DNA from: Ralstonia sp. UNC404CL21Col
GTDB lineage: Bacteria > Pseudomonadota > Gammaproteobacteria > Burkholderiales > Burkholderiaceae
NCBI RefSeq assembly: GCF_000620465.1
Contig: NZ_JIBE01000004.1
Span: 1,302,001-1,366,000, forward strand
Length of the DNA stretch: 64,000 nt
Direction: 5' to 3'
Shown: positions 1 to 64,000 of the stretch, piece by piece
How positions within the stretch are numbered: the first letter of the stretch is position 1
Layout of the letters: each line of letters starts with the position of its first letter
The notes under the pieces: model-generated
Databases searched by the model: none
Seen by the model: the letters and a program-made list of their open reading frames with translations, nothing else
Told to the model about the DNA's origin: nothing
Position numbers and translations under genes: made by a program

Positions 1-306
1 ACGGGCCCGGACGGCAAGGCGTATCGCGCCAAGCAGGTGGTGTTCTCGCCCGCGCAGGAGTCTGACGACTACGCCACCGGCGTGTCGGTCGATCGCGTGG
101 TGGAAGACACCGTCACCCCCATGAAGCGCATGCACCAGCCGGGCAACCCGCTGGCCGATGCCGACGGCTACGTGACCATGCCGAACGTCGATGTGGTGGA
201 CGAAATGGTCAACATGATTTCTGCGTCGCGCTCATACCAGGCCAACGTTGAAGTCGCCAACACCACCAAGACGATGGCTTCCAAGGCTCTGACCCTGGGC
301 CAGTAA
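1..306 (+). CDS. flgC: Flagellar basal-body rod protein FlgC (3' part)
   Basis: The reading frame is open from the first base, so only the C-terminal 101 residues are present. FlgC forms part of the proximal rod that crosses the periplasm. The visible part ends in the typical rod/hook C-terminal helix, with [19 protein letters not shown] followed by [12 protein letters not shown]. It is first in a same-strand run continuing into flgD 27 bp downstream. The start and the N-terminal rod motif lie outside the window. Confidence 0.95.
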
Positions 307-333
307 GCGGCACCTTCCTAGCGAGACACGAAC

Positions 334-990
334 ATGACCGTCAGCTCAACCACCAACACGACCAGCACCGCAGGCACGACCTCCGGCAACCAGCTGGCCA
401 TCACCACCGGCAACGACCTGCAGAACACGTTCATGCAACTGCTCGTGGCGCAGTTGAAGAACCAGGATCCGCTCAACCCGATGGACAACTCGCAGATGAC
501 CTCGCAGCTTGCGCAGATCAACACTGTGAACGGCATCCAGCAGTTGAACACCACGATGTCGAGCATGCTCACGCAGAACGCCGCAACGCAGGCGTCGTCG
601 ATGATCGGCCGCACGGTGCAGGTGCCGACCAACAACCTGACGCTGGCCTCGGGCGCTGCCAACTTCGGCGTCTCGGTGCCCAACGGCGCCGACGACGTCG
701 TCGTCACGATCACGAATGCGGCCGGCGTTGCCGTGCGCACCGTGGACCTCGGCCAGATGACGGCCGGCAGCGGCAACTACACCTGGAACGGCAAGGACGA
801 CAAGGGCAACCAGCTCGCCGACGGCGCCTATTCCATCAAGGTGACGGCCACGCAGGGTGGGAAGGTCGTCACGGCAAACGCGCTGGGCACCGACAAGGTG
901 GCCGGCGTCACGATCAACAACGGCACGATGCAGCTGGCGTTGGCGTCTGGCGGAACCGCCAGGCTGTCCGACGTTGCATCGATTCAGTAA
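334..990 (+). CDS. flgD: Flagellar hook assembly scaffold FlgD
   Basis: 218 residues. FlgD is the transient cap at the tip of the growing hook that guides FlgE polymerisation. The N-terminal part shows the hallmark FMQLLVAQLKNQDPLNPMDN with SQMTSQLAQINTVNGIQQLN (about residues 33-75). The C-terminal half is Tudor/FlgD-Ig like, with YTWNGKDDKGNQLADGAYSI near residues 150-168. It sits between flgC and flgE as in other flg operons and is presumably exported by the flagellar type III apparatus. Length is usual for the family. Confidence 0.97.
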   Translation: MTVSSTTNTTSTAGTTSGNQLAITTGNDLQNTFMQLLVAQLKNQDPLNPMDNSQMTSQLAQINTVNGIQQLNTTMSSMLTQNAATQASSMIGRTVQVPTNNLTLASGAANFGVSVPNGADDVVVTITNAAGVAVRTVDLGQMTAGSGNYTWNGKDDKGNQLADGAYSIKVTATQGGKVVTANALGTDKVAGVTINNGTMQLALASGGTARLSDVASIQ

Positions 991-1044
991 TCACCGGTCA
1001 ACTGCGGGCAGACCCCGCGCTTTTATCTTCTACGGGAGAACACA

Positions 1045-2253
1045 ATGGGATTCCAGCAAGGCCTGAGCGGTCTCGATGCCGCCGCTGCCAACCTCGACGT
1101 GATCGGCAGCAACGTGGCAAACGCCAACACTGTCGGCTACAAGAAATCGACCGCCGAATTTGGCGACGTGTACGCGCGTTCGCTGGTCGGTGCATCCGAC
1201 AACCAGATCGGCCAGGGCGTGAGCGTGACCAAGGTGTCGCAGTCGTTCACGCAGGGCAATGTGACCAACACCGGCAACCCGCTGGACATCGCGATCAACG
1301 GCACGGGCTTCTACCGGATGGTGGACGCGTCCAGCGGCCAGGTGTCGTACACGCGTAACGGCCAGTTCCAGACCGACAAGAACGGTTTCATCATCTCGGC
1401 GACCGGCCAGAACCTGACCGGCTACGGCGTGGATTCCACCGGCAAGGTCAACACCGCCGTGCTGACCAACCTGAAGATTCCCGTCAACGACCTGGCGCCG
1501 CTGGCCACCACCAACACCGCATTCGGTGTGAACCTGGATGCCGCGGCTACGGTGCCGACCACCACGCCGTTCTCGGCCACCAACTCGGCCACGTTCAACC
1601 ACTCCGTTTCGGAGCAGGTGTATGACGGCACGGGCACGGCCCACATGCTGACCAACTACTACGTGCGCACCGCCGCTGGCTGGGACGTGTATTCGCAGGT
1701 GGATGGCAACAACCCGACGGGCGGTAACCCGGTGACGTCGCTCACGTTCAACAGCAGCGGCCAGCTCACCTCGTCGCCCAGCAAGGTCAACGTGGCCTTT
1801 GGCGGCATGAGCATTGCCACCATGGATTTCACGGGCACCACGCAGTACGGCGGCGGCTACAACGACACCGCCCCGGGCGTGACGCAAGACGGTTACGCCA
1901 CCGGCCGCCTGGCCAGCTACGCGGTCGGGACCGATGGCACCGTCACCGCGCGCTACTCCAACGGCCGCACCTCGACGCTGGGCCAGATCGCCATGGCCAA
2001 CTTCAAGGCGCCGGAAGGTCTGCAGAACATCGGCGGCAACCAGTGGGTGGAAACGTCCAACTCGGGCGCGCCGAACCTGGGTACGCCGGGCATGGGGTCG
2101 TTTGGCCTGCTGCAGTCGTCGGCGGTGGAGCAATCCAACGTGGACCTGTCTGCCGAGCTGGTCAACATGATCATTGCGCAGCGTTCGTACCAAGCCAACG
2201 CGCAGACCATCAAGACGCAGGACACCATCCTGCAGACGCTGGTGACGATGTAA
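1045..2253 (+). CDS. flgE: Flagellar hook protein FlgE
   Basis: 402 residues. FlgE polymerises into the hook, the universal joint. The N-terminal rod/hook motif (GLSGLDAAAANLDVIGSNVA, then NTVGYKKS) and the C-terminal helix (VDLSAELVNMIIAQRSYQAN, near residues 371-390) are both intact, flanking the variable surface domain. The ATG follows a GGGAG ribosome site. Spacing to flgF is 45 bp. Confidence 0.98.
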   Translation: MGFQQGLSGLDAAAANLDVIGSNVANANTVGYKKSTAEFGDVYARSLVGASDNQIGQGVSVTKVSQSFTQGNVTNTGNPLDIAINGTGFYRMVDASSGQVSYTRNGQFQTDKNGFIISATGQNLTGYGVDSTGKVNTAVLTNLKIPVNDLAPLATTNTAFGVNLDAAATVPTTTPFSATNSATFNHSVSEQVYDGTGTAHMLTNYYVRTAAGWDVYSQVDGNNPTGGNPVTSLTFNSSGQLTSSPSKVNVAFGGMSIATMDFTGTTQYGGGYNDTAPGVTQDGYATGRLASYAVGTDGTVTARYSNGRTSTLGQIAMANFKAPEGLQNIGGNQWVETSNSGAPNLGTPGMGSFGLLQSSAVEQSNVDLSAELVNMIIAQRSYQANAQTIKTQDTILQTLVTM

Positions 2254-2298
2254 TCGTCGTTGCCTGAAGCTGACTGACCGCACACCAAGGACACTCGC

Positions 2299-3036
2299 AT
2301 GGACCGCTCGATCTACGTGTCGATGACTGGCGTAAAGCACCTGTTTGACCAACAGGCCGCCAGCGCCAACAACCTCGCCAACGCCAGCACCACCGGCTTC
2401 AAGGCGCAGATCGACGCGTTCCATACGGTGGGTGTGCAAGGCGATGGCTCGCCCACGCGCAGCTACGTGATGGCCTCGGCCATCGGTACGGACCTCGCGC
2501 CCGGCCCGATCGAGACCACCGGCCGCAGCCTGGACGTGGCCATCGACGGCCCCGGCTTCTTTGCCGTGCAGACGCCGGAAGGCGGTGAGGCTTACACCCG
2601 CGCCGGCGCCTTCCAACTGGGCCCGGACGGCACGATCCAGACGCTCTCCGGCCAGCCCGTGCTGGGCGACGGCGGCCCGATCACGCTGCCGCCCGACACC
2701 ACGGTGCAGTTTGCCAAGGACGGTACGGTCAACGCGATCAGCGCCGACAGCCGTACGCCGCCGGTGTCGCTGGGCCGCCTGAAACTGGTGAACATCGATC
2801 CGTCGAACATCGACCGCGGCGCCGACGGCCTGTTCCGCCAGCGCGACGGCCAGGACGCCGATGTGGATGAAAAAGTCCGCATCACCGGCGGGGCGCTGGA
2901 GGGCAGCAACGTCAACCTGACCGACTCGCTGGTCAACATGATTGCCATCTCGCGCCAGCTTGAAATGCAGATGAAATCGCTGCATACGAGCGACACGAAT
3001 GCCCAGTCGGCCAATGAACTGCTGCGCCACGCCTGA
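2299..3036 (+). CDS. flgF: Flagellar basal-body rod protein FlgF
   Basis: 245 residues. It is a proximal-rod component. The start MDRSIYVSMTGVKHLFDQQA with NNLANASTTGFKAQ and the end SLVNMIAISRQLEMQMK are the FlgF form of the rod family signatures. It lies between the hook gene and flgG, as expected. Nothing unusual is seen; length is normal. Confidence 0.97.
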   Translation: MDRSIYVSMTGVKHLFDQQAASANNLANASTTGFKAQIDAFHTVGVQGDGSPTRSYVMASAIGTDLAPGPIETTGRSLDVAIDGPGFFAVQTPEGGEAYTRAGAFQLGPDGTIQTLSGQPVLGDGGPITLPPDTTVQFAKDGTVNAISADSRTPPVSLGRLKLVNIDPSNIDRGADGLFRQRDGQDADVDEKVRITGGALEGSNVNLTDSLVNMIAISRQLEMQMKSLHTSDTNAQSANELLRHA

Positions 3037-3076
3037 ACGGCCGGCGCATTGAATTGAATCAACCAAGGACTCGAAC

Positions 3077-3859
3077 ATGATTCGCTCCCTGTGGATTTCC
3101 AAAACCGGGATGGACGCTCAGCAATCGCAGCTGGATGTCATCTCGAACAACCTGGCGAACGTCAACACGACGGGCTTCAAGCGCTCGCGCGCCGTGTTCG
3201 AAGACTTGCTGTATCAGAACGTGCGCGAGCCGGGTGCCCAGTCGTCGCAACAGACCACGCTGCCTTCGGGCATGCAGATCGGTACCGGTACGCGCATCGT
3301 CGCCACCGAACGTCTGCACACGCAGGGCAACCTGCAGCAGACCGGCAACTCGACCGATGTGGCCATCAACGGCAACGGTTTCTTCCAGGTGCAGATGCCC
3401 GACGGCACGCTGGCCTACACGCGTGACGGCAGCTTCCAGATCAACGCGCAGGGCCAGCTGGTGACCTCCAGCGGCTACCCGGTCCAGCCGGCCGTGACGG
3501 TGCCGCAGAACGCCACCAGCCTGACGATCGGCAAGGACGGCGTTGTGACGGTCACCACGCCCGGCACGGTCAACAACACGCAGGTGGGCACGTTCCAGCT
3601 GGCGAACTTCATCAACCCGGCCGGCCTGCGCAGCATGGGCGAAAACCTGTACGCCGAAACCGAAGCGTCGGGCACGGCCAACCTGGCCAACCCGGGCTCG
3701 AACGGCGTGGGCGCGCTCAACCAGAACTACGTTGAAACGTCGAACGTGAACGTGGTGGAAGAAATGGTCAACATGATCCAGACGCAGCGCGCGTACGAGA
3801 TCAACAGCAAGTCGGTCCAGACCTCGGACCAGATGCTGGAGAAGCTGTCACAGCTCTAA
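3077..3859 (+). CDS. flgG: Flagellar distal rod protein FlgG
   Basis: 260 residues, the usual FlgG length. FlgG builds the distal rod, the drive shaft. Diagnostic are [20 protein letters not shown] and [20 protein letters not shown] at the N-terminus, and [18 protein letters not shown] at the C-terminus. It follows flgF by 40 bp and precedes flgH by 33 bp, in the same operon. Confidence 0.98.
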
Positions 3860-3892
3860 GCTGGGCGGCGTTGTTTTTAAGGAAGTTTTGCG

Positions 3893-4627
3893 ATGCATAC
3901 CCCCCCGGTTTACTCGCTCACGCACAGCGGCCGCGCCGTGCGTATCGTTCGATTGGCTGTGCTTGGCACGGCCGCCTTGCTCGCTACGGCGTGCGGCATG
4001 CTGCCGCCGCCGGCCCCGATCGTGCAAGGTCCGACAACCGCGCGTCCGCCGATGCCGGTGATGGCGCCGCGTCAGAACGGGGCGATTTACCAGGAAGTGG
4101 CATCGGGCAGCGGTGGTTTTCGCGGCATGTTCGAAGACCGCCGCGCGCACATGGTGGGCGACACGATCACCATCGTGATTACCGAGAACACGGCGGCCAG
4201 CAAGCAGACTTCGGGCAGCGTCAATCGCACAGGCAGCATGACGGCTTCCGTGCCGACGTTTGCCGGCATGAACCCGGGTGTGCTGTCGCTGCTGGGTGTG
4301 TCGGCCAGCGACGCGAACAAGTTCGACAGCAAGGGTGCCAACGGTGCGCAGAACAACTTCACGGCCACCATTACGGTGACGGTGGTGGAGGTGCTCTCCA
4401 ACGGCAACCTGGTGGTCAGCGGCGAGAAGCAGACCGCCGTGGGCCAGGGCACCGAATCGGTCAAGTTCTCGGGCGTGGTGAACCCCACGACCGTCAACAA
4501 TCAAAACACCGTGCTGTCCACCCAGGTGGCGGACGCACGCATGGAATATCGCGGCACGGGCTATGTGGCCGAGTCGCAGCAGATGGGCTGGTTGTCGCGG
4601 TTCTTCCTGACCGTGTCACCGTTCTGA
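3893..4627 (+). CDS. flgH: Flagellar L-ring lipoprotein FlgH
   Basis: 244 residues. FlgH is the outer-membrane lipoprotein that forms the L-ring bushing. A signal sequence ends in a lipobox LATAC with the acylated Cys at about residue 34. The 33-residue leader is long, so a start nearer the hydrophobic stretch is possible. The mature part has the FlgH pattern [19 protein letters not shown] and the terminal [19 protein letters not shown]. It is followed at 10 bp by flgI. Confidence 0.96.
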
Positions 4628-4637
4628 GGGATCAGCC

Positions 4638-5756
4638 ATGACTTTGCATCGACTCATCGGCGCGGCCCTGGTGGCACTGAGCGCAATTTCAGCGGTTGTT
4701 CCGACCACGGCACATGCCGACCGCATCAAGGATCTGACCACCGTTGCCGGCGTGCGCGACAACGCGCTGATCGGCTACGGCCTGGTCGTCGGCCTGGACG
4801 GCAGCGGCGACCAGACCACGCAGACGCCGTTCACAGTCCAGAGCTTTAACAACATGCTGACGCAGTTCGGCATCAATGTGCCGGCCGGCGCGAGCATCCA
4901 GCTCAAGAACACCGCCGCCGTGGTGGTGACGGCCACGCTGCCCGCCTTCGTGCGGCCCGGCCAGACCATCGACGTGACGGTGTCGTCCATCGGTAACGCC
5001 AAGAGCCTGCGCGGCGGCACGCTGCTGCTCACGCCGCTCAAGGGCGTGGACGGCCAGCTCTACGCATTGGCACAGGGCAACGTGGTGATTGGCGGTGCAG
5101 GCGCATCGGCCAATGGCAGCAAGGTGCAGATCAACCAGCTCGGCGCCGGCCGTATCGCCAATGGCGCGACGGTGGAGCGTGCCGTGCAGGCCACCGTGGG
5201 CGAGGCGGGCAGCATCCAGCTCGATACGGGCACGACCGATTTCGGCACCGTGCAGAATATCGTCACCGCCATCAACAAGCAGTTCGGCACGGATACGGCG
5301 CAAGCCGCCGACGGCCGCACGATCAACGTGCGCGCACCGGCCCTGGCGTCGGACCGCGTGGGCTTTCTGGCCAAGCTGCAGAACATTGACGTCACGCCGG
5401 CACTGGCCGCGGCACGTGTGGTGGTCAACGCCCGCACGGGCTCGGTGGTGATGAACCAGCTTGTCAAGCTCGAGCCCTGCGCGGTGGCGCACGGCAGCCT
5501 GTCCGTCACCATCAGCACGGACCCGGTGGTGAGCCAGCCGGCGCCGTTCTCGCAAGGGCAGACGGTGGCGGGGGCGCGCTCGAACATCGAGGTCAAGCAG
5601 CAAGGCGGCAGCCTCATCAACGTGAAGGGCGGCACCAACCTGGCGGACGTGGTCAAGGCCATCAACGCGATTGGCGCCAACCCGCAAGACCTCATCTCGA
5701 TCCTGCAGGCGATGAAGGCGGCCAACGCGCTGCGCGCCGACCTGGAAATCATCTGA
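4638..5756 (+). CDS. flgI: Flagellar P-ring protein FlgI
   Basis: 372 residues. FlgI is the periplasmic P-ring protein around the rod. A Sec signal peptide covers residues 1-27 and ends TAHA. The mature protein opens with [20 protein letters not shown] and [13 protein letters not shown], the strongest FlgI signatures, and ends [25 protein letters not shown]. It is 16 bp upstream of flgJ. Secretion is inferred to be Sec-dependent, as for other FlgI proteins. Confidence 0.97.
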
Positions 5757-5772
5757 CGCTGCGGAGGCCACG

Positions 5773-6858
5773 ATGAACCAAACCGACCTCACCAGCCGCC
5801 TGGCGCTCGATTCCCGAGGGTTCGAGTCGCTCAAGCAAACGGCACGTACGGACCCGACCGGCGCCGCCAAGACCGTCGCCAAGCAGTTCGACGCGATCTT
5901 CGTGAACATGATGCTCAAGCAGATGCGCGATGCATCGCCGCAGAACGGGCCGCTCGATTCGTCGTCGAGCAAGATGTACACGTCGATGCTCGACCAGCAG
6001 CTTTCGCAGACCATGGCCTCGCGCGGCGTGGGCGTGGCAGACCAGCTTCTGAAGCAGATGCTGCGTCAGGCCAACCATGTGAACCCGGATGCGGGTGGCA
6101 AGGTGAATACCGCGCTGTCCAACACGACGGCGACCAATACTGCGCTGCCGGGTGCTGCCGGTGCCACGAACGATGCCGCCAAGGCCATCGCCCGTTCGTC
6201 GCTCAACAGCATGGCCGCAGCCGTTGCGCCGGGCACGGAAGACGACGGCTCGGGCATCAGCACCGTGCCGCGCCCGGGCCTGGAAGAACGCGTGCAGCGT
6301 GCGCTGGCCGCCCTGCGCAAGCAGGCGGATGCGCAGGCGCAGACCCCCAACGCGCCGCCCGAGGTCGATCTGTCGACGGTGGCATCGGAGCCGCGCGGCG
6401 AGCGCATGAGCAGCTTCTACAACAAGCTGATCGGCCACGCATCGCAGGCCGCGCAGGAAACCGGCATTCCCGCCAACTTCATGATCGGCCATGCCGCGCT
6501 GGAGTCCGGCTGGGGCCGCCGCGAGATCAAGGCAAAGGACGGCACGAACACGCACAACCTGTTCGGTATCAAGGCCGGCGGCTCGTGGGCAGGCAAGACC
6601 GCCACGGTCACTACCACCGAATACATCGGCGGCGTCGCCCACAAGGTGCAGGAGAAATTCCGCGCCTACAGCTCGTACGCCGAGGCGTTCAAGGATTACG
6701 CCAACCTGTTGGCCAATAACCCGCGCTACAGCAACGTCGTGGCAGCCGGCAACGGCAACGATGCGGCGTCGTTCGCCAAGGGTTTGCAGCGCGCAGGCTA
6801 CGCCACCGACCCGAACTACGCCCACAAGATCATGGCGGTCATCAAGCAGATCGTTTAA
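5773..6858 (+). CDS. flgJ: Flagellar rod cap and peptidoglycan hydrolase FlgJ
   Basis: 361 residues in two domains. The N-terminal 110 or so residues (AKTVAKQFDAIFVNMMLKQM) are the rod-cap domain. A low-complexity linker follows. From about residue 205 a glucosaminidase (GH73-type) domain opens a path through the murein; IGHAALESGWG carries the candidate catalytic Glu at about residue 244, and HNLFGIKA follows. It is a dual-domain FlgJ of the beta/gamma-proteobacterial kind. It ends the flgB-J group; a long hairpin follows. Confidence 0.97.
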   Translation: MNQTDLTSRLALDSRGFESLKQTARTDPTGAAKTVAKQFDAIFVNMMLKQMRDASPQNGPLDSSSSKMYTSMLDQQLSQTMASRGVGVADQLLKQMLRQANHVNPDAGGKVNTALSNTTATNTALPGAAGATNDAAKAIARSSLNSMAAAVAPGTEDDGSGISTVPRPGLEERVQRALAALRKQADAQAQTPNAPPEVDLSTVASEPRGERMSSFYNKLIGHASQAAQETGIPANFMIGHAALESGWGRREIKAKDGTNTHNLFGIKAGGSWAGKTATVTTTEYIGGVAHKVQEKFRAYSSYAEAFKDYANLLANNPRYSNVVAAGNGNDAASFAKGLQRAGYATDPNYAHKIMAVIKQIV

Positions 6859-6881
6859 GTGATTTAGAAAGCATATTTTGG

Positions 6882-6924
6882 CAACATCGGCCGGCTCAAG
6901 TTTGTTCTTGTCCGGCCGATGTTG
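6882..6924 (+). terminator. Long perfect hairpin between flgJ and flgK
   Basis: A 13-bp perfect inverted repeat (arms 6882-6894 and 6912-6924, loop 17 nt) follows the flgJ stop by 23 bp. A short T-rich stretch follows. It could terminate the flgJ transcript. The 3' arm overlaps the -10 element of the candidate FliA promoter for flgK, so it may be both terminator and promoter. Confidence 0.55.
6896..6922 (+). promoter_or_regulatory. Candidate sigma-28 (FliA) promoter of flgK
   Basis: TCAA-N15-GCCGATGT, compared with the FliA consensus TAAA-N15-GCCGATAA. Spacing is exact and 9 of 12 positions match. It lies 52 bp before the flgK start, which fits flgK as a late flagellar gene. Confidence 0.55.
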
Positions 6925-6973
6925 TTTCTAGAGCTTATTTCGGCGGCTTCGTGCTGCCCGCACCGAGACAACT

Positions 6974-8908
6974 ATGAGCAGCTCCCTTCTGAATATTGGC
7001 GCGTCGGGCCTGCGGGTGGCCGATATCAACCTGCAGGTGACCGGCAACAACATCGCCAACGCCAGCACGCCGGGTTATTCGCGCCAGGAAGCCGTGCAGA
7101 CGGAAAACATTCCGCTGTACGCCGGCGTGGGCTATCTCGGCCAGGGCGCCAACGTCACGACCGTCAAGCGCATCTACGATCAGTTTCTGACCGCGCAGGT
7201 GCAAAGCGGCCAGGCCTCGACCAGCGCGGCCGACCAGCTCAACAGCCTGGTATCGGGCCTGAGCAAGTACATGTCGGACAGCAACAGCGGCCTGACTTCG
7301 TCGCTCACCAGCTTCTTCAATGCCGCCGATGGGCTGGCTTCCAAGCCGTCGGACACCACCGCGCGCCAGGTTTTTCTGAACGCTGCCGCTGGCCTGCAAA
7401 GCCGCTTCAATTCGATTGCCGGCCAGCTGAGTTCGCTCAACAGCCAGGTCAACACGCAGGTGCAGACGCAGATCAGCTCGGTCAACGGCACCGCGCAGCA
7501 GATCGCCTCGTTGAACGATCAGATTTCCAAGGCGGAAGCGTCGACCGGCCAGCCGGCCAATGATTTGCGTGATCAGCGCGACCAGCTTGTCCAGACGCTC
7601 AATCAGTCGATCAAGGCCAGCGTGGTGCAGACCGGCGACGGCCAGTTCAACATCTACGTGGGCAATGGCCAGGCGCTGGTGCAGGGCAACCAGAGCTACC
7701 AGCTGACGGCGGTGCCGTCGCAGTACGACCCGACGCAACTGTCGGTGGGCTACAAGAGCCCGGGCGGTACGGTCAACATCGACGACAGCCAGCTCGGCGG
7801 CGGCGCGCTGGGCGGCCTGATGGACTTCCGCAACAACACGCTCATTCCGGCGCAGAACAGCCTGGGCCGCCTGGCCACGGCCGTGGCGGCCGACGTGAAT
7901 GCGCAGAACAAGCTCGGCATGGACGCCAACGGCAAGATGGGCACGGACCTCTTCTCCGTGGCCAACCCGAGCGTCGCGCCCAGCACGAACAACACCGGCA
8001 CCGGCTCGCTGACTGCCAGCATCACCAACGCCAATGCGGGGCAGGGCTACGACTACCAGGTCAAGTACCAGGGCGGCGCCTACACCGTTTCGCACTATCC
8101 GGACGGCTCCGCCTCCGTGACGGTGACGAGCTGGCCGACCACGATTGACGGCGTCACGCTCAACCTGTCGGGCACGATGAACAGCGGTGACTCCTTCCTG
8201 GTGCGCCCGACCGCCAACGCGGCCGCCACCATGCAGACGCTCACCACCGACTACCACGACGTGGCTGCGGCCTCGCCGGTGGTGCTCAACCAGGGCAGCA
8301 ACAACACGGGCAGCGCCTCGGTGTCGTCGCTGGGCGTGGACAGCACGTATGCCGGCTCGCCGCTCACCTCGCCGATCAACCTGACGTACAGCTCGGCCGT
8401 TGGCGGCTCGCTGTCGGGGTTTCCGGGCAGCGTCACGGTGACGGTGGGCGGCACGTCGACCACGTACACCGGCGGCACGGCACCGTACACCCAGGGCGCG
8501 ACGTACGCGTTCAACGGCGTGCAGATGACGCTGTCGGGGTCGCCCGGCAACGGCGACACGTTCGCCATTTCGGCCAACACCGCCAACAGCACCGACAACC
8601 GCAACGCCAGCGCGCTGGCCAAGCTGCGCAACAGCAATCTGCTGGATGGCGGCACGACCTCGATCGGCTCTGCCTGGAACAACCTCGTCACGCAGGTGGG
8701 TGTGCAGGCCAACCGCGCCAGCACCAACCTGACCTCGCAGAAGGCGCTGCTGGCCAGCTCCACGCAACAGCAGCAGTCGGTGTCGGGTGTGAACCTCGAT
8801 GACGAGGCGATGAACCTGATGAAGTATCAGCAGGCCTACCAGGCCTCCGCCAAGGTGATGCAGACGGCCAATTCGCTGTTCGACAGCCTGCTGTCGATTG
8901 CCGGCTGA
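6974..8908 (+). CDS. flgK: Flagellar hook-filament junction protein FlgK (HAP1)
   Basis: 644 residues. FlgK is the first hook-filament junction protein. The N-terminus has SSLLNIGASGLRVADINLQV and NNIANASTPGYSRQEAV. The C-terminus has SGVNLDDEAMNLMKYQQAYQ and AKVMQTANSLFDSLL, which form the D0/D1 coiled coil. The middle is a long, Thr/Ser/Gly-rich variable region that makes it somewhat longer than enteric FlgK. A FliA-type promoter and flgL flank it. Confidence 0.97.
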   Translation: MSSSLLNIGASGLRVADINLQVTGNNIANASTPGYSRQEAVQTENIPLYAGVGYLGQGANVTTVKRIYDQFLTAQVQSGQASTSAADQLNSLVSGLSKYMSDSNSGLTSSLTSFFNAADGLASKPSDTTARQVFLNAAAGLQSRFNSIAGQLSSLNSQVNTQVQTQISSVNGTAQQIASLNDQISKAEASTGQPANDLRDQRDQLVQTLNQSIKASVVQTGDGQFNIYVGNGQALVQGNQSYQLTAVPSQYDPTQLSVGYKSPGGTVNIDDSQLGGGALGGLMDFRNNTLIPAQNSLGRLATAVAADVNAQNKLGMDANGKMGTDLFSVANPSVAPSTNNTGTGSLTASITNANAGQGYDYQVKYQGGAYTVSHYPDGSASVTVTSWPTTIDGVTLNLSGTMNSGDSFLVRPTANAAATMQTLTTDYHDVAAASPVVLNQGSNNTGSASVSSLGVDSTYAGSPLTSPINLTYSSAVGGSLSGFPGSVTVTVGGTSTTYTGGTAPYTQGATYAFNGVQMTLSGSPGNGDTFAISANTANSTDNRNASALAKLRNSNLLDGGTTSIGSAWNNLVTQVGVQANRASTNLTSQKALLASSTQQQQSVSGVNLDDEAMNLMKYQQAYQASAKVMQTANSLFDSLLSIAG

Positions 8909-8917
8909 TCGGGCGAC

Positions 8918-8944
8918 TGAAGAAAACGCCCCGCCTGCCGATAA
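8918..8944 (+). promoter_or_regulatory. Candidate sigma-28 (FliA) promoter of flgL
   Basis: TGAA-N15-GCCGATAA. The -10 element is a perfect consensus match, the -35 has 3 of 4, and the spacing is 15. It lies in the flgK-flgL gap, 29 bp before the flgL start, so flgL can be made independently of flgK. Confidence 0.65.
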
Positions 8945-8973
8945 CGTCCTAAAGCCCTTCGTCTGGACCGATC

Positions 8974-9933
8974 ATGCGAGTCAGTAGCGCCCAATTCTTT
9001 GCCGCGTCTTCCGCTTCGATGCAGAACACGCAATCGAACCTGCTCACGCTGCAGCAGCAGATTGCGAGCGGCATCGCGCTCAACAGCGCGGGCGACAACC
9101 CCAGCGCGTTTGGCGAGATGGCGCAACTGCAGCAAACGCAGGACGCCAACGACCAATACCAGTCCAACCGTGACACCACCGACGCACGCCTGACCAGCGT
9201 GTCTTCGGCGCTGACCAACCTGGTGACCACGCTGCAGCAGGGCAAGCAGACATTGGTGGGCGCCAACACCTCGCTGATGACGGATTCGCAGCGCATCGGC
9301 GTGCTGGCGCAGGTCAAGCAGCAGTATCAGCAGCTGCTGTCGACGGCCAACCAGCGCGATGCCTCGGGCGTGGCCCTGTTTGGCGGCGCCAACGGCACGA
9401 CCGATCCGTTCACCAACACCAGCGGTTCGGTGCAATACGTCGGTAGCGGCCAGCCGCCGGTGGTGCAGGTTTCCCAGAACATTTCGATGCCGAATTCGGT
9501 GTCGGGCGATTCGGTGTTCGTGCGTATCCCCAACACGGATCCGTCCAACCCGAACGCCAACCAGAGCATCTTCAAGACGTACGAGAACCTGATCACGGCG
9601 CTGTCGAATCCGATCAACGCCGCGACGCAGGCCACCGACGTCGCAAACCTGCAAAAGGCCGTGCAGACGGCGCAGGGCAATCTGGACAACGCCTATCAGG
9701 TCGCCCTGCAAGCGCAGGTGACGGTGGGCACGCAGCAGGCGCAGATCACCACGCTCAACAGCAGCGGCTCGAACTACGGCGAGCAGTTGAAGGAGCAGAT
9801 CTCGAAGCTGCAATCGGTGGACTACACCACCGCCATCTCGCAGTTCTCGCAGCAGCAGGTGTCGCTGCAGGCCGCCCAGAAGACCTTCACGGCCATGCAG
9901 GGCATGTCGCTGTTCCAGTACATCAATCCTTGA
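8974..9933 (+). CDS. flgL: Flagellar hook-filament junction protein FlgL (HAP3)
   Basis: 319 residues. FlgL is the second junction protein, next to the filament. It begins MRVSSAQFFAASSASMQNTQ with the flagellin-like LLTLQQQIASGIALNSAGDN, and ends with a flagellin-like helix containing SLQAAQKTFTAMQGMSLFQY. It follows flgK and has its own predicted FliA promoter. Length is normal. Confidence 0.96.
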   Translation: MRVSSAQFFAASSASMQNTQSNLLTLQQQIASGIALNSAGDNPSAFGEMAQLQQTQDANDQYQSNRDTTDARLTSVSSALTNLVTTLQQGKQTLVGANTSLMTDSQRIGVLAQVKQQYQQLLSTANQRDASGVALFGGANGTTDPFTNTSGSVQYVGSGQPPVVQVSQNISMPNSVSGDSVFVRIPNTDPSNPNANQSIFKTYENLITALSNPINAATQATDVANLQKAVQTAQGNLDNAYQVALQAQVTVGTQQAQITTLNSSGSNYGEQLKEQISKLQSVDYTTAISQFSQQQVSLQAAQKTFTAMQGMSLFQYINP

Positions 9934-10000
9934 GGCGGCGCGGTCGGGCGGTCGGAGGGCGCGGCGTATCATGTCGGCTCACCTACCGTCAGGACTGGCC

Positions 10001-10744
10001 ATGCCCATCCAGTATCTTCGCCGCCTGACCAGCCCGGAACGCTCAGAAGACGCCAACCGGCGCCTCGGTCAGTCACTGGCCTTCGTGGCGGGCGCCGCCA
10101 ACGCAGGCGGATTTCTCGCCGTCAAGCAATACACCTCGCACATGTCCGGCATCGTCTCGGCGATCGCCGACGACCTCGTGCTGGGCGACGTTGTCCTCGT
10201 GTTGGCGGGCTTTGCGTCGCTGCTGGCGTTTCTGTGCGGCGCGGCGTGTACGGCGGTGCTCGTCAACTGGGGGCGCCGCCGCAGCACGCAGAGCGAATTC
10301 GCGCTGCCGCTCATGCTGGAGGCCGCGCTGCTGCTGCTCTTCGGCCTGATGGGCACAACGCTCGGGCAATACCGCGTCGTGTTCGTGCCGGCCACCGTGG
10401 CACTGCTGTGCTTCCTGATGGGGCTGCAGAACGCCATCATCACCAAGATCTCGAAGGCGGAAATTCGCACCACTCACGTGACGGGTCTGGCCACCGACAT
10501 CGGCATCGAAATCGGCAAGGCGCTGTACTGGAACCATGGGCATCACAATCTGCCCGCCGTGGTCGCCAACCGGCCCAAGCTGCGGCTGCTGGTGTCCCTG
10601 CTCGGGATGTTCTTTGTGGGCGGCGTGGTCGGTGCGTTGGGCTTCCGGCACCTCGGCTATACGGCCACGATTCCCCTGGCGTCGATTTTGATGCTGCTGG
10701 CGGTGGTGCCGGTGGTGGATGATCTGCTGGCGCGACGTCGGTAG
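10001..10744 (+). CDS. DUF1275 (YoaK-type) integral membrane protein
   Basis: 247 residues from the ATG that follows an AGGA ribosome site; an ATG 30 bp earlier is also in frame. It recalls the DUF1275/YoaK family: AFVAGAANAGGFLAVKQYTSHMSG at the N-terminus and LCFLMGLQNAIITKISKAEIRTTHVTG in the middle. About six membrane segments are visible. The family's biochemical role is unknown. It is 67 bp after flgL on the same strand and converges on the next gene. A flagellar role is not implied by sequence. Confidence 0.85.
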   Translation: MPIQYLRRLTSPERSEDANRRLGQSLAFVAGAANAGGFLAVKQYTSHMSGIVSAIADDLVLGDVVLVLAGFASLLAFLCGAACTAVLVNWGRRRSTQSEFALPLMLEAALLLLFGLMGTTLGQYRVVFVPATVALLCFLMGLQNAIITKISKAEIRTTHVTGLATDIGIEIGKALYWNHGHHNLPAVVANRPKLRLLVSLLGMFFVGGVVGALGFRHLGYTATIPLASILMLLAVVPVVDDLLARRR

Positions 10745-10758
10745 CAAACAGGCGCCCG

Positions 10759-11421
10759 TCAGCGCAGCAGCAGGCCGATCGCAATCGCGCAGCCGAGCAC
10801 GATCAACCAGGGCACGGCCGTTCGGACGACCACGGTGCGCAGCCAGTCTGCGTCATTGGCGCGGCGCGCGGAGCGGATGAGCCCGCCCGCCAGCAAGACT
10901 TCGAACGCTGCTTCCGACAACAGCATGGGCCCTTGCGTGTAGAAGTACGTGAGCACACCGAGCGATGCGGCCACCACCGCCACAACCACCGCAATCACGA
11001 TCGCCAGCGGCAGGAATTCGTCGGCCGGTGCCAGGCCTTCGGCCACGGTCTCCGCGCCGGCCCCGCCACCGCTCGGCAGCGGAAGATCGAACGCCAGGTC
11101 CACCGCCGCGTCAGCGGTGTCGGCGGCCCACTCGCTGTGCTCGCGCGGCACCTGGCGCTGTTGCGTAAATCCGGCGTAGGCGAGCCAAAGCTTGAAGGCG
11201 GCGAGCATGGCCAGCCAGGCGGCCACCGTTGCCACGCCATACCGCACCGGGGGCGCATCGAGCCCCGCCAGGCGCAGCAGCTTGTTGCACGCCACACCCC
11301 ACGCCAGCGACCACAGCACGATCAGGGCGACATGCATGCGCAACGCGAAGCGGCTCGCCAGTCGGCGCGCGAAATGGTGCTTGAGCGTGGGCGCGGCGCC
11401 CAGCGGCGTGGCCTTGCGCAT
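10759..11421 (-). CDS. Membrane protein of unknown function
   Basis: About 220 residues, family not recognised. Hydrophobic segments appear near residues 28-50, 63-82, 137-160 and at the C-terminus (VPWLIVLGCAIAIGLLLR); an acidic, Gly-rich stretch lies in the middle. The ATG chosen overlaps the stop of the upstream fabG-like gene by one base (TGATG); a GTG one codon earlier is an alternative. It is last in the fliL-to-fabG minus-strand series and is probably co-transcribed with it. Confidence 0.7.
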   Translation of the reverse strand: MRKATPLGAAPTLKHHFARRLASRFALRMHVALIVLWSLAWGVACNKLLRLAGLDAPPVRYGVATVAAWLAMLAAFKLWLAYAGFTQQRQVPREHSEWAADTADAAVDLAFDLPLPSGGGAGAETVAEGLAPADEFLPLAIVIAVVVAVVAASLGVLTYFYTQGPMLLSEAAFEVLLAGGLIRSARRANDADWLRTVVVRTAVPWLIVLGCAIAIGLLLR

Positions 11422-12149
11422 CACACCATCCCGCCATTCACGCCGATCACCTGCCGCGTGACGTACGACGCCGCATCAGACATCAAAAAGCCGACCACCG
11501 CGGCCACTTCCGCAGGCTGTCCGACCCGCTGCATCGGGACGGCCTGCAGGGCTTGGTCTACGTGTTCCATGTGGGCGAGCATGTCCGTTTCGATCAGCCC
11601 GGGCGCCACACAGTTGACGGTGATCTTGCGCGACGCAAGCTCGACAGCCAGCGCCTTGGTGGCCCCGATCAGCCCGGCCTTGGCGGCGCTGTAGTTGACC
11701 TGCCCGCGATTGCCCATCACCCCGGAAACAGAGGCGATGGTGACGATGCGCCCGCCTTTGCGCGCACGCACCATGGGCATGGTGAGCGGGTGGACGACGT
11801 TGTAGAAGCCATCGAGACCGGTCTCGAGGACGATGTCCCAGTCTTCGTCGGTCAGGGCGGGGAAGGCGGCGTCGCGGGTGACGCCTGCACACAGGACGAT
11901 GCCGTAGTAGGCGCCGTGGGCTTCAACGTCGGCGTCGAGCTGGGTGCGGCAGGCGGCGCGGTCGCGCACGTCGAACTGCAGCACCCGGGCGCTGCCGTTG
12001 TTTGCTTGGATGTCTGCGACGATGGCGTCGGCCTCGGCACGGCCGCTGCGGCAATGCACGGACACGTCAAACCCGTCGGAGGCGAGTTGGTAGGCGATGG
12101 CGCGGCCAATGCCGCGGCTGGCACCCGTCACAAGAACGCGGCGGCTCAT
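11421..12149 (-). CDS. FabG-like 3-oxoacyl-ACP reductase (SDR family)
   Basis: 242 residues, classical short-chain dehydrogenase. The cofactor motif TGASRGIG is at residues 8-15, catalytic YSAAK is near residue 154 with the preceding Ser in IASVSG, and the ending IGVNGGMV is FabG-like. FabG reduces 3-oxoacyl-ACP with NADPH. It resembles the extra FabG copies found outside core fatty-acid operons. It lies 85 bp after fliR and overlaps a membrane-protein gene. A part in making an acyl decoration for a flagellar sugar is possible but unproven. Confidence 0.85.
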   Translation of the reverse strand: MSRRVLVTGASRGIGRAIAYQLASDGFDVSVHCRSGRAEADAIVADIQANNGSARVLQFDVRDRAACRTQLDADVEAHGAYYGIVLCAGVTRDAAFPALTDEDWDIVLETGLDGFYNVVHPLTMPMVRARKGGRIVTIASVSGVMGNRGQVNYSAAKAGLIGATKALAVELASRKITVNCVAPGLIETDMLAHMEHVDQALQAVPMQRVGQPAEVAAVVGFLMSDAASYVTRQVIGVNGGMV

Positions 12150-12234
12150 GTGGTGAGACTCCCTTGAAGATCGGTCGGCGGAATACCGCGATCATCGCAC
12201 GCGCGGCAGGCGTTGCTGCGGCGGCGCGCGCTGC

Positions 12235-13029
12235 CTATCGAGGCAGGGTGCTGAACTGGCTGAACGCCCGCCCACCCAGGTCCAGCGCATCCATCACAGA
12301 CCGCTCCACCACCGGCGCCAGCGACGTCATCATCACCATGACCAGCATCAGCCCCACCACCAGCGTGGCGGCGATGCCCACGGCAAACGGGTTGAGCGCC
12401 TGCGCCGTGCGGGACAGCACGGCAAAGCCGAGGTTGACGATCATCATGATCGCGATGATGGGCAGGGCGATGCGCAGGGCCAGCGCAAAGACGATCGTGC
12501 CGCCGCCGGCCAGCGTCTGCCAGCCAGGGTTGCCCAGTGGCGCCGCCGAGACGGGCAGGGCGGTAAAGCTGTCGAACAAGGCGTGCAGCAGCACGAGATG
12601 CCCGTCGCCGGCAATGAAGGCGGTGACGGCCGTGAGGCTGAGGAAGCGACCGAGCAGCATGCTGCTCTCGGTTTGCGTCGGGTCGAGCAGGGATGCGAAG
12701 CCCAGGCCCATCTGCACCGACATCACCTCGCCCGCACCGCTGACGGCCGAGAACACGAGCTGCACGCAAAAGCCCAACGCCAGCCCGATCAACACCTGCA
12801 CCAGCGTGATCCACAGCCCTTCATAGGAGCCCACCGACACGCCTGCGGGCACCGCCAGCATGGGCGCCAGCGCCACCGTGATGACCACGCCGAAGGCCAC
12901 CTTAATCGACGTTGGGATCTCGGTATTGGCAAACGGCGGTGCAATGGCGATGAACGCCAGCACGCGCACGAGCGGCCACCAGTACATGGCGATCCAGCCG
13001 TTGAGCTGCGTGGCGGTGAATTGGATCAT
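12235..13029 (-). CDS. fliR: Flagellar export apparatus protein FliR
   Basis: 264 residues with about six hydrophobic segments. FliR, with FliP and FliQ, forms the export gate in the MS ring. Recognisable are PLVRVLAFIAIAPPFANTEI near the N-terminus, PVSAAPLGNPGW, and ALRIALPIIAIMMIVNLGFA. It is the last flagellar gene of the minus-strand fliLMNOPQR set, 33 bp after fliQ. Confidence 0.96.
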   Translation of the reverse strand: MIQFTATQLNGWIAMYWWPLVRVLAFIAIAPPFANTEIPTSIKVAFGVVITVALAPMLAVPAGVSVGSYEGLWITLVQVLIGLALGFCVQLVFSAVSGAGEVMSVQMGLGFASLLDPTQTESSMLLGRFLSLTAVTAFIAGDGHLVLLHALFDSFTALPVSAAPLGNPGWQTLAGGGTIVFALALRIALPIIAIMMIVNLGFAVLSRTAQALNPFAVGIAATLVVGLMLVMVMMTSLAPVVERSVMDALDLGGRAFSQFSTLPR

Positions 13030-13062
13030 CGTGGATTGCGCGGCTGCGTCAGCTTGCTGACG

Positions 13063-13332
13063 TCAATTCACGTAGTTGGGGATGTTGGTCAGCACGCCGC
13101 GCGTGTAGTCGACGATTACCGCGACGATCCACGGGCCGGCCAGCACCATCGTGGCAGCCACGGCCAGCAGCTTGGGGATGAACGACAGCGTCTGCTCGTT
13201 GAGCTGCGTGGCAGCCTGGAACACCGCCACCAGCAGGCCGACCACGAGCGACACCAGCAACATCGGCGCGCCCACCATCATGGCGACCTGCATGGCCTGA
13301 CGGGCCATATCGAGAACGTACTCGGGTGTCAT
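13063..13332 (-). CDS. fliQ: Flagellar export apparatus protein FliQ
   Basis: 89 residues with two transmembrane helices, the typical FliQ size. Signatures are MTPEYVLDMARQAMQVAMMV and GLLVAVFQAATQLNEQTLSF. It lies between fliP and fliR and belongs to the FliPQR export channel. Confidence 0.97.
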   Translation of the reverse strand: MTPEYVLDMARQAMQVAMMVGAPMLLVSLVVGLLVAVFQAATQLNEQTLSFIPKLLAVAATMVLAGPWIVAVIVDYTRGVLTNIPNYVN

Positions 13333-13351
13333 GTCGGTTTCCTATCGACGC

Positions 13352-14101
13352 TCATTGCACAAAGCTCTGGGCCAGCGAGCCCAGCAGCAGGTGCCAGCCA
13401 TCCACCAGCACGAACAGCATGATCTTGAACGGCAGCGAGAAGATCGACGGCGTGACCATCATCATCCCCATCGACATCAGCACGGCCGCTACCACGATGT
13501 CGATCACCAGGAACGGGATGAAGATGGCAAACCCGATCTGGAACGCGCTTTTCAGCTCGCTCGTGACGAAGGCTGGAATGAGTGCACGCATGGGCGTTTG
13601 CTCCGGCGAGGCAATGGCCGGCATGTTGCCCATCTTGACGAACAGGGCGAGGTCGGGCTCGCGGGTCTGCTTGAGCATGAACTGGCGCAGCGGCGTGGCG
13701 GCCGTGTCCATGGCCTGCTCGACGGTGATCTTGTTGTCACGCAGCGGCACGTAGGCGTCGGTGTACACCTTGTCGAGCACCGGCGACATGACGAAGAACG
13801 TGAGGAACAGCGCCAGCCCGATCAGCACCTGGTTGGGCGGCGTGGTTTGCGTGCCCAGCGCATGGCGCAGCAATGACAGCACGATGATGATGCGCGTGAA
13901 GCTGCTCATCATCAGGATGATGGCCGGCAGAAACCCAAGCGACGTCAGGAAGACCAGCGTCTGCACGGGCAGCGAATAGCTCTGGCCGCCGGCGGTGCCT
14001 GTGAGCAGCGGCAGACCGGGTTGCGCCTGTGCGAACACGGCGGGCGCAGCGCCCAGGAGCGCCAACGCAATCAGGCAACGGAGGAAGGTACGCACGTTCA
14101 T
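13352..14101 (-). CDS. fliP: Flagellar export apparatus protein FliP
   Basis: 249 residues. A cleavable signal peptide (about residues 1-25) is followed by [40 protein letters not shown] and the C-terminal [20 protein letters not shown], all diagnostic for FliP. It forms the core of the type III export channel. Its start overlaps the fliO stop by 4 bp, which suggests coupled translation. Confidence 0.98.
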
Positions 14102-14499
14102 TCCGACTTCCCCGTCAGGTGACGCTTGAGCTGGATGGACAGTGCATCGGCAAAGCGGGGCGGCTTGCTCGGGCCGGATGTGCCGTCGCCGGATGGATCG
14201 TCCGGAGTGGAAGCGGCTTCAGCGGGGCGCGGCAGCGTGTGCAGTGTCTGCACGTGCTGCTGCGTGACGCCCAGCACGAGCCATGTGCCTTCCACATCGA
14301 CGACGACGACCTTTTCGCGCGCGCCCAGCATCTGCTGTGCGACCACGGTGATCACCTGGCCGCGGCGCCGGCCCAAGCCTGCGGGGCCCATGCCTGCGCG
14401 CTGCTGCAGGCGGCGCAGCAGCCAGCCGGCCGCCACGATCATCGCCAACACTACAAACAGCCCGCCTAGGGTGCGGGCCCAATCCACTGCATGGTTCAT
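14098..14499 (-). CDS. fliO: Flagellar biosynthesis protein FliO
   Basis: 133 residues. One membrane helix near residues 12-30 ([20 protein letters not shown]) is followed by the FliO cytoplasmic domain ([20 protein letters not shown], then [15 protein letters not shown]). FliO assists assembly of the FliP ring. Family members diverge widely, but position between fliN and fliP and the motif order support the call. It overlaps fliP by 4 bp. Confidence 0.92.
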
Positions 14500-14567
14500 T
14501 TCAACACCTTGCCCGGGGGGAGCATTGGTTGCTGTCAGGGTGCCGATTGACGGCGTACTTGTGTGGC

Positions 14568-15035
14568 TTAACGGTTCAACTTACGGATACGTTCCGACGG
14601 CGTGATGATGTCGGTCAGGCGGATACCGAACTTCTCGTTGACCACCACCACTTCACCTTGGGCGATCAGGTAGCCGTTGACAAGGACATCCATCGGCTCA
14701 CCGGCCAGCGCGTCGAGTTCCACCACCGAACCCTGCGCAAGCTGCAGCAGGTTCTTGATGGGCACCTTGGTGCGACCCAGCTCCACCGTCAACTGCACGG
14801 GGATGTCCAGGATCATGTCGATGTCGTTGCGCTGGGCGTTGCCCAGGCCGTCGGCCGTCAGGGGCTTGAACACCGGGCTGGCCTCCGTGGCGGCTGCCGC
14901 GGGCGGGTTGGCAACCGGGTTCGGGTTGGCGGCAGCGCGTTGTGCTGCTTCCAGGGCCATGGCCTCTTCCATCGTCATCTCGACATCGACGTCGTCGGCG
15001 TTGGCTTCGGGGTTCATGGTCGGTTCAGTTGTCAT
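14568..15035 (-). CDS. fliN: Flagellar motor switch protein FliN
   Basis: 155 residues. The C-terminal SpoA domain (DMILDIPVQLTVELGRTKV, GSVVELDALAGEPMDVLVNG, YLIAQGEVVVVNEKFGIRLT) is typical. The N-terminal half is an acidic, Ala/Pro-rich extension. FliN is a C-ring switch component with FliM and FliG. The chosen ATG has a GGAG site and overlaps fliM by 11 bp; a second ATG six codons later is possible. Confidence 0.97.
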   Translation of the reverse strand: MTTEPTMNPEANADDVDVEMTMEEAMALEAAQRAAANPNPVANPPAAAATEASPVFKPLTADGLGNAQRNDIDMILDIPVQLTVELGRTKVPIKNLLQLAQGSVVELDALAGEPMDVLVNGYLIAQGEVVVVNEKFGIRLTDIITPSERIRKLNR

Positions 15036-16035
15036 CGTCAGACTCCGTGGCAGCCTCGCTGCCGCTCATATTCAGCATGCGGTTGACCCGCAGTGCGTAT
15101 TGGCCGTTGAACGTGCCGTAGTTGCATTCCATGACGGGCACGCCGTCTACCTTGGCGGTCACGCAGTCATCCAGCTCCAGCGGAATGACGTCGCCCACCT
15201 TCATGTTCAGGATGTCGGACACCTGCACCTTGGCCGTCGCGAGGTCGGCAATCAGCTCCACCTCGGCGGTCTGCACCTGTTGCGACAGCAGCCGCAGCCA
15301 GCGCTTGTCCACTTCCAGCGCTTCGCCCTGGATGGCGGAAGTCAGCCGGTCGCGGATCGGCTCGATCATGGTGTACGGCATGCAGATATGCACGTCGCCG
15401 CCGTTGCTGCCCAGCTCGATGCTGAAGCTGGTGGTGATCACCACTTCATTGGGCGTGGCCACGTTGGCGAATTCCGTGTGCATTTCCATGCGCAGGAATT
15501 CGAAATCGATCGGGTAGACCGGCTGCCACGCCTTGGCGTAGTGCTCGAAGACGAGGTGCAGCATGCGCTGGATGATGCGCTGCTCGACGTCCGTAAAGTC
15601 GCGGCCTTCCACGCGCATGTGGAAGCGGCCGTCGCCGCCGAACAGGTTGTCGACCACCAGGAAGATCAGGTTGGGGTCGAACACGAACAGCGCCGTGCCG
15701 CGCAGCGGCTTGACGTGCACAAGGTTGAGCGAGGTCGGCACCACCAGGTTGCGGATGAACTCGCTGTACTTCTGCACCTTCACCGGCCCGACGGAGATCT
15801 CCGCGTTGCGCCGCATGAAGTTGAACAGCCCGATGCGCCAGTTGCGCGCGAACCGCTCGTTGATGATTTCCAGCGTGGGCATGCGCCCACGGACGATGCG
15901 CTCCTGCGAGCCCAGGTTGTACGAGCGTATGCCCGAGGGATCGGCGGCTTCGACGGGGTCGTCGTCCGCGTCGTCGGACACGCCCTTCAGGAGCGCGTCG
16001 ATTTCCTCCTGGGAAAGAAACTCTTCCTTGAGCAT
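15025..16035 (-). CDS. fliM: Flagellar motor switch protein FliM
   Basis: 336 residues. The CheY-P binding N-terminus (FLSQEEIDALLKGV) is followed by the CheC-like middle domain (MPTLEIINERFARNWRIGLF; LFGGDGRFHMRVEGRDFTDV) and a C-terminal SpoA domain (LELDDCVTAKVDGVPVMECN). FliM receives the chemotaxis signal and switches rotation. It lies 1 bp after fliL and overlaps fliN. Confidence 0.98.
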   Translation of the reverse strand: MLKEEFLSQEEIDALLKGVSDDADDDPVEAADPSGIRSYNLGSQERIVRGRMPTLEIINERFARNWRIGLFNFMRRNAEISVGPVKVQKYSEFIRNLVVPTSLNLVHVKPLRGTALFVFDPNLIFLVVDNLFGGDGRFHMRVEGRDFTDVEQRIIQRMLHLVFEHYAKAWQPVYPIDFEFLRMEMHTEFANVATPNEVVITTSFSIELGSNGGDVHICMPYTMIEPIRDRLTSAIQGEALEVDKRWLRLLSQQVQTAEVELIADLATAKVQVSDILNMKVGDVIPLELDDCVTAKVDGVPVMECNYGTFNGQYALRVNRMLNMSGSEAATESDDDN

Positions 16036-16036
16036 G

Positions 16037-16534
16037 TCACTGGATCACAAAGTTGGTGAACAAGACGTCTGCCACCGGCGATTCCTTGCCGACAGCCTTG
16101 AAGACCTGTTCGCACAGTTCAACGATTTCCTTGGCGAGCTTGACCTTGCCGTCGGCCGGGTACAGCTCGGTGGGCGTCTTGCTGGCCAGGAGCATGAGGA
16201 CCTTGCTGCGCAACTCGGGCGTATAGGCCTTGATCTCTTCTTCGGCATGTTTGTCGAAGCTCTTGAACGTGATGCCGATCTGCAGGTAGCGGTCGTTGCC
16301 CTCTTCGGGCTGCAGGTTGACGGTCAGGGTTTCCATGGCCACGAACACCGGCTGTTTCGGCTTGGGCGGTGCGGCGGGGCCGGATGCGGCGTGATTGCCG
16401 CCTCCGAGGAAGAACCAGGCAGCGGCGCCGCCCATGCCGACGAGCAGGAGCACGATCAGGATGATCAGCAGCAGCTTGGTGGAGCCGCCCTTTGCGGGGG
16501 CGGGGGCGGTAGTGGCGGCAGCGGCTTCGGCCAT
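16037..16534 (-). CDS. fliL: Flagellar basal body-associated protein FliL
   Basis: 165 residues from the chosen ATG (MAEAAAATTAPAPAKGG). A single membrane helix (STKLLLIILIVLLLVGMG) and a periplasmic domain with NDRYLQIGITFKSFDKHAEE mark FliL, which stabilises the stator and increases torque. The frame is open 34 codons further upstream, but that extension is unlike FliL proteins, so the shorter start is preferred even though its ribosome site is weak. It is first of the fliLMNOPQR operon. Confidence 0.92.
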   Translation of the reverse strand: MAEAAAATTAPAPAKGGSTKLLLIILIVLLLVGMGGAAAWFFLGGGNHAASGPAAPPKPKQPVFVAMETLTVNLQPEEGNDRYLQIGITFKSFDKHAEEEIKAYTPELRSKVLMLLASKTPTELYPADGKVKLAKEIVELCEQVFKAVGKESPVADVLFTNFVIQ

Positions 16535-16909
16535 GGGGATCACTCGGGGACTAAGGGGGGGTGGACTTTCCCGGCTCGCGTCGCGCAAGACACCGTAAAA
16601 CAACGCAGCGCACAAAGTCGGGTTCTCGGATGGCATTCTTCCCCACCTCTGTCCAGCTCATTCCAGCAAGAAACGCGGTCAATCCCGCTTATCTCGGGCG
16701 TTTGCGATACAGGCGGGGGCACGTCGGTATCGCTAAAAGTAATTTACAGCGCACTTTTATAGGGCGAGTAGCCTTCGCCTAGTGCATTACCAGCCGCACG
16801 GGCGCGGGGTCACGCCAAAAAGTGACGTTGGCCCGAAAGATTTGCCGGCGCTTGCCGTTGTAATGAAGGAAGGCGCCGGCACGTTCCGGCCCTGCATACC
16901 CGCGTTGCC
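16535..16909. other. Divergent intergenic region between fliL and the GGDEF-EAL gene
   Basis: About 375 bp without a convincing gene. It must carry the fliL operon promoter (minus) and that of the c-di-GMP gene (plus). Visible are an inverted repeat TAAAAGT-N12-ACTTTTA at 16734-16759, possibly an operator, and a FliA-like promoter at 16835-16861. No clear sigma-28 box faces fliL. Confidence 0.6.
16835..16861 (+). promoter_or_regulatory. Candidate sigma-28 (FliA) promoter of the GGDEF-EAL gene
   Basis: GAAA-N15-GCCGTTGT. Spacing is exact, and the -10 is identical to that of the fliD candidate promoter. It lies about 50-65 bp before the likely TTG starts of the PAS-GGDEF-EAL gene. Confidence 0.45.
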
Positions 16910-18784
16910 TTGCCGGAAGCCGCCTTGAGTTCCTTGCCCTTTTCCACCCGTGTTGACCTTGCGCTCGTCGATGCCGATGGCTTGCCGGCCGACTGTCCTG
17001 CGCGCGGCGCGCCGCCGGGCTTCTGCCCGAAGCTTGACCTGTTGTCGATGGTCAACGCGCTGACGGAGGGCATCCTCGTGTGCGGGGTGGATCGCCGCGT
17101 TACCTATGCCAACCCGAGCGCCGCGCGGCTGCTGGGTTTGCCGGTGGATGCCCTGGTGGGGCGCCTGCTGCCCACGGTGGTGACTTCCGCCGTGGACGAA
17201 TTCGACGCGTCCATCCACGAAGCCGACTGGCCCGATCAGGACGTGATCGCCGAAGGCCAGCCGCAGTTGAACCAGATTTTCGGAATGCACTGCGTGGATG
17301 GCCGCACGGTGTGGGTTTCCAGCAACTGGACGCCGCTGTATGCCGACGGCGGCCATTCGATGACGGCCACGCCGCGGGCCTCGGAAGCCGGTGCGACGCC
17401 CTATTCGGTGCTGGTGTCGCTGGTCGACATCACGCAGATCCGCGAAGCGCAGCAGCGCATCCGGCATCTGGCCACGCACGACACGCTGACCGGTTTGCTG
17501 AACCGTTCCGCGCTGGAAGATCGCCTGGAGCACGCGCTGGCGCTTGCGCGCCGCAACCGCTCCCGCGTCTCGGTCATGTTCCTCGACCTGGATCGTTTCA
17601 AGAACGTCAACGACACGCTGGGCCACCAGTTTGGCGACATGCTGCTGCGTGAAGTGGCAGCCCGCCTGCAGGCCTGCGCGCGTGAGGCCGACACCGTTGC
17701 GCGCCTGGGCGGCGATGAATTTGTCGTCATGCTCGAAGCGCTCGATGGCCTGGGCACGCGGCGCGTGGCCGAGCGCATCCTCTCGGCCATCAGCGCGCCG
17801 TTCCATATCGAAGGGCAAGAGCTGTATCTGGGCGTGTCGATCGGCATTGCCGTGGCACCGCACGACGGCGACGATCCGAACACGCTGCTGCGCAAGGCCG
17901 ACGCCGCCATGTACCTGGCCAAGGAGCGTGGGCGGAACAACTTCCAAACCTTTACCAGCGACCTGGACGACCGCGTCTCGCGCCGCTTCCGCATTGAATC
18001 GGGCCTGCGCCGGGCGAGCGACCGCAACGAGTTCTATGCCGACTACCAGCCGCGCGTGGATGTGCGCAGCGGCCGCATCGTCAGCGTGGAAGCGCTTATC
18101 CGCTGGAACTCGGCCGATTTCGGCCGCATGATGCCCGGCCAGTTCATTCAGGACGCCGAAGAAACCGGCCTCATCGTCGAGATCGACCGCTGGATCCTGC
18201 GTGCCGCCTGCGACCAGCTTGCACGCTGGCGCCGCATCGGGCTGCCGGACTTGCGCATGTCGATCAACCTCTCGGGCCAGGCATTCAGTTCCGGGCAGCT
18301 GAGCGGCATGGTGCGTGGCGCGCTTTCGACCAGCGGCTTGCCCGGCAACGCGGTCGAGCTGGAGATGACCGAAGGCATTCTGATTCGCGACGATCCGTCC
18401 TTGCATGCGCTGCTGACCGAACTGCGGGCGATGGGGGTATCGCTGGCGCTGGACGATTTCGGCACCGGATATTCATCGCTGTCGTATCTGCACCGCTTCC
18501 CGATCGATACGCTGAAGATCGACCGGTCGTTCGTGCAGGACCTGCCGCACGTGGCCGAGCGCGCGGCCATCACGCGGGCCATCATCATGATGGCCCAGGC
18601 CATGGGCATGAAGACCGTGGCCGAAGGCGTGGAGACCACCGGCCAGCTTGAATTCCTGCGCGAAGTCGGCTGCGACGAGTTTCAGGGCTATCTGCTGACG
18701 CGGCCGCTGGAACCGGCAGCCGTGCAGGACCTCGTGCGCGAGAACGCCCGCCGTTATGGCGAGCGTGTTCCGCGATTCTTATAG
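16910..18784 (+). CDS. PAS-GGDEF-EAL bifunctional c-di-GMP enzyme
   Basis: 624 residues. Order: a PAS-like sensor (about 45-175), GGDEF domain (about 180-345) and EAL domain (about 365-610). Both catalytic motifs look intact: GGDEF at 267-271 with an upstream RxxD (READ) inhibitory site, and EAL at 394-396 with EMTEG, LDDFGTGYSSL, LKIDRSFV and AEGVET. It could make or degrade c-di-GMP; which activity prevails cannot be told. There is no membrane segment, so it is cytosolic. The start is uncertain: TTG at 16910, or TTG at 16925 after a GGAAG site. It lies among flagellar genes with a FliA-like promoter, so a role in the motile-sessile choice is likely. Confidence 0.93.
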   Translation: MPEAALSSLPFSTRVDLALVDADGLPADCPARGAPPGFCPKLDLLSMVNALTEGILVCGVDRRVTYANPSAARLLGLPVDALVGRLLPTVVTSAVDEFDASIHEADWPDQDVIAEGQPQLNQIFGMHCVDGRTVWVSSNWTPLYADGGHSMTATPRASEAGATPYSVLVSLVDITQIREAQQRIRHLATHDTLTGLLNRSALEDRLEHALALARRNRSRVSVMFLDLDRFKNVNDTLGHQFGDMLLREVAARLQACAREADTVARLGGDEFVVMLEALDGLGTRRVAERILSAISAPFHIEGQELYLGVSIGIAVAPHDGDDPNTLLRKADAAMYLAKERGRNNFQTFTSDLDDRVSRRFRIESGLRRASDRNEFYADYQPRVDVRSGRIVSVEALIRWNSADFGRMMPGQFIQDAEETGLIVEIDRWILRAACDQLARWRRIGLPDLRMSINLSGQAFSSGQLSGMVRGALSTSGLPGNAVELEMTEGILIRDDPSLHALLTELRAMGVSLALDDFGTGYSSLSYLHRFPIDTLKIDRSFVQDLPHVAERAAITRAIIMMAQAMGMKTVAEGVETTGQLEFLREVGCDEFQGYLLTRPLEPAAVQDLVRENARRYGERVPRFL

Positions 18785-18789
18785 CGTGC

Positions 18790-19425
18790 TCAGATCTGCA
18801 AGCCGTTGCTGACGACGTACATGGTCAGCTCGGCGTTGTTGCGCAGCTTCATCTTTGAGAGCACCCGGCCCCGATACACGCTCACTGTCTTGACACTGAT
18901 CTGCAGTGCCTCGGCAATCTCGCCGAGCGTGCGGCCGGAGCCCAGCATGCGCAGCGTCTGGAATTCGCGGTCGGAGAGGATGTCGTGGCGTGGCTTGTCC
19001 CAGTCGACGTTCAGGTTGTCGGCCAGGACTTCCACGAGATCCGAAGGCAGGTATTTCTTGCCCTTGGAGATGGCGTTGACGGCCGCCAGCAGCTGCGGCT
19101 GGCTGGCGTCCATCGGCAGATAGCCGGCGGCGCCCGCCTTGAGCGCCCGCACGGCCAGCAGCGCCTCGGGGTGCCGGCCCAGTGCCAGCACCGCCAGGCG
19201 GGCATGCTGCTGACGCACGGACTTGATCGTCTGGAATTCGTCTCCGGTGGCCGATTCCACCGAGAAGAGCATGACGTCCCACTCGCGCTGGGCGAGGAGG
19301 TCGTTGTTGGCATCGCGCAGGTCCGGCACGGCCTCGATCTGGCGGGCCAGGCGCGAATCCTTGAGGATCTGGCGCAGGCCGACACGGGCGATATCGTGCG
19401 GTTCGACGATCAGGACATTGAGCAT
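18790..19425 (-). CDS. LuxR/NarL-type regulator with degenerate receiver
   Basis: 211 residues. The C-terminal third is an intact LuxR-type HTH (DILSDREFQTLRMLGSGRTL, then GEIAEALQISVKTVSVYRGR). The N-terminal part has the receiver fold pattern, but the phosphoacceptor Asp is replaced: where NarL relatives have LMD, this has LFS (about residue 55). The acidic pocket reads EPHD, and the conserved Lys is Met (GYLPMDAS). It is therefore probably not controlled by ordinary phosphotransfer. No histidine kinase is adjacent. It converges on the GGDEF-EAL gene and is divergent from fliC. Confidence 0.88.
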   Translation of the reverse strand: MLNVLIVEPHDIARVGLRQILKDSRLARQIEAVPDLRDANNDLLAQREWDVMLFSVESATGDEFQTIKSVRQQHARLAVLALGRHPEALLAVRALKAGAAGYLPMDASQPQLLAAVNAISKGKKYLPSDLVEVLADNLNVDWDKPRHDILSDREFQTLRMLGSGRTLGEIAEALQISVKTVSVYRGRVLSKMKLRNNAELTMYVVSNGLQI

Positions 19426-19533
19426 GGTGGGTGTTGCGGGTCAAACGCGGGCTCGCTTCGAGCTCTTCTTTCCGCCGGCAGGCCTTGGGCCGACTGGCGG
19501 GCTTGCAACTCCCCATCTGTGCCGTGTGTGGCG

Positions 19534-19545
19534 CTCTATATAGAG
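19534..19545. promoter_or_regulatory. 12-bp palindrome, possible operator
   Basis: CTCTATATAGAG is a perfect self-complementary site, 109 bp upstream of the LuxR-type gene and about 290 bp upstream of fliC. It may bind a dimeric regulator, for example the neighbouring LuxR-type protein. This is inference only. Confidence 0.3.
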
Positions 19546-19695
19546 AGATGCAGGCGCCTATGAACTGGTCGAACGAGTATAGCCGAGGGCCTGCCGGCCA
19601 AGAAGCAGGCGCACCGCCTCTTTTGGAGGGGTGTCGGAAGTCAGGCGGCCGCAAGCCCAAACCGCCGCCGACGCACAAATTTGTCAAGGCGACCC

Positions 19696-19722
19696 TAAAC
19701 TTTCCTCAGAGGCCACCGATAA
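19696..19722 (+). promoter_or_regulatory. Sigma-28 (FliA) promoter of fliC
   Basis: TAAA-N15-ACCGATAA, matching 11 of 12 positions of the FliA consensus with exact 15-bp spacing. It is about 110 bp before the fliC start, as expected for a flagellin gene. Confidence 0.88.
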
Positions 19723-19831
19723 CCTGAGTACAACGCAGACCTGATCCCCTTCAAGTTGCAGGTCACGTTGCCCGGCCTAGCCGGAATTAGCAAACACGGG
19801 CAACAAACCATCGGGAAACTTAGGAGCCGTC

Positions 19832-20653
19832 ATGTCCCTCAGCCTCAATACCAACATCTCGTCCCTGCAAACGCAGCAAGCTCTGTCGCAATCGCAGTCC
19901 GCTCTGCAAACGTCGCTGCAACGTCTGTCGACCGGCCTGCGTGTGAACAGCGCGAAGGACGATGCCGCTGCTTACGCTGTGGCTTCCAGCCTGACGACCA
20001 CGCTGAACTCGCAAACCCAAGGTATCCAGAACGCCAACAACGCACAGTCGTACCTGCAAACGGCCGACTCGTACCTGGGCCAGGTTGAAAACAACCTGCA
20101 ACGTATGCGCCAACTGGCTGTGGAAGCCAACAACGGCGGTCTGTCGACCACCGACCAGGCCAACCTGGACAAGGAATACCAACAGCTGGCCACGGCCAAC
20201 AAGAACATCGAGACCAACGCCAACTACAACGGCGCCAAGCTGTTCGACGGCTCGGTCACCTCGACCACGTTCCAGTACGGCCAAAACTCGTCGACCGACG
20301 TCGCTACCGTGACCAACGCCAACCTGGCCAGCTTCGGTACGCTGTCGAGCACGAGCGTGACCTCGACCGCCAACGCAACGGCAGCCCAGGCCAAGATCGA
20401 CGCCGACCTGGCCAGCCTGAAGGCAGCTCGCGCTGACCTGGGTGCACAGCAAAGCGGTCTCAGCTCGACGATCAACACGCTGACCTCGTCGAACACCGCC
20501 CTGTCGGCTGCAAAGTCGGCCATGGTCGATACCGACTACGCTTCGGAAACGTCGAACATGACCCGTCAGAACATCCTGCAGCAAGCGGGTACGGCGATGC
20601 TGGCGCAAGCCAACTCGGCACCGAACAGCATCCTGAGCCTGCTGAAGGGCTAA
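19832..20653 (+). CDS. fliC: Flagellin FliC
   Basis: 273 residues, a short flagellin. The N-terminal D0/D1 part (SLSLNTNISSLQTQQALSQS; TGLRVNSAKDDAAAYAVA) and C-terminal part (TRQNILQQAGTAMLAQANSA) are conserved; the central variable domain is small and Thr/Ser/Ala-rich. The flg22 region (residues 30-51) resembles the known Ralstonia variant and departs from the immune-eliciting consensus at about six positions. The start follows an AGGAG site. It is the only flagellin gene seen, with its own FliA promoter and terminator. Ser/Thr in the centre could be targets of the nearby glycosylation genes. Confidence 0.98.
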   Translation: MSLSLNTNISSLQTQQALSQSQSALQTSLQRLSTGLRVNSAKDDAAAYAVASSLTTTLNSQTQGIQNANNAQSYLQTADSYLGQVENNLQRMRQLAVEANNGGLSTTDQANLDKEYQQLATANKNIETNANYNGAKLFDGSVTSTTFQYGQNSSTDVATVTNANLASFGTLSSTSVTSTANATAAQAKIDADLASLKAARADLGAQQSGLSSTINTLTSSNTALSAAKSAMVDTDYASETSNMTRQNILQQAGTAMLAQANSAPNSILSLLKG

Positions 20654-20698
20654 TCAGGCAGTTGGATGCAGTCCAGCCGCTCCGGCGGTTGGGCCAAG

Positions 20699-20730
20699 GG
20701 CCGGCGCTCCTCGGGGCGTCGGCCTTTTTT
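20699..20730 (+). terminator. Rho-independent terminator of fliC
   Basis: A 9-bp GC-rich stem (20699-20707 with 20716-20724, one G-T pair), an 8-nt loop and six T. It lies 46 bp after the fliC stop. Confidence 0.88.
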
Positions 20731-20781
20731 CTTTTGTCGGATACCCCCCTTTTTCGTGGGTGGCGCCTGCATAACGTGCCC

Positions 20782-20808
20782 TAAAGAAGCGGCAGCCCGT
20801 GCCGTTGT
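20782..20808 (+). promoter_or_regulatory. Candidate sigma-28 (FliA) promoter of fliD
   Basis: TAAA-N15-GCCGTTGT. The -35 is perfect, spacing exact, and the -10 has 5 of 8. It lies 44 bp before fliD, after the fliC terminator. Confidence 0.6.
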
Positions 20809-20851
20809 GTAGAGAGACTTCCGCCGGCGCAGATGCTTATCGGACCCGATC

Positions 20852-22900
20852 ATGGCGACTACCACTACCACCTCCTCGACCAGCAACTACGTTCCGCCGA
20901 TCTCCATTCCCGGCATCGGGACGAGCATCGACGTCAACTCGCTGGTGACCAGCCTCATGAAGGTGGAAAGCCAGCCGCTGACGCAGCTGCAGACGCAGCA
21001 AAGCTCGTACCAGACGCAGCTGTCGGCGGTGGGCACGCTCAAGAGTGCGCTGTCGACCTTCCAGACTGCGCTGTCGAGCCTGACCAGTGCATCGAACTAC
21101 AGCGCCATGAAGGCCAGCGGCTACGACACCTCGATGCTGAGTGCATCGGTGACGGGCTCGGCGCCTGCCGGTTCCTACGCCGTCAATGTCACGCAGCTTG
21201 CCCAATCGCAGGTGCTGGCGGCGCAGGGGCAGACGTCCACCACGACCGCCATCGGCAGCGGCGCATCGACCACGATTTCGTTCTCGTTCGGCGCGGTGTC
21301 GGGCGGCTCGCTTTCCGGCGGCAAGTACACCGGTTCGACGTTCACGCAGAACGGCAACCTCGCCGGCGGCTCGATCACGATCGATTCGTCCAACAACACG
21401 CTTGCCGGCATCCGTGATGCGATCAATTCGGCCAACCTGGGCGTCTCGGCCAGCATCGTCAACGACGGCAGCGGCAGCCCGTACCGTCTGGTGCTGACGT
21501 CCACCGCGGGCGGTTCCAGCTCGGAGATGAAGATTTCGGTGTCGGGCGACTCGACGCTGCAATCGCTGCTCTCGCAAGACCCGGCCGGCACGCAGAACAT
21601 GACCGAGGTGACCACGGGCCAGAATGCCCTGGCCACCATCAACGGCATTGCCGTGCAAAGCCCAACCAACACGTTGTCGAACGTGGTGGATGGCACGTCG
21701 TTCACGCTGTCCAAGACAGGCAGCACCAACGTGACCGTGGCCAACGATCCGACCGCCACCACCACCGCCGTCACCAACTTCGTGAACGGCTACAACGCGC
21801 TGCGCACGCAACTGAATTCGCTCACCAACATCGACACCGCCAACAGTGCCAACAACGGCCCCCTGGCTGGCGATGTGAGTACCAAGACGCTGATCAACCA
21901 GATTACCGACGTGCTGGGCCAGGCGGTCGGCAACGGCAATTACCAGTCGCTGGGCAGCGTGGGCGTGACGATGAATTCCGACGGGACGCTGTCGGTGGAC
22001 AACACCAAACTGTCGGCTGCCATTGCAAAGTCGCCCAGCCAGGTGGCCGGCTTGTTTGCCGGTACCGGCACGGCCACCGATTCGCTTGTCAGCGTGCCGA
22101 CGTTCTCGAATTCCACGCAGGCCGGCAGCTATGCCGTCAATGTGACGCAGCTCGCCACGCAGGGCACGCTCACGGGTTCAGCGGCTGCCAATACGACCAT
22201 CACCGCGGGTGTGAACGACACGCTCGCGTTCAACATCAGCGGCATGTCCGTCAACGTGACGTTGGCGGCCGGCAGCTACACCGCGACGACGCTGGCTGCG
22301 CAGATTCAAAGCCAGATCAACGCATCGACCACGCTGCAGAACGCCAAGGTCAACGCATCGGTGTCGGCCAATGCCAGCGGCGTGCTGAGCATTACCGACA
22401 GCCAGTTCGGCTCGGTGTCGGCGGTGTCGGTCTCGGGCGCGGGGGCTTCGTCGCTCTTCGGCGCAAGCCCGACGGCCACCAACGGTGTGGATGTCCAGGG
22501 CACCATCAACGGCGTGGCTGCGACGGGTTCGGGGCAGAACCTGTATGGGATCGCCGGTTCCGCCACCGACGGCCTGAGCGTGCAGATTGCCGGTGGCCCG
22601 CTGGGCGCCCGCGGCACGGTCACGGTCCAGCGCGGTTACGCCGCCCAGCTCAACACGGTGATGACCAATCTGCTGTCTTCCAGCGGCATGGTGCAGAACG
22701 AGACCGACTCGATCAACAGCTCGCTGACCTCGCTGGCCAACCAGATCACCGCCATGAAGACGCGCCTGGATAACAAGCAGGCGCTGTATTACACGCAGTT
22801 CAACGCGCTGTCCGCTGCGGTGGCCAGCATGACGAACACCAGCAATTACCTGACGACGCAGCTCGCGGCGATTGCAAAGCAGACTTCGAGCAACAACTAA
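20852..22900 (+). CDS. fliD: Flagellar filament cap protein FliD (HAP2)
   Basis: 682 residues, longer than enteric FliD. FliD caps the filament and folds flagellin at the tip. The N-terminal domain has ISIPGIGTSIDVNSLVTSLM and VESQPLTQLQTQQSSYQTQL. Two hook-IN-like segments are visible, each beginning GSYAVNVTQLA (near residues 108 and 427), and the C-terminal coiled coil ends SNYLTTQLAAIAKQ. The duplicated middle segment explains the extra length. It heads fliD-fliS-fliT. Confidence 0.97.
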   Translation: MATTTTTSSTSNYVPPISIPGIGTSIDVNSLVTSLMKVESQPLTQLQTQQSSYQTQLSAVGTLKSALSTFQTALSSLTSASNYSAMKASGYDTSMLSASVTGSAPAGSYAVNVTQLAQSQVLAAQGQTSTTTAIGSGASTTISFSFGAVSGGSLSGGKYTGSTFTQNGNLAGGSITIDSSNNTLAGIRDAINSANLGVSASIVNDGSGSPYRLVLTSTAGGSSSEMKISVSGDSTLQSLLSQDPAGTQNMTEVTTGQNALATINGIAVQSPTNTLSNVVDGTSFTLSKTGSTNVTVANDPTATTTAVTNFVNGYNALRTQLNSLTNIDTANSANNGPLAGDVSTKTLINQITDVLGQAVGNGNYQSLGSVGVTMNSDGTLSVDNTKLSAAIAKSPSQVAGLFAGTGTATDSLVSVPTFSNSTQAGSYAVNVTQLATQGTLTGSAAANTTITAGVNDTLAFNISGMSVNVTLAAGSYTATTLAAQIQSQINASTTLQNAKVNASVSANASGVLSITDSQFGSVSAVSVSGAGASSLFGASPTATNGVDVQGTINGVAATGSGQNLYGIAGSATDGLSVQIAGGPLGARGTVTVQRGYAAQLNTVMTNLLSSSGMVQNETDSINSSLTSLANQITAMKTRLDNKQALYYTQFNALSAAVASMTNTSNYLTTQLAAIAKQTSSNN

Positions 22901-22960
22901 GCCGCGTTTAGGTTTAGAGCACAACCCAAAACAAAACAGACTACAGCGAGGACCTTTTCC

Positions 22961-23398
22961 ATGTACGCTGCACGCCGTGCCATCGGTGCCTATGCGCAAG
23001 TCGGCATCGAGACGTCCGTGGTTGACGCCAATCCGCACCGCCTGATCGCCATGCTGTTTGAAGGCGCGCGCGCCGCCATCAACCTCGCGAGCGCCGCCAT
23101 CCAGCGCGGCGACGTGCTGGCCAAGGTGCGGGCGTTCGACAAAGCCATCTCGATCATCGGTCAGGGCTTGCAGGCCAGCCTGGACCACCAGCGCGGCGGC
23201 GACATCGCCGTGCAACTGAATACGCTGTACGACTACATGCTGCGCCGCCTGCTGGTGGCCAACGGCACCAACGATCTGACGATCCTCGCCGAGGTGGATG
23301 CTTTGCTGGTCCCGCTGCAGGATGCGTGGCTTGCCATCGGCCAGACCGGCCAACCGGCTGCCGCCGTGGCAAACAGCCACCTGAGCGTTGTGAGCTGA
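22961..23398 (+). CDS. fliS: Flagellin export chaperone FliS
   Basis: 145 residues. FliS binds newly made flagellin and stops premature polymerisation. It shows the family pattern GAYAQVGIETSVVDANPHRL, IAMLFEGARAAI and KAISIIGQGLQASLDHQRGG. It follows fliD by 60 bp and precedes fliT by 58 bp. Confidence 0.97.
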   Translation: MYAARRAIGAYAQVGIETSVVDANPHRLIAMLFEGARAAINLASAAIQRGDVLAKVRAFDKAISIIGQGLQASLDHQRGGDIAVQLNTLYDYMLRRLLVANGTNDLTILAEVDALLVPLQDAWLAIGQTGQPAAAVANSHLSVVS

Positions 23399-23456
23399 TT
23401 GCCGGTCGTTTGTAGTCAGGCGACCTTTGACTGAATTCGGCCCAACTGGAGCCACT

Positions 23457-23813
23457 ATGCACCGCAACATCCCGATCAAGGACAGCGAAAGTCTGTTCAC
23501 CTGCTACGAAGCCATTGCGCGCCTGACCGCTGAAATGGTCAGCGCGGCCGAAGTGGGTAACTGGGAAGTCGTCAGTACGCTGGAACGCGAAAGCGCCGCC
23601 TATGTGGATGCGCTGCGCCGTTCCGAGCCGCATCCGCAGCTCTCGCGCGCAGACGTGGAGCGCAAGCGCACGCTGCTCGTGCGCATTCTGGAAGATGACG
23701 CACGCGTGCGCGCCATGGTGTATCCGCGCCTGGACCGCCTGCAGAAGCGCATCGACACGGCGCGCCGCGCCACCACCGCAAGCAACGCCTACGGCAGCAT
23801 GGCGCGTTATTGA
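23457..23813 (+). CDS. fliT: Flagellar export chaperone FliT
   Basis: 118 residues from the ATG that follows a GGAG site; a TTG ten codons upstream is less likely. It is a small helical protein with LFTCYEAIARLTAEMVSAAE and the FliT-like ERKRTLLVRILEDDARVRAM. FliT chaperones FliD and in enterics also restrains FlhDC. Sequence conservation is weak, and the call rests partly on position after fliS. Its 3' end overlaps the convergent glycosyltransferase gene by 7 bp. Confidence 0.88.
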   Translation: MHRNIPIKDSESLFTCYEAIARLTAEMVSAAEVGNWEVVSTLERESAAYVDALRRSEPHPQLSRADVERKRTLLVRILEDDARVRAMVYPRLDRLQKRIDTARRATTASNAYGSMARY

Positions 23814-24889
23814 GACGACGCGTCTTGCAGCTGTTTTGACAGCGTCAGATAGTGCTCGGACTTGCGTGCGAGCGCTTGGCTCTGCATCTGGTACACGATC
23901 GCCAGTTGCTGCGCAGCGAGGAAGCTGCCCCGGCCGATGACGCTGCCGTCCATCTCCGGCTGATCGCCGATCTCCAGGCAGCGGTTGAAGACCTGTTCTG
24001 CCAACGGTAGCCACCGCACGCCTGCCTCGTCAGGGTGCTTGGCCGCCGCATCCAGCAAGACCAATCCCAGCGCAAAGCACAGATCCGGAAAGTCCGGCCA
24101 CGTCTGGATGGCGACGTCGCCTTGCGCGAGTGCCTCGTCAACGCGGTCGGCCTTGCCCAGGCTGTACACATAACGCAGTGCCAGGTTGCGGCGGTACGGC
24201 GCATCTGCCGGCGCCAGGCTGAAGGCGCGCGCGTAGTACGTCGCGGCCTTTGCGTAGTCTTCGTGATGCAGCTCGGTTTCCTTGCCGAGCTGATACAGCA
24301 CATACGGATCGTCCGGCCGATGCGCGAGTTCATCGAGCAGCAGTTGCGTATTGCGCTCGCCTTTCTTCTGCATCTTGGCCGCGGTATAGCCGTCGTGGCG
24401 CACCACGATCGGCACGCGCGTCGCCGGCAAGGACGACACCGGCTGCTCATGGATACGCCCCGTGTAGTGCACGCCACGCGGCAGCAGCCGCGGAATCCAC
24501 GCAATCAACTGGCTGGCGGATTCGGTTGCATCGGTATCGTTCTTGACGCACACCACGCCGACGGACGGCTCCGCGCCGCCGAGCGTGCGCAGGTGCTCGC
24601 CGCCGCTTTCCAGCCATTCGTCTGCGTCGAGGATGAGGTTCCAGTCGGCATTGGCGGCCTGCAGCGCCGTGTTGCGCGCGGCCGAGAAGTCGTTCGTCCA
24701 CGCCATGTGGCTGACAAGTGCGCCGCACGACTGCGCAATGGCGACGGTGTCGTCAGTCGACCCCGTATCCAGCACCATCATGCGATCGACAAACGGCTTG
24801 GCACTGAGCAGGCAGCGCGCAATGCTGGCGGCTTCATTGCGGGCGATGACAACCAGCGCCAGGTCGGCGGAAGCGGACGGTGCGCTCAT
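23807..24889 (-). CDS. Family 2 glycosyltransferase with TPR-like C-terminus (copy 1)
   Basis: 360 residues. The N-terminal GT-A domain ([33 protein letters not shown] at 88-90 for metal and nucleotide-sugar binding) is followed by helical repeats ([40 protein letters not shown]). GT2-TPR fusions next to flagellin genes usually glycosylate flagellin. It overlaps ohrR by 4 bp. It is paralogous to the gene at 34452-35561: both share the [18 protein letters not shown] and [16 protein letters not shown] blocks. Confidence 0.9.
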   Translation of the reverse strand: MSAPSASADLALVVIARNEAASIARCLLSAKPFVDRMMVLDTGSTDDTVAIAQSCGALVSHMAWTNDFSAARNTALQAANADWNLILDADEWLESGGEHLRTLGGAEPSVGVVCVKNDTDATESASQLIAWIPRLLPRGVHYTGRIHEQPVSSLPATRVPIVVRHDGYTAAKMQKKGERNTQLLLDELAHRPDDPYVLYQLGKETELHHEDYAKAATYYARAFSLAPADAPYRRNLALRYVYSLGKADRVDEALAQGDVAIQTWPDFPDLCFALGLVLLDAAAKHPDEAGVRWLPLAEQVFNRCLEIGDQPEMDGSVIGRGSFLAAQQLAIVYQMQSQALARKSEHYLTLSKQLQDASSQ

Positions 24890-25329
24890 TCGCGATCGTC
24901 CGCTGTGGCCAGTGCGTCGAGCAGCTTGCGCAGCACGTTGCGCGTGGCGCCGATCTCGTCCAATTCCAGCGGAATCTTGCAGGCCAGGGCTTCGGGCACC
25001 TTGGCGGCACGCTCGCGCAAGGCGCGGCCGGCCTCGGTCAACTCGATGACGACGCGGCGCTGGTCATCGGGATCGCGTGTGCGGGTGACGAGGCCTTGTT
25101 CTTCAAGCCGCTTGAGCAGCGGTGTAAGGGTGCCCGTATCGAGGTAAAGCGTGCGGCCGAGGTCACCCACTGCGCAGGGCGCCTGCTGCCAGCACGCCAG
25201 CATCACCAGGTACTGGGGATAGGTCAGGCCCAGTTCATCGAGCAGCGGGCGGTAGAGGCGCGTCAGCAAGTGGCCGGCGGCATACAAAGGAAAGCAGAGC
25301 TGCTGATCGAGCGCCAGCACGTCGTTCAC
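24886..25329 (-). CDS. ohrR: OhrR, MarR-family organic peroxide sensor
   Basis: 147 residues. The MarR winged helix (LGRTLYLDTGTLTPLLKRLE; RDPDDQRRVVIELTEAG) and the N-terminal reactive Cys12 in LDQQLCFPLY are those of OhrR. Oxidation of this Cys by organic hydroperoxides releases the repressor from the ohr operator. It lies after ohr on the same strand, so it is probably autoregulated through the operator at 25904-25923. Its stop overlaps the glycosyltransferase start. Confidence 0.95.
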   Translation of the reverse strand: MNDVLALDQQLCFPLYAAGHLLTRLYRPLLDELGLTYPQYLVMLACWQQAPCAVGDLGRTLYLDTGTLTPLLKRLEEQGLVTRTRDPDDQRRVVIELTEAGRALRERAAKVPEALACKIPLELDEIGATRNVLRKLLDALATADDRE

Positions 25330-25405
25330 GGAAAACTCCCGGGGGGAACGGCCTGGCGCTCGAGCGGCGAGTGCCGCGTCGGCCCAACAGGGCTGAGCGA
25401 GAGGC

Positions 25406-25828
25406 TCAGCGCGTGACCGTGTTCAATTGGACGTCAATATTGCCACGGACGGCATGCGAATAGGGGCATACGCCATGCGCCGCAGCCACAAGCGCTTCAG
25501 CCGTCGCCTGATCGACGCCGCCCAGGGTGGCCGACAGCGACACCGTCAGCGCAAAGCCGCCGTCTTCCCGCGGGCCGATGCCGACCGTGGCCGTGACCGA
25601 TGTCGACGCCAGCTTGATCTGCTTGGCACGTGCCACATGCAGCACTGCATTTTCAAAGCAGGCCGCATAACCGGCGGCAAACAGTTGCTCAGGATTGGTG
25701 GCCGCACCGCCTGCGCCGCCCAGTTCGCGCGGCAGCGAGAGGGGCAGGTCGAGCGTGCCGTCGGCGCTGCGAACATGGCCGGCGCGGCCGCCCTCAGCGG
25801 TGACTTGTGTCTGGTAAAGCGTCTTCAT
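25406..25828 (-). CDS. ohr: Organic hydroperoxide resistance protein Ohr
   Basis: 140 residues. Ohr is a thiol peroxidase that reduces organic and fatty-acid hydroperoxides. The two catalytic cysteines are present, Cys57 in GYAACFENA and Cys121 in HGVCPYSHA, as is the N-terminal YQTQVTAEGGRAGHV. It heads an ohr-ohrR-glycosyltransferase set, with an OhrR-type operator about 75 bp upstream. Confidence 0.97.
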   Translation of the reverse strand: MKTLYQTQVTAEGGRAGHVRSADGTLDLPLSLPRELGGAGGAATNPEQLFAAGYAACFENAVLHVARAKQIKLASTSVTATVGIGPREDGGFALTVSLSATLGGVDQATAEALVAAAHGVCPYSHAVRGNIDVQLNTVTR

Positions 25829-25903
25829 GGTCGGGTCCTCTTATGGGGAAACCCGGTCGGCGACATGTCGGCCGGGAGATCGATCTAGAAATCGATGATG
25901 CAA

Positions 25904-25923
25904 TTATATTGTGTGCAATATAA
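25904..25923 (-). promoter_or_regulatory. OhrR operator upstream of ohr
   Basis: A perfect inverted repeat of 8-bp arms, TTATATTG and CAATATAA, separated by TGTG. This AT-rich dyad stands out in GC-rich DNA and resembles known OhrR boxes. It lies 75-95 bp upstream of the ohr start, where it can cover the promoter. Confidence 0.8.
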
Positions 25924-25983
25924 ATGACAAGAGGAACCCGAAACCCTTCTCCGCGACGGGGAAAAGGGCGGGGCAGCGTGATG

Positions 25984-26310
25984 TCAGATCGACATGCTCA
26001 TGATGCTTTGATAGGCCGAGACCAGCTTGTTGCGCACCTGCACGGCCGTCTGCATGTCGATGTTGGCCTTCTGCAGCGAGAGCATGACGTCGTGCAGGTC
26101 GACGTCGTTATTGCCCATTTCAAAGCTGCGGGAAATGGATTCGGCCTTCTGCTGTGAAGCGTCGACGCGGTCCAGCGACGACTTGAGCACGGAGCCGAAG
26201 TCGACGCTGGGTTTGCCTGTTTCGCCGCTGGCGGTGCTGCCGCCGACAGTGGAGGGCGCCAGCACGCTGTTCATCAGCGAGACCACGGAATGAGCGTTGG
26301 AGAGATCCAT
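25984..26310 (-). CDS. fliE: FliE, MS ring-rod junction protein (copy 1)
   Basis: 108 residues. FliE joins the FliF ring to the proximal rod. The conserved C-terminal two thirds (VDFGSVLKSSLDRVDASQQK; NNDVDLHDVMLSLQKANIDM; VQVRNKLVSAYQSIMSMSI) is intact. It is nearly identical over that part to the copy at 35599-35940 (three differences after the VDFG block), but has a shorter, altered linker after residue 20. It is 18 bp after the last glycosyltransferase of the island and apparently in its transcript, unlike a normal fliE next to fliF. Confidence 0.95.
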   Translation of the reverse strand: MDLSNAHSVVSLMNSVLAPSTVGGSTASGETGKPSVDFGSVLKSSLDRVDASQQKAESISRSFEMGNNDVDLHDVMLSLQKANIDMQTAVQVRNKLVSAYQSIMSMSI

Positions 26311-26328
26311 GTGGGTGTGACCAGTGAC

Positions 26329-27603
26329 TCAGGGAAATTTGGCGAGCGTTTCGAGTTCCGACACGAAGCGGACTTCACGACCCGCCGGCACCGCAATGTC
26401 CATCGGGATCGGCGTGACGACGATGGTGTGGTGCGGAATGGCGTCATCGTCGTCGAGCACCAGAAGCTCGGTGTCGGCAAAGCCGTGCGCGTGGTGGAAG
26501 ACCTGCAACGGTGCGCGGCGCAAGGTAGCGTACTTCGGCGGCTCGGGCTTGAACGGATCGAGCTTGGTCACGTATTCGAACGCGGCATTGACGCGGTACA
26601 GGTCATACGGCGCCGGCAGATCGGACACTTCGCCCAGCGCGCGGACGCGGTTGGCGATGTAGTAGTTGTCGATCCAATTGCCGCCTTCATGCGTGCGCAG
26701 GCGCAGCGCCACCTTCATGCGTGCCAGCACGAATTGGTTGATGGCGTTCAGCCATTCAGGGCGCTCGGCAGCCGGCAGCGTGTGCGAGAACTTGCCGAAC
26801 AGGTATTCCAGGCCGCCGCGATAGCGGTCCCACGCGTGTTTCACTTCTTCGTTGCCGGCCTGCGCGCGGGTCTCGTCGGCAAAGTAGCGCGAGACCGAGC
26901 GATAGAACGGCGTCTTGCTGAAGTACACCGCGCTGGAGCCGAGCATTTCCGCCGCATGCACGAACGCGTAGAACGCAGGCTCGGGCGCGCTGAAGTAGAT
27001 GCGGTCCATCACCTCGCGGCGCGCCAGGTAGATCTCCGGAAAGAGGTGGTGCGACAACACCAGCGCCAGCAGCTTGGCGTAGTCGTGCTGCTCGATCAGG
27101 TAGTTGTCGTCCTGGCGATAGAACATCGTGACGTCCTGCCGCGTCGGCAGGTCGTGAATGAACCACGGCGCAAAGATGACATCCACGCCCGGGTTGCGCT
27201 CGAAGATGTCGATGTTGTTGTTGATCTCGGCCAAGATCGGCAGGTCGTCGTCGGCGTGATACAGCACGTACTTGCCCTGCGCGCTGCGATAGAGCTGGTT
27301 CAGGTTTTCTGCCGAGCCGAGGTTCGACGGGCGGCGGAAATACCGGATGTTCAGCTTGTCCTGGTAGCGGCCCACGACTTCTTCGGTGGCATCGGTCGAG
27401 CAGTTGTCGCCGATCAGCAATTCGTAGCTGAACTTCAGCTCGCCGATCTGCGAGACGAGTTCTGCAAGCAGATTCTCGAGATAGCGGGCGCGGTTGTAGG
27501 TCGGGATGCAGACGCTCAGCGCAACCTGCTGGATGACCTCCGCCTGCTTCACGGGCGCCACGTCTTGCGGCGCTTCGGGTTGGATTGCTTCGATTTCACT
27601 CAT
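26329..27603 (-). CDS. Family 2 glycosyltransferase
   Basis: 424 residues from the ATG overlapping the wbqC-like stop by 4 bp; the frame is open further upstream but that part is a shadow. The GT-A domain begins LSVCIPTYNRARYLENLLAE, then GDNCSTDATEEVV and a YHADDDLPIL metal-binding stretch. The rest has no repeat or membrane segment that I can see. It probably transfers a sugar made by the island. The target may be flagellin or a growing oligosaccharide. Confidence 0.88.
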   Translation of the reverse strand: MSEIEAIQPEAPQDVAPVKQAEVIQQVALSVCIPTYNRARYLENLLAELVSQIGELKFSYELLIGDNCSTDATEEVVGRYQDKLNIRYFRRPSNLGSAENLNQLYRSAQGKYVLYHADDDLPILAEINNNIDIFERNPGVDVIFAPWFIHDLPTRQDVTMFYRQDDNYLIEQHDYAKLLALVLSHHLFPEIYLARREVMDRIYFSAPEPAFYAFVHAAEMLGSSAVYFSKTPFYRSVSRYFADETRAQAGNEEVKHAWDRYRGGLEYLFGKFSHTLPAAERPEWLNAINQFVLARMKVALRLRTHEGGNWIDNYYIANRVRALGEVSDLPAPYDLYRVNAAFEYVTKLDPFKPEPPKYATLRRAPLQVFHHAHGFADTELLVLDDDDAIPHHTIVVTPIPMDIAVPAGREVRFVSELETLAKFP

Positions 27604-28313
27604 TGGATGAACTCGCGCCAGTGGAGGGTCTGAGGGCACATGTACTGCTTGCCGGCCGGGCCATGATTGGCAATCAGGTCCAGGCTGCTGACAAACGGGG
27701 TGAACGCACCATGCAATTGCGGATACGGCCGCATGGCGTAGTTCATGTATTCGACGGCAACGCCTTGCTGCTCGAAATCGGCGTGGGCCAGGTAGTTCTT
27801 GGCGCCGTGTCCGGTGATGTAGGTGTCGCCTTGCAGCTTCTTCACGATGGCGAGCACGCGGTCGGTGTTGCGCCCGGGAATGTCCAGCTCCGGCGCGTCG
27901 ACAAACTTGCGGTCCAGCTCGATGCCCAGGTAGCGGCACACCGCGCGCATGGACGCCAGTGCCAGCGCACCCATGTTGGTGTAGTCGGCTTCGTACACGG
28001 AGCGCACGAGCGCCAGCATGTCGCTTGCATGCGGCGCGGCCTCGTAGGCCTGCTCCAGCATGCGCAGATGCTGCGCTCGCCAGTCGACGTTGGTGGCGGG
28101 TTTGACTTCGTCGATGCGCGCACCGAGGTGAAACTTCTCCAGCGGCACCGTCATCCAGCGCGTGCCGGCGGGCTCCTTGATCTGCACGCGGTTGGTGAAG
28201 CTGCCCTTGGAGAACTGAACGTCAGCGTAATTGACGAGCACGTCGGCCAGCATGATCTGCTCGAGCAGACCGACCCACGGGAACAGCATCGGTTGTGTGA
28301 TCACGACCTTCAT
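27600..28313 (-). CDS. WbqC-like family protein
   Basis: 237 residues from MKVVITQPMLFPWVG. The start VVITQPMLFPWVGLLEQIML, NRVQIKEPAGTRWMTVPL and ERNTDR-like stretch are typical of the WbqC family found in O-antigen and glycan clusters. The activity is not well established; a role in adding an amino acid or acyl group to a sugar has been suggested for relatives. It overlaps neighbours by 4 bp on both sides. Confidence 0.85.
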   Translation of the reverse strand: MKVVITQPMLFPWVGLLEQIMLADVLVNYADVQFSKGSFTNRVQIKEPAGTRWMTVPLEKFHLGARIDEVKPATNVDWRAQHLRMLEQAYEAAPHASDMLALVRSVYEADYTNMGALALASMRAVCRYLGIELDRKFVDAPELDIPGRNTDRVLAIVKKLQGDTYITGHGAKNYLAHADFEQQGVAVEYMNYAMRPYPQLHGAFTPFVSSLDLIANHGPAGKQYMCPQTLHWREFIQ

Positions 28314-28825
28314 GACGCGAGCATCCGTTCCATGAGGACAACGTCGTGCCAGCGGTTGTCTTGCAGGTAGTGGCCGGCCAACGTGCCGACGGTGCGGAAG
28401 TCGAGCTTCTCGTACAGCGCGATGGCGCGCGTGTTTTCGGCCAGCACTTCCAGCGTGATCTTGCGCAGGCACAGCGTTTCGCTGGCGTAGGCAAACGCGG
28501 CTTCGCATGCGGCCCGCCCGTGGCCCTTGCCTTGCGCGGATGACGCCAGGCAGATGCCAAGCGAAGCGTGTCGGTTGACCGCATCGATGTGGTTCAGCTG
28601 CAGGTAGCCCAGTACGCTGTCATCTGCCTGGCTGGCAATGACGAAGAGCACCAGGTCGCTCTGCTTCGATTTTGCGATCAGCCAGTCGCGCACGCTCGCG
28701 GCCGAGTTGGGCCGCGGACGCGTCATGAGTTGCAGCTGCGTCGGCACATCGTTGCGCAGCGGCAGCAGTTGGGCGATGTCGCTCTCGCGCCATTCCCGAA
28801 GGACGAGGGAGCCGCGCGCGATCAT
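28310..28825 (-). CDS. GNAT N-acetyltransferase (RimJ/PseH-like)
   Basis: 171 residues. The acetyl-CoA motif is present as SSAQGKGHGRAACEAAFAYA, with the C-terminal NTRAIALYEKLDFRTVGTL. In its context it most likely acylates the amino group placed on the sugar by the DegT-type aminotransferase, as PseH does in pseudaminic acid synthesis. It overlaps the methyltransferase and wbqC-like genes by 4 bp each. Confidence 0.87.
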   Translation of the reverse strand: MIARGSLVLREWRESDIAQLLPLRNDVPTQLQLMTRPRPNSAASVRDWLIAKSKQSDLVLFVIASQADDSVLGYLQLNHIDAVNRHASLGICLASSAQGKGHGRAACEAAFAYASETLCLRKITLEVLAENTRAIALYEKLDFRTVGTLAGHYLQDNRWHDVVLMERMLAS

Positions 28826-30009
28826 GGCTGGAAGCGGAAATAGCGGAAGCGATTCGGATACGCGGCTTCCACGGTGTGCCGCACTTCATCGGCAATGACC
28901 GGATTCACGGCCAGGTACACCACTTCGACTTCGTCCGGAATGCTGTCCAGCGCCACCACCGGTTTGCCCGCCAGGGAGGACCCTTGCAGGTACGGGTTCT
29001 GATCGACAAACGCGCGCAGGGCATGCGGCTGTTGCAGGTTGCTTGCCGTGTAGGCGCCATAGAAACCCGCGCCGTAAATGACGGCGGGGGCGCTGCCGTG
29101 CTGCGCTTCAAAGTCCGTCAGATGGCTGGAGGCCTGTTGCCAGAAGTGGGCGAGCTTGCGAGCGGCGCTCTGCGTGTCGGCCAATGCTTGCGCATCGAGC
29201 ACCGGCGCGACTTTGCTGTCGCCAGGACGGCGTACGGCGGTTACGACGAACGCGCCACGGTGGCTGTTCGCGTCCGCCTCGAGCAAGTCAAACCCGTGGT
29301 TGGCCAGCAGCGTCTGCAGCGACGTGTGCGTGAAATGGTTGACGTGATCCGCCACCAGAAAATCCACCGAATTGGTGAACGTGTTCGGCACGATCGCGTA
29401 CAGCACGCCACCATCGCGCAGCAACCCGTGAATGTTGTGCAGCGCCGTCGTCAGGTCGGGGATGTGTTCGAGCGAGAAGAACGAGCTGACGACATCGAAA
29501 GAACGCTGCCATGCCGTCGGGATCGTGTACGTCGCCCATTGTTCGGGGCTCAGGAATTTTTCCCAGAAGCCGACGTAGCGGTCGCTGATGTCGAACAGAT
29601 GGACGTTCACGTCGGGGCGCTGCTGCTTGAGCAGGCGCATGGTGGCGCTCTTTGCGCAGCCGAAGTCGACTACACGCGCGCCCTCATGCAGCGCACCTTG
29701 CAAGGCCAGCTTGCGCTGGAACGTGGCGACCTGGTGATCGGCACGGAAGATCTTCTGGCCGTTTTCGACCGCATAGATCTGATCTTCTTCCTCGCTGTTG
29801 ACGAGGATGTCGTACTCGGTGTCGTAGAAGCTGCCGTTGTCGCACAGCTCGGCGGTTTGGATGTGGCCGCACGCGGCGCAGCAGAACACTTCCAGCGTGC
29901 CGTCCATGGCACGACGCAGGGAAGACAGCGAGCTTTGCGGCGCCGCGCGGTAAATCGGCTCGGCCAGCGGCTGCTGGCAGACATTGCAGGGCAGTGCAGC
30001 TTGGGTCAT
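28822..30009 (-). CDS. Sugar C-methyltransferase-like SAM-dependent methyltransferase
   Basis: 395 residues from MTQAALPCNVC. A zinc-binding-like N-terminus has CNVC and CCAAC pairs. The SAM-binding domain follows (GARVVDFGCAKSATMRLLKQ; SSFFSLEHIPDL), then a C-terminal domain with a Rossmann-like start (PAVIYGAGFYGAYTASNL). This three-part layout is that of deoxysugar C-3 methyltransferases such as TylC3 and NovU. It suggests a branched sugar. The gap to the upstream gene is 2 bp. Confidence 0.87.
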   Translation of the reverse strand: MTQAALPCNVCQQPLAEPIYRAAPQSSLSSLRRAMDGTLEVFCCAACGHIQTAELCDNGSFYDTEYDILVNSEEEDQIYAVENGQKIFRADHQVATFQRKLALQGALHEGARVVDFGCAKSATMRLLKQQRPDVNVHLFDISDRYVGFWEKFLSPEQWATYTIPTAWQRSFDVVSSFFSLEHIPDLTTALHNIHGLLRDGGVLYAIVPNTFTNSVDFLVADHVNHFTHTSLQTLLANHGFDLLEADANSHRGAFVVTAVRRPGDSKVAPVLDAQALADTQSAARKLAHFWQQASSHLTDFEAQHGSAPAVIYGAGFYGAYTASNLQQPHALRAFVDQNPYLQGSSLAGKPVVALDSIPDEVEVVYLAVNPVIADEVRHTVEAAYPNRFRYFRFQP

Positions 30010-30011
30010 GG

Positions 30012-30854
30012 TCAGGCTTCCACGGAGAGTTCGGGGTGGACGGTACGGAAGTCGACGCCGTTGGCGTACGAACCCTTCCAACCGTGCGAGCGCCCGGTCG
30101 GCTCGCAGAAATTGAAGTAGCGGAACTGCATCGACCAGCGCGAACGCTGGCTCGTGTTGTGTCCCGAGGCGTGCAGCACCAGGAAGTCGACCATCACCAG
30201 GTCACCCGGCTTGGTCAGCGGTTGCACGTGCGGATAGCGCGCGAGGTAGCTCGCCTCGTCCTTGATCAACAATGCGTAGGCGCCTTGCTTGCCCGCGTTG
30301 TCCGGGTCCGCGCTGAAGACGGGCAGCGGGCCTTCGACGTGCGAGCCGGGGCAGAACTCCACCGGCCCGATCTCGGGCGTGATTTCGACGAGCGGGCTCC
30401 AGAACACCACGCCGTCCAGGCTGCGCAACTGGGCCGGATATTCCTGATGCCAGTTGGCGCGAAATTTCTCTTCACGCGGGTTGTCGATGCGGATGCCGGA
30501 GCCCGCGTGCGCAATGCCCGGCAGCGCGCCAGGGCGCACGCTGCGAACGAGCTGCTCATGGCGCTCGTCGCCCAGCAGGCGGACAAACGCGGGGATCTGC
30601 TTGACGGCGTCATACACCTCGGCGCCGTATTTGCGATTGGCCTTGATGACCGCCTGATAACCGTCGTCGAACCGTTCCGGCGCAAACGGTGCGCGGTCGA
30701 TGTCGAGACGGTATTTGTCGATCACCAGACCGATGATGTCGTAGATGGCGCGCTGGATCGGCTCGACCTGCGACGGCGCGTAGAAGTCGCGCAGGATCAG
30801 CAGTCCGTCGCGCTGGAAGGTCTCGATCTGGTCGGGGTTCAGGATGCCAGGCAT
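30012..30854 (-). CDS. Phytanoyl-CoA dioxygenase (PhyH) family protein
   Basis: 280 residues from MPGILNPDQIETF. It is a non-haem Fe(II)/2-oxoglutarate dioxygenase type: iron ligands are suggested by the His and acid in NWHQEYP and the later His in LHASGHNTS, with a following Arg in RSRWSMQFRY. It is likely to hydroxylate or oxidise the sugar or its acyl substituent. It overlaps the aminotransferase end by 16 bp. The exact substrate is unknown. Confidence 0.83.
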   Translation of the reverse strand: MPGILNPDQIETFQRDGLLILRDFYAPSQVEPIQRAIYDIIGLVIDKYRLDIDRAPFAPERFDDGYQAVIKANRKYGAEVYDAVKQIPAFVRLLGDERHEQLVRSVRPGALPGIAHAGSGIRIDNPREEKFRANWHQEYPAQLRSLDGVVFWSPLVEITPEIGPVEFCPGSHVEGPLPVFSADPDNAGKQGAYALLIKDEASYLARYPHVQPLTKPGDLVMVDFLVLHASGHNTSQRSRWSMQFRYFNFCEPTGRSHGWKGSYANGVDFRTVHPELSVEA

Positions 30855-31990
30855 GTCAGCGTCTCCTGGTGGGCTTTCACGAGATCGAGCACCACGTTGC
30901 ACACCGTCGCGATGTTCTCGCTCGACATGTCGTGATACGACGGCAGGTTGATGGCGCGCTCGGCAATGGCGTAGCTGTTGGGTGCGTTGCGGCGCGCGGT
31001 GGCCTCGGACGTGCCGAACAATTCCGTCTGGCTCAGCGGATAAAAGAACACGCGTGCATCGATGCCGCGCCGCGAGAACGCGGCCAGCAGCCCGTCGCGC
31101 GTAATGCCCAGCGCTTCGTCGAACACGACGGTGGGCATCCAGTAGCTGTTGAGCGTGCCGGGTGCCTCGGGGTTGAGCGCAAGGCCGGCAACGCCGCCAA
31201 GGTGCACCTGATACTCGGCAAAGATCTCGCGCTTGCGGGCAACCAGCGCGTCGATGCGCTCAAGCTGCGCGCAGCCGATGGCGGCCTGCACGTTGGAAAT
31301 GCGGTACTTGAAGCCGATGAAGTCGGACCAGAACTGCTTGCCGCCCGGCACGCGGCCATGGTTGTTCAGCGTCATGACGCGGTCGTACAGCGCGCGGTCG
31401 TTGGTGACGAACATGCCGCCTTCGCCCGTCGTCATGGTCTTGGTGCCATGAAACGAGAACGTGCCGAAGATGCCTTGCGAACCCGTTGCGTGGCCGTGCC
31501 AGCGCGAGCCCACAGCCTCCGCCGCGTCCTCGATGACGGGAAGGCCGTGGCGCTTGCCGATGTCCAGCAGGCGGTCCATCTCGCACAGGTTGCCGTAGAG
31601 GTGCGTGGCGATGATGGCTTTCGTGCGCGGCGTGATGGCTGCTTCCACGAGCGCCGGGTCCAGGCACCATGTGTCGGGCAGGATGTCGACAAACACCGGC
31701 GTCGCGCCCACGTAAGTGATGGGCGATGCCGTGGCGATCCAGTTCGTGTCGGCCAGGATCACCTCGTCGCCGGCGCCGATGCCGAGCGCGGCCAGGCCCA
31801 TGTGCATGGCCCCGGTGCAGCTTGAGGTGGCAATGGCGTACTGCGTGCCGACAAATTCCGCAAACTGCTTTTCGAAGCGGTTGATGTAGGCGTAGCACTG
31901 GTCGCCCCAGCCGTTGCGTGCGGCGTCGGTGGCGTATTCGACTTCCAGCTCGGTGATCGACGGCTTGGAGTACAGAATTTTCTGGGTCAT
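30839..31990 (-). CDS. DegT/DnrJ/EryC1/StrS sugar aminotransferase
   Basis: 383 residues, PLP-dependent. The PLP Lys is K184 in SFHGTKTMTTGEGGM; the motifs SSCTGAMHMGLAALGIGAGD and PVIEDAAEAVGS are characteristic. It transaminates a keto group on a nucleotide-activated 6-deoxysugar, as in perosamine or viosamine synthesis. Its start overlaps the epimerase stop by 4 bp. Confidence 0.93.
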   Translation of the reverse strand: MTQKILYSKPSITELEVEYATDAARNGWGDQCYAYINRFEKQFAEFVGTQYAIATSSCTGAMHMGLAALGIGAGDEVILADTNWIATASPITYVGATPVFVDILPDTWCLDPALVEAAITPRTKAIIATHLYGNLCEMDRLLDIGKRHGLPVIEDAAEAVGSRWHGHATGSQGIFGTFSFHGTKTMTTGEGGMFVTNDRALYDRVMTLNNHGRVPGGKQFWSDFIGFKYRISNVQAAIGCAQLERIDALVARKREIFAEYQVHLGGVAGLALNPEAPGTLNSYWMPTVVFDEALGITRDGLLAAFSRRGIDARVFFYPLSQTELFGTSEATARRNAPNSYAIAERAINLPSYHDMSSENIATVCNVVLDLVKAHQETLTCLAS

Positions 31991-32580
31991 GGCTGTTCCT
32001 GCAGTTCAGGATTCTGGGCGCGCAACGTGATGCCCGCAAACGCGTCGGTCAGCGGCGGATGGTTGCGGTCCCGGTCGGAGCATTCGGTCATGTCGAGCGG
32101 CCAGGCAATGTTGAGCCGGCTGTCGGTCGGGTTGAGACCGTCTTCAGCGGCTTGCGCGTACGGCGTCGAGGTCAGATACAGCAGCTCGCAATCGTCTTCC
32201 AGCGCCTGGAAGCCGTGGGCAAACCCGCGCGGCACCAGCAAGCTGTTGTGGCGGTCGGCGGACAACTCCACCGCATGCCATTGCAGGAACGTCGGCGAGC
32301 CTGCACGCAGGTCAACGGCCACGTCGAACACGCGGCCGCGCACGCAACTCACCAGCTTGATCTCGGCATGCGGCGGGTACTGAAAATGCAGCCCACGCAC
32401 GGTGCCGCGCTTGGCGGAATACGAGTGATTGATTTGCGCGATCGGGCTGTCAAAGCCGGCGGCGGCCAGTTCGTCTGCGCAGAAGAAGCGCGTGAAGTAG
32501 CCGCGATGGTCACCGATTACCTTGCGGTTGATTTCGACCACGCCGGCCAGCGGCGTCGGTTGGATGGCGAAGCGGCTCAT
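31987..32580 (-). CDS. dTDP/CDP-4-keto-6-deoxysugar 3,5-epimerase (RmlC family)
   Basis: 197 residues from [14 protein letters not shown]. RmlC cupin signatures are present: DHRGYFTRFFCADE, INHSYSAKRGTVRGLHFQYP (catalytic His region) and LVPRGFAHGFQAL. It epimerises C3 and/or C5 of a 4-keto-6-deoxyhexose nucleotide. Given rfbF and rfbG beside it, the substrate may be the CDP form. It overlaps neighbours by 4 bp. Confidence 0.92.
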   Translation of the reverse strand: MSRFAIQPTPLAGVVEINRKVIGDHRGYFTRFFCADELAAAGFDSPIAQINHSYSAKRGTVRGLHFQYPPHAEIKLVSCVRGRVFDVAVDLRAGSPTFLQWHAVELSADRHNSLLVPRGFAHGFQALEDDCELLYLTSTPYAQAAEDGLNPTDSRLNIAWPLDMTECSDRDRNHPPLTDAFAGITLRAQNPELQEQP

Positions 32581-33683
32581 GCGGCGCTCCTGCGTGTGGC
32601 AGCGGACGCGGCGGCGGTGAAGCGGTCGATCTGCTGGTCGCACAGCGTGCGCGCATCCGCGGTGTTTTCATGCAGATGCCGATACCACGCGGCGGTCTGT
32701 TCCAGCGCGGTCTCGAACGGCCACGCCGTCTGCCAGCCCAGTTGCTGCCGTGCCCGGCTGGCGTCGAGATGCAGCATGCCGGCTTCATGGCGGCCGGCGG
32801 CGGCATTGGCGTCCAGTTGCCAGATCAGCGCGGGCCAATGGTGTTGCAAGCCTTGCAAGACCTGTTCGACCGTGCGCGTGGCGGCGCTGTCCGGGCCGAA
32901 GTTCCAGGCGGTCGCGCACGCGGCGTCACCGGCCAGCAGCCGTTGCGCGAGCACCAGATACCCATGCAGGCAATCCAGAACGTGCTGCCACGGCCGCGTG
33001 GCGTGCGGTGAACGGATGACCAGCGGCGTACCGGCACGCATCGCGCGCTCGGCATCGGGAATAAGGCGGTCTTCCGACCAGTCGCCACCGCCGATGACAT
33101 TGCCTGCACGGCCGGTGGCCAGCAGCGGGCCGTTGGCGAAAAACGCGCGCCGGTAGCTTGCGGCCACCAGTTCGGCGCAAGCCTTGGACGCGCTGTACGG
33201 ATCATGGCCGCCGAGTGCGTCGGTCTCGCGGTAGCCCCAGGCCCATTCGCGGTTGTCGTAGCACTTGTCGGTGGTGGCCACCACGATGGCCGACAGGCCG
33301 GCGCAGGCGCGCGCGGCTTCCAGCACGTTCACCGTGCCCATCACGTTGGTGGCGTAGGTGCCGGCCGGGTCCTGATACGACGCACGCACCAGCGGTTGCG
33401 CGGCCAGGTGAAACACCACGTCGGGTCTCGCCGCGGTCATGGCGGCACGCAAGGCATCCGCGTCACGGATATCGCCCAGCGTGTGGCCGGCCAAGGCGGA
33501 TTCCGCCTCCGCCAGCGTAAAGAGATTCGGGTGCGTTTCGGGCGCCAGGCTGTAGCCGGTCACATCGGCACCAAGCTGGCGCAGCCACAGTGCCAGCCAG
33601 CTGCCCTTGAAGCCAGTGTGCCCGGTCAGGAAGACGCGCTTGCCTGCCCACGCACGGGGGTCGAGCGTCACCACTTTTTCCAC
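32577..33683 (-). CDS. rfbG: CDP-glucose 4,6-dehydratase RfbG
   Basis: 368 residues from a GTG that follows GGGGAG at good spacing; the frame is open further back but runs into rfbF. SDR-type: [20 protein letters not shown] at the NAD site, YxxxK as YSASK, and ATTDKCYDN, matching CDP-glucose dehydratases. It converts CDP-glucose to CDP-4-keto-6-deoxyglucose, the branch point for CDP-deoxysugars. It overlaps rfbF by 16 bp. Confidence 0.93.
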
Positions 33684-34441
33684 GGTGCACTCCCCGCTTG
33701 CCAAAGGGCTTCCAGACTGTTCTTGTCGCGCAGCGTGTCCATCGGCTGCCAGAAGCCGTGATGCTCGAACGTGTTCAGTTCGCCCATCTCGGCCAGGCGC
33801 GCCATCGGTGCGCCTTCCCACGGCGTGTCTTCGCTCGCGATGTATTCAATGACGGACGGATTGAGCACGAAGAAGCCGCCGTTGATCCAGCTGCCGCCGT
33901 CGCCGGGCGGCTTTTCGGTAAAGCCGGTCACGCGTGCGCCGTCGCGCTGGAGCATGCCGTAGCGGCCCGGTGGCTGCACGGCCGTCACGGTGGCCATCTT
34001 GCCGTGTGCGCGGTGGAAGGCGATCTTGCTCGTGATGTCGATGTCCGACACGCCGTCGCCGTAGGTGAAGCAGAACGGCTCGTTCGGGTCCAGGTAGGCG
34101 GCTACGCGCTTCAGGCGCCCGCCGGTCTGCGATTGTTCGCCCGTGTCGACCAGCGTGATGCGCCACGGCTCGGCATGGCGCTCGTGCACGGTCACTTCGT
34201 TCTTCGACATATCGAACGTCACGTCCGACATGTGCAGGAAGTAGTTGGCGAAGTACTCCTTGATGACGTAGCCCTTGTAACCGAGGCAGATGATGAAATC
34301 GTTGATGCCGTGGGCGGCATAGATCTTCATGATGTGCCAGAGGATCGGGCGGCCACCAATCTCGATCATCGGCTTGGGCCGCAGGTGCGATTCTTCGCTG
34401 ATGCGCGTGCCGAGGCCCCCGGCCAGGATGACTGTCTTCAT
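33668..34441 (-). CDS. rfbF: Glucose-1-phosphate cytidylyltransferase RfbF
   Basis: 257 residues, usual length. [40 protein letters not shown] and [12 protein letters not shown] are the RfbF signatures. It makes CDP-glucose from CTP and glucose-1-phosphate for RfbG. It is 10 bp after the TPR-type glycosyltransferase. Confidence 0.97.
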
Positions 34442-34451
34442 GATTGCGTAC

Positions 34452-35561
34452 TCATGCGGCGGCGACTGCGCTGCGTTCCTGCATCTGCCGCGCGAGGTCG
34501 GAATATTGGTTCGACTTGATGGCCAGCGTGTCGGCCAGGGCGCGGTAGGTCAGCGCCAGGTACTTTGCGGCGGCAAAGCTGCCGCGCCCGAATACGGCGG
34601 CGTCCAGCTTGGGCTGCTCGCCAATCTCCAGGCACTTCAGGAAGGCGTTTTCCGCCATCGGCAGCCATTGTTTTTCGGCCTCGGCCGGGTGCTTGGCAGC
34701 GGCTTCAAACATGAGATGGCCGAGCAGGTAGAAGTAGTCCGGCGAGCCCGACCATTCGTCCATCCACTCGCCGGCCAGGGTGATGGCCTCGTCGAGTTGT
34801 CCGGTCTGGCTCAGGCACGCGAGCAGGCAGATACACAGGTCGTGCCGATAGGGCGACTGCTTGGGTGCCGTCGCCACGGCGCGGCGGTAATACTCTGCGG
34901 CCTGGGCGGCGTCGCCCTGGTTGATCTGGAAATCCTTGCCGAGCTGGTAGAGCACGTACGGATCGTCCGGACGCGCGGCCAGTTCGAGCTGGAGCAGGGT
35001 GTGGTTGCGCCCGCGCTTCTTCTCGAGCTTGACGTCCAGGTAGCCGTCGTGGCCGATCACCAGCGGCAGGCGAACGCGCTGCAGGTCGGCATCGGGCTGC
35101 TCGTGGATGCGGCCCTTGTAACGCACGCCGCGCGGCAGCAGGCGCGCAATCCAGCTGTTGGATTGCTCCACCTTGCCCGAGACTTCAAACCCGCTGCGGA
35201 TGCACACCACGCCCAGCAATGGGCCGAAGGTGCAGGCGTCGCGCAGCTCGTCCGTGCCGGCCTCGATCCATTCGTCGGCGTCCAGCACGAGGTTCCAGTC
35301 CGCATTGGCGGCGGCCAGCGCGGCGTTGCGGGCGGCCGAAAAGTCGTCCACCCACGTGAAATGGTGCACCTGGGCGCCGCACGCCTTGGCGATCGCCACG
35401 GTGTCGTCGGTCGAGCCGGTGTCCAGCACGATCATGCGATCGACGTGCGGCTTGGCGCTCATCAGGCAGCGCTCGATGCAGGCAGCCTCGTCGCGGGCGA
35501 TGACGACCAGCGCAAGACTGCCCCGGGCGGGCTTGGCGCGGTGTTTGGCGTGTTTGGACAT
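34452..35561 (-). CDS. Family 2 glycosyltransferase with TPR-like C-terminus (copy 2)
   Basis: 369 residues, same layout as the gene at 23807-24889. The GT2 domain has [40 protein letters not shown] and DAD at 94-96. Helical repeats follow ([40 protein letters not shown]). It is 37 bp after fliE copy 2 on the same strand. It is likely the enzyme that puts the first or further sugars on a flagellar protein. Confidence 0.9.
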
Positions 35562-35598
35562 GCGGCGCGAAGAAAAAAGTGAATCTATAGAAGTGACG

Positions 35599-35940
35599 TC
35601 AAATCGACATGCTCATGATGCTCTGGTACGCCGAGACAAACTTGTTGCGCACCTGCACCGCCGTCTGCATGTCGATGTTGGCCTTCTGCAGCGAGAGCAT
35701 CACGTCATGCAGATCCACGTCGTTGTTGCCCATTTCGAAGCTGCGCGAGACGGATTCGGCCTTCTGCTGCGAGGCATCCACCCGGTCCAGCGACGACTTG
35801 AGCACCGCGCCAAAGTCGACGCTGACCTTGGCGTCGTCGCCGGAGGCGGCGCCGCCCGCGCCAATGCCGCCCACCTTGGTGGAGGGCGCCAGCACGCTGT
35901 TCATCAGCGAGACCACTGAATTGGCGTTCGTAATATCCAT
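35599..35940 (-). CDS. fliE: FliE, MS ring-rod junction protein (copy 2)
   Basis: 113 residues. It lies divergent from fliF, the normal location of fliE, so this is probably the ancestral copy. The C-terminal block VDFGAVLKSSLDRVDASQQK through AYQSIMSMSI nearly matches copy 1. The linker after residue 20 is five residues longer and Gly/Ala-rich. It heads the glycan-island transcript. Confidence 0.96.
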   Translation of the reverse strand: MDITNANSVVSLMNSVLAPSTKVGGIGAGGAASGDDAKVSVDFGAVLKSSLDRVDASQQKAESVSRSFEMGNNDVDLHDVMLSLQKANIDMQTAVQVRNKFVSAYQSIMSMSI

Positions 35941-36143
35941 GTGAAGTCAACTCCTCTTTGCTCGTATTGCTTGCGGCGCCGCTGCTTGGCTGCCTGGGCC
36001 GGCTTTCCTGGGCGCTTTCCGCCCGGGCCGGCTGGTCGCTATGGCGCCACGGTGATGCAAAGGTAGCCGCCCGGCCGCCGTTCCCAAGCGCCCAAAAGAA
36101 CGGGAAAAGGCCCTCTTCTTGGCAATTTGCTTGCGCACCCGCT

Positions 36144-36151
36144 GCCGATAA
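36144..36151 (+). promoter_or_regulatory. Isolated FliA-type -10 element before fliF
   Basis: GCCGATAA is a perfect sigma-28 -10 octamer, 70 bp before fliF, but the sequence 15 bp upstream (ATTT) is a poor -35. Possibly a weak late promoter, or chance. The rest of the 281-bp fliE-fliF gap shows no other clear element. Confidence 0.25.
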
Positions 36152-36221
36152 TGGCAACCACGGAGCCATGCCCAGACGTTGGGCGAGCGCTCAAGCAACG
36201 TAGTCAGTCAGGAGATTTGGG

Positions 36222-38057
36222 ATGCCAACGACAGCCGATTCGGTTGCTGTCGCCGACACGCTCGGTACGGTGGATATGCCGGCGGTGGGCCAGGGCGCGA
36301 TGACGCGCCAGAACGCGGGAGGTGCAGGTGCGCTGGGCGCCCTGGGCCCGCTCGGCCGTCTGTCGCCGCGCCTGCTGATGATGATCGGCGGGGCAGCGCT
36401 GGTGGCCGTCATTGCCGCCGCGATGCTGTGGAGCCGCGGTCCGGACTATCGCGTCCTGTACAGCAATGTGTCCGACAGCGACGGTGGGGCGATCATCGCC
36501 GCGCTGCAGCAAATGAACGTGCCGTACCGCTTTGCCGAGGGCGGCACCGCCATCATGGTGCCCGAGACGAGCGTGCATGAAGCCCGCCTGAAACTGGCTT
36601 CGCAAGGTCTGCCCAAGGGCGGCCAAGCGGGCTTCGAGCTGATGGAGAACCAGAAATTCGGTACCAGCCAGTTCACCGAGCAAGTCAATTACCAGCGCGC
36701 CCTGGAGGGCGAACTGGCCCGCACCATCCAGGCCATGCAGGAGGTGCAATCCGCCCGCGTGCATCTGGCGATGACCAAGCCGTCGGTATTCGTGCGCGAG
36801 CAGGCCAAGCCCAGCGCGTCGGTGCTGCTCAAGCTCTATCCGGGCCGCATGCTCGACCGCTCGCAGGTGCAGGCCATTGGCCACCTGGTGTCGAGCAGTG
36901 TGCCGAACCTGCCGCTGGCCAACGTGACGGTGGTCGACCAATCCGGCCGTCTGCTGTCGTCGTCGTTCCAGGACAACGCCTCGGGTCTTGACCCGACGCA
37001 GCTGAGCTACGTGCGCGACGTCGAGCAGGGCTACATCAAGCGCATCGAAGCCATCCTCGGCCCCGTGGTGGGCGAAGACAACGTGCGCGCGCAGGTAACG
37101 GCCGACGTCGATCTGGACAACACCGAGCAGATGGCCGAGACGTATCGTCCGAACCAGGATCCGGCCAACGCTGCCGTGCGCAGCACGCATACCGCTGAAG
37201 CCACGCAGAACAAGGCCGACGCCCAGGGCGGCGTGCCGGGTGCGCTGTCCAACCAGCCGCCGACCGCGCCGCGCATGCTGCCGACCGCACCGGCTCCGGC
37301 CTCGGCGTCGCAACCGGCTGCGACCGGCCCGAACGGCCAACCGCAGCAAGCGGCCGCTGCCAACACGAGCGGTACCGCAACCAACGGCAATTCGTCGAGC
37401 ACCCGCGACACCACGACCAATTACGAAGTCGACAAGACCGTGCGCCGCACCCGCGCCGCAGTGGGCACCGTACGCCGCCTGTCGGTGGCCGTGGTGGTCA
37501 ACTACCGTGGCGACGGCAAGACCTGGAAGCCGTTGTCGGAAGCCGAGATGGTCAAGCTCAACGCACTGGTCAAGGACGCCGTCGGCTTTGACGCCAAGCG
37601 TGGCGACTCCGTGAACGTGGTCAACAGCCAGTTCTCGGGCACGCTGCCCACGCCCAAGGACGACCTGCCGCTGTGGAAGCAGCCGGAGATGATCCAGTAC
37701 GGCATTCAGGGCGCCAAGTATCTGGCACTGGCCATCGGTTTCCTGATCCTGGTGTTTGCAGTGATCCGTCCGGCGATCCGCTCGATGGGCAAGAAGGACG
37801 AGCCGGCCACGCCCACGTTCGTGGGCCGCGAAGGCGAAGACCCGAACGCCCCGATCATCACCGGCGCCGCGGCTTCGGCCGGGCCGGAGCTGGAAGGCCC
37901 GGCGGCTGCCGGCGCCGAATCCGAAGAGCTGCCGGACGCGCTGCCGCAACTCAAGAACAACGACTTCGAGAAGAAGCTCGAGACCATGCGCCGCGTGGCG
38001 CAGAGCAACCCGCGCGCCGTCGCGGCCGTCATCAAACAATGGGTGAGTAACGAATGA
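36222..38057 (+). CDS. fliF: Flagellar MS-ring protein FliF
   Basis: 611 residues. Two membrane helices (about 51-70 and 498-520) bracket the periplasmic ring-building motifs (RVLYSNVSDSDGGAIIAALQ; TEQVNYQRALEGELARTI; ARVHLAMTKPSVFVREQAKP). The C-terminal tail (NNDFEKKLETMRRVAQSNPR, AVAAVIKQWVSNE) binds FliG. FliF is the base on which motor and export gate assemble. It overlaps fliG by 4 bp (ATGA). Confidence 0.98.
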   Translation: MPTTADSVAVADTLGTVDMPAVGQGAMTRQNAGGAGALGALGPLGRLSPRLLMMIGGAALVAVIAAAMLWSRGPDYRVLYSNVSDSDGGAIIAALQQMNVPYRFAEGGTAIMVPETSVHEARLKLASQGLPKGGQAGFELMENQKFGTSQFTEQVNYQRALEGELARTIQAMQEVQSARVHLAMTKPSVFVREQAKPSASVLLKLYPGRMLDRSQVQAIGHLVSSSVPNLPLANVTVVDQSGRLLSSSFQDNASGLDPTQLSYVRDVEQGYIKRIEAILGPVVGEDNVRAQVTADVDLDNTEQMAETYRPNQDPANAAVRSTHTAEATQNKADAQGGVPGALSNQPPTAPRMLPTAPAPASASQPAATGPNGQPQQAAAANTSGTATNGNSSSTRDTTTNYEVDKTVRRTRAAVGTVRRLSVAVVVNYRGDGKTWKPLSEAEMVKLNALVKDAVGFDAKRGDSVNVVNSQFSGTLPTPKDDLPLWKQPEMIQYGIQGAKYLALAIGFLILVFAVIRPAIRSMGKKDEPATPTFVGREGEDPNAPIITGAAASAGPELEGPAAAGAESEELPDALPQLKNNDFEKKLETMRRVAQSNPRAVAAVIKQWVSNE

Positions 38058-39046
38058 GCGCCGAAGGACTCCAACGCAGCGCCATCCTCATGATGTCGCT
38101 GGGCGAAAGCGAAGCCGCCGAAGTGCTCAAGCACCTGGGCCCGCGCGAAGTGCAGAAGCTGGGCGCGACCATGGCCGCGCTGAAGAACGTCTCGCGCGAG
38201 CGTGTGCTCGATGCGTTTGACGCGTTCTTCGTTGAAGCCGAAGACCTGCCGCTGGACGTGGATTCGAACGAGTACATCCGCACCGTTTTCCGCAAGGCAC
38301 TGGGCGACGACCGCGCCGCCAACATCATCGACCGCATCCTGTCAGGCGGCGACACCAGCGGCATCGAAGGCCTGAAGTGGATGGATGCATCGTCGGTGGC
38401 CGAACTGATCCGCAACGAACACCCGCAGATCATCGCCACGATCCTGGTTCACCTTGACCGCGATCAGGCTTCGGAAATCCTGACCTATTTCACCGAGCGC
38501 CTGCGCAACGACACCATCCTGCGTATCGCCACGCTCGACGGCATTCAGCCCAGCGCCCTGCGCGAGCTGAACGACGTGCTGACCAAGCTGCTGCAAGGCA
38601 ACGACCACCGCAAGAAGAACGCGATGGGCGGCGTGCTCACGGCAGCGGAAATCCTCAACCTGGTGCCGAGCGCCGTGGAAAGCTCCGTTATCGAAGGCGT
38701 GCGTTCGCGCGATCCGGAACTGGCCGACGCCATCGTTGAAAAGATGTTCGTGTTCGACAACCTGATCGATCTGGACGGCCGTGCGCTGCAGACGCTGCTG
38801 CGCGAGATCAGCCAGGACGTTCTGGTGGTGGCGCTCAAGGGCGCCAAGCAGGAGTTCCGCGACAAGGTGTTTGCCAACATGTCGCAGCGTGCCGGCACGA
38901 TGCTCAAGGAAGAGCTGGAAGTGCTGGGGCCCGTCAAGGTGTCGGAAGTCGAAGCGCAGCAGAAGGAAATCCTGGTCGTTGCGCGCCGCCTGGCAGACGA
39001 AGGCGAAATCACCATCGGCCGCAAGGCGGAGGACGCCTATGTCTGA
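38054..39046 (+). CDS. fliG: Flagellar motor switch protein FliG
   Basis: 330 residues. FliG is the rotor protein that meets the stators. Seen are GLQRSAILMMSLGESEAAEV, NEHPQIIATILVHLDRDQAS (EHPQ motif), and the C-terminal charged helix region LIDLDGRALQTLLREISQDV. The length and all three domains are normal. It is translationally coupled to fliF. Confidence 0.98.
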   Translation: MSAEGLQRSAILMMSLGESEAAEVLKHLGPREVQKLGATMAALKNVSRERVLDAFDAFFVEAEDLPLDVDSNEYIRTVFRKALGDDRAANIIDRILSGGDTSGIEGLKWMDASSVAELIRNEHPQIIATILVHLDRDQASEILTYFTERLRNDTILRIATLDGIQPSALRELNDVLTKLLQGNDHRKKNAMGGVLTAAEILNLVPSAVESSVIEGVRSRDPELADAIVEKMFVFDNLIDLDGRALQTLLREISQDVLVVALKGAKQEFRDKVFANMSQRAGTMLKEELEVLGPVKVSEVEAQQKEILVVARRLADEGEITIGRKAEDAYV

Positions 39047-39081
39047 CCGTGCTGGCCGCTTTGCTGTGACGGGGCGCTGAG

Positions 39082-39819
39082 ATGCCGCGTCCGCCGATCA
39101 TCCCGCGCGACACGCTGGTCGAATACCAGGCGTGGGAGCCGACCGACTTCCGGCGACAGGCCGCAGAGGCCGCTGCTGCAGCCGCGCCGCCGCCTCCGCC
39201 GCCCGAGCCCGAAGAGCCGCCGATTTCCGAAGAGGAATGGCAGGCCGCGCTTGACGCGGAGCTTGCCACCGCCCGCGACGAAGGCCGCCGCGATGGTTTC
39301 GCGCAAGGCTTTCAGGATGGCTTTGAACAAGGCCGCCGCCAGGGCGAGGAAGATTCCAAACACATCGCCGCGCTCATGCAATCCGTGCGCGAGGCGATCG
39401 ACCAACTGAACGGCAGCGTTGCCGAAGAGCTGGTCGATCTGGCGCTGCAACTGGCGCAGCAGTTTCTGCACGGCGCGCTGCATGCGCAGCCCGAACGGAT
39501 CCTGCCGATGGTTCGCGAAGTGCTGGGCGATGCGCCCACCGCCCCGGCGCCCGCCATGTTGCGCGTGCATGCCGATGACGCCGAGCTGATTCGCCAGACG
39601 CTGGGCACGGAGCTGGCCGCCGCCGGCTGGACGCTCATCGTCGACGCCGCCATTGAGCGCGGCGGCTGCCGCGTGCAGACCCGCTTTGGCGAAACCGATG
39701 CCACGCTGCAAACCCGTTGGGCCGAATTGACCCGCGCGCTGGGCCGCGATACCGCATGGCTTGCCAGCGAACGCTCGGAAGCCGAACGCGTTGCAGGAGG
39801 CGCACTCCATGTCGCCTGA
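39082..39819 (+). CDS. fliH: Flagellar assembly protein FliH
   Basis: 245 residues. FliH regulates the FliI ATPase. An Ala/Pro-rich N-terminus is followed by [20 protein letters not shown], the FliH glycine-repeat helix, and by [20 protein letters not shown]. It overlaps fliI by 11 bp. Confidence 0.95.
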
Positions 39820-41245
39820 GACCGTGCAGCCCGCCGCCAACAATCCCAACCTGCGCGTGTGGCAAGCCCACCTGCAGCAGACCGCGCAGCGTGCGCGTCT
39901 GGCGCGCCCGGTGGTGACGTGCGGCAAGCTCACGCGCGTGGCCGGCCTGGTCATGGAAGCCGTTGGCCTGAAGCTGCCGGTGGGCAGCGCATGCCGCGTG
40001 GAACTCCCGCACGGCCGCCACGTGCTGGCCGAAGTGGTCGGCTTTGCCGAAGAGCGCGCCTTCCTGATGCCGCAAACGGATCTGGTGGGCGTGGTGCCCG
40101 GTGCGCGCGTGTTCCCGCTGGAGCCGCAACGCCTGCCGGTGTCGAGCGAAGACGGCGCCGACCCGACGATTTCGCACAGCAAGTTCCTGCCCGTGGGCCC
40201 GCGCCTGCTGGGCCGTGTGGTGGACGCCAACGGCGAGCCGCTCGACGGCAAGGGGCCGCTGGGCGCGCATGAAGATCTCGCCTGGGGCACGCTGAACCCG
40301 GCACCGCTGAACCCGCTCAAGCGCAAGCCGATCGAGCATGTGCTCGACGTGGGCGTGCGCGCCATCAATGGTCTGCTGACCGTTGGCCAGGGCCAGCGTC
40401 TGGGCCTGTTTGCCGGCTCCGGCGTGGGCAAGAGCGTGCTGCTGGGCATGATGGCCCGCTACACGCAGGCCGACGTGGTGGTGGTCGGCCTGATCGGCGA
40501 GCGCGGCCGCGAAGTGAAGGAATTCATCGACGAGATTCTTGGCGACGAAGGCCTGGCACGTTCAGCCGTGGTGGCTGCGCCGGCCGACACCTCGCCGCTG
40601 ATGCGGCTGCAGGGCGCCGCTTACGCCCACACGATTGCCGAATACTTCCGCGACCGCGGCTGCAACGTGCTGCTGATCGTCGATTCGCTCACGCGCTATG
40701 CGATGGCGCAACGCGAGATCGCCCTGGCCATCGGCGAGCCGCCGGCCACGAAGGGCTATCCGCCCTCGGCCTTTGCCAAGCTGCCGGCGCTCGTTGAGCG
40801 TGCCGGCAACGGCATGGTCGATGCCAACGGCCGCGGCGGCTCCATCACCGCGTTCTACACGGTGCTGGCCGAAGGCGATGACCAGCAGGATCCGATTGCC
40901 GATGCGGCCCGCGCCATTCTGGACGGCCACTTCGTGCTCTCCCGCAAGCTGGCGGAGCAGGGCCACTACCCTGCCATCGATATCGAACAGTCGATCAGCC
41001 GTGTGATGTCGGCCATCGTGCCGCGCGAGCAGCTCGACACGGCGCGCCGCTTCAAGCAGCTCTACGCCCGCTACCAGCGCAACCGCGACCTGATTGCCGT
41101 GGGCGCCTACGCGCGTGGCAGCGACCCGGTGACCGACCAGGCCATCGCGCGCTACCCCGACATGGAAGCGTTCCTGCAGCAAGGCATGTTCGAGAACGAA
41201 AGCCGCGAGCACACGCTGGAGAAGATGCAGGGAGTGCTGGCGTGA
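39809..41245 (+). CDS. fliI: Flagellum-specific ATPase FliI
   Basis: 478 residues from the ATG with an AGGAGG site inside the end of fliH; an in-frame ATG 16 codons earlier is less likely. F1-ATPase-like: Walker A GSGVGKS near residue 205, and [20 protein letters not shown] as Walker B, with [20 protein letters not shown]. FliI with FliH delivers substrates to the export gate. Confidence 0.98.
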
Positions 41246-41353
41246 TGTGCCCGCTTGGCACTGTGAAGCCGCAAGCGTTGCGCAAGCCGAAGGCTAAAGC
41301 CGCCGGGTTTGCGTCCGATGGGTTGATGTAACGGGAAGCTGGAGGGTCCACCG

Positions 41354-41818
41354 ATGACCACCATGAACAAGCCGTTCCGCCTCGAAACCGTGCTGGAACT
41401 GGCCCAGAAGGACACCGAAAAAGCCACGCAGGAAGTCGGCCGCCTGATGAATACGCGCGAGGCCGCCACGCAAAAGCTGGCACTGCTGTCCGACTACCGC
41501 AACAACTACCACCAGCAGATGCTGAGCACCGCTGAAGGCGGCATGGACGTCACGCGTTTGCGCAACTACGCGGCCTTTATCGACCGCCTGGGCAACGCCG
41601 TGCACCAGCAGAAGGGCACCATCAGCGCGCTGGAGCAGCAGCTTGCGATGAGCCGTGCCAACTGGCTGGAAAAGCAGCGCCGCGAGCAGTCGTTCGACAT
41701 CCTGCGCCAGCGCCACATTGAAGAGCAGCGCCTGGACGAAGAACGCCGTGCCCAGCGCGACAACGACGAACACGCCGCCAAGGTGATCCGCATGCGTGCG
41801 GCACAGGGCGGCAATTGA
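41354..41818 (+). CDS. fliJ: Flagellar export protein FliJ
   Basis: 154 residues. It is a predicted antiparallel coiled coil, e.g. RLETVLELAQKDTEKATQEV and the Arg/Glu-rich end. FliJ is a cytoplasmic stalk of the FliI ring. It lies 108 bp after fliI with a GGAGGG site. Confidence 0.92.
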   Translation: MTTMNKPFRLETVLELAQKDTEKATQEVGRLMNTREAATQKLALLSDYRNNYHQQMLSTAEGGMDVTRLRNYAAFIDRLGNAVHQQKGTISALEQQLAMSRANWLEKQRREQSFDILRQRHIEEQRLDEERRAQRDNDEHAAKVIRMRAAQGGN

Positions 41819-43449
41819 AGACCAACGCGAACACGCAGTCGCAAGATGGAGTCAACGTGGGCTTGAGTGCCACCCCCAACGCCGCTGCCAAAGACCTGGG
41901 CGCCATGCTGTCGGCCGGCAATACTGCCGCCGCCGACAAGACGCAGGCTTCCTCGTCCGGCACCGATACCTTCGGCAATCTGTTGTCGGACCGCCTGGCC
42001 CAGGACGCCGCACGCCGTCGCGCGGACGCACAGTCGGCCGCCGACGAGGCCGGCCGCCGCGCCGATATCGCGCGCAAGGACGCGACGCGCACCAGCGCCG
42101 CGAGCAACGGTCAGGACGCCAAGCCGGCCGACGACAATACGCCCGTGCCGAGCATCACCACGCCTGCCGCCAGCACCGCCGATACGGCCAATGCCAAGCC
42201 GGCCCAGCCGGCCAGCGCCAAGGACCTCGATACCGCGGCACAGCAGGCGGTGGTCGACCCGGCTGCCCAACTGGCGGCTCAGATCGAAGCCGCACGCCAG
42301 GCCGCGCAGCAGGCGGCCGCAGTCGTGCAGCAGCCGGTTGCGCAACCGGCGCCCCAAACGAATACCAAGGCCGATACCGACGCCGCAACGCCGGTTGTCG
42401 CCAAATCGTCTGCAAATGACGCTGCTGCTCTGGCTGCCGCAAACGCCGCGGCAAACGGGGTGGCCAACGCGGCACAGGGCGCCGCTGACCCAGCCATGAC
42501 TGCACAAGCGGCCCCGGCTGGGTTGCCGGCTGCGCAGGACGCCAAGGCCAACGCTGCAAACACGCCGACGCCACCGGCCACCGCGCTGCCCGACAGCGGC
42601 ACGCTGGCCCAGACCATGGCCCGCACGCGCGCCGTTGCCGACAACACGCCGCCCGCCGTGCGCCAGCTCGGCAGCACGTCGTCTGCGCAGGGCGCGAATG
42701 CCGACCACGGCCTGCCGCGCCGCAGCGACCTGAGCGCACACAACACCGTCACGCAAACGGCCGCGACCGCCGTCGCTGATGCCACCAGCCACGCCAGCAA
42801 TGGCGGCAACGCCGGCAACACGGACAACGCCGGTACGCAAGCCAATGCGCAGGGCAGCGGTACGCTGTTCCAGGGCGCACTGTCGCGTGCCAATGGCGAT
42901 GCCGGCATGGCCGCCGCACCGACCTTTGCGGTGGGTGGGGCCAACGCAGGCGCTGCGACAGGTGCATCGATCACGCCGCAGCAAGTCCACACGCTGCCCA
43001 CCTTTGGCGACGCCGCATGGCCGCAGAGCATGGCGAGCCAGCTCGCCTTCATGCAAGTGCACCGTCAATCGTCTGCCGAACTGCAGTTGAACCCGGCCGA
43101 GCTGGGCGGCATGCACGTCAAGCTGGAAGTGGACAACGGTGCCGTCAACGCGAGCTTCGTCTGCCAGCACCAGGCGGTGGCCGAACTCGTGCAGGACGCC
43201 ATGCCGCGCCTGCGCGACGCCATGCAGCAAGGCGGGATGCAGCTTGCGCAAACGTCGGTCAGCACGGGTGACTTCAGCCAGCAGCAGAGCGCATCGCAGG
43301 GTTCATCGGCGCAAAACCAGGGCAGCGGTTCGGGCAGCGGGAATAGCGGCAGCCGTTATGGCGGCGGCTCGCAAGACCGCGCCGATACGCTGGCGGTGGC
43401 ACCGCGTCGTGTGTCCACCCACGAAGGCGCTATCGACACGTTTGCCTGA
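41815..43449 (+). CDS. fliK: Flagellar hook-length control protein FliK
   Basis: 544 residues. A long Ala/Thr/Gln-rich ruler region precedes a C-terminal FliK domain (HRQSSAELQLNPAELGGMHV; KLEVDNGAVNASFVCQHQAV). FliK measures the hook and switches export specificity. The start is uncertain: the TTG at 41815 overlaps the fliJ stop (TTGA), while a GTG at 41857 has a GGAG site five bases upstream. It is last in fliFGHIJK. Confidence 0.93.
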   Translation: MKTNANTQSQDGVNVGLSATPNAAAKDLGAMLSAGNTAAADKTQASSSGTDTFGNLLSDRLAQDAARRRADAQSAADEAGRRADIARKDATRTSAASNGQDAKPADDNTPVPSITTPAASTADTANAKPAQPASAKDLDTAAQQAVVDPAAQLAAQIEAARQAAQQAAAVVQQPVAQPAPQTNTKADTDAATPVVAKSSANDAAALAAANAAANGVANAAQGAADPAMTAQAAPAGLPAAQDAKANAANTPTPPATALPDSGTLAQTMARTRAVADNTPPAVRQLGSTSSAQGANADHGLPRRSDLSAHNTVTQTAATAVADATSHASNGGNAGNTDNAGTQANAQGSGTLFQGALSRANGDAGMAAAPTFAVGGANAGAATGASITPQQVHTLPTFGDAAWPQSMASQLAFMQVHRQSSAELQLNPAELGGMHVKLEVDNGAVNASFVCQHQAVAELVQDAMPRLRDAMQQGGMQLAQTSVSTGDFSQQQSASQGSSAQNQGSGSGSGNSGSRYGGGSQDRADTLAVAPRRVSTHEGAIDTFA

Positions 43450-43472
43450 CCGGCCGCTGGCCCCGCAGCGTC

Positions 43473-43499
43473 TAAAGTTCGGTGCAACCCTGCCGTTAA
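43473..43499 (+). promoter_or_regulatory. Orphan sigma-28 (FliA) promoter downstream of fliK
   Basis: TAAA-N15-GCCGTTAA, 11 of 12 consensus positions with exact spacing, as good as the fliC promoter. It begins 24 bp after the fliK stop, and no gene follows on this strand before the terminator. Confidence 0.75.
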
Positions 43500-43586
43500 T
43501 ACGCAGGAGTGCCATGCAAAAATGGCCAGCCGCAAGGCAATGAAAGAAGGACGGGAAATAACAACGCGAGCACGCCGCGCATAGGT

Positions 43587-43615
43587 TTGACGCGGCAGCG
43601 TTGCAAATGAATAAC
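43587..43615 (+). promoter_or_regulatory. Sigma-70-like promoter inside the candidate RNA
   Basis: TTGACG-N17-AATAAC: 5 of 6 and 4 of 6 matches with ideal 17-bp spacing. It could give a shorter RNA independent of flagellar control. Confidence 0.45.
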
Positions 43616-43759
43616 AAGGGGGTCAAGTCCGACTGGCGAAGAAGGGATCAAACGGGGATCATTTCGCCACATCCGTCTTCGGGCGGATGCACACGGACCG
43701 ATGCGGGGTGTCCGAGCCGGGGGGCTGGCGCACCGCATGTTTGCCGTACTTACGGGAGA

Positions 43760-43785
43760 GCGCACCGCGAGGTGCGCTTTTTGTT
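43760..43785 (+). terminator. Rho-independent terminator of the candidate RNA
   Basis: A perfect 7-bp stem GCGCACC/GGTGCGC with a GCGA tetraloop, followed by TTTTTGTTTTTG. Confidence 0.88.
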
Positions 43786-43829
43786 TTTGTGCGTCTGCTT
43801 CGTCGCCGCGGCGCACATGCGGGCCAGCC

Positions 43830-44807
43830 TCAGGCGCCCGCTTCCGCCGTCGTCAGTGTGGCGGGCGTGACCGATACCACGTGCTCCACGCCATAGCCGC
43901 GCTCCACCCATGCGTCGATACCGCCATGCAGCGGACGCACGCGCTTGAAGCCGCGGCCCATCAGCGTGCGCGCCAGCATCACGGCAGACGCCTCGTTGGG
44001 GCAGGCGCAGTAGATGATGATCTCGCGGTCGGGGCCGTCGATCTCGATCGCGCGATTGCTGCTGGACATGTCATACAGCATGGCCCCCGGAATGCGTTGC
44101 GGCTGTAGCATGCGCGAGCTGTCTGCCCGCACGTCGATGATGACGGGTGCCGCGCCCGATTCGATCAACGCATGCAACTCGTCGGGCGAGATGCGCGCCA
44201 TCTCCAGCATCTTGCGAAAGCGCCAGCGCTGCAACCAGCGCGCCGCTACATATACCGCTGCCAGCAACGCGATCAGCAGCACGGCGCGCGTGCCCAGCAG
44301 GTCGAGTTGGCGCAGCGCCTGGTCGATGCTGTCGTGCGCCAGACGGCCCAGCAGCAACCACAGCGTGGCCCACACCGCCGAGCCCACCAGGTTGTACAGC
44401 GCAAACGTGCTGAAGGGCGTGCGCATCGTGCCAAGCAGCGCTGACGACACGGTCGACAAACCCGGAATGAACTTCGCGATCAGCAGCATCGGGGCGCCCC
44501 AGCGCTCGAATTGCGTGCGCGTGCGTCGCACGCAGGAATCGGGCGACAGCGATACGCGGCACAGCAATGCCATGACGTGCCGGCCATAGCGCTTGCCGGC
44601 GAAATACCACAGGCCGTCGCCAAGCAGCGCGCCCGACACGGCGGCCGGTGCCAGTTCCATCACGTAAAGCGGTCCGTGGAAGGTGAGCGCGCCAGCCACG
44701 AGCAGCGTCGGCACGGCCGGCAGCGGCGCGCCGGCCTGCGTCAGCAGCACATTGAGGAACACGGCAAACGCGCCGTATTCGGCGATCAGGGGAAACAGGT
44801 CATGCAT
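43830..44807 (-). CDS. DedA-family membrane protein fused to a rhodanese domain
   Basis: 325 residues from MHDLFPLIAEYG. The N-terminal 200 or so residues are DedA/SNARE-associated (GALLGDGLWYFAGKRYGRHV; FIPGLSTVSSALLGTMR), with several membrane segments; DedA proteins are membrane transporters or flippases. The C-terminal 110 residues are rhodanese-like, with a candidate active-site Cys in IIIYCACPNEAS. Such fusions occur in other proteobacteria; the reaction is unknown. It is divergent from the next gene. Confidence 0.9.
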   Translation of the reverse strand: MHDLFPLIAEYGAFAVFLNVLLTQAGAPLPAVPTLLVAGALTFHGPLYVMELAPAAVSGALLGDGLWYFAGKRYGRHVMALLCRVSLSPDSCVRRTRTQFERWGAPMLLIAKFIPGLSTVSSALLGTMRTPFSTFALYNLVGSAVWATLWLLLGRLAHDSIDQALRQLDLLGTRAVLLIALLAAVYVAARWLQRWRFRKMLEMARISPDELHALIESGAAPVIIDVRADSSRMLQPQRIPGAMLYDMSSSNRAIEIDGPDREIIIYCACPNEASAVMLARTLMGRGFKRVRPLHGGIDAWVERGYGVEHVVSVTPATLTTAEAGA

Positions 44808-44962
44808 GGCAGGAAGGGCGCAGCGGGGCAAATGCGTTTGCCAAGTTACCGCATTCCGGCGCTGCCCGATAGCCATGTCACCGGAATGCGCTCGGCGATC
44901 TGCGGTTTGCGTGAAATTGGCGTGACAATGAACGCTTCACACCGCTTCCACATCCTGCCGCC

Positions 44963-45511
44963 ATGTCTTCTGCAATGCCCATCGATGCTTCCCGGTCCGT
45001 ACGCGAATCGGGTGCCGTTGCCATTCGTCCAGCCACCGAGGCGGATCTCCCCACTATCGTCGGTATCTACGCGCATCACGTGCGTACTGGCACCGCCAGC
45101 TTTGAAATCGATGCCCCCGATCTAGCCGAGATGACGCGCCGCTTCCACGCATTGCGGGATGCCGGCATGCCTTATGTGGTGGCCGAAGCGGGCGGCGTGC
45201 TGCTCGGCTACGCGTATGCCGGTCCGCATCGCGCGCGGCCCGCGTATCGCCACACGGTGGAAGACTCCATCTACCTTGATGCCACCGCGCAGGGGCGGGG
45301 CGTTGGGACATTGCTGCTGGAGGCGCTGATCCGCGAATGCCAGACGCGCGGTTTCAAGCAGATGGTGGCCGTGGTGGGCGGCGGCCGCGAAAACCCGGGG
45401 TCAGCCAAGCTGCACGCGCGCTGCGGGTTTCGGGAGGTGGGCGTGCTGGAGGCGGTGGGCTACAAATTCGGCCGCTGGCTGGATTGTCTGTTGATGCAGC
45501 GCGCTTTGTGA
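44963..45511 (+). CDS. PAT/MddA-like GNAT N-acetyltransferase
   Basis: 182 residues. It resembles phosphinothricin and methionine sulfoximine acetyltransferases: AIRPATEADLPTIVGIYAHH, DSIYLDATAQGRGVGTLLLE (acetyl-CoA loop), and GGRENPGSAKLHARCGFREV. It would N-acetylate toxic amino acid analogues; the natural substrate is not clear. It is the last gene before the tailocin locus. Confidence 0.9.
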   Translation: MSSAMPIDASRSVRESGAVAIRPATEADLPTIVGIYAHHVRTGTASFEIDAPDLAEMTRRFHALRDAGMPYVVAEAGGVLLGYAYAGPHRARPAYRHTVEDSIYLDATAQGRGVGTLLLEALIRECQTRGFKQMVAVVGGGRENPGSAKLHARCGFREVGVLEAVGYKFGRWLDCLLMQRAL

Positions 45512-45686
45512 CCCAAGGGTGGCGTTGCCGCGTCGCGCGGCCGGCAGGCCCCATGCTTTGCGGGTCGCTTCAAGAATCCGGTGGAGTGTTTCGGTTTCAG
45601 TCATTCGGTTTGCGTGAGGTGGCTGAGCGCAGCGCCCTTAAGGGGTGGCGCGCGCGAGTACGGTGAGGTGCGTTCTGTCCCGCTAT

Positions 45687-45701
45687 TTTAGATATTTCTA
45701 A
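45687..45701. promoter_or_regulatory. Operator-like dyad downstream of the repressor gene
   Basis: TTAGA-TATT-TCTAA (45688-45701), with a further half-site GTTTAGA at 45731-45737. It matches the arms of the dyads in the repressor's own control region about 0.95 kb away, so it may be an auxiliary repressor site. Confidence 0.45.
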
Positions 45702-45764
45702 CATTTTGTCAAGAAATGTCTACTGCGGCGGTTTAGAAGCACACCTTTGGGCAAGAAAAAACCC

Positions 45765-45786
45765 GCCGAAGCGGGTCTGCATGTTG
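45765..45786 (-). terminator. Rho-independent terminator of the repressor gene
   Basis: On the minus strand, a 6-bp stem ACCCGC/GCGGGT with a TTCG loop followed by six T. It is 22 bp after the repressor stop. Confidence 0.85.
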
Positions 45787-45808
45787 AGAAGCGGGCGCGG
45801 GCGTCCGC

Positions 45809-46603
45809 TCAGAAATCGCCCATGCCGGACCGGTACTTGACCCGACCCACGATGTCGATGTGTTCGAGCTGGTCTGGTGTCACGATGAACGGATCGTGCT
45901 TCTCCTTGTTGTCGCTCACCACCCGGATCGAGCCGTCGGGCAGGCGGAACAACCGCTTCACCAGCATCTCGCCGCAGTAGACCAGGGCGAACACGCCGCC
46001 GCCCGTGGGGATGCGCCGGTCCGCCTTGTCGACGACCACCGTGTCGTCATCGAACAGGCGCGGCTCCATGCTGTCGCCGCGCACCTTTACCGCCACGAGG
46101 TGCTTGGGGCTGGCGTCCAGCCGGCGGACGTAATCGGCCTGGAACGGCAGCGGTTCCTTCTCTTCAACGTGCCAGGTTTCGCGCCCGTTGCCGGCAGAAA
46201 GGGCCACGTCGACATGCGTGATGAGGATGGTCGTCTCGCTCGGCAGTTCGTCCAGGCTGTTGTACGTGGTGATGGGCCGCGCGGGAAAGCCCTTGCTGTG
46301 CGCGGACGCGCCTGCGCTTGTGCGGACGAGATCGCCCGCGCTGCCGCCGGCAGCCTGCGCGGCCGCGTCGGAGAACGGGGTGTCCATCACACGGTCGGCA
46401 AACCCCAACTTTTTCTCAAGACGACGTGCGGCGATGTCGCCGATGCTGCGGCCATCCTGGTAGGTGCGCGACAGGAACTGCGCGACCTGCGAGCGCGAAT
46501 ACCCGTACAGACGCTCGAACGCCGAGCGGTCTCCGTTGACGAGGGTCTGGATCCAGTAGGTCAGCCACTGGCGGCGGTTGTCGTAGATGTCCATGGGTCG
46601 CAT
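45809..46603 (-). CDS. CI/PrtR-like repressor with S24 peptidase domain
   Basis: 264 residues; a second start three codons in is possible. The N-terminal part suggests a DNA-binding helical domain (RLYGYSRSQVAQFLSRTY; SIGDIAARRLEKKLGFAD). The C-terminal S24 domain has the catalytic pair, Ser178 in VRGDSMEPRLFDDD and Lys216 in GEMLVKRLF. Several Ala-Gly pairs in the linker are candidate self-cleavage sites. By analogy with CI and PrtR, RecA-assisted cleavage after DNA damage would induce the tailocin. It is divergent from the next gene, with shared TTAGA/TCTAA dyads between. Confidence 0.9.
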   Translation of the reverse strand: MRPMDIYDNRRQWLTYWIQTLVNGDRSAFERLYGYSRSQVAQFLSRTYQDGRSIGDIAARRLEKKLGFADRVMDTPFSDAAAQAAGGSAGDLVRTSAGASAHSKGFPARPITTYNSLDELPSETTILITHVDVALSAGNGRETWHVEEKEPLPFQADYVRRLDASPKHLVAVKVRGDSMEPRLFDDDTVVVDKADRRIPTGGGVFALVYCGEMLVKRLFRLPDGSIRVVSDNKEKHDPFIVTPDQLEHIDIVGRVKYRSGMGDF

Positions 46604-46622
46604 TAGAGCAAGAAATTTCTAA
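46603..46622. promoter_or_regulatory. Operator-like dyad at the repressor start
   Basis: TTAGA-N10-TCTAA around the palindrome AGAAATTTCT (46611-46620), directly at the repressor start. It would suit autorepression. Confidence 0.5.
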
Positions 46623-46641
46623 TTTGTGTACCAGGAGTTTC

Positions 46642-46670
46642 TTGACGCAACAGTTTAGAACAATCTAAAC
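46642..46670 (+). promoter_or_regulatory. Promoter and operator for the tailocin regulators
   Basis: Promoter-like TTGACG-N16-TCTAAA. Overlapping it is a perfect dyad GTTTAGA-N4-TCTAAAC (46653-46670). Repressor bound here would block rightward transcription into the two small regulator genes. Confidence 0.6.
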
Positions 46671-46775
46671 TTCTCCGCACGACCTGATCTCCGCCGCTGC
46701 CTACTGCAGGCGGCCCGGGTCGAACCGAATCTGTTCAATCCGCGCGCCTGCTCGCGCCGACTGGAGCCTCTTCCC

Positions 46776-47072
46776 ATGACTGTCACCCAAACTTCGATGG
46801 ATGCTTTTCGACGTAACCGCGCCACGTCCACGGCCAAGCTGCAGTGCGACCGCATCGCCGACTACGTCGCCCGCAGCGGCACCGCCACGATTGCCGAAAT
46901 CGCGCAGGCGCTGCGCATTGAGAAGTCGAGCGTCTCTGCGCGCCGCAGCGAATTGATCGCCGCCAAGCGGCTCGAGCTGGACGAGGAACGCAAATGCGGC
47001 GTCACAGGCCGCTGGGTGCAGTCGGTGCGTGCGGTGGGCGCCGGGCCTGCGCAGGTGCGCGTTTTCCAATAG
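46776..47072 (+). CDS. Small winged-helix regulator
   Basis: 98 residues. RIADYVARSGTATIAEIAQA followed by SSVSARRSELIAAKRLELDE has the look of a winged helix-turn-helix. It is the first gene right of the repressor and its promoter carries the operator dyad. It could activate or modulate tailocin transcription, a position like that of PrtN in pyocins, but it is not evidently homologous to PrtN. Confidence 0.65.
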   Translation: MTVTQTSMDAFRRNRATSTAKLQCDRIADYVARSGTATIAEIAQALRIEKSSVSARRSELIAAKRLELDEERKCGVTGRWVQSVRAVGAGPAQVRVFQ

Positions 47073-47194
47073 GCGCATGCGTCATCGCGTTTTCGGCTGT
47101 CTTCGTCTTCCGTCAGTGCGGCGACAGCGCGAGAGGCGGGTGACGCAAGCCGATATCGGCATCCACACGCAACAAACATACGAGGACAAGGGAC

Positions 47195-47638
47195 ATGGGA
47201 ATCGAAGACCGTTTGGAGAACTGGAGTCGCGTCGTGCGCGACCCGAGCTGGCAACCGCAGTACTGCGCATCGTGGGCACGGTTGGCCGTCGCCATGCGCG
47301 ATGCAGAATGCGGCGCGCCGCAAGCCATCGTCAGCATCGACGTGAATGACGGCTGGCTGGTCGAGCAGGCGTGGCAGAAAATTGCCGACCCCGTAGCCAA
47401 GCGGCTACTGCAGTATCACTACGTGCATCGCATGCCGGCAGAGATGGTGTGCCGCATTCTCGTGCGCAAGTACGGCGCATCGCCGCATACGCTCAAGCAC
47501 TGGAAGGTGCGACTTGCGAAGGCGCAGTCGATCATGTCGCACGTCATCGATTCGGAAGTGGCGCGCGCGCAGATGACGAAGGCCGTGCGTGCAGCGGCCG
47601 CTGCCGCGACTGTGACGGCGGCTCCGCTGGCCGCCTGA
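47195..47638 (+). CDS. Putative late-gene regulator of the tailocin
   Basis: 147 residues; start after AAGGGA. The segment VAKRLLQYHYVHRMPAEMVC followed by KYGASPHTLKHWKVRLAKAQ recalls the sigma-region-4-like helices of phage late activators such as the ArpU or Q-like groups. It stands directly before the terminator that precedes the tail operon, the usual place for an antiterminator or late activator. Function is inferred from place and fold pattern. Confidence 0.6.
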   Translation: MGIEDRLENWSRVVRDPSWQPQYCASWARLAVAMRDAECGAPQAIVSIDVNDGWLVEQAWQKIADPVAKRLLQYHYVHRMPAEMVCRILVRKYGASPHTLKHWKVRLAKAQSIMSHVIDSEVARAQMTKAVRAAAAAATVTAAPLAA

Positions 47639-47749
47639 AAATTTTTTCGGAATTTTTTCTTCAGCCCACTTGCACGGTTTATATCCCCTTCGTATTCTGT
47701 TTCCCAGATGTTCGATTGCCCTCGCGGCGTAACCGGTTCAGACCGAGAC

Positions 47750-47770
47750 ATGCACCCCACTGGGGTGCAT
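47750..47770 (+). promoter_or_regulatory. Perfect 9-bp inverted repeat before the tail operon
   Basis: ATGCACCCC and GGGGTGCAT around a 3-nt ACT. It has no T run, so it is more like a protein-binding dyad or an RNA signal than a terminator. Confidence 0.45.
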
Positions 47771-47804
47771 TGATTTACCCAGACGAAGCGCAGACATCGC
47801 GAAG

Positions 47805-47832
47805 AAAAGCCCGCCACGCAGCGGGCTTTTTT
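47805..47832 (+). terminator. Intrinsic terminator ahead of the tail operon
   Basis: Stem GCCCGC/GCGGGC extended by AAAA/TTTT pairs, 6-nt loop, six T. It lies between the regulator gene and the first tail gene, about 150 bp before the latter. Confidence 0.8.
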
Positions 47833-47984
47833 GTTTCTCGGCTTCGCTTGCTGACGTATTCCCACGCAATACATGCCTCGATGTCGCTACACGGTGACGA
47901 ACCGTTCGCGGCTGTCTCAATCCTGGATACAACTCACTCGATCGATCACGCATTGCAGCGCGCATCGATGAAGGCGCTTGTCTT

Positions 47985-48821
47985 ATGGCAGATCTCTCTG
48001 ACGTTTCCACTGCACTCGTCACGCTGGTCACCGGCGTGGTTTATCCGAACGGAATCGGCCAGCCGTCGATCACGGGCAATCCTGTGGTGGTCTACAGCGG
48101 CTGGCCCAACATGACGCAACTGAAGACCGACCTGCAGGCCAACAAGGTCCATGTGTCGATCTTTCCGATCACGAGTCATCAACGTCACGCCAACACTGCG
48201 TTCTCGGATTGGACCGTCGCCACACCGCCGGCGAACACGCTGGCCTTGAGCGTGACGGCACAGACCGTCATGGTGAACGGTATCGTCAGCACGCCGCAGA
48301 ACGTTGTGCTGTTGGTGGACGGCCGCGCATATGCCTATGCCGTGCAGGCCAGCGATACACCGGCCAACATTGCGACGTCGCTAGCCGCGCTGGTGGCTGT
48401 TGACCGCCCGGCAACGGCCACTGGCTCGTCGATCACCATTCCGAATGCGACATACATCTCGCCGCGCGTGGGTGGCATCGGCACCGTGCAGCGCGAGACG
48501 CGCAGGCAAGAGCGCACCTTCCTGATCTCGGCGTGGGCGAATGGCGCGGCGCCGCGCGACCTTATCGTCGGCAAGATCGATGCGGTGCTCTCGGGGATCG
48601 TGCGCCTGACGTTGCCCGATCAGGGCGCGGCGCTGCGTTACAAGCGCGGCCATCAGCATGACGACCTGACGAATGGCATCTACCGGCGCGACCTCCGGTA
48701 TGCCGTCGAGTACGCAACCATCGTGACCGACACCGCGTACCAGATTGCGACTGGGGTCGAGAACGTGACAGCCGGGGCGTCAATGGGCGCGCAGTTTCCT
48801 GTCCGGGCCATCGCGCAGTAG
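47985..48821 (+). CDS. First tail-operon protein, possible tail terminator
   Basis: 278 residues, family not recognised with certainty. The ends (MADLSDVSTALVTLVTGVVY; RYAVEYATIVTDTAYQIATG) resemble phage tail-completion or terminator proteins. The middle (ALSVTAQTVMVNGIVSTPQN; AYAYAVQASDTPANIATSLA) is an Ig-like insert seen in sheath and structural proteins. It precedes the sheath gene, where Mu has small head-tail joining and tail terminator genes. It would cap the tail where a capsid would attach. Confidence 0.55.
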   Translation: MADLSDVSTALVTLVTGVVYPNGIGQPSITGNPVVVYSGWPNMTQLKTDLQANKVHVSIFPITSHQRHANTAFSDWTVATPPANTLALSVTAQTVMVNGIVSTPQNVVLLVDGRAYAYAVQASDTPANIATSLAALVAVDRPATATGSSITIPNATYISPRVGGIGTVQRETRRQERTFLISAWANGAAPRDLIVGKIDAVLSGIVRLTLPDQGAALRYKRGHQHDDLTNGIYRRDLRYAVEYATIVTDTAYQIATGVENVTAGASMGAQFPVRAIAQ

Positions 48822-48892
48822 CGCGGTCGTGGTCGCCCATGGCCGGGTTCGCCTGGCCGCATTGCAGTGGAAGTCCATCAACCGTAACCGTG

Positions 48893-48920
48893 CCGCCCTT
48901 TTTGTTCGGGCGGTTTTTTT
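48893..48920 (+). terminator. Terminator-like hairpin before the sheath gene
   Basis: Stem CCGCCC/GGGCGG and seven T, about 50 bp before the sheath start. A second stem GGCCGC/GCGGCC (48927-48944) follows. Confidence 0.7.
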
Positions 48921-48971
48921 ATTGCCGGCCGCCTTCGTGCGGCCATTTTGTTCTCTCACTTGGAGGCACGC

Positions 48972-50504
48972 ATGCCGATCGTCCAGCAGGGCAGCATCAA
49001 TACCACTGCACTCATCGTTCCGGACCTGTACGTCCAAATTGTTCCGCCGCAGGTCACCCTGCTCAACGGCGTTCCCACCAACGTGCTCGGCGTGGTCGGT
49101 ACCGCGGCCTGGGGGCCCGTCAACTCGCCGACGCTGATCGGCAACATGGCCATGTACGCGCAGACGTTCGGCGCGATCCAGAACCGCACCTACGATATGG
49201 GCACGGCCGTGGCCGTGGCGGTTCAGCAGGGCGCCAACAACTTCCGCTGCGTGCGCGTGACCGATGGCACCGACACCGCTGCCACGGTGGTCGCGCAGAC
49301 GAACGGCGTGACGTTCACGGCCAAGTACACGGGTTCGCTCGGCAACACCGTCACGGTGGCGCTGGCGGCAGGTTCGGCTGCCAACACGTGGAAGGTGACC
49401 GTGGCCGCTCCGACGCTGGCGCCCGAAGTGTTCGACAACATCGGTGCCGGTCAGACCGGCAATGCGTTGTGGATCGCAATTGCCAACGCCATCAACAACG
49501 GCGTGAGCGTGATGCGCGGCGCGTCGCAAATCATCACTGCCACCGCCGGCGCGAGCACCACCGCACCGACGGCCGCCACGCTGCAACTGGGGGGCGGCAC
49601 GGATGGCGCGGCCACCATCACCGGCGCCGTGCTGCTCGGTCAGGACACCGTGCCGCGCAAGGGCATGTACGCGCTGCGCAACCAGGGCGTGTCGATTGCC
49701 ATGCTCGCCGACTGCACCGACGCAACGACCTGGCCGACCCAGGTGGCGTTCGGCCTGTCTGAGGGCATCTACATGATCGGCACGGGCCCGAGCGGCGACA
49801 CCATCGCCAATGCCGTCACAGCCAAGAGCACCGCTGGCATCGATTCGTACGCCTTCAAGCTGTTGTTTGGCGATTGGGTGTATTGGCTCGATACCGTCAA
49901 CGGTGTGACGCGCCTGGTGTCGCCGCAAGGCTTTGTTGCGGGCTTGCTGGCCAACCTGTCCCCGCAGAACAGCAGCCTGAACAAGCAGATCTACGGCGTG
50001 GTGGGCACGCAGAAAACGTTCGCCAACCAGAGCTACAGCTCGGCCGAGTTGCAGGCGCTGATCCAGGCCGGCATCGATGTCGTGACGAATCCGGTGCCGG
50101 GCGGTGCGTACTTCGGTTGCCGTGCGGGGCACAACACCAGCTCGAACGCGCTCACGCAGGGCGACAACTACACGCGCATGACCAACTACATCGCCAGCAC
50201 GATCAACGCGGGCATGGGCAAGTACGTCGGCCAGCTGCAGTCGGCCACGGTGCGCGCGCAGGCGGCGGCCACGTTGTCGAACTTCCTCAGCTCGATGGAG
50301 CAGCAAGGGATGATCGGTGCGGTCAATGGCGGCCCGGCGTTCTCGGTGCAGATCGATGCGAACAACAACCCGATGAACCGCGTTGCGCTGGGCTACATGC
50401 AGGCCGATGTGAAAGTGGTCTACCTGTCCGTCATCGAGAAGTTCCTGGTGAACGTGGAAGGCTCGCAGGCCACGGTGATCCGCACGTCGACGGCAAATCA
50501 GTAA
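48972..50504 (+). CDS. Contractile tail sheath protein
   Basis: 510 residues from MPIVQQGSINTTALIV, with TGGAGG five bases before the ATG. Typical of Myoviridae-type sheath proteins: VPTNVLGVVGTAAWGPVNSP near the start, RCVRVTDGT, and the C-terminal domain with NYIASTINAGMGKYVGQLQS and VNVEGSQATVIRTSTANQ. An Ig-like insert lies near residues 110-225. It contracts to drive the tube through the target envelope. Confidence 0.92.
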   Translation: MPIVQQGSINTTALIVPDLYVQIVPPQVTLLNGVPTNVLGVVGTAAWGPVNSPTLIGNMAMYAQTFGAIQNRTYDMGTAVAVAVQQGANNFRCVRVTDGTDTAATVVAQTNGVTFTAKYTGSLGNTVTVALAAGSAANTWKVTVAAPTLAPEVFDNIGAGQTGNALWIAIANAINNGVSVMRGASQIITATAGASTTAPTAATLQLGGGTDGAATITGAVLLGQDTVPRKGMYALRNQGVSIAMLADCTDATTWPTQVAFGLSEGIYMIGTGPSGDTIANAVTAKSTAGIDSYAFKLLFGDWVYWLDTVNGVTRLVSPQGFVAGLLANLSPQNSSLNKQIYGVVGTQKTFANQSYSSAELQALIQAGIDVVTNPVPGGAYFGCRAGHNTSSNALTQGDNYTRMTNYIASTINAGMGKYVGQLQSATVRAQAAATLSNFLSSMEQQGMIGAVNGGPAFSVQIDANNNPMNRVALGYMQADVKVVYLSVIEKFLVNVEGSQATVIRTSTANQ

Positions 50505-50549
50505 CACACGCATCAAGCGCGTTACCCCTCGCATACCCATCAACCTTCT

Positions 50550-50578
50550 CGCCCCGCACGACGTGGGGCGTTTCTTTT
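50550..50578 (+). terminator. Terminator-like hairpin before the tube gene
   Basis: Stem CGCCCC/GGGGCG followed by TTTCTTTT, running straight into the GGAG ribosome site of the tube gene. Confidence 0.6.
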
Positions 50579-50588
50579 GGAGAACGTT

Positions 50589-51020
50589 ATGCCGATTCAA
50601 GGCTACTCCGTCGGTCGCGACTACACGCTGGTCATCCAGACCGCAAGCGGCACGCTGCAACCGAACAAGATCACCGCATTCAAGAGCAAGCAGGACGTAA
50701 CCGACGTGCGCGTCAAACGCCTGGACGGCATCACCGACCATGTGCGCTTCTTCGACGGCTGGTCGGGTTCGTTCGACGTGGAGCGCCAGGACGCGACGCT
50801 CGACAACTACTTTGCGCAGCTCGAAGCGGGCTACTACGCGGGCCTGAACGAAGCCCCCGCGCAGATCTACGAAACGATCCAGGAGGCCAACGGCTCGGTC
50901 TCGCAGTTCCGCTATGACGGTGTGCTGATGACGCTGGCGGACGCAGGCAATCGCGCCGGCGACGCCACCATCAAGCAGTCCGTCAACTTCGTGGCTTCGC
51001 GCCGCATCAAGGTGTCCTGA
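50589..51020 (+). CDS. Tail tube protein
   Basis: 143 residues from MPIQGYSVGRDYTLVI. Small beta-rich protein directly after the sheath gene, e.g. RVKRLDGITDHVRFFDGWSG and DNYFAQLEAGYYAGL. Position and size fit the Mu-type tube protein. It forms the inner tube. Its stop overlaps the chaperone start by one base. Confidence 0.85.
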   Translation: MPIQGYSVGRDYTLVIQTASGTLQPNKITAFKSKQDVTDVRVKRLDGITDHVRFFDGWSGSFDVERQDATLDNYFAQLEAGYYAGLNEAPAQIYETIQEANGSVSQFRYDGVLMTLADAGNRAGDATIKQSVNFVASRRIKVS

Positions 51021-51379
51021 TGACCAACGTGACGACCACTCCCTCCGAACAGATCATCAAGGCCGCCACGAAAGAGCTGGTGGTTGACGATGCATTGGGC
51101 CGCAAGATCACGCTGCGCAAACCGAGCCCGCTGGCGAATCTCGACTTTGCCAAGGCCGCGGGCGGCAGCGAGCTGAACATGCTGTACCTGGCAGAGGTCG
51201 CGCATCTGAAGTTCGTCTGCGCCATCGATGGTGACCCGGTGCCGACGCCAGCCTCGGAAGCCCAGTTGCGTGCGCTGTATCAACGCCTGGGCGAAGAGGG
51301 CAACGAAGCCGCGCAGCGCGGTGTCGCGGCCAGCTTCATCAACGTTGCCACGTCGGAGTCCGAGCTAAAAAACTCCTGA
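51020..51379 (+). CDS. Tail assembly chaperone, short form
   Basis: 119 residues. VVDDALGRKITLRKPSPLAN and FAKAAGGSELNMLYLAEVAH are typical of Mu gp41-like tail assembly chaperones. It coats the tape measure before tube assembly. The end carries an A AAA AAC slippery sequence (51367-51373), two codons before the stop. Confidence 0.85.
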   Translation: MTNVTTTPSEQIIKAATKELVVDDALGRKITLRKPSPLANLDFAKAAGGSELNMLYLAEVAHLKFVCAIDGDPVPTPASEAQLRALYQRLGEEGNEAAQRGVAASFINVATSESELKNS

Positions 51380-51546
51380 CGAACGGCCCGTTTCACGAGG
51401 CGATGTGGCTCGTGCATAACGGTGTTCCGTTCGACGTGGCGTTTTCGCTGGACGACACCATGCGGCAGGCGATGGCGATCAAATGCAGCGAATTCCATGG
51501 CGCGCAGTTCGACCTGAAGACGATGTCTTTCAAGGAGCGCGAATGA
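51020..51546 (+). CDS. Tail assembly chaperone, -1 frameshift fusion
   Basis: Slippage at A AAA AAC (51367-51373) would move ribosomes to the -1 frame, which stays open through 57 codons to a TGA at 51544-51546, inside the next start (ATGA). The fused product would be about 175 residues; the added part includes TNGPFHEAMWLVHNGVPFDV and KTMSFKERE. This is the arrangement known for lambda G/GT and Mu-like tails. Confidence 0.8.
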
Positions 51547-51947
51547 ACCTTTCGTTAGCAGAGATGGCGCGTCGCCTGATCGAGTTGGAGGCGCGCGTGC
51601 CGCAAGCGTTGTCGCAGGGGCTGGACGCGGCCGCTGCGGCACTGGAGCTGGCAGCTAGCGCCAAGGCGGTGGAAAGCGCGGCGGCCGCCGGCATCGCAGA
51701 TGCGGCGCTGGTGAATGCGCTGCGCGATTCCATCGGCCGGGAGGTCAAGGGGTTGGAGGCGGCCATCGGCTCCAACGCCAACCAGGCTGTCGTTCTGGAG
51801 CTGGGCAGTGTGCAGACGCCACCGCATCCATTTTTGGGTGCGGTGGCAAACGAGCACGCCGACGCTGTGCAACAGCGTGTGGGCGATGCGGTGACGGCGG
51901 TGCTGGAGGGCCGCCCATTGGCTTCCACCGCAAGCGCGCACAAGTGA
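51543..51947 (+). CDS. Small tail protein (HK97 gp10-like)
   Basis: 134 residues from MNLSLAEMARRLIELE. An Ala-rich helical part is followed by TPPHPFLGAVANEHADAVQQ, a motif common in HK97 gp10-type tail-completion proteins. The start overlaps the stop of the chaperone fusion. It sits between chaperone and tape measure. Confidence 0.65.
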   Translation: MNLSLAEMARRLIELEARVPQALSQGLDAAAAALELAASAKAVESAAAAGIADAALVNALRDSIGREVKGLEAAIGSNANQAVVLELGSVQTPPHPFLGAVANEHADAVQQRVGDAVTAVLEGRPLASTASAHK

Positions 51948-51981
51948 GATCGGTGGCCTCAACAGACGAACAAGGATTCCT

Positions 51982-53934
51982 ATGAGCCTCGATGCTTACA
52001 AGATCGGGATACAGATTGCGTTGGTGGACAACGTGTCGCGCGGGTTGTTGGCGATGGCCGCGCAGTTCGAATCCGTCAACAAGAGTGCGGAGAAGTTGGA
52101 GACCCGGCTGGAGAGGGTCAAGAAGCTCACCGAGTTCGGCAGCGGTCTGTTCAAGGCCGGCAACGAAGCCGCCCACATGTGGGACAAGCAAGTGGATGCT
52201 GCTTCGAAGTACCACGCAGTACTTGAACGGATCAGCCGTTTTGACGCCGGCGCTGCGGCGGCGAACGAGACGTTCCTCAAAGGGCTCGACATCAAGGGCA
52301 TGTCGCTCACGGATGTCGGACAGCTGTTTGGTGGAGCACAGACCATTCTGCAGAGTTCGACCCAGGCGCAGGACGTGACGAAACTGCTGGCCCAGGCGCG
52401 GACGGCCTTTGGCTCGGCAACCGGCGTCAAGGACGGCGCGCAACTCGACAGCATGGCGCTGACTGCACTGAAGGTCGCGCAGATGCGCGACGGCGTGATC
52501 GGCAAAGACGGCAAGATCGATACGAAGAAGGTGGAAGAGACCTTCAACATGCTCGTCAATACGGCGCTGGCGAGCGGCGGTGGCGTGCTGCCCAAGGACT
52601 ACCTGGAGGCCATGCAAGGCGGCAAGCTGTCCGGCGCACTGAAGCCGTCAGAGGCCGCGGTGTTTGGGCTGAAGCAGTTCATGCAGGCCAATGGGGGCTC
52701 CAAGGCTGGCGTTGACGCCATGTCGGCGCTCCAAGGCTGGGTGGCAGGGAATATGCCCGCCACGGTCGCGCGTGAGCTTGAACGCGTCAAGCTGCTGGAC
52801 CCGAAGGCCGTGCATCGCGACAAGGCCGGGCACATCACCGGTGTGGATGCAACCGGCATGACGGACGCGCGGGCCTTCACCGAGAATCCGCTTCAGTACG
52901 TGACGAGTGTGATCGTGCCGGCGCTGCAGAAGAGCGGATACAGCGGAGATGCGCTCAACACGAAGTTGGGCAACCTGCTCGGCATGAAGGACGAGAAAAA
53001 CATCCTGGAGCAGCTTCAGCATGACAAGGAGCGGGCCGGGTTGTACCTCGCGAACGCCGGAAAAGGACTTGGCGCAGCAAAGCTCTACGAGAAGGACAAC
53101 GAAGGGCTCGAAGGCAAGCTGAAGGACTACGAGGCCAAGAAGACGAACCTCAATATCGCGCTTGGCGAACATGTTTTGCCGTTGGCGATTTCGGGCTTGG
53201 AGAAGTTCAATGGCCTGATTGAGCGCATCACACACCTTGCACAGGAGTTTCCGGGCACAACGAAGGCGATCATGGCGTTCGCCACAGGACTCGCTTTTCT
53301 GCACAAGGTCATCTCGACGCTGTCGCTGCCTTTGCCGGGCGGCGGAGGGAAGGGTGGCGGTGGTTTCGCGCGCGGCGTCGGGCGTATTGCGAAGTCAGCA
53401 GCCAACGGCGCGCTTCGCCTGGGGGCTGGCGTGGGGCGGTTTGGCCTGTCTGTGCTTCGCGCTGGTGGTGGCGTGGGCCGCGGTCTGCTGAGCGCGGCAG
53501 GAACGCTGATGGAATCGCCGCTTGCGTCGAAGGCTCTGGGAGTGCTGGGGCGGGGTAGCGGCCTTATCAGTGCGGCATACGGCGGCTACAAGCTCGGTGG
53601 CTACGTTAACGACAACGTCATTAGCCCATTGATCGAGCGGGTCAGCGGGGTCAAGGGAGCGACGCTGGGCACGTTCCTGTACGACGTACTTCACGGAGAC
53701 ACTGGCAAGAAATTGCCCGCCACCAAGCCGGACTCCAGCCATGGCGCAAGCGCGCCCAGCACCGCCGTGAAGGTCGCCGAGCCCAAGCTCGTCTATCTCA
53801 AAGGCGACGTGACCATGGACGGCCGCTCCGTTGGCCAGGTGGTCTGGAAGCAGATCGAAGGGCACCTGGCGCGCCCGCAGACTGGCTCCAGCACTTTCAA
53901 TACCGGCATGCAGCTCATGCCATCCGGACTCTGA
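51982..53934 (+). CDS. Tail tape measure protein
   Basis: 650 residues, the longest tail gene. Helical N-terminal half (SVNKSAEKLETRLERVKKLT), hydrophobic/Gly-rich middle (FPGTTKAIMAFATGLAFLHK; RGVGRIAKSAANGALRLGAG), and position before the baseplate genes mark it as tape measure. Its length sets tail length, here relatively short. Confidence 0.88.
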   Translation: MSLDAYKIGIQIALVDNVSRGLLAMAAQFESVNKSAEKLETRLERVKKLTEFGSGLFKAGNEAAHMWDKQVDAASKYHAVLERISRFDAGAAAANETFLKGLDIKGMSLTDVGQLFGGAQTILQSSTQAQDVTKLLAQARTAFGSATGVKDGAQLDSMALTALKVAQMRDGVIGKDGKIDTKKVEETFNMLVNTALASGGGVLPKDYLEAMQGGKLSGALKPSEAAVFGLKQFMQANGGSKAGVDAMSALQGWVAGNMPATVARELERVKLLDPKAVHRDKAGHITGVDATGMTDARAFTENPLQYVTSVIVPALQKSGYSGDALNTKLGNLLGMKDEKNILEQLQHDKERAGLYLANAGKGLGAAKLYEKDNEGLEGKLKDYEAKKTNLNIALGEHVLPLAISGLEKFNGLIERITHLAQEFPGTTKAIMAFATGLAFLHKVISTLSLPLPGGGGKGGGGFARGVGRIAKSAANGALRLGAGVGRFGLSVLRAGGGVGRGLLSAAGTLMESPLASKALGVLGRGSGLISAAYGGYKLGGYVNDNVISPLIERVSGVKGATLGTFLYDVLHGDTGKKLPATKPDSSHGASAPSTAVKVAEPKLVYLKGDVTMDGRSVGQVVWKQIEGHLARPQTGSSTFNTGMQLMPSGL

Positions 53935-53940
53935 TCGACC

Positions 53941-54903
53941 ATGCCCGACTTCGCTCTTAAACTCGGAAACTTCCAGTTCAGGGATCTGGAGGTCCCTGAA
54001 AGCATCCCGTTTGGTGGGACGCAGAAACTCGCCATGCACGACTTGGTGGGTGGCACGCGCGTGATCGATTCGATGGGGGCGTTCTGCGGCCCCGTCGAAT
54101 GGTCCGGGTGGCTGCTCGGCAAGGATGCGTTGGCGCGTGCGCGGCAGTTGGACGATCTGCGCGAACGCGGCGCATCGTTGTTGCTGCAGTGGTCCGAAAT
54201 CTACTACGCCGTCGTCATTCGCGACTTTCGTGCGGATTTTCAGCGTGCCTACAAGATCCCGTACAAGATCACCTGCGAAGTGGCGAGCGATCTGTCGAAA
54301 TTTGCAGGCAGTGATGCAGACCAGAGCATCGATGGCCAGATCAAGAGCGATGCAGCGGCCGTGACGGACATGGGCAGCGCGATTGGCGACGGCACGTTGT
54401 CTGGCCTGATCGATTCGGCGAACTCGGCGATCGATACCGTAGCGAGTTTTGCCAACGCAGCGCAGTCAACACTCAGCAACGTCCTGCAGCAAGTGACAGC
54501 GGTGCGTGATCGTGCTCAAGCGCTGATCGCATCGGCCAATACCACGCTGACAAAGGTGACGACGCTGGGCGGCATCCTGCCGAATAACCCGGTATCGCAG
54601 CAGGTGGAAAAGCTGGCTGGCCAGATGACGTCGGCATTGAACCTGCCGGTGCTGGTTCAGCTTGATCGTGTTGCCGGCCGCATGCAGAAGAACATCGAGT
54701 CCGTCTACAAGAGCGCCAAGCATGTGGTGACGGTGGGTGGCGATCTCATGAAGATGGCGGCCAAGGAATACAACGACGCGATGGCGTGGACGAGCCTGGC
54801 AAAGGCGAACCCGGATCTCCTGTGGGACCCGCTTGTGCAAGGGGTGAAAAACCTGATCGTGCCACCCAACAAGGACCGTGCCGGCGGCTTGCCAAAGCCC
54901 TAG
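53941..54903 (+). CDS. Baseplate/tail protein at the Mu gp43 position
   Basis: 320 residues. The N-terminal half (GGTQKLAMHDLVGGTRVIDS; MGAFCGPVEWSGWLLGKDAL) resembles small baseplate-hub proteins such as XkdP or the N domain of DNA circularisation proteins; the rest is helical. In Mu this place is held by gene 43 (N). It is a likely hub-tube connector. Confidence 0.7.
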   Translation: MPDFALKLGNFQFRDLEVPESIPFGGTQKLAMHDLVGGTRVIDSMGAFCGPVEWSGWLLGKDALARARQLDDLRERGASLLLQWSEIYYAVVIRDFRADFQRAYKIPYKITCEVASDLSKFAGSDADQSIDGQIKSDAAAVTDMGSAIGDGTLSGLIDSANSAIDTVASFANAAQSTLSNVLQQVTAVRDRAQALIASANTTLTKVTTLGGILPNNPVSQQVEKLAGQMTSALNLPVLVQLDRVAGRMQKNIESVYKSAKHVVTVGGDLMKMAAKEYNDAMAWTSLAKANPDLLWDPLVQGVKNLIVPPNKDRAGGLPKP

Positions 54904-54927
54904 CGAGCCGCTTTCATCAACCAGACA

Positions 54928-54950
54928 GCCCCGCAGCGCGGGGCTTTTTT
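54928..54950 (+). terminator. Terminator-like hairpin overlapping the next ribosome site
   Basis: Perfect 7-bp stem GCCCCGC/GCGGGGC, AGC loop, six T, with the ATG only three bases later. No separate Shine-Dalgarno is seen, so the hairpin can hide translation start as well as end transcription. Confidence 0.7.
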
Positions 54951-54953
54951 CTT

Positions 54954-56045
54954 ATGAGCCTGAACAAGCTACCCGTGATCGCCGGTGTGCGGCAACCGCG
55001 CTCGATCGTGAAGGTCGGCGGCGAGCGCATTCCGGCGTGTGTGAGCTGGTCGGTCCTGAGCAATTCGTACGAGCAGGCGGATACGTTCCAGGTCACGTTG
55101 GCAACAGCTGCCTTGCCGCCAGATCGCGATGCGAACTGGTTTTCCGGTCAGCGTGAATTGCTGGTCGAGATCTTCGCCGGCTTTCCCTCGAACCCCATGC
55201 AGTACGACGAGGCTAATCTCGAAAGCCTGATCTATGGCCGTGTCGACGGCGTCGAGCTGGATCCGGTTTCCGCCCAGCTCACGCTGAGCGGCCGCGATTT
55301 GACCGCGCTATTTATCGACGAGAAGGTCACGTTGCAGTTCCAGAACCTGACTGCCTCGGACGTGGCTGCGCGGCTGGCGAGTGCGCATGGTTTGCAGGTT
55401 GCAGGGCCGCCGACCAAACAGCGCATCGGTAAAGCCTATGCGCATGACAACGTAAGCCTGACGCATCAGCAAACCGAGTGGGATTTGCTGGCAGCGCTGG
55501 CGCGGGCCGAAGGGTTTATCTGTTACGTGGCCGGCAAGACGCTGCACTTCGAACCGCGTCCGCCGGCCGCTGCGGAACCGTACGAGCTGCGTTGGGGGCG
55601 CGATGAGAAAGGCAACGCCCAGGCCAACACGGCAACCCTGCAACTGTCGCGCGATCTGACGGTTGCAAAAGGCGTCACGGTCGAAGCACGCTCGTGGAAT
55701 GCGAAGCAGGGCAAGCGATTCTCCGCCCGCTACACCAATGCGCCAGGTGGCGATCAGGGCCAGAAGCCGACGCACACCGTGGAGCGCAATGGACTCGACC
55801 AGGCCGGAGTCAAGCGCCTGGCCAAGCAGAAGTACGACGAAGTCGCACAGCACGAAATGAAGCTACGCGCCCGCCTGCCTGCAGATCAAATCCTCACGCC
55901 CACCGACACGCTCCGTCTGACAGGTACGGGCACCGGTTTCGATCAGGACTACCTCATCGACAGCATCACACGCAGCATGAGCCTGAGCGAGGGCTATGTG
56001 ATGGACATATCGGCCAAGAACATCAACAAGGGAACGAGCACATGA
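54954..56045 (+). CDS. Baseplate hub protein (gpD/Mu gp44 family)
   Basis: 363 residues from MSLNKLPVIAGVRQPR. Phage late control gene D/gp27-like hub: GRDLTALFIDEKVTLQFQNL, LTHQQTEWDLLAALARAEGF and EPYELRWGRDEKGNAQ. The hub joins tube and spike. It overlaps the spike gene by 4 bp. Confidence 0.88.
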   Translation: MSLNKLPVIAGVRQPRSIVKVGGERIPACVSWSVLSNSYEQADTFQVTLATAALPPDRDANWFSGQRELLVEIFAGFPSNPMQYDEANLESLIYGRVDGVELDPVSAQLTLSGRDLTALFIDEKVTLQFQNLTASDVAARLASAHGLQVAGPPTKQRIGKAYAHDNVSLTHQQTEWDLLAALARAEGFICYVAGKTLHFEPRPPAAAEPYELRWGRDEKGNAQANTATLQLSRDLTVAKGVTVEARSWNAKQGKRFSARYTNAPGGDQGQKPTHTVERNGLDQAGVKRLAKQKYDEVAQHEMKLRARLPADQILTPTDTLRLTGTGTGFDQDYLIDSITRSMSLSEGYVMDISAKNINKGTST

Positions 56046-56710
56046 TCCAGCAGCTTCGCAACCAGATGGTGCTCGCCGCGATGATGGCGCAGTCCAATCG
56101 CGCAGAGAACCGCATGGGCATCGTCACCAGCTACGACCCCGGGACGGCGTCTGCGCGGGTACGCCTCCAACCTGAAGACCCCGCCGACCCAGCGCGCTCG
56201 CTGACCGGCTGGATGCCCGTTGCCTCTGCCTGGGTCGGCAATGGCTGGGGTATCGATGCGCCGGTCAGCCCGGGCGATCAGGTGGAGGTGCAGTTTCTGG
56301 GCGGCGACATCGAGAACGGCTACATCTGCGCGCGTTTGTTCAGCGATCAGGCGCGGCCGACCGGTGCGCAGTCGGGCGAGTTCTTTCTGACGCACGCGTC
56401 GGGCTCCAAGCTGCAGTTTCACAACGACGGCACGGTTACGCTCATCAGCGCGGGCACGCTCAGCAGCCAGGCGCCGCAGTGGAATCACAAGGGCCCAGTG
56501 CAGATCGACGGCGCGTTGCTGGTCACACAAACCATCACCGGACAAGCCGGCATGGCGGTGTCGGGCAACAACGGCACCGGCAACTCGATGAGCATCAGCG
56601 GCAATACGCAGTTCAGCGGTCAGGTCTCGGCAAATGGGCACCGGATCGACGATACGCATCGCCATACCGGTGTGCAGCCCGGGGCCGGCAATACAGGGAG
56701 CGTGGCATGA
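56042..56710 (+). CDS. Baseplate spike protein (gpV/Mu gp45 family)
   Basis: 222 residues. N-terminal OB-fold region (RMGIVTSYDPGTASARVRLQ; VASAWVGNGWGIDAPVSPGD), then beta-helix-like repeats. The tip has the DTHRHTGVQPGAGNTG sequence with the HxH pair that binds iron in gpV-type spikes. It punctures the target outer membrane. Confidence 0.92.
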   Translation: MIQQLRNQMVLAAMMAQSNRAENRMGIVTSYDPGTASARVRLQPEDPADPARSLTGWMPVASAWVGNGWGIDAPVSPGDQVEVQFLGGDIENGYICARLFSDQARPTGAQSGEFFLTHASGSKLQFHNDGTVTLISAGTLSSQAPQWNHKGPVQIDGALLVTQTITGQAGMAVSGNNGTGNSMSISGNTQFSGQVSANGHRIDDTHRHTGVQPGAGNTGSVA

Positions 56711-57087
56711 CGCAGCAACTTCTGAACGACGTGAACCACTGGGTGGGGGGCGACATGACCGTGTCGCCCACTGGCGATCTAGGCCTTGCCAGTGCCGACC
56801 TGCGGACGCAGCAACGCATCGTGCGGCGCCTCGTCACCAACCCGGGCGACTACATCTTCCACACCGACTACGGCGCGGGGCTGCCGCAGAAGATCGGCGA
56901 GACGCTCGACGTGCCCGCGCTGCGGGGGTTGATCCGCTCGCAAATCCTGCAGGAAACCGGGGTCGCGCAAGACCCGGAGCCGCAGGTGGACGTGGCCGCC
57001 ATCACAGGCGGCGTGAGCGTGCGCATCTTGTACAGCAGCGCGATTACGCGCGAGCCGGTGTCCCTTCAATTCAATGTGAGCAAGTGA
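56707..57087 (+). CDS. Baseplate wedge protein (gpW/gp25-like, Mu gp46)
   Basis: 126 residues; start overlaps the spike stop by 4 bp (ATGA). RTQQRIVRRLVTNPGDYIFH, TDYGAGLPQKIGE and LRGLIRSQILQETGVAQDPE are typical for gp25/Mu gp46 proteins. It belongs to the inner wedge. Confidence 0.9.
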   Translation: MTQQLLNDVNHWVGGDMTVSPTGDLGLASADLRTQQRIVRRLVTNPGDYIFHTDYGAGLPQKIGETLDVPALRGLIRSQILQETGVAQDPEPQVDVAAITGGVSVRILYSSAITREPVSLQFNVSK

Positions 57088-57088
57088 T

Positions 57089-58219
57089 ATGTCCATTCAG
57101 ACGCAAGACTGGGTGACGCTCGTGCGCAACCAGGTGGCGGCCATCCAGGGCTACGCCAAGGTGCTGGTCGACTTGACCGTCGGATCGGTGCTGCGCGCCG
57201 TCGTTGAGGCCAATGCGGCGGTCACGGTGTGGCTGCAAGGGTTGATCCTGCAGGTGCTGGCGATTACCCGGGCGGCAACCTCGAGCGGCGCCGATCTCGA
57301 TACGTGGATGGCCGATTTCGGCTTGACACGCCTGGCCGCCGTGCCGGCCACGGGCAGCGTCACGTTCTCACGCTTCACGGTCACGCAGCAAGTGCTGGTG
57401 CCGCTGACGGCGGTGGTGCAGACGGGCGACGGCACGCAGCAGTTCAATGTGGTGATCGATACGACCAACCCCGCCTATAGCGCCACGCTTGGCGGCTATG
57501 TGATTGCCGCCGGTACGGCCAATGTGAGCGTGCCGGTCCAGGCCGTCACGCCGGGCGCAGCGGGCAATGCGGTGGCGGGCGCGGTGTCCACCATCGTAGG
57601 TGCCATCTCCGGTGTGGATACCGTGAGCAATGCAGCGGCCTTCGTCAACGGCGCGGATGCGGAGCCCGATACCGCATTCCGTTCGCGCTTTATCGCCTAT
57701 GTTGCGAGTCTGTCGAAGGCGACGAAGACGGCTATCGGCTCCGCCATCGCCAGCGTCAAGCAGGGGCTGACGTATGTGATCCTGGAGAACCAGACCTACG
57801 CCGGCCTGCCGCAGAACGGCACGTTCATCGTGATCGTCGACGACGGCACGGGCGCGCCTACGTCAACGCTGCTTGTCAGCGTAAGCAACGCCGTGGATGC
57901 CGTGCGCCCTGTGACGAGCACGTTCTACGTATACGGACCTGTCGTCGTCAACGCCACTGTATCCATGAGTATCAGCACGGCCGCCGGCTACACGCATCAG
58001 GCCATTGCTGTACAGGTGCAGGCGGCTTTGCTGGCCTACATCAACAGCCTGCCGTTGGGTGCGGCGTTGACGTATTCGCGGCTGGCGCAGGTGGCGTATG
58101 ACGCGTCGCCGGCCGTCACCAACGTCACGAATACGCTGCTCAACGGCAGCACGGCAGACCTGCCGGCCACGAGCCTGCAGGTCATCAAAACCACGGCCAA
58201 CTCGATCACGGTGACGTAA
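57089..58219 (+). CDS. Baseplate J family protein (Mu gp47)
   Basis: 376 residues. AATSSGADLDTWMADFGLTR, VTPGAAGNAVAGAVSTIVGA and ADAEPDTAFRSRFIAYVASL are the baseplate J signatures. It forms the wedge between gp46 and gp48. Its stop overlaps the next start (TAATG). Confidence 0.93.
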   Translation: MSIQTQDWVTLVRNQVAAIQGYAKVLVDLTVGSVLRAVVEANAAVTVWLQGLILQVLAITRAATSSGADLDTWMADFGLTRLAAVPATGSVTFSRFTVTQQVLVPLTAVVQTGDGTQQFNVVIDTTNPAYSATLGGYVIAAGTANVSVPVQAVTPGAAGNAVAGAVSTIVGAISGVDTVSNAAAFVNGADAEPDTAFRSRFIAYVASLSKATKTAIGSAIASVKQGLTYVILENQTYAGLPQNGTFIVIVDDGTGAPTSTLLVSVSNAVDAVRPVTSTFYVYGPVVVNATVSMSISTAAGYTHQAIAVQVQAALLAYINSLPLGAALTYSRLAQVAYDASPAVTNVTNTLLNGSTADLPATSLQVIKTTANSITVT

Positions 58220-58887
58220 TGGCAACCGGTGACCAACAAGACATCTTCGCGCGCATACGCGGGTATCTGCCGCGCTGGTTTGGCGATGCGGCGCAGTCGC
58301 CGATCATCAACGGGCTGCTGCAGGGCCTGGCTTATAGCGGTGCCTACGTCTACAGCCTGTATGCCTATGCGAAGCAGCAGACGCGCATCCTGACCGCCTC
58401 CGATGGCTGGCTCGACATGATTGCGGCGGATTTCTTCGGCCTGTCGATCAAGCGCAGGGCCGGGCAGTCCGACGCATCGTTTCGCGCCAACATCGTCGCC
58501 AACCTGTTTCGTGAACGCGGCACGCGCAACGCGATCATCCGCGTGCTGACCGATCTGACCGGGCGCGCGCCAACCGTCATCGAACCAAGCCGACCCGCAG
58601 ACTGCGGCGCCTACGATGCGCCCAACAGCGGCTACGGCATGGCGGGTGCATATGGGCAGGTCTCGCTCACGTATCAGGCCTTTGTGCAGGCGTATCGGCC
58701 GCTCGGCAGCGGCATCCCGAACGTGGCCGGCTACAGCATCGTCACCACCGGCTACAGCGCGCCGTCGCAAGGCGAATACGTTGACGCGTCGATGAGCAGC
58801 AACACCGTGTCCGACGCTGACATCTACGCCGCCATCGAATCGGTGCGGCCAGCGGCCTCGATCATCTGGACGCGCATCAGCTCCTAG
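58219..58887 (+). CDS. Baseplate wedge / tail protein I-like (Mu gp48)
   Basis: 222 residues. DIFARIRGYLPRWFGDAAQS, SDGWLDMIAADFFGLSIKRR and RERGTRNAIIRVLTDLTGRA match tail protein I-type wedge components. It links the wedge to the fibre. Confidence 0.85.
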   Translation: MATGDQQDIFARIRGYLPRWFGDAAQSPIINGLLQGLAYSGAYVYSLYAYAKQQTRILTASDGWLDMIAADFFGLSIKRRAGQSDASFRANIVANLFRERGTRNAIIRVLTDLTGRAPTVIEPSRPADCGAYDAPNSGYGMAGAYGQVSLTYQAFVQAYRPLGSGIPNVAGYSIVTTGYSAPSQGEYVDASMSSNTVSDADIYAAIESVRPAASIIWTRISS

Positions 58888-58919
58888 GTGCGCACACACG
58901 CCTTCCTAACCACCGACAG

Positions 58920-58947
58920 CCCGGCACTACGCCGGGTTTTTTCTTTT
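58920..58947 (+). terminator. Terminator-like hairpin before the tail fibre gene
   Basis: Stem CCCGGC/GCCGGG, 5-nt loop, TTTTTTCTTTT leading straight to GGAG of the fibre gene. Confidence 0.7.
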
Positions 58948-58958
58948 GGAGAACAGTC

Positions 58959-60614
58959 TTGGATCGTCAGATTGTCTACAGCGGCCAGGTGCCGCAAACC
59001 ACGGACCTGCTGAACACGAACCGGCAGACCATGATCGCGCTGGCAAAGCTCTGCGCTGATCTGTTCGGCACGTCCACCGTCATCTCGGGCCTGGGCTGCG
59101 TGCCCACCACGCCCGCCTCGATGAGCGTGACCGTCAACCCAGGGCAAATCTATCAGCTTGCCAATGTGGACGGCACGCCGTACAGCGCGCTGCCGCAAGA
59201 TACCGCGCACAGCCTGCTGAAGCAGGGGATCCTGATGGACGCGCAGTCCTTCGTCCTTGCGGCGCCGGCCACGTCGGGCTATAGCCAGAACTACCTGATC
59301 CAGGCGGCCTACCTTGAGAGCGACGTCAACAACGTCGTGCTGCCGTACTACAACAGCGCGAATCCGTCGCAAGCGTTCAACGGGCCGGGCGGCAGTGGCA
59401 ATGCGCAGCCGACCACGCGGGCGGGGCAAGTGTCGTTGCAGCTCGTGGCCGGCACCGCCGCAGCCACCGGCACGCAGACGACGCCTGCGGTAACGGCCGG
59501 CTATGTTGGTCTGGCGGTCGTCACGGTAGCCAACGGCCAGAGCACGATCACCAACGCCAGCATCGTCCCGTATCCGAACGCGCCGACCGCACCGACGGGC
59601 GGCTTCCTTGCAGCTATTGGTGAGCGATATTCCAGCATTCAGAACGTCGCCATATCGAGCACGCTCAGCACGGCGGCGCTCGGCGCACTGGTGAACGTCA
59701 CGGCCACTGGCCAGACCGTCACGCTGCCCCCCGCATCGAACTGCCCCAACGGCACGAGCATCTGCGTGACGTACATGCAGGCGAGCGGTTCGACGACCGT
59801 CACGCGCAATGGCACCGACACGCTGGCGTTCGGCCAAGGCAGCAGCGCAAACAGCCTCACGCTCAATCCCGGCGAGGCGGTGCAGTTTGTGTCGAACGGC
59901 GTGAATGGATGGGTCAGTGCCGGCCAGACGTTGACGACGGGGGTGACGCCTGCGCAGTTTGATAACAGTACGAAGTTGGCTACGACGGCGTTTGTGAAGA
60001 CCGCAGGTCTACAGCTGGGGGACTACGTCGGGTTCAGCGTGAGCACCACATTGCCTGCATCAGTCTGCGGCAAAGTGGTCACGGTTGTGGGTAACGGAAT
60101 CACGTTGACATTGCCTCTGCTGTCGTCGGTTCCCGTTGGATCAACCATCACCTTTCACCCAGGTGGTGCTTCAGGAACCGTCATTCAGCGTCAAGGTGCG
60201 GACAATATCTTTGGCGCCGGTGGGAATGTGGCGTCGTTTCCATTGGGGGGGACCGATTCAGTCACCCTGCTTGCCTCGACCATTAGCTGGATTCCGATTT
60301 CGGGCTCTGGGCAGGCCCAGTTTTCATCTTTTTTTGGGGCGTCGCTGCAGGGGAACGGTTATCAAAAGCTGCCAAGTGGATTGATTTTCCAATGGGGGAT
60401 GAACCAGGGAACTACAGCGTCCTATCAGACGTATTCGTTTCCGATTGCATTCCCGAACAACGTCTACTCGATGGTTGCCACCACCAACAACGTCACTACG
60501 TTGTATACCGGCCGCGTCAACGTCCTTTCACTTTCACAATTCCAAATCGGTAACTCCAACGGTCAGGGATCGTGGGCCGCCGACTTCGTTTCCTGGACTG
60601 CAATTGGACGCTAA
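58959..60614 (+). CDS. Tail fibre protein
   Basis: 551 residues from a TTG that follows GGAG by 7 bases. The N-terminal half attaches to the baseplate; a linker TPAQFDNSTKLATTAFVKTA is shared with many phage fibres. Two related segments occur (around VTLPPASNCPNGTSICVTYM and LTLPLLSSVPVGSTITFHPG). The C-terminus (NGYQKLPSGLIFQWGMNQGT; FPIAFPNNVYSMVATT) resembles gp53-like receptor-binding domains. The DNA from about 60000 looks more AT-rich than the rest. It determines target range. Confidence 0.88.
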   Translation: MDRQIVYSGQVPQTTDLLNTNRQTMIALAKLCADLFGTSTVISGLGCVPTTPASMSVTVNPGQIYQLANVDGTPYSALPQDTAHSLLKQGILMDAQSFVLAAPATSGYSQNYLIQAAYLESDVNNVVLPYYNSANPSQAFNGPGGSGNAQPTTRAGQVSLQLVAGTAAATGTQTTPAVTAGYVGLAVVTVANGQSTITNASIVPYPNAPTAPTGGFLAAIGERYSSIQNVAISSTLSTAALGALVNVTATGQTVTLPPASNCPNGTSICVTYMQASGSTTVTRNGTDTLAFGQGSSANSLTLNPGEAVQFVSNGVNGWVSAGQTLTTGVTPAQFDNSTKLATTAFVKTAGLQLGDYVGFSVSTTLPASVCGKVVTVVGNGITLTLPLLSSVPVGSTITFHPGGASGTVIQRQGADNIFGAGGNVASFPLGGTDSVTLLASTISWIPISGSGQAQFSSFFGASLQGNGYQKLPSGLIFQWGMNQGTTASYQTYSFPIAFPNNVYSMVATTNNVTTLYTGRVNVLSLSQFQIGNSNGQGSWAADFVSWTAIGR

Positions 60615-60617
60615 ATC

Positions 60618-61181
60618 ATGAAAAAATTCGCAGCATACGATTCCCAAGGCCACATCACCGCCTACTACGACAGTATCGACAGCCCGGTTCCTCCCAGCGT
60701 GACCAACGTCATCGAGATTACACAAGACGAATGGCTCGCCTGTATCAATCAGCCCGGCTACACAGTGGTGAACGGTGCATTGGTCTCACCATTGCCGCCG
60801 ACGAATAAGGAACTGCTGGCAAAAGCGAAAGCGTTGCAAACCACCAAAGCCAGCACCGCCTGCGCCTCAGCCCTCACCACCGGTTTCCCCTCATCCGCAC
60901 TCGGCACAGCGCATATCTACCCATCCCAAGACGACGACCAACGCAACCTCCAAAGCGCCGTCAGCGCCGCGGTTGCCGCACCGTCAAACTGGACGACACC
61001 CATCTGGTGCGCCAACAGCAGCGATGCCTGGTCCTTCACGGCGCACACCACCGCGCAAGTCCAGCAAGTCAACGCCGACTGGCTGGCCCATCGCGTTGCC
61101 ACGCAGCAGAAATACGCCGATCTGATCGCCAGGATCAACGCTGCAACCAGCATTGCAGAGGTGCAAACCATCGACTGGTAA
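60618..61181 (+). CDS. Tail fibre assembly chaperone (DUF4376-like)
   Basis: 187 residues. An N-terminal fibre-assembly type domain (KKFAAYDSQGHITAYYDSID) is followed by a DUF4376-like part (TPIWCANSSDAWSFTAHTTA, QVQQVNADWLAHRVATQQKY). It is 3 bp after the fibre stop. It likely helps folding or attaching of the fibre. Confidence 0.8.
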   Translation: MKKFAAYDSQGHITAYYDSIDSPVPPSVTNVIEITQDEWLACINQPGYTVVNGALVSPLPPTNKELLAKAKALQTTKASTACASALTTGFPSSALGTAHIYPSQDDDQRNLQSAVSAAVAAPSNWTTPIWCANSSDAWSFTAHTTAQVQQVNADWLAHRVATQQKYADLIARINAATSIAEVQTIDW

Positions 61182-61203
61182 GCACACCCATCTCAGCAAC
61201 ACA

Positions 61204-61226
61204 GCCCGCCTTTGCGCGGGCTTTTT
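61204..61226 (+). terminator. Terminator-like hairpin before the holin gene
   Basis: Stem GCCCGC/GCGGGC, loop CTTTGC, five T, eight bases before GGGAG of the next gene. It separates tail and lysis modules. Confidence 0.7.
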
Positions 61227-61243
61227 CATTTCCGGGAGACACC

Positions 61244-61654
61244 ATGTCAGAACCCATTACCAGCACCGCCGCAGCGGGGGTTGCCGGTGCGGCGGCCTTC
61301 AAGGCGCTTGGCGGGTTCGCAGCCGTGGCCGGCGCTGCGACTGTGCTCGCCACCATCGTCGTCATGGTGATGACGTTGCCGCGCGCTCGCGGCGAGTGGG
61401 CCGTTGCGCTGATCTCGACGGTCATCGCCAGCCTGGGCGGCGGCGCCACCGTCATCCAGTACTTCGGGGTGGCGCATTGGATCGGCTCGAGCAACGGCGC
61501 CATGGCGCTCGGCGGCATCTATTTCATCTGCGGCCTGCCCGGCTGGGCGTTTGTGCGCTGGGTCTTCAACTTCATCAACAAGCGGCGCGATGCCGACCTC
61601 GCCGAGGTCGTCGACGACGTGCGCGAGTCCCTGCATAAGGCAAACCATGGCTGA
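61244..61654 (+). CDS. Putative holin
   Basis: 136 residues from MSEPITSTAAAGVAG. Three hydrophobic segments (AAVAGAATVLATIVVMVMTL; WAVALISTVIASLGGGATVI; ALGGIYFICGLPGWAFVRWV) and a charged C-terminal tail. Position before the endolysin indicates a holin that opens the inner membrane. It overlaps the endolysin gene by 8 bp. Confidence 0.75.
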   Translation: MSEPITSTAAAGVAGAAAFKALGGFAAVAGAATVLATIVVMVMTLPRARGEWAVALISTVIASLGGGATVIQYFGVAHWIGSSNGAMALGGIYFICGLPGWAFVRWVFNFINKRRDADLAEVVDDVRESLHKANHG

Positions 61655-62210
61655 ACCGCTTCTGACCGCGGCGCAACTGCGCGCCGTCATGCCCAACGCC
61701 GGCGGGCGCGCCGATGTGTTCGCCCCCATCCTGGCCGATGTGCTGTTGTTTCGGCAGATCAGCACGCCCGCACGCATCGCCGCGTTCCTCGCCCAGGTCG
61801 GGCACGAATCGGGGCAACTGCGTTACGTGCGCGAACTGTGGGGCCCGACACCTGCGCAGCGCGGCTATGAAGGGCGCTCCGATCTCGGCAACACGCAACC
61901 CGGCGACGGCAAGCGCTATCTCGGGCGCGGCCTCATTCAGATCACCGGACGCGCCAACTACCGTGCCTGCGGTATCGCGCTGGGCCTCGATCTGGAAGCG
62001 CAGCCCGAGCTGCTCGAGACGCCCGCGCACGCCACGGCATCGGCCGCGTGGTTCTGGCTGACCAACGGGCTCAACCGCTTTGCCGATCAGGAGACCGACA
62101 CCGCGTTTGTGCAGCTCACGCGCCGCATCAATGGCGGCACGAACGGCCTGGATGATCGGCGCGCGCTGTGGTTGCGCGCCCGCGCTGTGCTGACTGGAGG
62201 GGCTGCCTGA
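61647..62210 (+). CDS. GH19-type endolysin
   Basis: 187 residues from MAEPLLTAAQLRAVMP. Family 19 glycoside hydrolase: IAAFLAQVGHESGQLRYVRE has the catalytic Glu, with KRYLGRGLIQITGRANYRAC and VQLTRRINGGTNGLDDR. No signal peptide, so it needs the holin. It cleaves peptidoglycan to release tailocin particles. Confidence 0.93.
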   Translation: MAEPLLTAAQLRAVMPNAGGRADVFAPILADVLLFRQISTPARIAAFLAQVGHESGQLRYVRELWGPTPAQRGYEGRSDLGNTQPGDGKRYLGRGLIQITGRANYRACGIALGLDLEAQPELLETPAHATASAAWFWLTNGLNRFADQETDTAFVQLTRRINGGTNGLDDRRALWLRARAVLTGGAA

Positions 62211-62722
62211 TGAGCCTGTTCGACCCGCGCTTCTGGGCCAGCGCCTTCCTGGCGTTGGTGCTCACCTTTGGCCTCGGCTATGGGGCTGGCGATCTGCATC
62301 GGCTTCGGGTCGAGCGATCCCACGCGTTGCAAGCCAAGGTGGCCGCCGCGCAAACAGAAACCCGCCAGGCCAACGTCAGCGCCCAGGTGGCTGATCAAGC
62401 CGCCCAGGCTCAGACGCGCATCCAGACCGTCTTCCGAGACCGCATCCTTTACCGAGACCGTGAGGTGCCCCATGAAATCGTTGTGCACGACGACGCTGCT
62501 TGCCGCATCCCAGGCCGTTTTGTCGGCATGTGGAACTCCGCCAACCGCGCCGAGCTTCCCACTGCCGCCGGCCTCCTTGATGAAGCCCCCAGTGGCGTTG
62601 TCCTCTCTGACGTTGAAGCCCAGCACGAGCGCGAGGCCGAAGCTTTCCACAGCAACGCCCGGCAACTGAAAGACTTGCAGGATTGGGTGACTCAGCAGGA
62701 GGAGGCCGCGAAGCCTCAATAG
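62210..62722 (+). CDS. Rz-like inner-membrane spanin
   Basis: 170 residues from MSLFDPRFWASAFLAL; start overlaps the endolysin stop (TGATG). An N-terminal membrane anchor and an Ala/Gln-rich coiled coil (QAKVAAAQTETRQANVSAQV) typify i-spanins. With Rz1 it fuses inner and outer membranes in the last lysis step. Confidence 0.85.
   Translation: MSLFDPRFWASAFLALVLTFGLGYGAGDLHRLRVERSHALQAKVAAAQTETRQANVSAQVADQAAQAQTRIQTVFRDRILYRDREVPHEIVVHDDAACRIPGRFVGMWNSANRAELPTAAGLLDEAPSGVVLSDVEAQHEREAEAFHSNARQLKDLQDWVTQQEEAAKPQ
62472..62669 (+). CDS. Rz1-like outer-membrane spanin, nested in Rz
   Basis: 65 residues, wholly inside Rz in the +1 frame. MKSLCTTTLLAASQAVLSAC is a lipoprotein signal with lipobox LSAC at residue 20; the mature part is Pro-rich (GTPPTAPSFPLPPAS), as in Rz1. 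A GAGG site precedes the ATG. Confidence 0.85.
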   Translation: MKSLCTTTLLAASQAVLSACGTPPTAPSFPLPPASLMKPPVALSSLTLKPSTSARPKLSTATPGN

Positions 62723-62734
62723 AGAATAGAGAAG

Positions 62735-62757
62735 AGACCGAGCTTGCTGCGCCCGGT
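62735..62757 (-). terminator. Possible terminator between Rz and the lipoprotein gene
   Basis: GACCGAGC with GCCCGGTC, one mismatch, 7-nt loop. On the minus strand a T/C-rich tail follows, so it may end the lipoprotein transcript. Confidence 0.35.
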
Positions 62758-62766
62758 CAGGCTCAA

Positions 62767-62934
62767 TCAATCGATGATGTCCGCGCAGGCGTCGGTGGGC
62801 GCGGCCGCCACATGCCCGACCAGCGGCACCATCTTCAGGCCCGCCGATGCCACGCGGCACGGCGCGGCCACCACACCGCAGCCGGAAATGCATGCAGCAC
62901 CAAGCAGGGACACAGCGAGCAGAAGGCGTTTCAT
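62767..62934 (-). CDS. Small DUF6726-type lipoprotein
   Basis: 55 residues from MKRLLLAVSLLGAACISGC. Signal peptide with lipobox ISGC. The mature part (GVVAAPCRVASAGLKMVPLV, then GHVAAAPTDACADIID) matches a short conserved Burkholderiales lipoprotein type. Function unknown. It is the first gene outside the tailocin, on the opposite strand. Confidence 0.8.
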   Translation of the reverse strand: MKRLLLAVSLLGAACISGCGVVAAPCRVASAGLKMVPLVGHVAAAPTDACADIID

Positions 62935-63354
62935 CGTGGGCGAGTTCGAAAGCGAATGCCGCGCAGTGTGACACAGAGTCATTCACCAACCTGTGCGCGT
63001 TTGTATCGGGAAATGACAATCTGTGCGCGTTCCAAAACCATGATGCGATGCGTCAGAACGCAACAATGCGACACGTTCGAAGACCGCACAACGCTGACTT
63101 TAGGCGAAAAAGTCACATCCTCGGTTTGCGCAAATCGAACCGCCGGCCGTTGCTGCAGGCCGCAAAACCACTGTTGATGCGGGTTTTCCCGCAATTTCAC
63201 AAACCGCAACAATAAATTGTCTGTCGCGACATTTATTGTCTGAACAGGCTCGCCTACGATGGGTTCATCGAATGCGGCGCCGCAGCGAAAAAGAAGACCC
63301 GGGAAACGCCCGGATCACCTGCCCGACGCGCTGCGCCCATCTGGAGAAGACATC
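62935..63354. other. Intergenic region before the repeat protein
   Basis: 420 bp with no supported gene. It contains an 11-bp direct repeat CTGTGCGCGTT at 62991-63001 and 63022-63032 (31 bp apart), a GCGGG-TTTT-CCCGC hairpin near 63180, and an imperfect AATAAA/TTTATT dyad near 63210-63235. Confidence 0.55.
62991..63032. repeat. Pair of 11-bp direct repeats, possible regulator site
   Basis: CTGTGCGCGTT occurs twice, 31 bp apart, that is three helical turns, 57 to 98 bp upstream of the lipoprotein gene. This layout suits a regulator bound twice on one DNA face. Confidence 0.35.
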
Positions 63355-63780
63355 ATGAAAGCCCAACGCACCCTGATCGCTGCCCTGATCGCCCTGGCAA
63401 GTGTGCCGGCCCTGGCAGCAGCCAAGTTTGACGTGTACACGCAAGGCGCCGCGCAAGTCGGCCAACGCTTCGACGTGTATTCGGATGGCGCCAAGGTTGG
63501 CGACAAGTTCGACCCGTACACTCAAGGCGCAAAGGTCGGCGACAAGTTCGATCCGTACACCCAAGGTGCCAAGGCCGGCAGCAAGTTCGACCCGTACACC
63601 GAAGGCGCCCTGGCCCGCGTCGGCAAGTTCGATACCTATACCGAAGGCGCCAAGGCTGGCAGCAAGTTCGACCCGTACACCGAAGGTGCGCTGGCCCGCG
63701 CAGGCAAGTTCGACACCTACACCGAAGGTGCCAAGGCCGGTAGCAAGTTTGATCCGTACACCGAAGGCGCCGTGGCCTGA
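63355..63780 (+). CDS. Exported repeat protein of unknown function
   Basis: 141 residues from MKAQRTLIAALIALAS, after GGAG. A signal peptide (about residues 1-22, cut near ALAAA) is followed by nine copies of a KFDxYTxGA unit with 13- or 14-residue period; linkers alternate between KVGD/KAGS and LARVG/LARAG types. No enzyme motif is present. It is likely secreted or periplasmic. The last repeats are nearly identical in DNA, pointing to recent expansion. Confidence 0.85.
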   Translation: MKAQRTLIAALIALASVPALAAAKFDVYTQGAAQVGQRFDVYSDGAKVGDKFDPYTQGAKVGDKFDPYTQGAKAGSKFDPYTEGALARVGKFDTYTEGAKAGSKFDPYTEGALARAGKFDTYTEGAKAGSKFDPYTEGAVA

Positions 63781-63801
63781 GCCCGGTTTCTTCCGCAAGG
63801 A

Positions 63802-63825
63802 CGCCCGCACACAGCGGGCGTTTTT
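63802..63825 (+). terminator. Rho-independent terminator after the repeat protein
   Basis: Perfect 7-bp stem CGCCCGC/GCGGGCG, ACACA loop, five T; 21 bp after the stop. Confidence 0.88.
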
Positions 63826-63904
63826 ATTTGCGTCACCGGAAAGCGCAATGATTGCGAACTGAGTCGCCCTTGCTGCGTCTCACTGTCATCGCAACCAGGA
63901 AGCC

Positions 63905-64000
63905 ATGATGATTCGTTTCCGTCGTCCAAACCGCTCCCACCTGTGCCTGGCGCTCGCTGCGGCCGCCATGCTGGCCGGCTGCGCGACCGTCACGCCGGGC
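63905..64000 (+). CDS. N-terminus of a lipoprotein (cut by the window end)
   Basis: Thirty-two codons are visible. A basic start (MMIRFRRPN), a hydrophobic core and the lipobox LAGC mark a lipoprotein signal. AGGA precedes the ATG. Too little remains to name the family. Confidence 0.7.
   Translation, partial: MMIRFRRPNRSHLCLALAAAAMLAGCATVTPG

Follow-up and report, generated by a model that had tools for sequence, protein, structure and literature searches.

In E. coli, the sigma-28-dependent small RNAs (sRNAs) UhpU, MotR, FliX and FlgO are described as UTR-derived, Hfq-binding and conserved among some Enterobacteriaceae (PMC10578931); the main text of that article mentions neither Ralstonia nor Burkholderia nor fliK. 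In Campylobacter, CJnc170 (FlmR) is described as a FliA-dependent RNA of 47 nt whose overexpression lowers motility, possibly through middle-class flagellar genes (PMC11187230).

Here we analyzed a locus directly downstream of fliK in a 64 kb stretch of Ralstonia DNA (the window). The RNA predicted there resembles the four E. coli sRNAs, as these are described, in its predicted sigma-28 control and its tie to the flagellar programme, and Hfq is encoded in the source genome. In contrast to them, again going by the descriptions, it is long, highly folded and has its own promoter after fliK. With CJnc170 it would share FliA dependence (predicted in Ralstonia) and feedback on middle-class genes, suggested there and proposed here; compared by description, the two differ in size, 47 nt versus ~280 nt with many stems. 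The sponge RNAs RsmX, RsmZ and CsrB are similar in being rich in stem-loops with several GGA triplets, but none of 16 genomes of the genus gave a CsrA match. We consider it very likely that the unit is an RNA gene under FliA control, as judged from its sequence. Our main reading, that it would be a FliA-made, Hfq-bound RNA regulating flagellar mRNAs by base pairing, we hold at a probability of about 0.55. The features of the locus are as follows.

41815..43449, + strand: fliK (Flg_hook domain; Pfam PF02120, E 4e-20, tested from 41854; 5' start uncertain)
43473..43499, + strand: predicted sigma-28 (FliA) promoter TAAAGTTC-N11-GCCGTTAA (pattern scan and genus comparison)
43506..43788, + strand: predicted transcript of ~280 nt (start placed from the -10 box, end from the terminator)
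43511..43526, + strand: hairpin H1 (GCCA/UGGC), overlapping a 9-codon frame (ATG at 43514)
43529..43538, + strand: hairpin H2 (GCC/GGC; alignment and structure model)
43557..43564, + strand: first copy of the A-rich motif AATAACAA (AANAANAA type), partly conserved
43566..43604, + strand: variable hairpin H3 (alignment and structure model)
43605..43626, + strand: conserved linker, proposed Hfq site and seed
43610..43617, + strand: second copy of AATAACAA, inside the linker and joined to GGGGGUCA (43618..43625)
43627..43698, + strand: helix P1 (43627-43631 with 43694-43698), closing hairpins HA and HB
43635..43668, + strand: hairpin HA, with the G-rich repeats GGGAUCA (43644-43650) and GGGGAUCA (43654-43661)
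43670..43689, + strand: hairpin HB, with a cUUCGg loop in the source genome
43701..43738, + strand: long hairpin HC (alignment and structure model)
43744..43755, + strand: small hairpin HD (CCGU/ACGG; structure model)
43756..43788, + strand: intrinsic terminator with T-rich tail (stem found at 43755-43782 by terminator scan)
43830..44876, minus strand: convergent gene for a VTT membrane and rhodanese protein (Pfam domains)
16535..16542, minus strand: candidate fliL pairing site UGAUCCCC, directly upstream of the fliL start codon

The promoter at 43473-43499 matches 14 of the 16 positions of TAAAGTTT/GCCGATAA, the sigma-28 consensus used here for scoring. It is the only zero-mismatch match to TAAAGTT-N12-GCCGNTAA in the window and in the source genome, in agreement with the near-perfect sigma-28 promoter that an initial annotation had placed downstream of fliK. 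Allowing up to 3 mismatches, the window contained 4 matches (1.04 expected). With up to 2 mismatches the source genome contained 14, while a reversed control pattern gave 28, and weaker FliA-like matches alone therefore carry little meaning. TAAAG, GCCGT and the 11-nt spacing are kept in 16/16 Ralstonia genomes, with scores of 12-15 of 16; the lowest (L013, 12/16) is not above the best shuffled score. A FliA-like site also precedes flagellin at window position 19696. For 8 of the 13 other genomic FliA-like matches, the downstream proteins were examined by Pfam. Seven of these sites precede proteins expected in a FliA regulon (a flagellin, a CheW-response-regulator protein, a YcgR-type PilZ protein, an FlxA-like protein, an HD protein and two GGDEF proteins), whereas one (L020), among the better matches, precedes a DUF1801 protein. 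From the seven we infer that the source organism uses the sigma-28 consensus scored here. The suggestion of a second, sigma-70-like promoter inside the unit did not hold, since no site reached the scan threshold in 43300-44000.

To follow the unit through the genus we used a set of 16 Ralstonia genomes, the source genome included, none of them identifiable as belonging to the Ralstonia solanacearum complex. The unit adjoins fliK in all 16, with a Flg_hook match just upstream in each. Every genome gave one long match, and G001 a further separate 25-base match. Identities, expressed as means to the window copy over the 15 relatives, fell from 86% at the end of fliK to 33% in the gap between fliK and promoter, rose to 99% at TAAAGTT, and were 63% in the promoter spacer and 88% in the -10 box. 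They were 80-90% in the 5' part of the RNA (43500-43604), 95-99% in the core segments (43605-43783; 99% over 43701-43752) and 99% in the T tail, dropping to 49% beyond the terminator. Note that L008 was left out of alignment A3. In individual relatives the core is 92-100% identical to the window copy (lowest 91.6%). Among the 13 genomes with a comparable 6S RNA (G011, with its locus cut to length 0, and G001, with no 6S match, being excluded), identity was 97.3-100% for 6S RNA versus 91.6-100% for the RNA core. Judged at the level of sequence, conserved boxes flanking a drifting spacer are the trace of a used promoter and an RNA gene, not of a chance stretch. Conservation of promoter and stems in relatives had been set in advance as one of the checks on which the sRNA reading could fail; both were kept in 16/16 genomes. 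The reading is thus supported by a conserved promoter, structure and terminator, in the same 16 genomes, with no conserved frame found.

Outside the genus, BLAST over 299 family genomes returned long matches only in the 16 Ralstonia genomes. Nine matches in other genera (E 9e-4 to 1e-2) were dismissed as short (22-33 bases). The surroundings of seven of the nine were inspected and the absence of the unit was judged by eye; by the same standard the short matches in L048 and L049 showed a dnaE-like frame. A tenth short match (L057) falls at another place within a genus genome. A covariance model of the core, run over 120 family genomes, found 10 genus genomes at E below 1e-50, with search filters that were stricter and can lose weak matches. 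Its matches outside the genus (E 8e-4 to 0.65) were dismissed, the best one (L068) lying inside an open frame. An exact 20-mer from the core occurred in 11 genome-record stretches, all titled Ralstonia or Burkholderiaceae bacterium. Rfam gave no match with E up to 1 at 43450-43790, the CsrB, RsmX and RsmZ models included, and no RF00013 (6S RNA) match at the unit; the source genome's own 6S RNA is on contig C5. At 13 loci outside the genus that follow a Flg_hook protein (L091, near a contig end, being excluded), sigma-28 scores were 8-12 of 16, a range that shuffles also cover, reaching 12; C. metallidurans has 137 nt from the fliK stop to the next frame. Because BLAST, the covariance model, Rfam and the non-genus fliK loci gave nothing credible elsewhere, the RNA is, as far as seen in these sequences, confined to Ralstonia. 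Plasmid and phage collections gave no match to the unit either, which says little, because the plasmid collection had no Ralstonia among its best 30 rows for FliI and near relatives may be left out of both. Among the literature matches listed for Ralstonia and sigma-28 sRNAs, a coverage that leaves most subscription journals outside, we recognized no account of this RNA, which may be undescribed.

The initial annotation had described stable stems, one with a TTCG loop. Stems and the cUUCGg loop are present, but the loop sequence is not conserved, while the stem beneath it is paired in 99.2% of cells. Our structure model contains 69 pairs in 11 helices and is paired in 99.5% of 1104 cells, a score favoured by the model having been drawn from the same alignment. 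Four pairs changed on both sides, versus 0.5 in shuffles (0/500 shuffles reach 4), although a control slid by +3 also yields 3 such pairs and the pair-type count is not above shuffles (84/500 reach it). As many as 54 of the 69 pairs never vary, placing most of the structure beyond the reach of covariation. Compensated pairs support H1 (one A-U to G-C change; 2 cells unpaired), the H3 inner helix, and HB (with 2 compensated pairs across relatives). P1, H2, HC and HD never vary, and HA nearly so; these helices are drawn from folding energy, and for the invariant P1 covariation is therefore no test. The H2 loop carries a 13-nt insertion in 2/16 genomes, and the sole variable base of HC in alignment A2 is at an internal mismatch. 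None of 200 shuffles folds as well as the + strand (z -3.16), but the opposite strand folds well too (z -2.70), so that folding alone says little.

In structures sampled for the window copy, the longest run of accessible bases covers 43605-43621, those past 43621 being less accessible. This stretch begins with AAAUGAAUAACAAGGGG and continues into GGGGGUCAAG, whose later part is less accessible. We propose that the stretch starting with AAAUGAAUAACAAGGGG could combine an A-rich motif of the Hfq type with a G-rich seed joined to it. Repeats of the AANAANAA/ARN type are distal-face sites of Hfq. The motif AATAACAA occurs twice in the window, both times within this RNA (chance mean 0.23; 2/100 shuffles reach 2). 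Its second copy is kept in 15/16 genomes, L013 being without the motif. G-rich repeats (GGGGGUCA, GGGAUCA and GGGGAUCA) follow AATAACAA, and GGGGGUCA is invariant in alignment A1. The source genome encodes Hfq, so that an Hfq gene and putative A-rich and U-rich Hfq-type sites, as in Hfq-dependent sRNAs, are found together. In contrast, no match to CsrA (PF02599) was found in any of the 16 Ralstonia genomes, including the source genome at 99.99% completeness; as a control, the same search gave matches in 3/14 control genomes (E. coli, B. subtilis and T. maritima). The failure to find CsrA disfavours a Csr sponge and makes Hfq-based pairing the leading model.

According to this model, the unit would be an independent sRNA gene of the flagellar regulon. 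FliA is active once the hook-basal body is complete. FliA RNA polymerase would then start near 43506, and the terminator would end the RNA near 43788. Hfq would bind the A-rich linker and the U-rich tail, and the G-rich seed AAGGGGGUCAAG, echoed in hairpin HA, would pair with C-rich start regions of flagellar and motility mRNAs. By tuning translation of its targets, the RNA would provide the flagellum programme with a late-class feedback. Predictions of the model are that the unit is transcribed, that it depends on FliA and that Hfq binds the RNA, and they extend to the direction of regulation and the targets. The conserved body is unusually long: at ~180 nt it exceeds what a short seed needs, which counts against pairing.

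To look for candidate targets, we scored start regions in four genomes, taking 26 genes from the flagellar cluster in the window (flgD, with no match in one genome, being left out) and 20 predicted ones from the flhDC/mot/che cluster; 380 windows from inside coding sequences served as the null set. For the latter cluster 20 of 35 predicted frames were used, with script-chosen starts, and some are probably not real genes. Gene names in the window's cluster are presumed from sequence, except for fliK, fliL and flagellin, which were confirmed by Pfam. The start of motA (GUG; Pfam MotA; outside the window) averaged -13.0 kcal/mol, a value reached by 2/380 null windows. The start of fliL averaged -11.4 kcal/mol (8/380 null windows; 5/380 for hairpin HA alone). 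These two start regions are the best predicted targets, but leads only: neither reaches significance once 46 start regions and several scoring schemes are taken into account. All 16 genomes carry the fliL sequence CCGAGTGATCCCCATGG unchanged; since start regions are often conserved for translation, such invariance says little about pairing. Moreover, the best fliL pairings use differing RNA segments across the four genomes. The more specific proposal that triplicated GGG(G)(A/G)UCA seeds, joined to Hfq motifs, would repress translation of motA (motor) and of the fliL operon (export/C-ring), as a late-to-middle feedback, we put forward as an unlikely version of the model.

Two observations touch the same gene cluster. 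Just before the fliL start codon, CCGAGTGATCCCC (window 16535-16547) is invariant in 16/16 genomes, while the sequence further upstream varies. The window also encodes a DegT-type aminotransferase and a family 2 glycosyltransferase at 30839-35561, flanked by genes that we take to be fliE and fliF, and a second family 2 glycosyltransferase at 23807-24889; the stretch 30839-35561 is perhaps a flagellin glycosylation island.

The size of the conserved body also suits a different role, in which the FliA-made structured RNA would bind a protein, as a decoy or scaffold in the manner of 6S or CsrB, rather than pair with mRNAs. Nearly invariant over ~180 nt, far longer than a seed, and conserved almost like 6S, the RNA has stable hairpins and repeated GGG(G)(A/G)UCA elements. 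However, CsrA, which such decoys are best known to target, had a match in 0/16 genus genomes, the combined A-rich and G-rich linker fits Hfq and pairing, and the data suggest no other protein partner. We regard protein binding as possible but doubtful.

A further reading takes the unit as the 3' UTR and terminator of the fliF-K operon mRNA, with the FliA promoter giving a by-product or a second source of the same 3' end. The fliK stop codon is at 43449, with the unit downstream. A scan of 43300-44000 found 2 terminator-like sites, versus 0.7 expected by shuffling, one of them at 43580-43564 of the minus strand. On the + strand the scan found nothing terminator-like in this interval before 43755, so that fliK read-through could end at 43788. 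The + strand stem at 43755-43782, followed by T runs, is the strong intrinsic terminator that the initial annotation had claimed. A 3' UTR origin also has precedent, the sigma-28-dependent sRNAs of E. coli being described as UTR-derived (PMC10578931). However, retention of a sigma-28-like site in 16/16 genomes, beside a fliK-promoter gap that has drifted to 33% identity, is not what one would expect of a plain 3' UTR. As the explanation of the locus we find this reading improbable; it is compatible with ours as a possible second route to the same RNA.

The next gene is convergent, as had been noted (43830-44876, minus strand; Pfam VTT and rhodanese). This arrangement, in which 41 nt separate the terminator tail from the stop codon of the neighbour, could suggest an antisense or insulating element for the VTT-rhodanese gene. 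The terminated RNA does not overlap this neighbour, however, and identity drops to 49% past the terminator, which makes such a role very unlikely. Downstream of the VTT-rhodanese gene, window 45809-58887 is a phage-like stretch (7 proteins scanned) with a CI/S24-type repressor and proteins of tail sheath, tape measure and baseplate type; it may be either a prophage or a tail-like bacteriocin.

The transcript might also be a messenger for a small peptide, as had been raised for the 9-codon frame near its 5' end. The frame is present, with GGAG upstream of its ATG at 43514, and a related 15-codon frame occurs in 5/16 genomes; conservation, however, was not found. The 9-codon length is unique to the window copy among the 16 genomes, and in 5/16 the ATG is missing at the aligned place (ACG in L005, L008 and L010, GTC in L013, ATA in L014). 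In the remaining genomes the frames at 43514 have 10, 31 or 32 codons, partly in other frames, and the place itself forms hairpin H1 with one compensated pair. No other long frame was common to all 16 genomes among the five longest frames of each. Opposite-strand frames of 24 and 14 codons, common to many genomes, may follow simply from the conserved core. A peptide messenger is accordingly highly improbable. The description of a sigma-28 promoter with no gene to serve stands, as no conserved frame was found across the 16 genomes. Two marks of a sigma-28-dependent sRNA were found at this level, a conserved sigma-28 promoter without a protein gene of its own and an intrinsic terminator closing a short predicted transcript.

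A Csr/Rsm-type sponge titrating CsrA through GGA motifs, to which the 7-11 GGA triplets per RNA might point, has next to no chance and was rejected, barring a CsrA too diverged for the Pfam search, given PF02599 in 0/16 genus genomes and no Rfam match at this place. Elsewhere in the window, 45756-45853 on the minus strand gave a sub-threshold Rfam score for rsmX (20.7 bits; gathering 56; E 0.85), probably by chance, because CsrA was not found.

Control of flagella by sRNAs has been worked out in few bacteria. Being so strongly conserved, the Ralstonia RNA lends itself to deletion, probing and testing, and two candidate targets are ready for checking. CsrA is a common route of post-transcriptional flagellar control. 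If our main reading, a FliA-made and Hfq-bound pairing RNA, is true, the Ralstonia RNA would be an RNA arm of the flagellar regulon in a genus where CsrA was not found.
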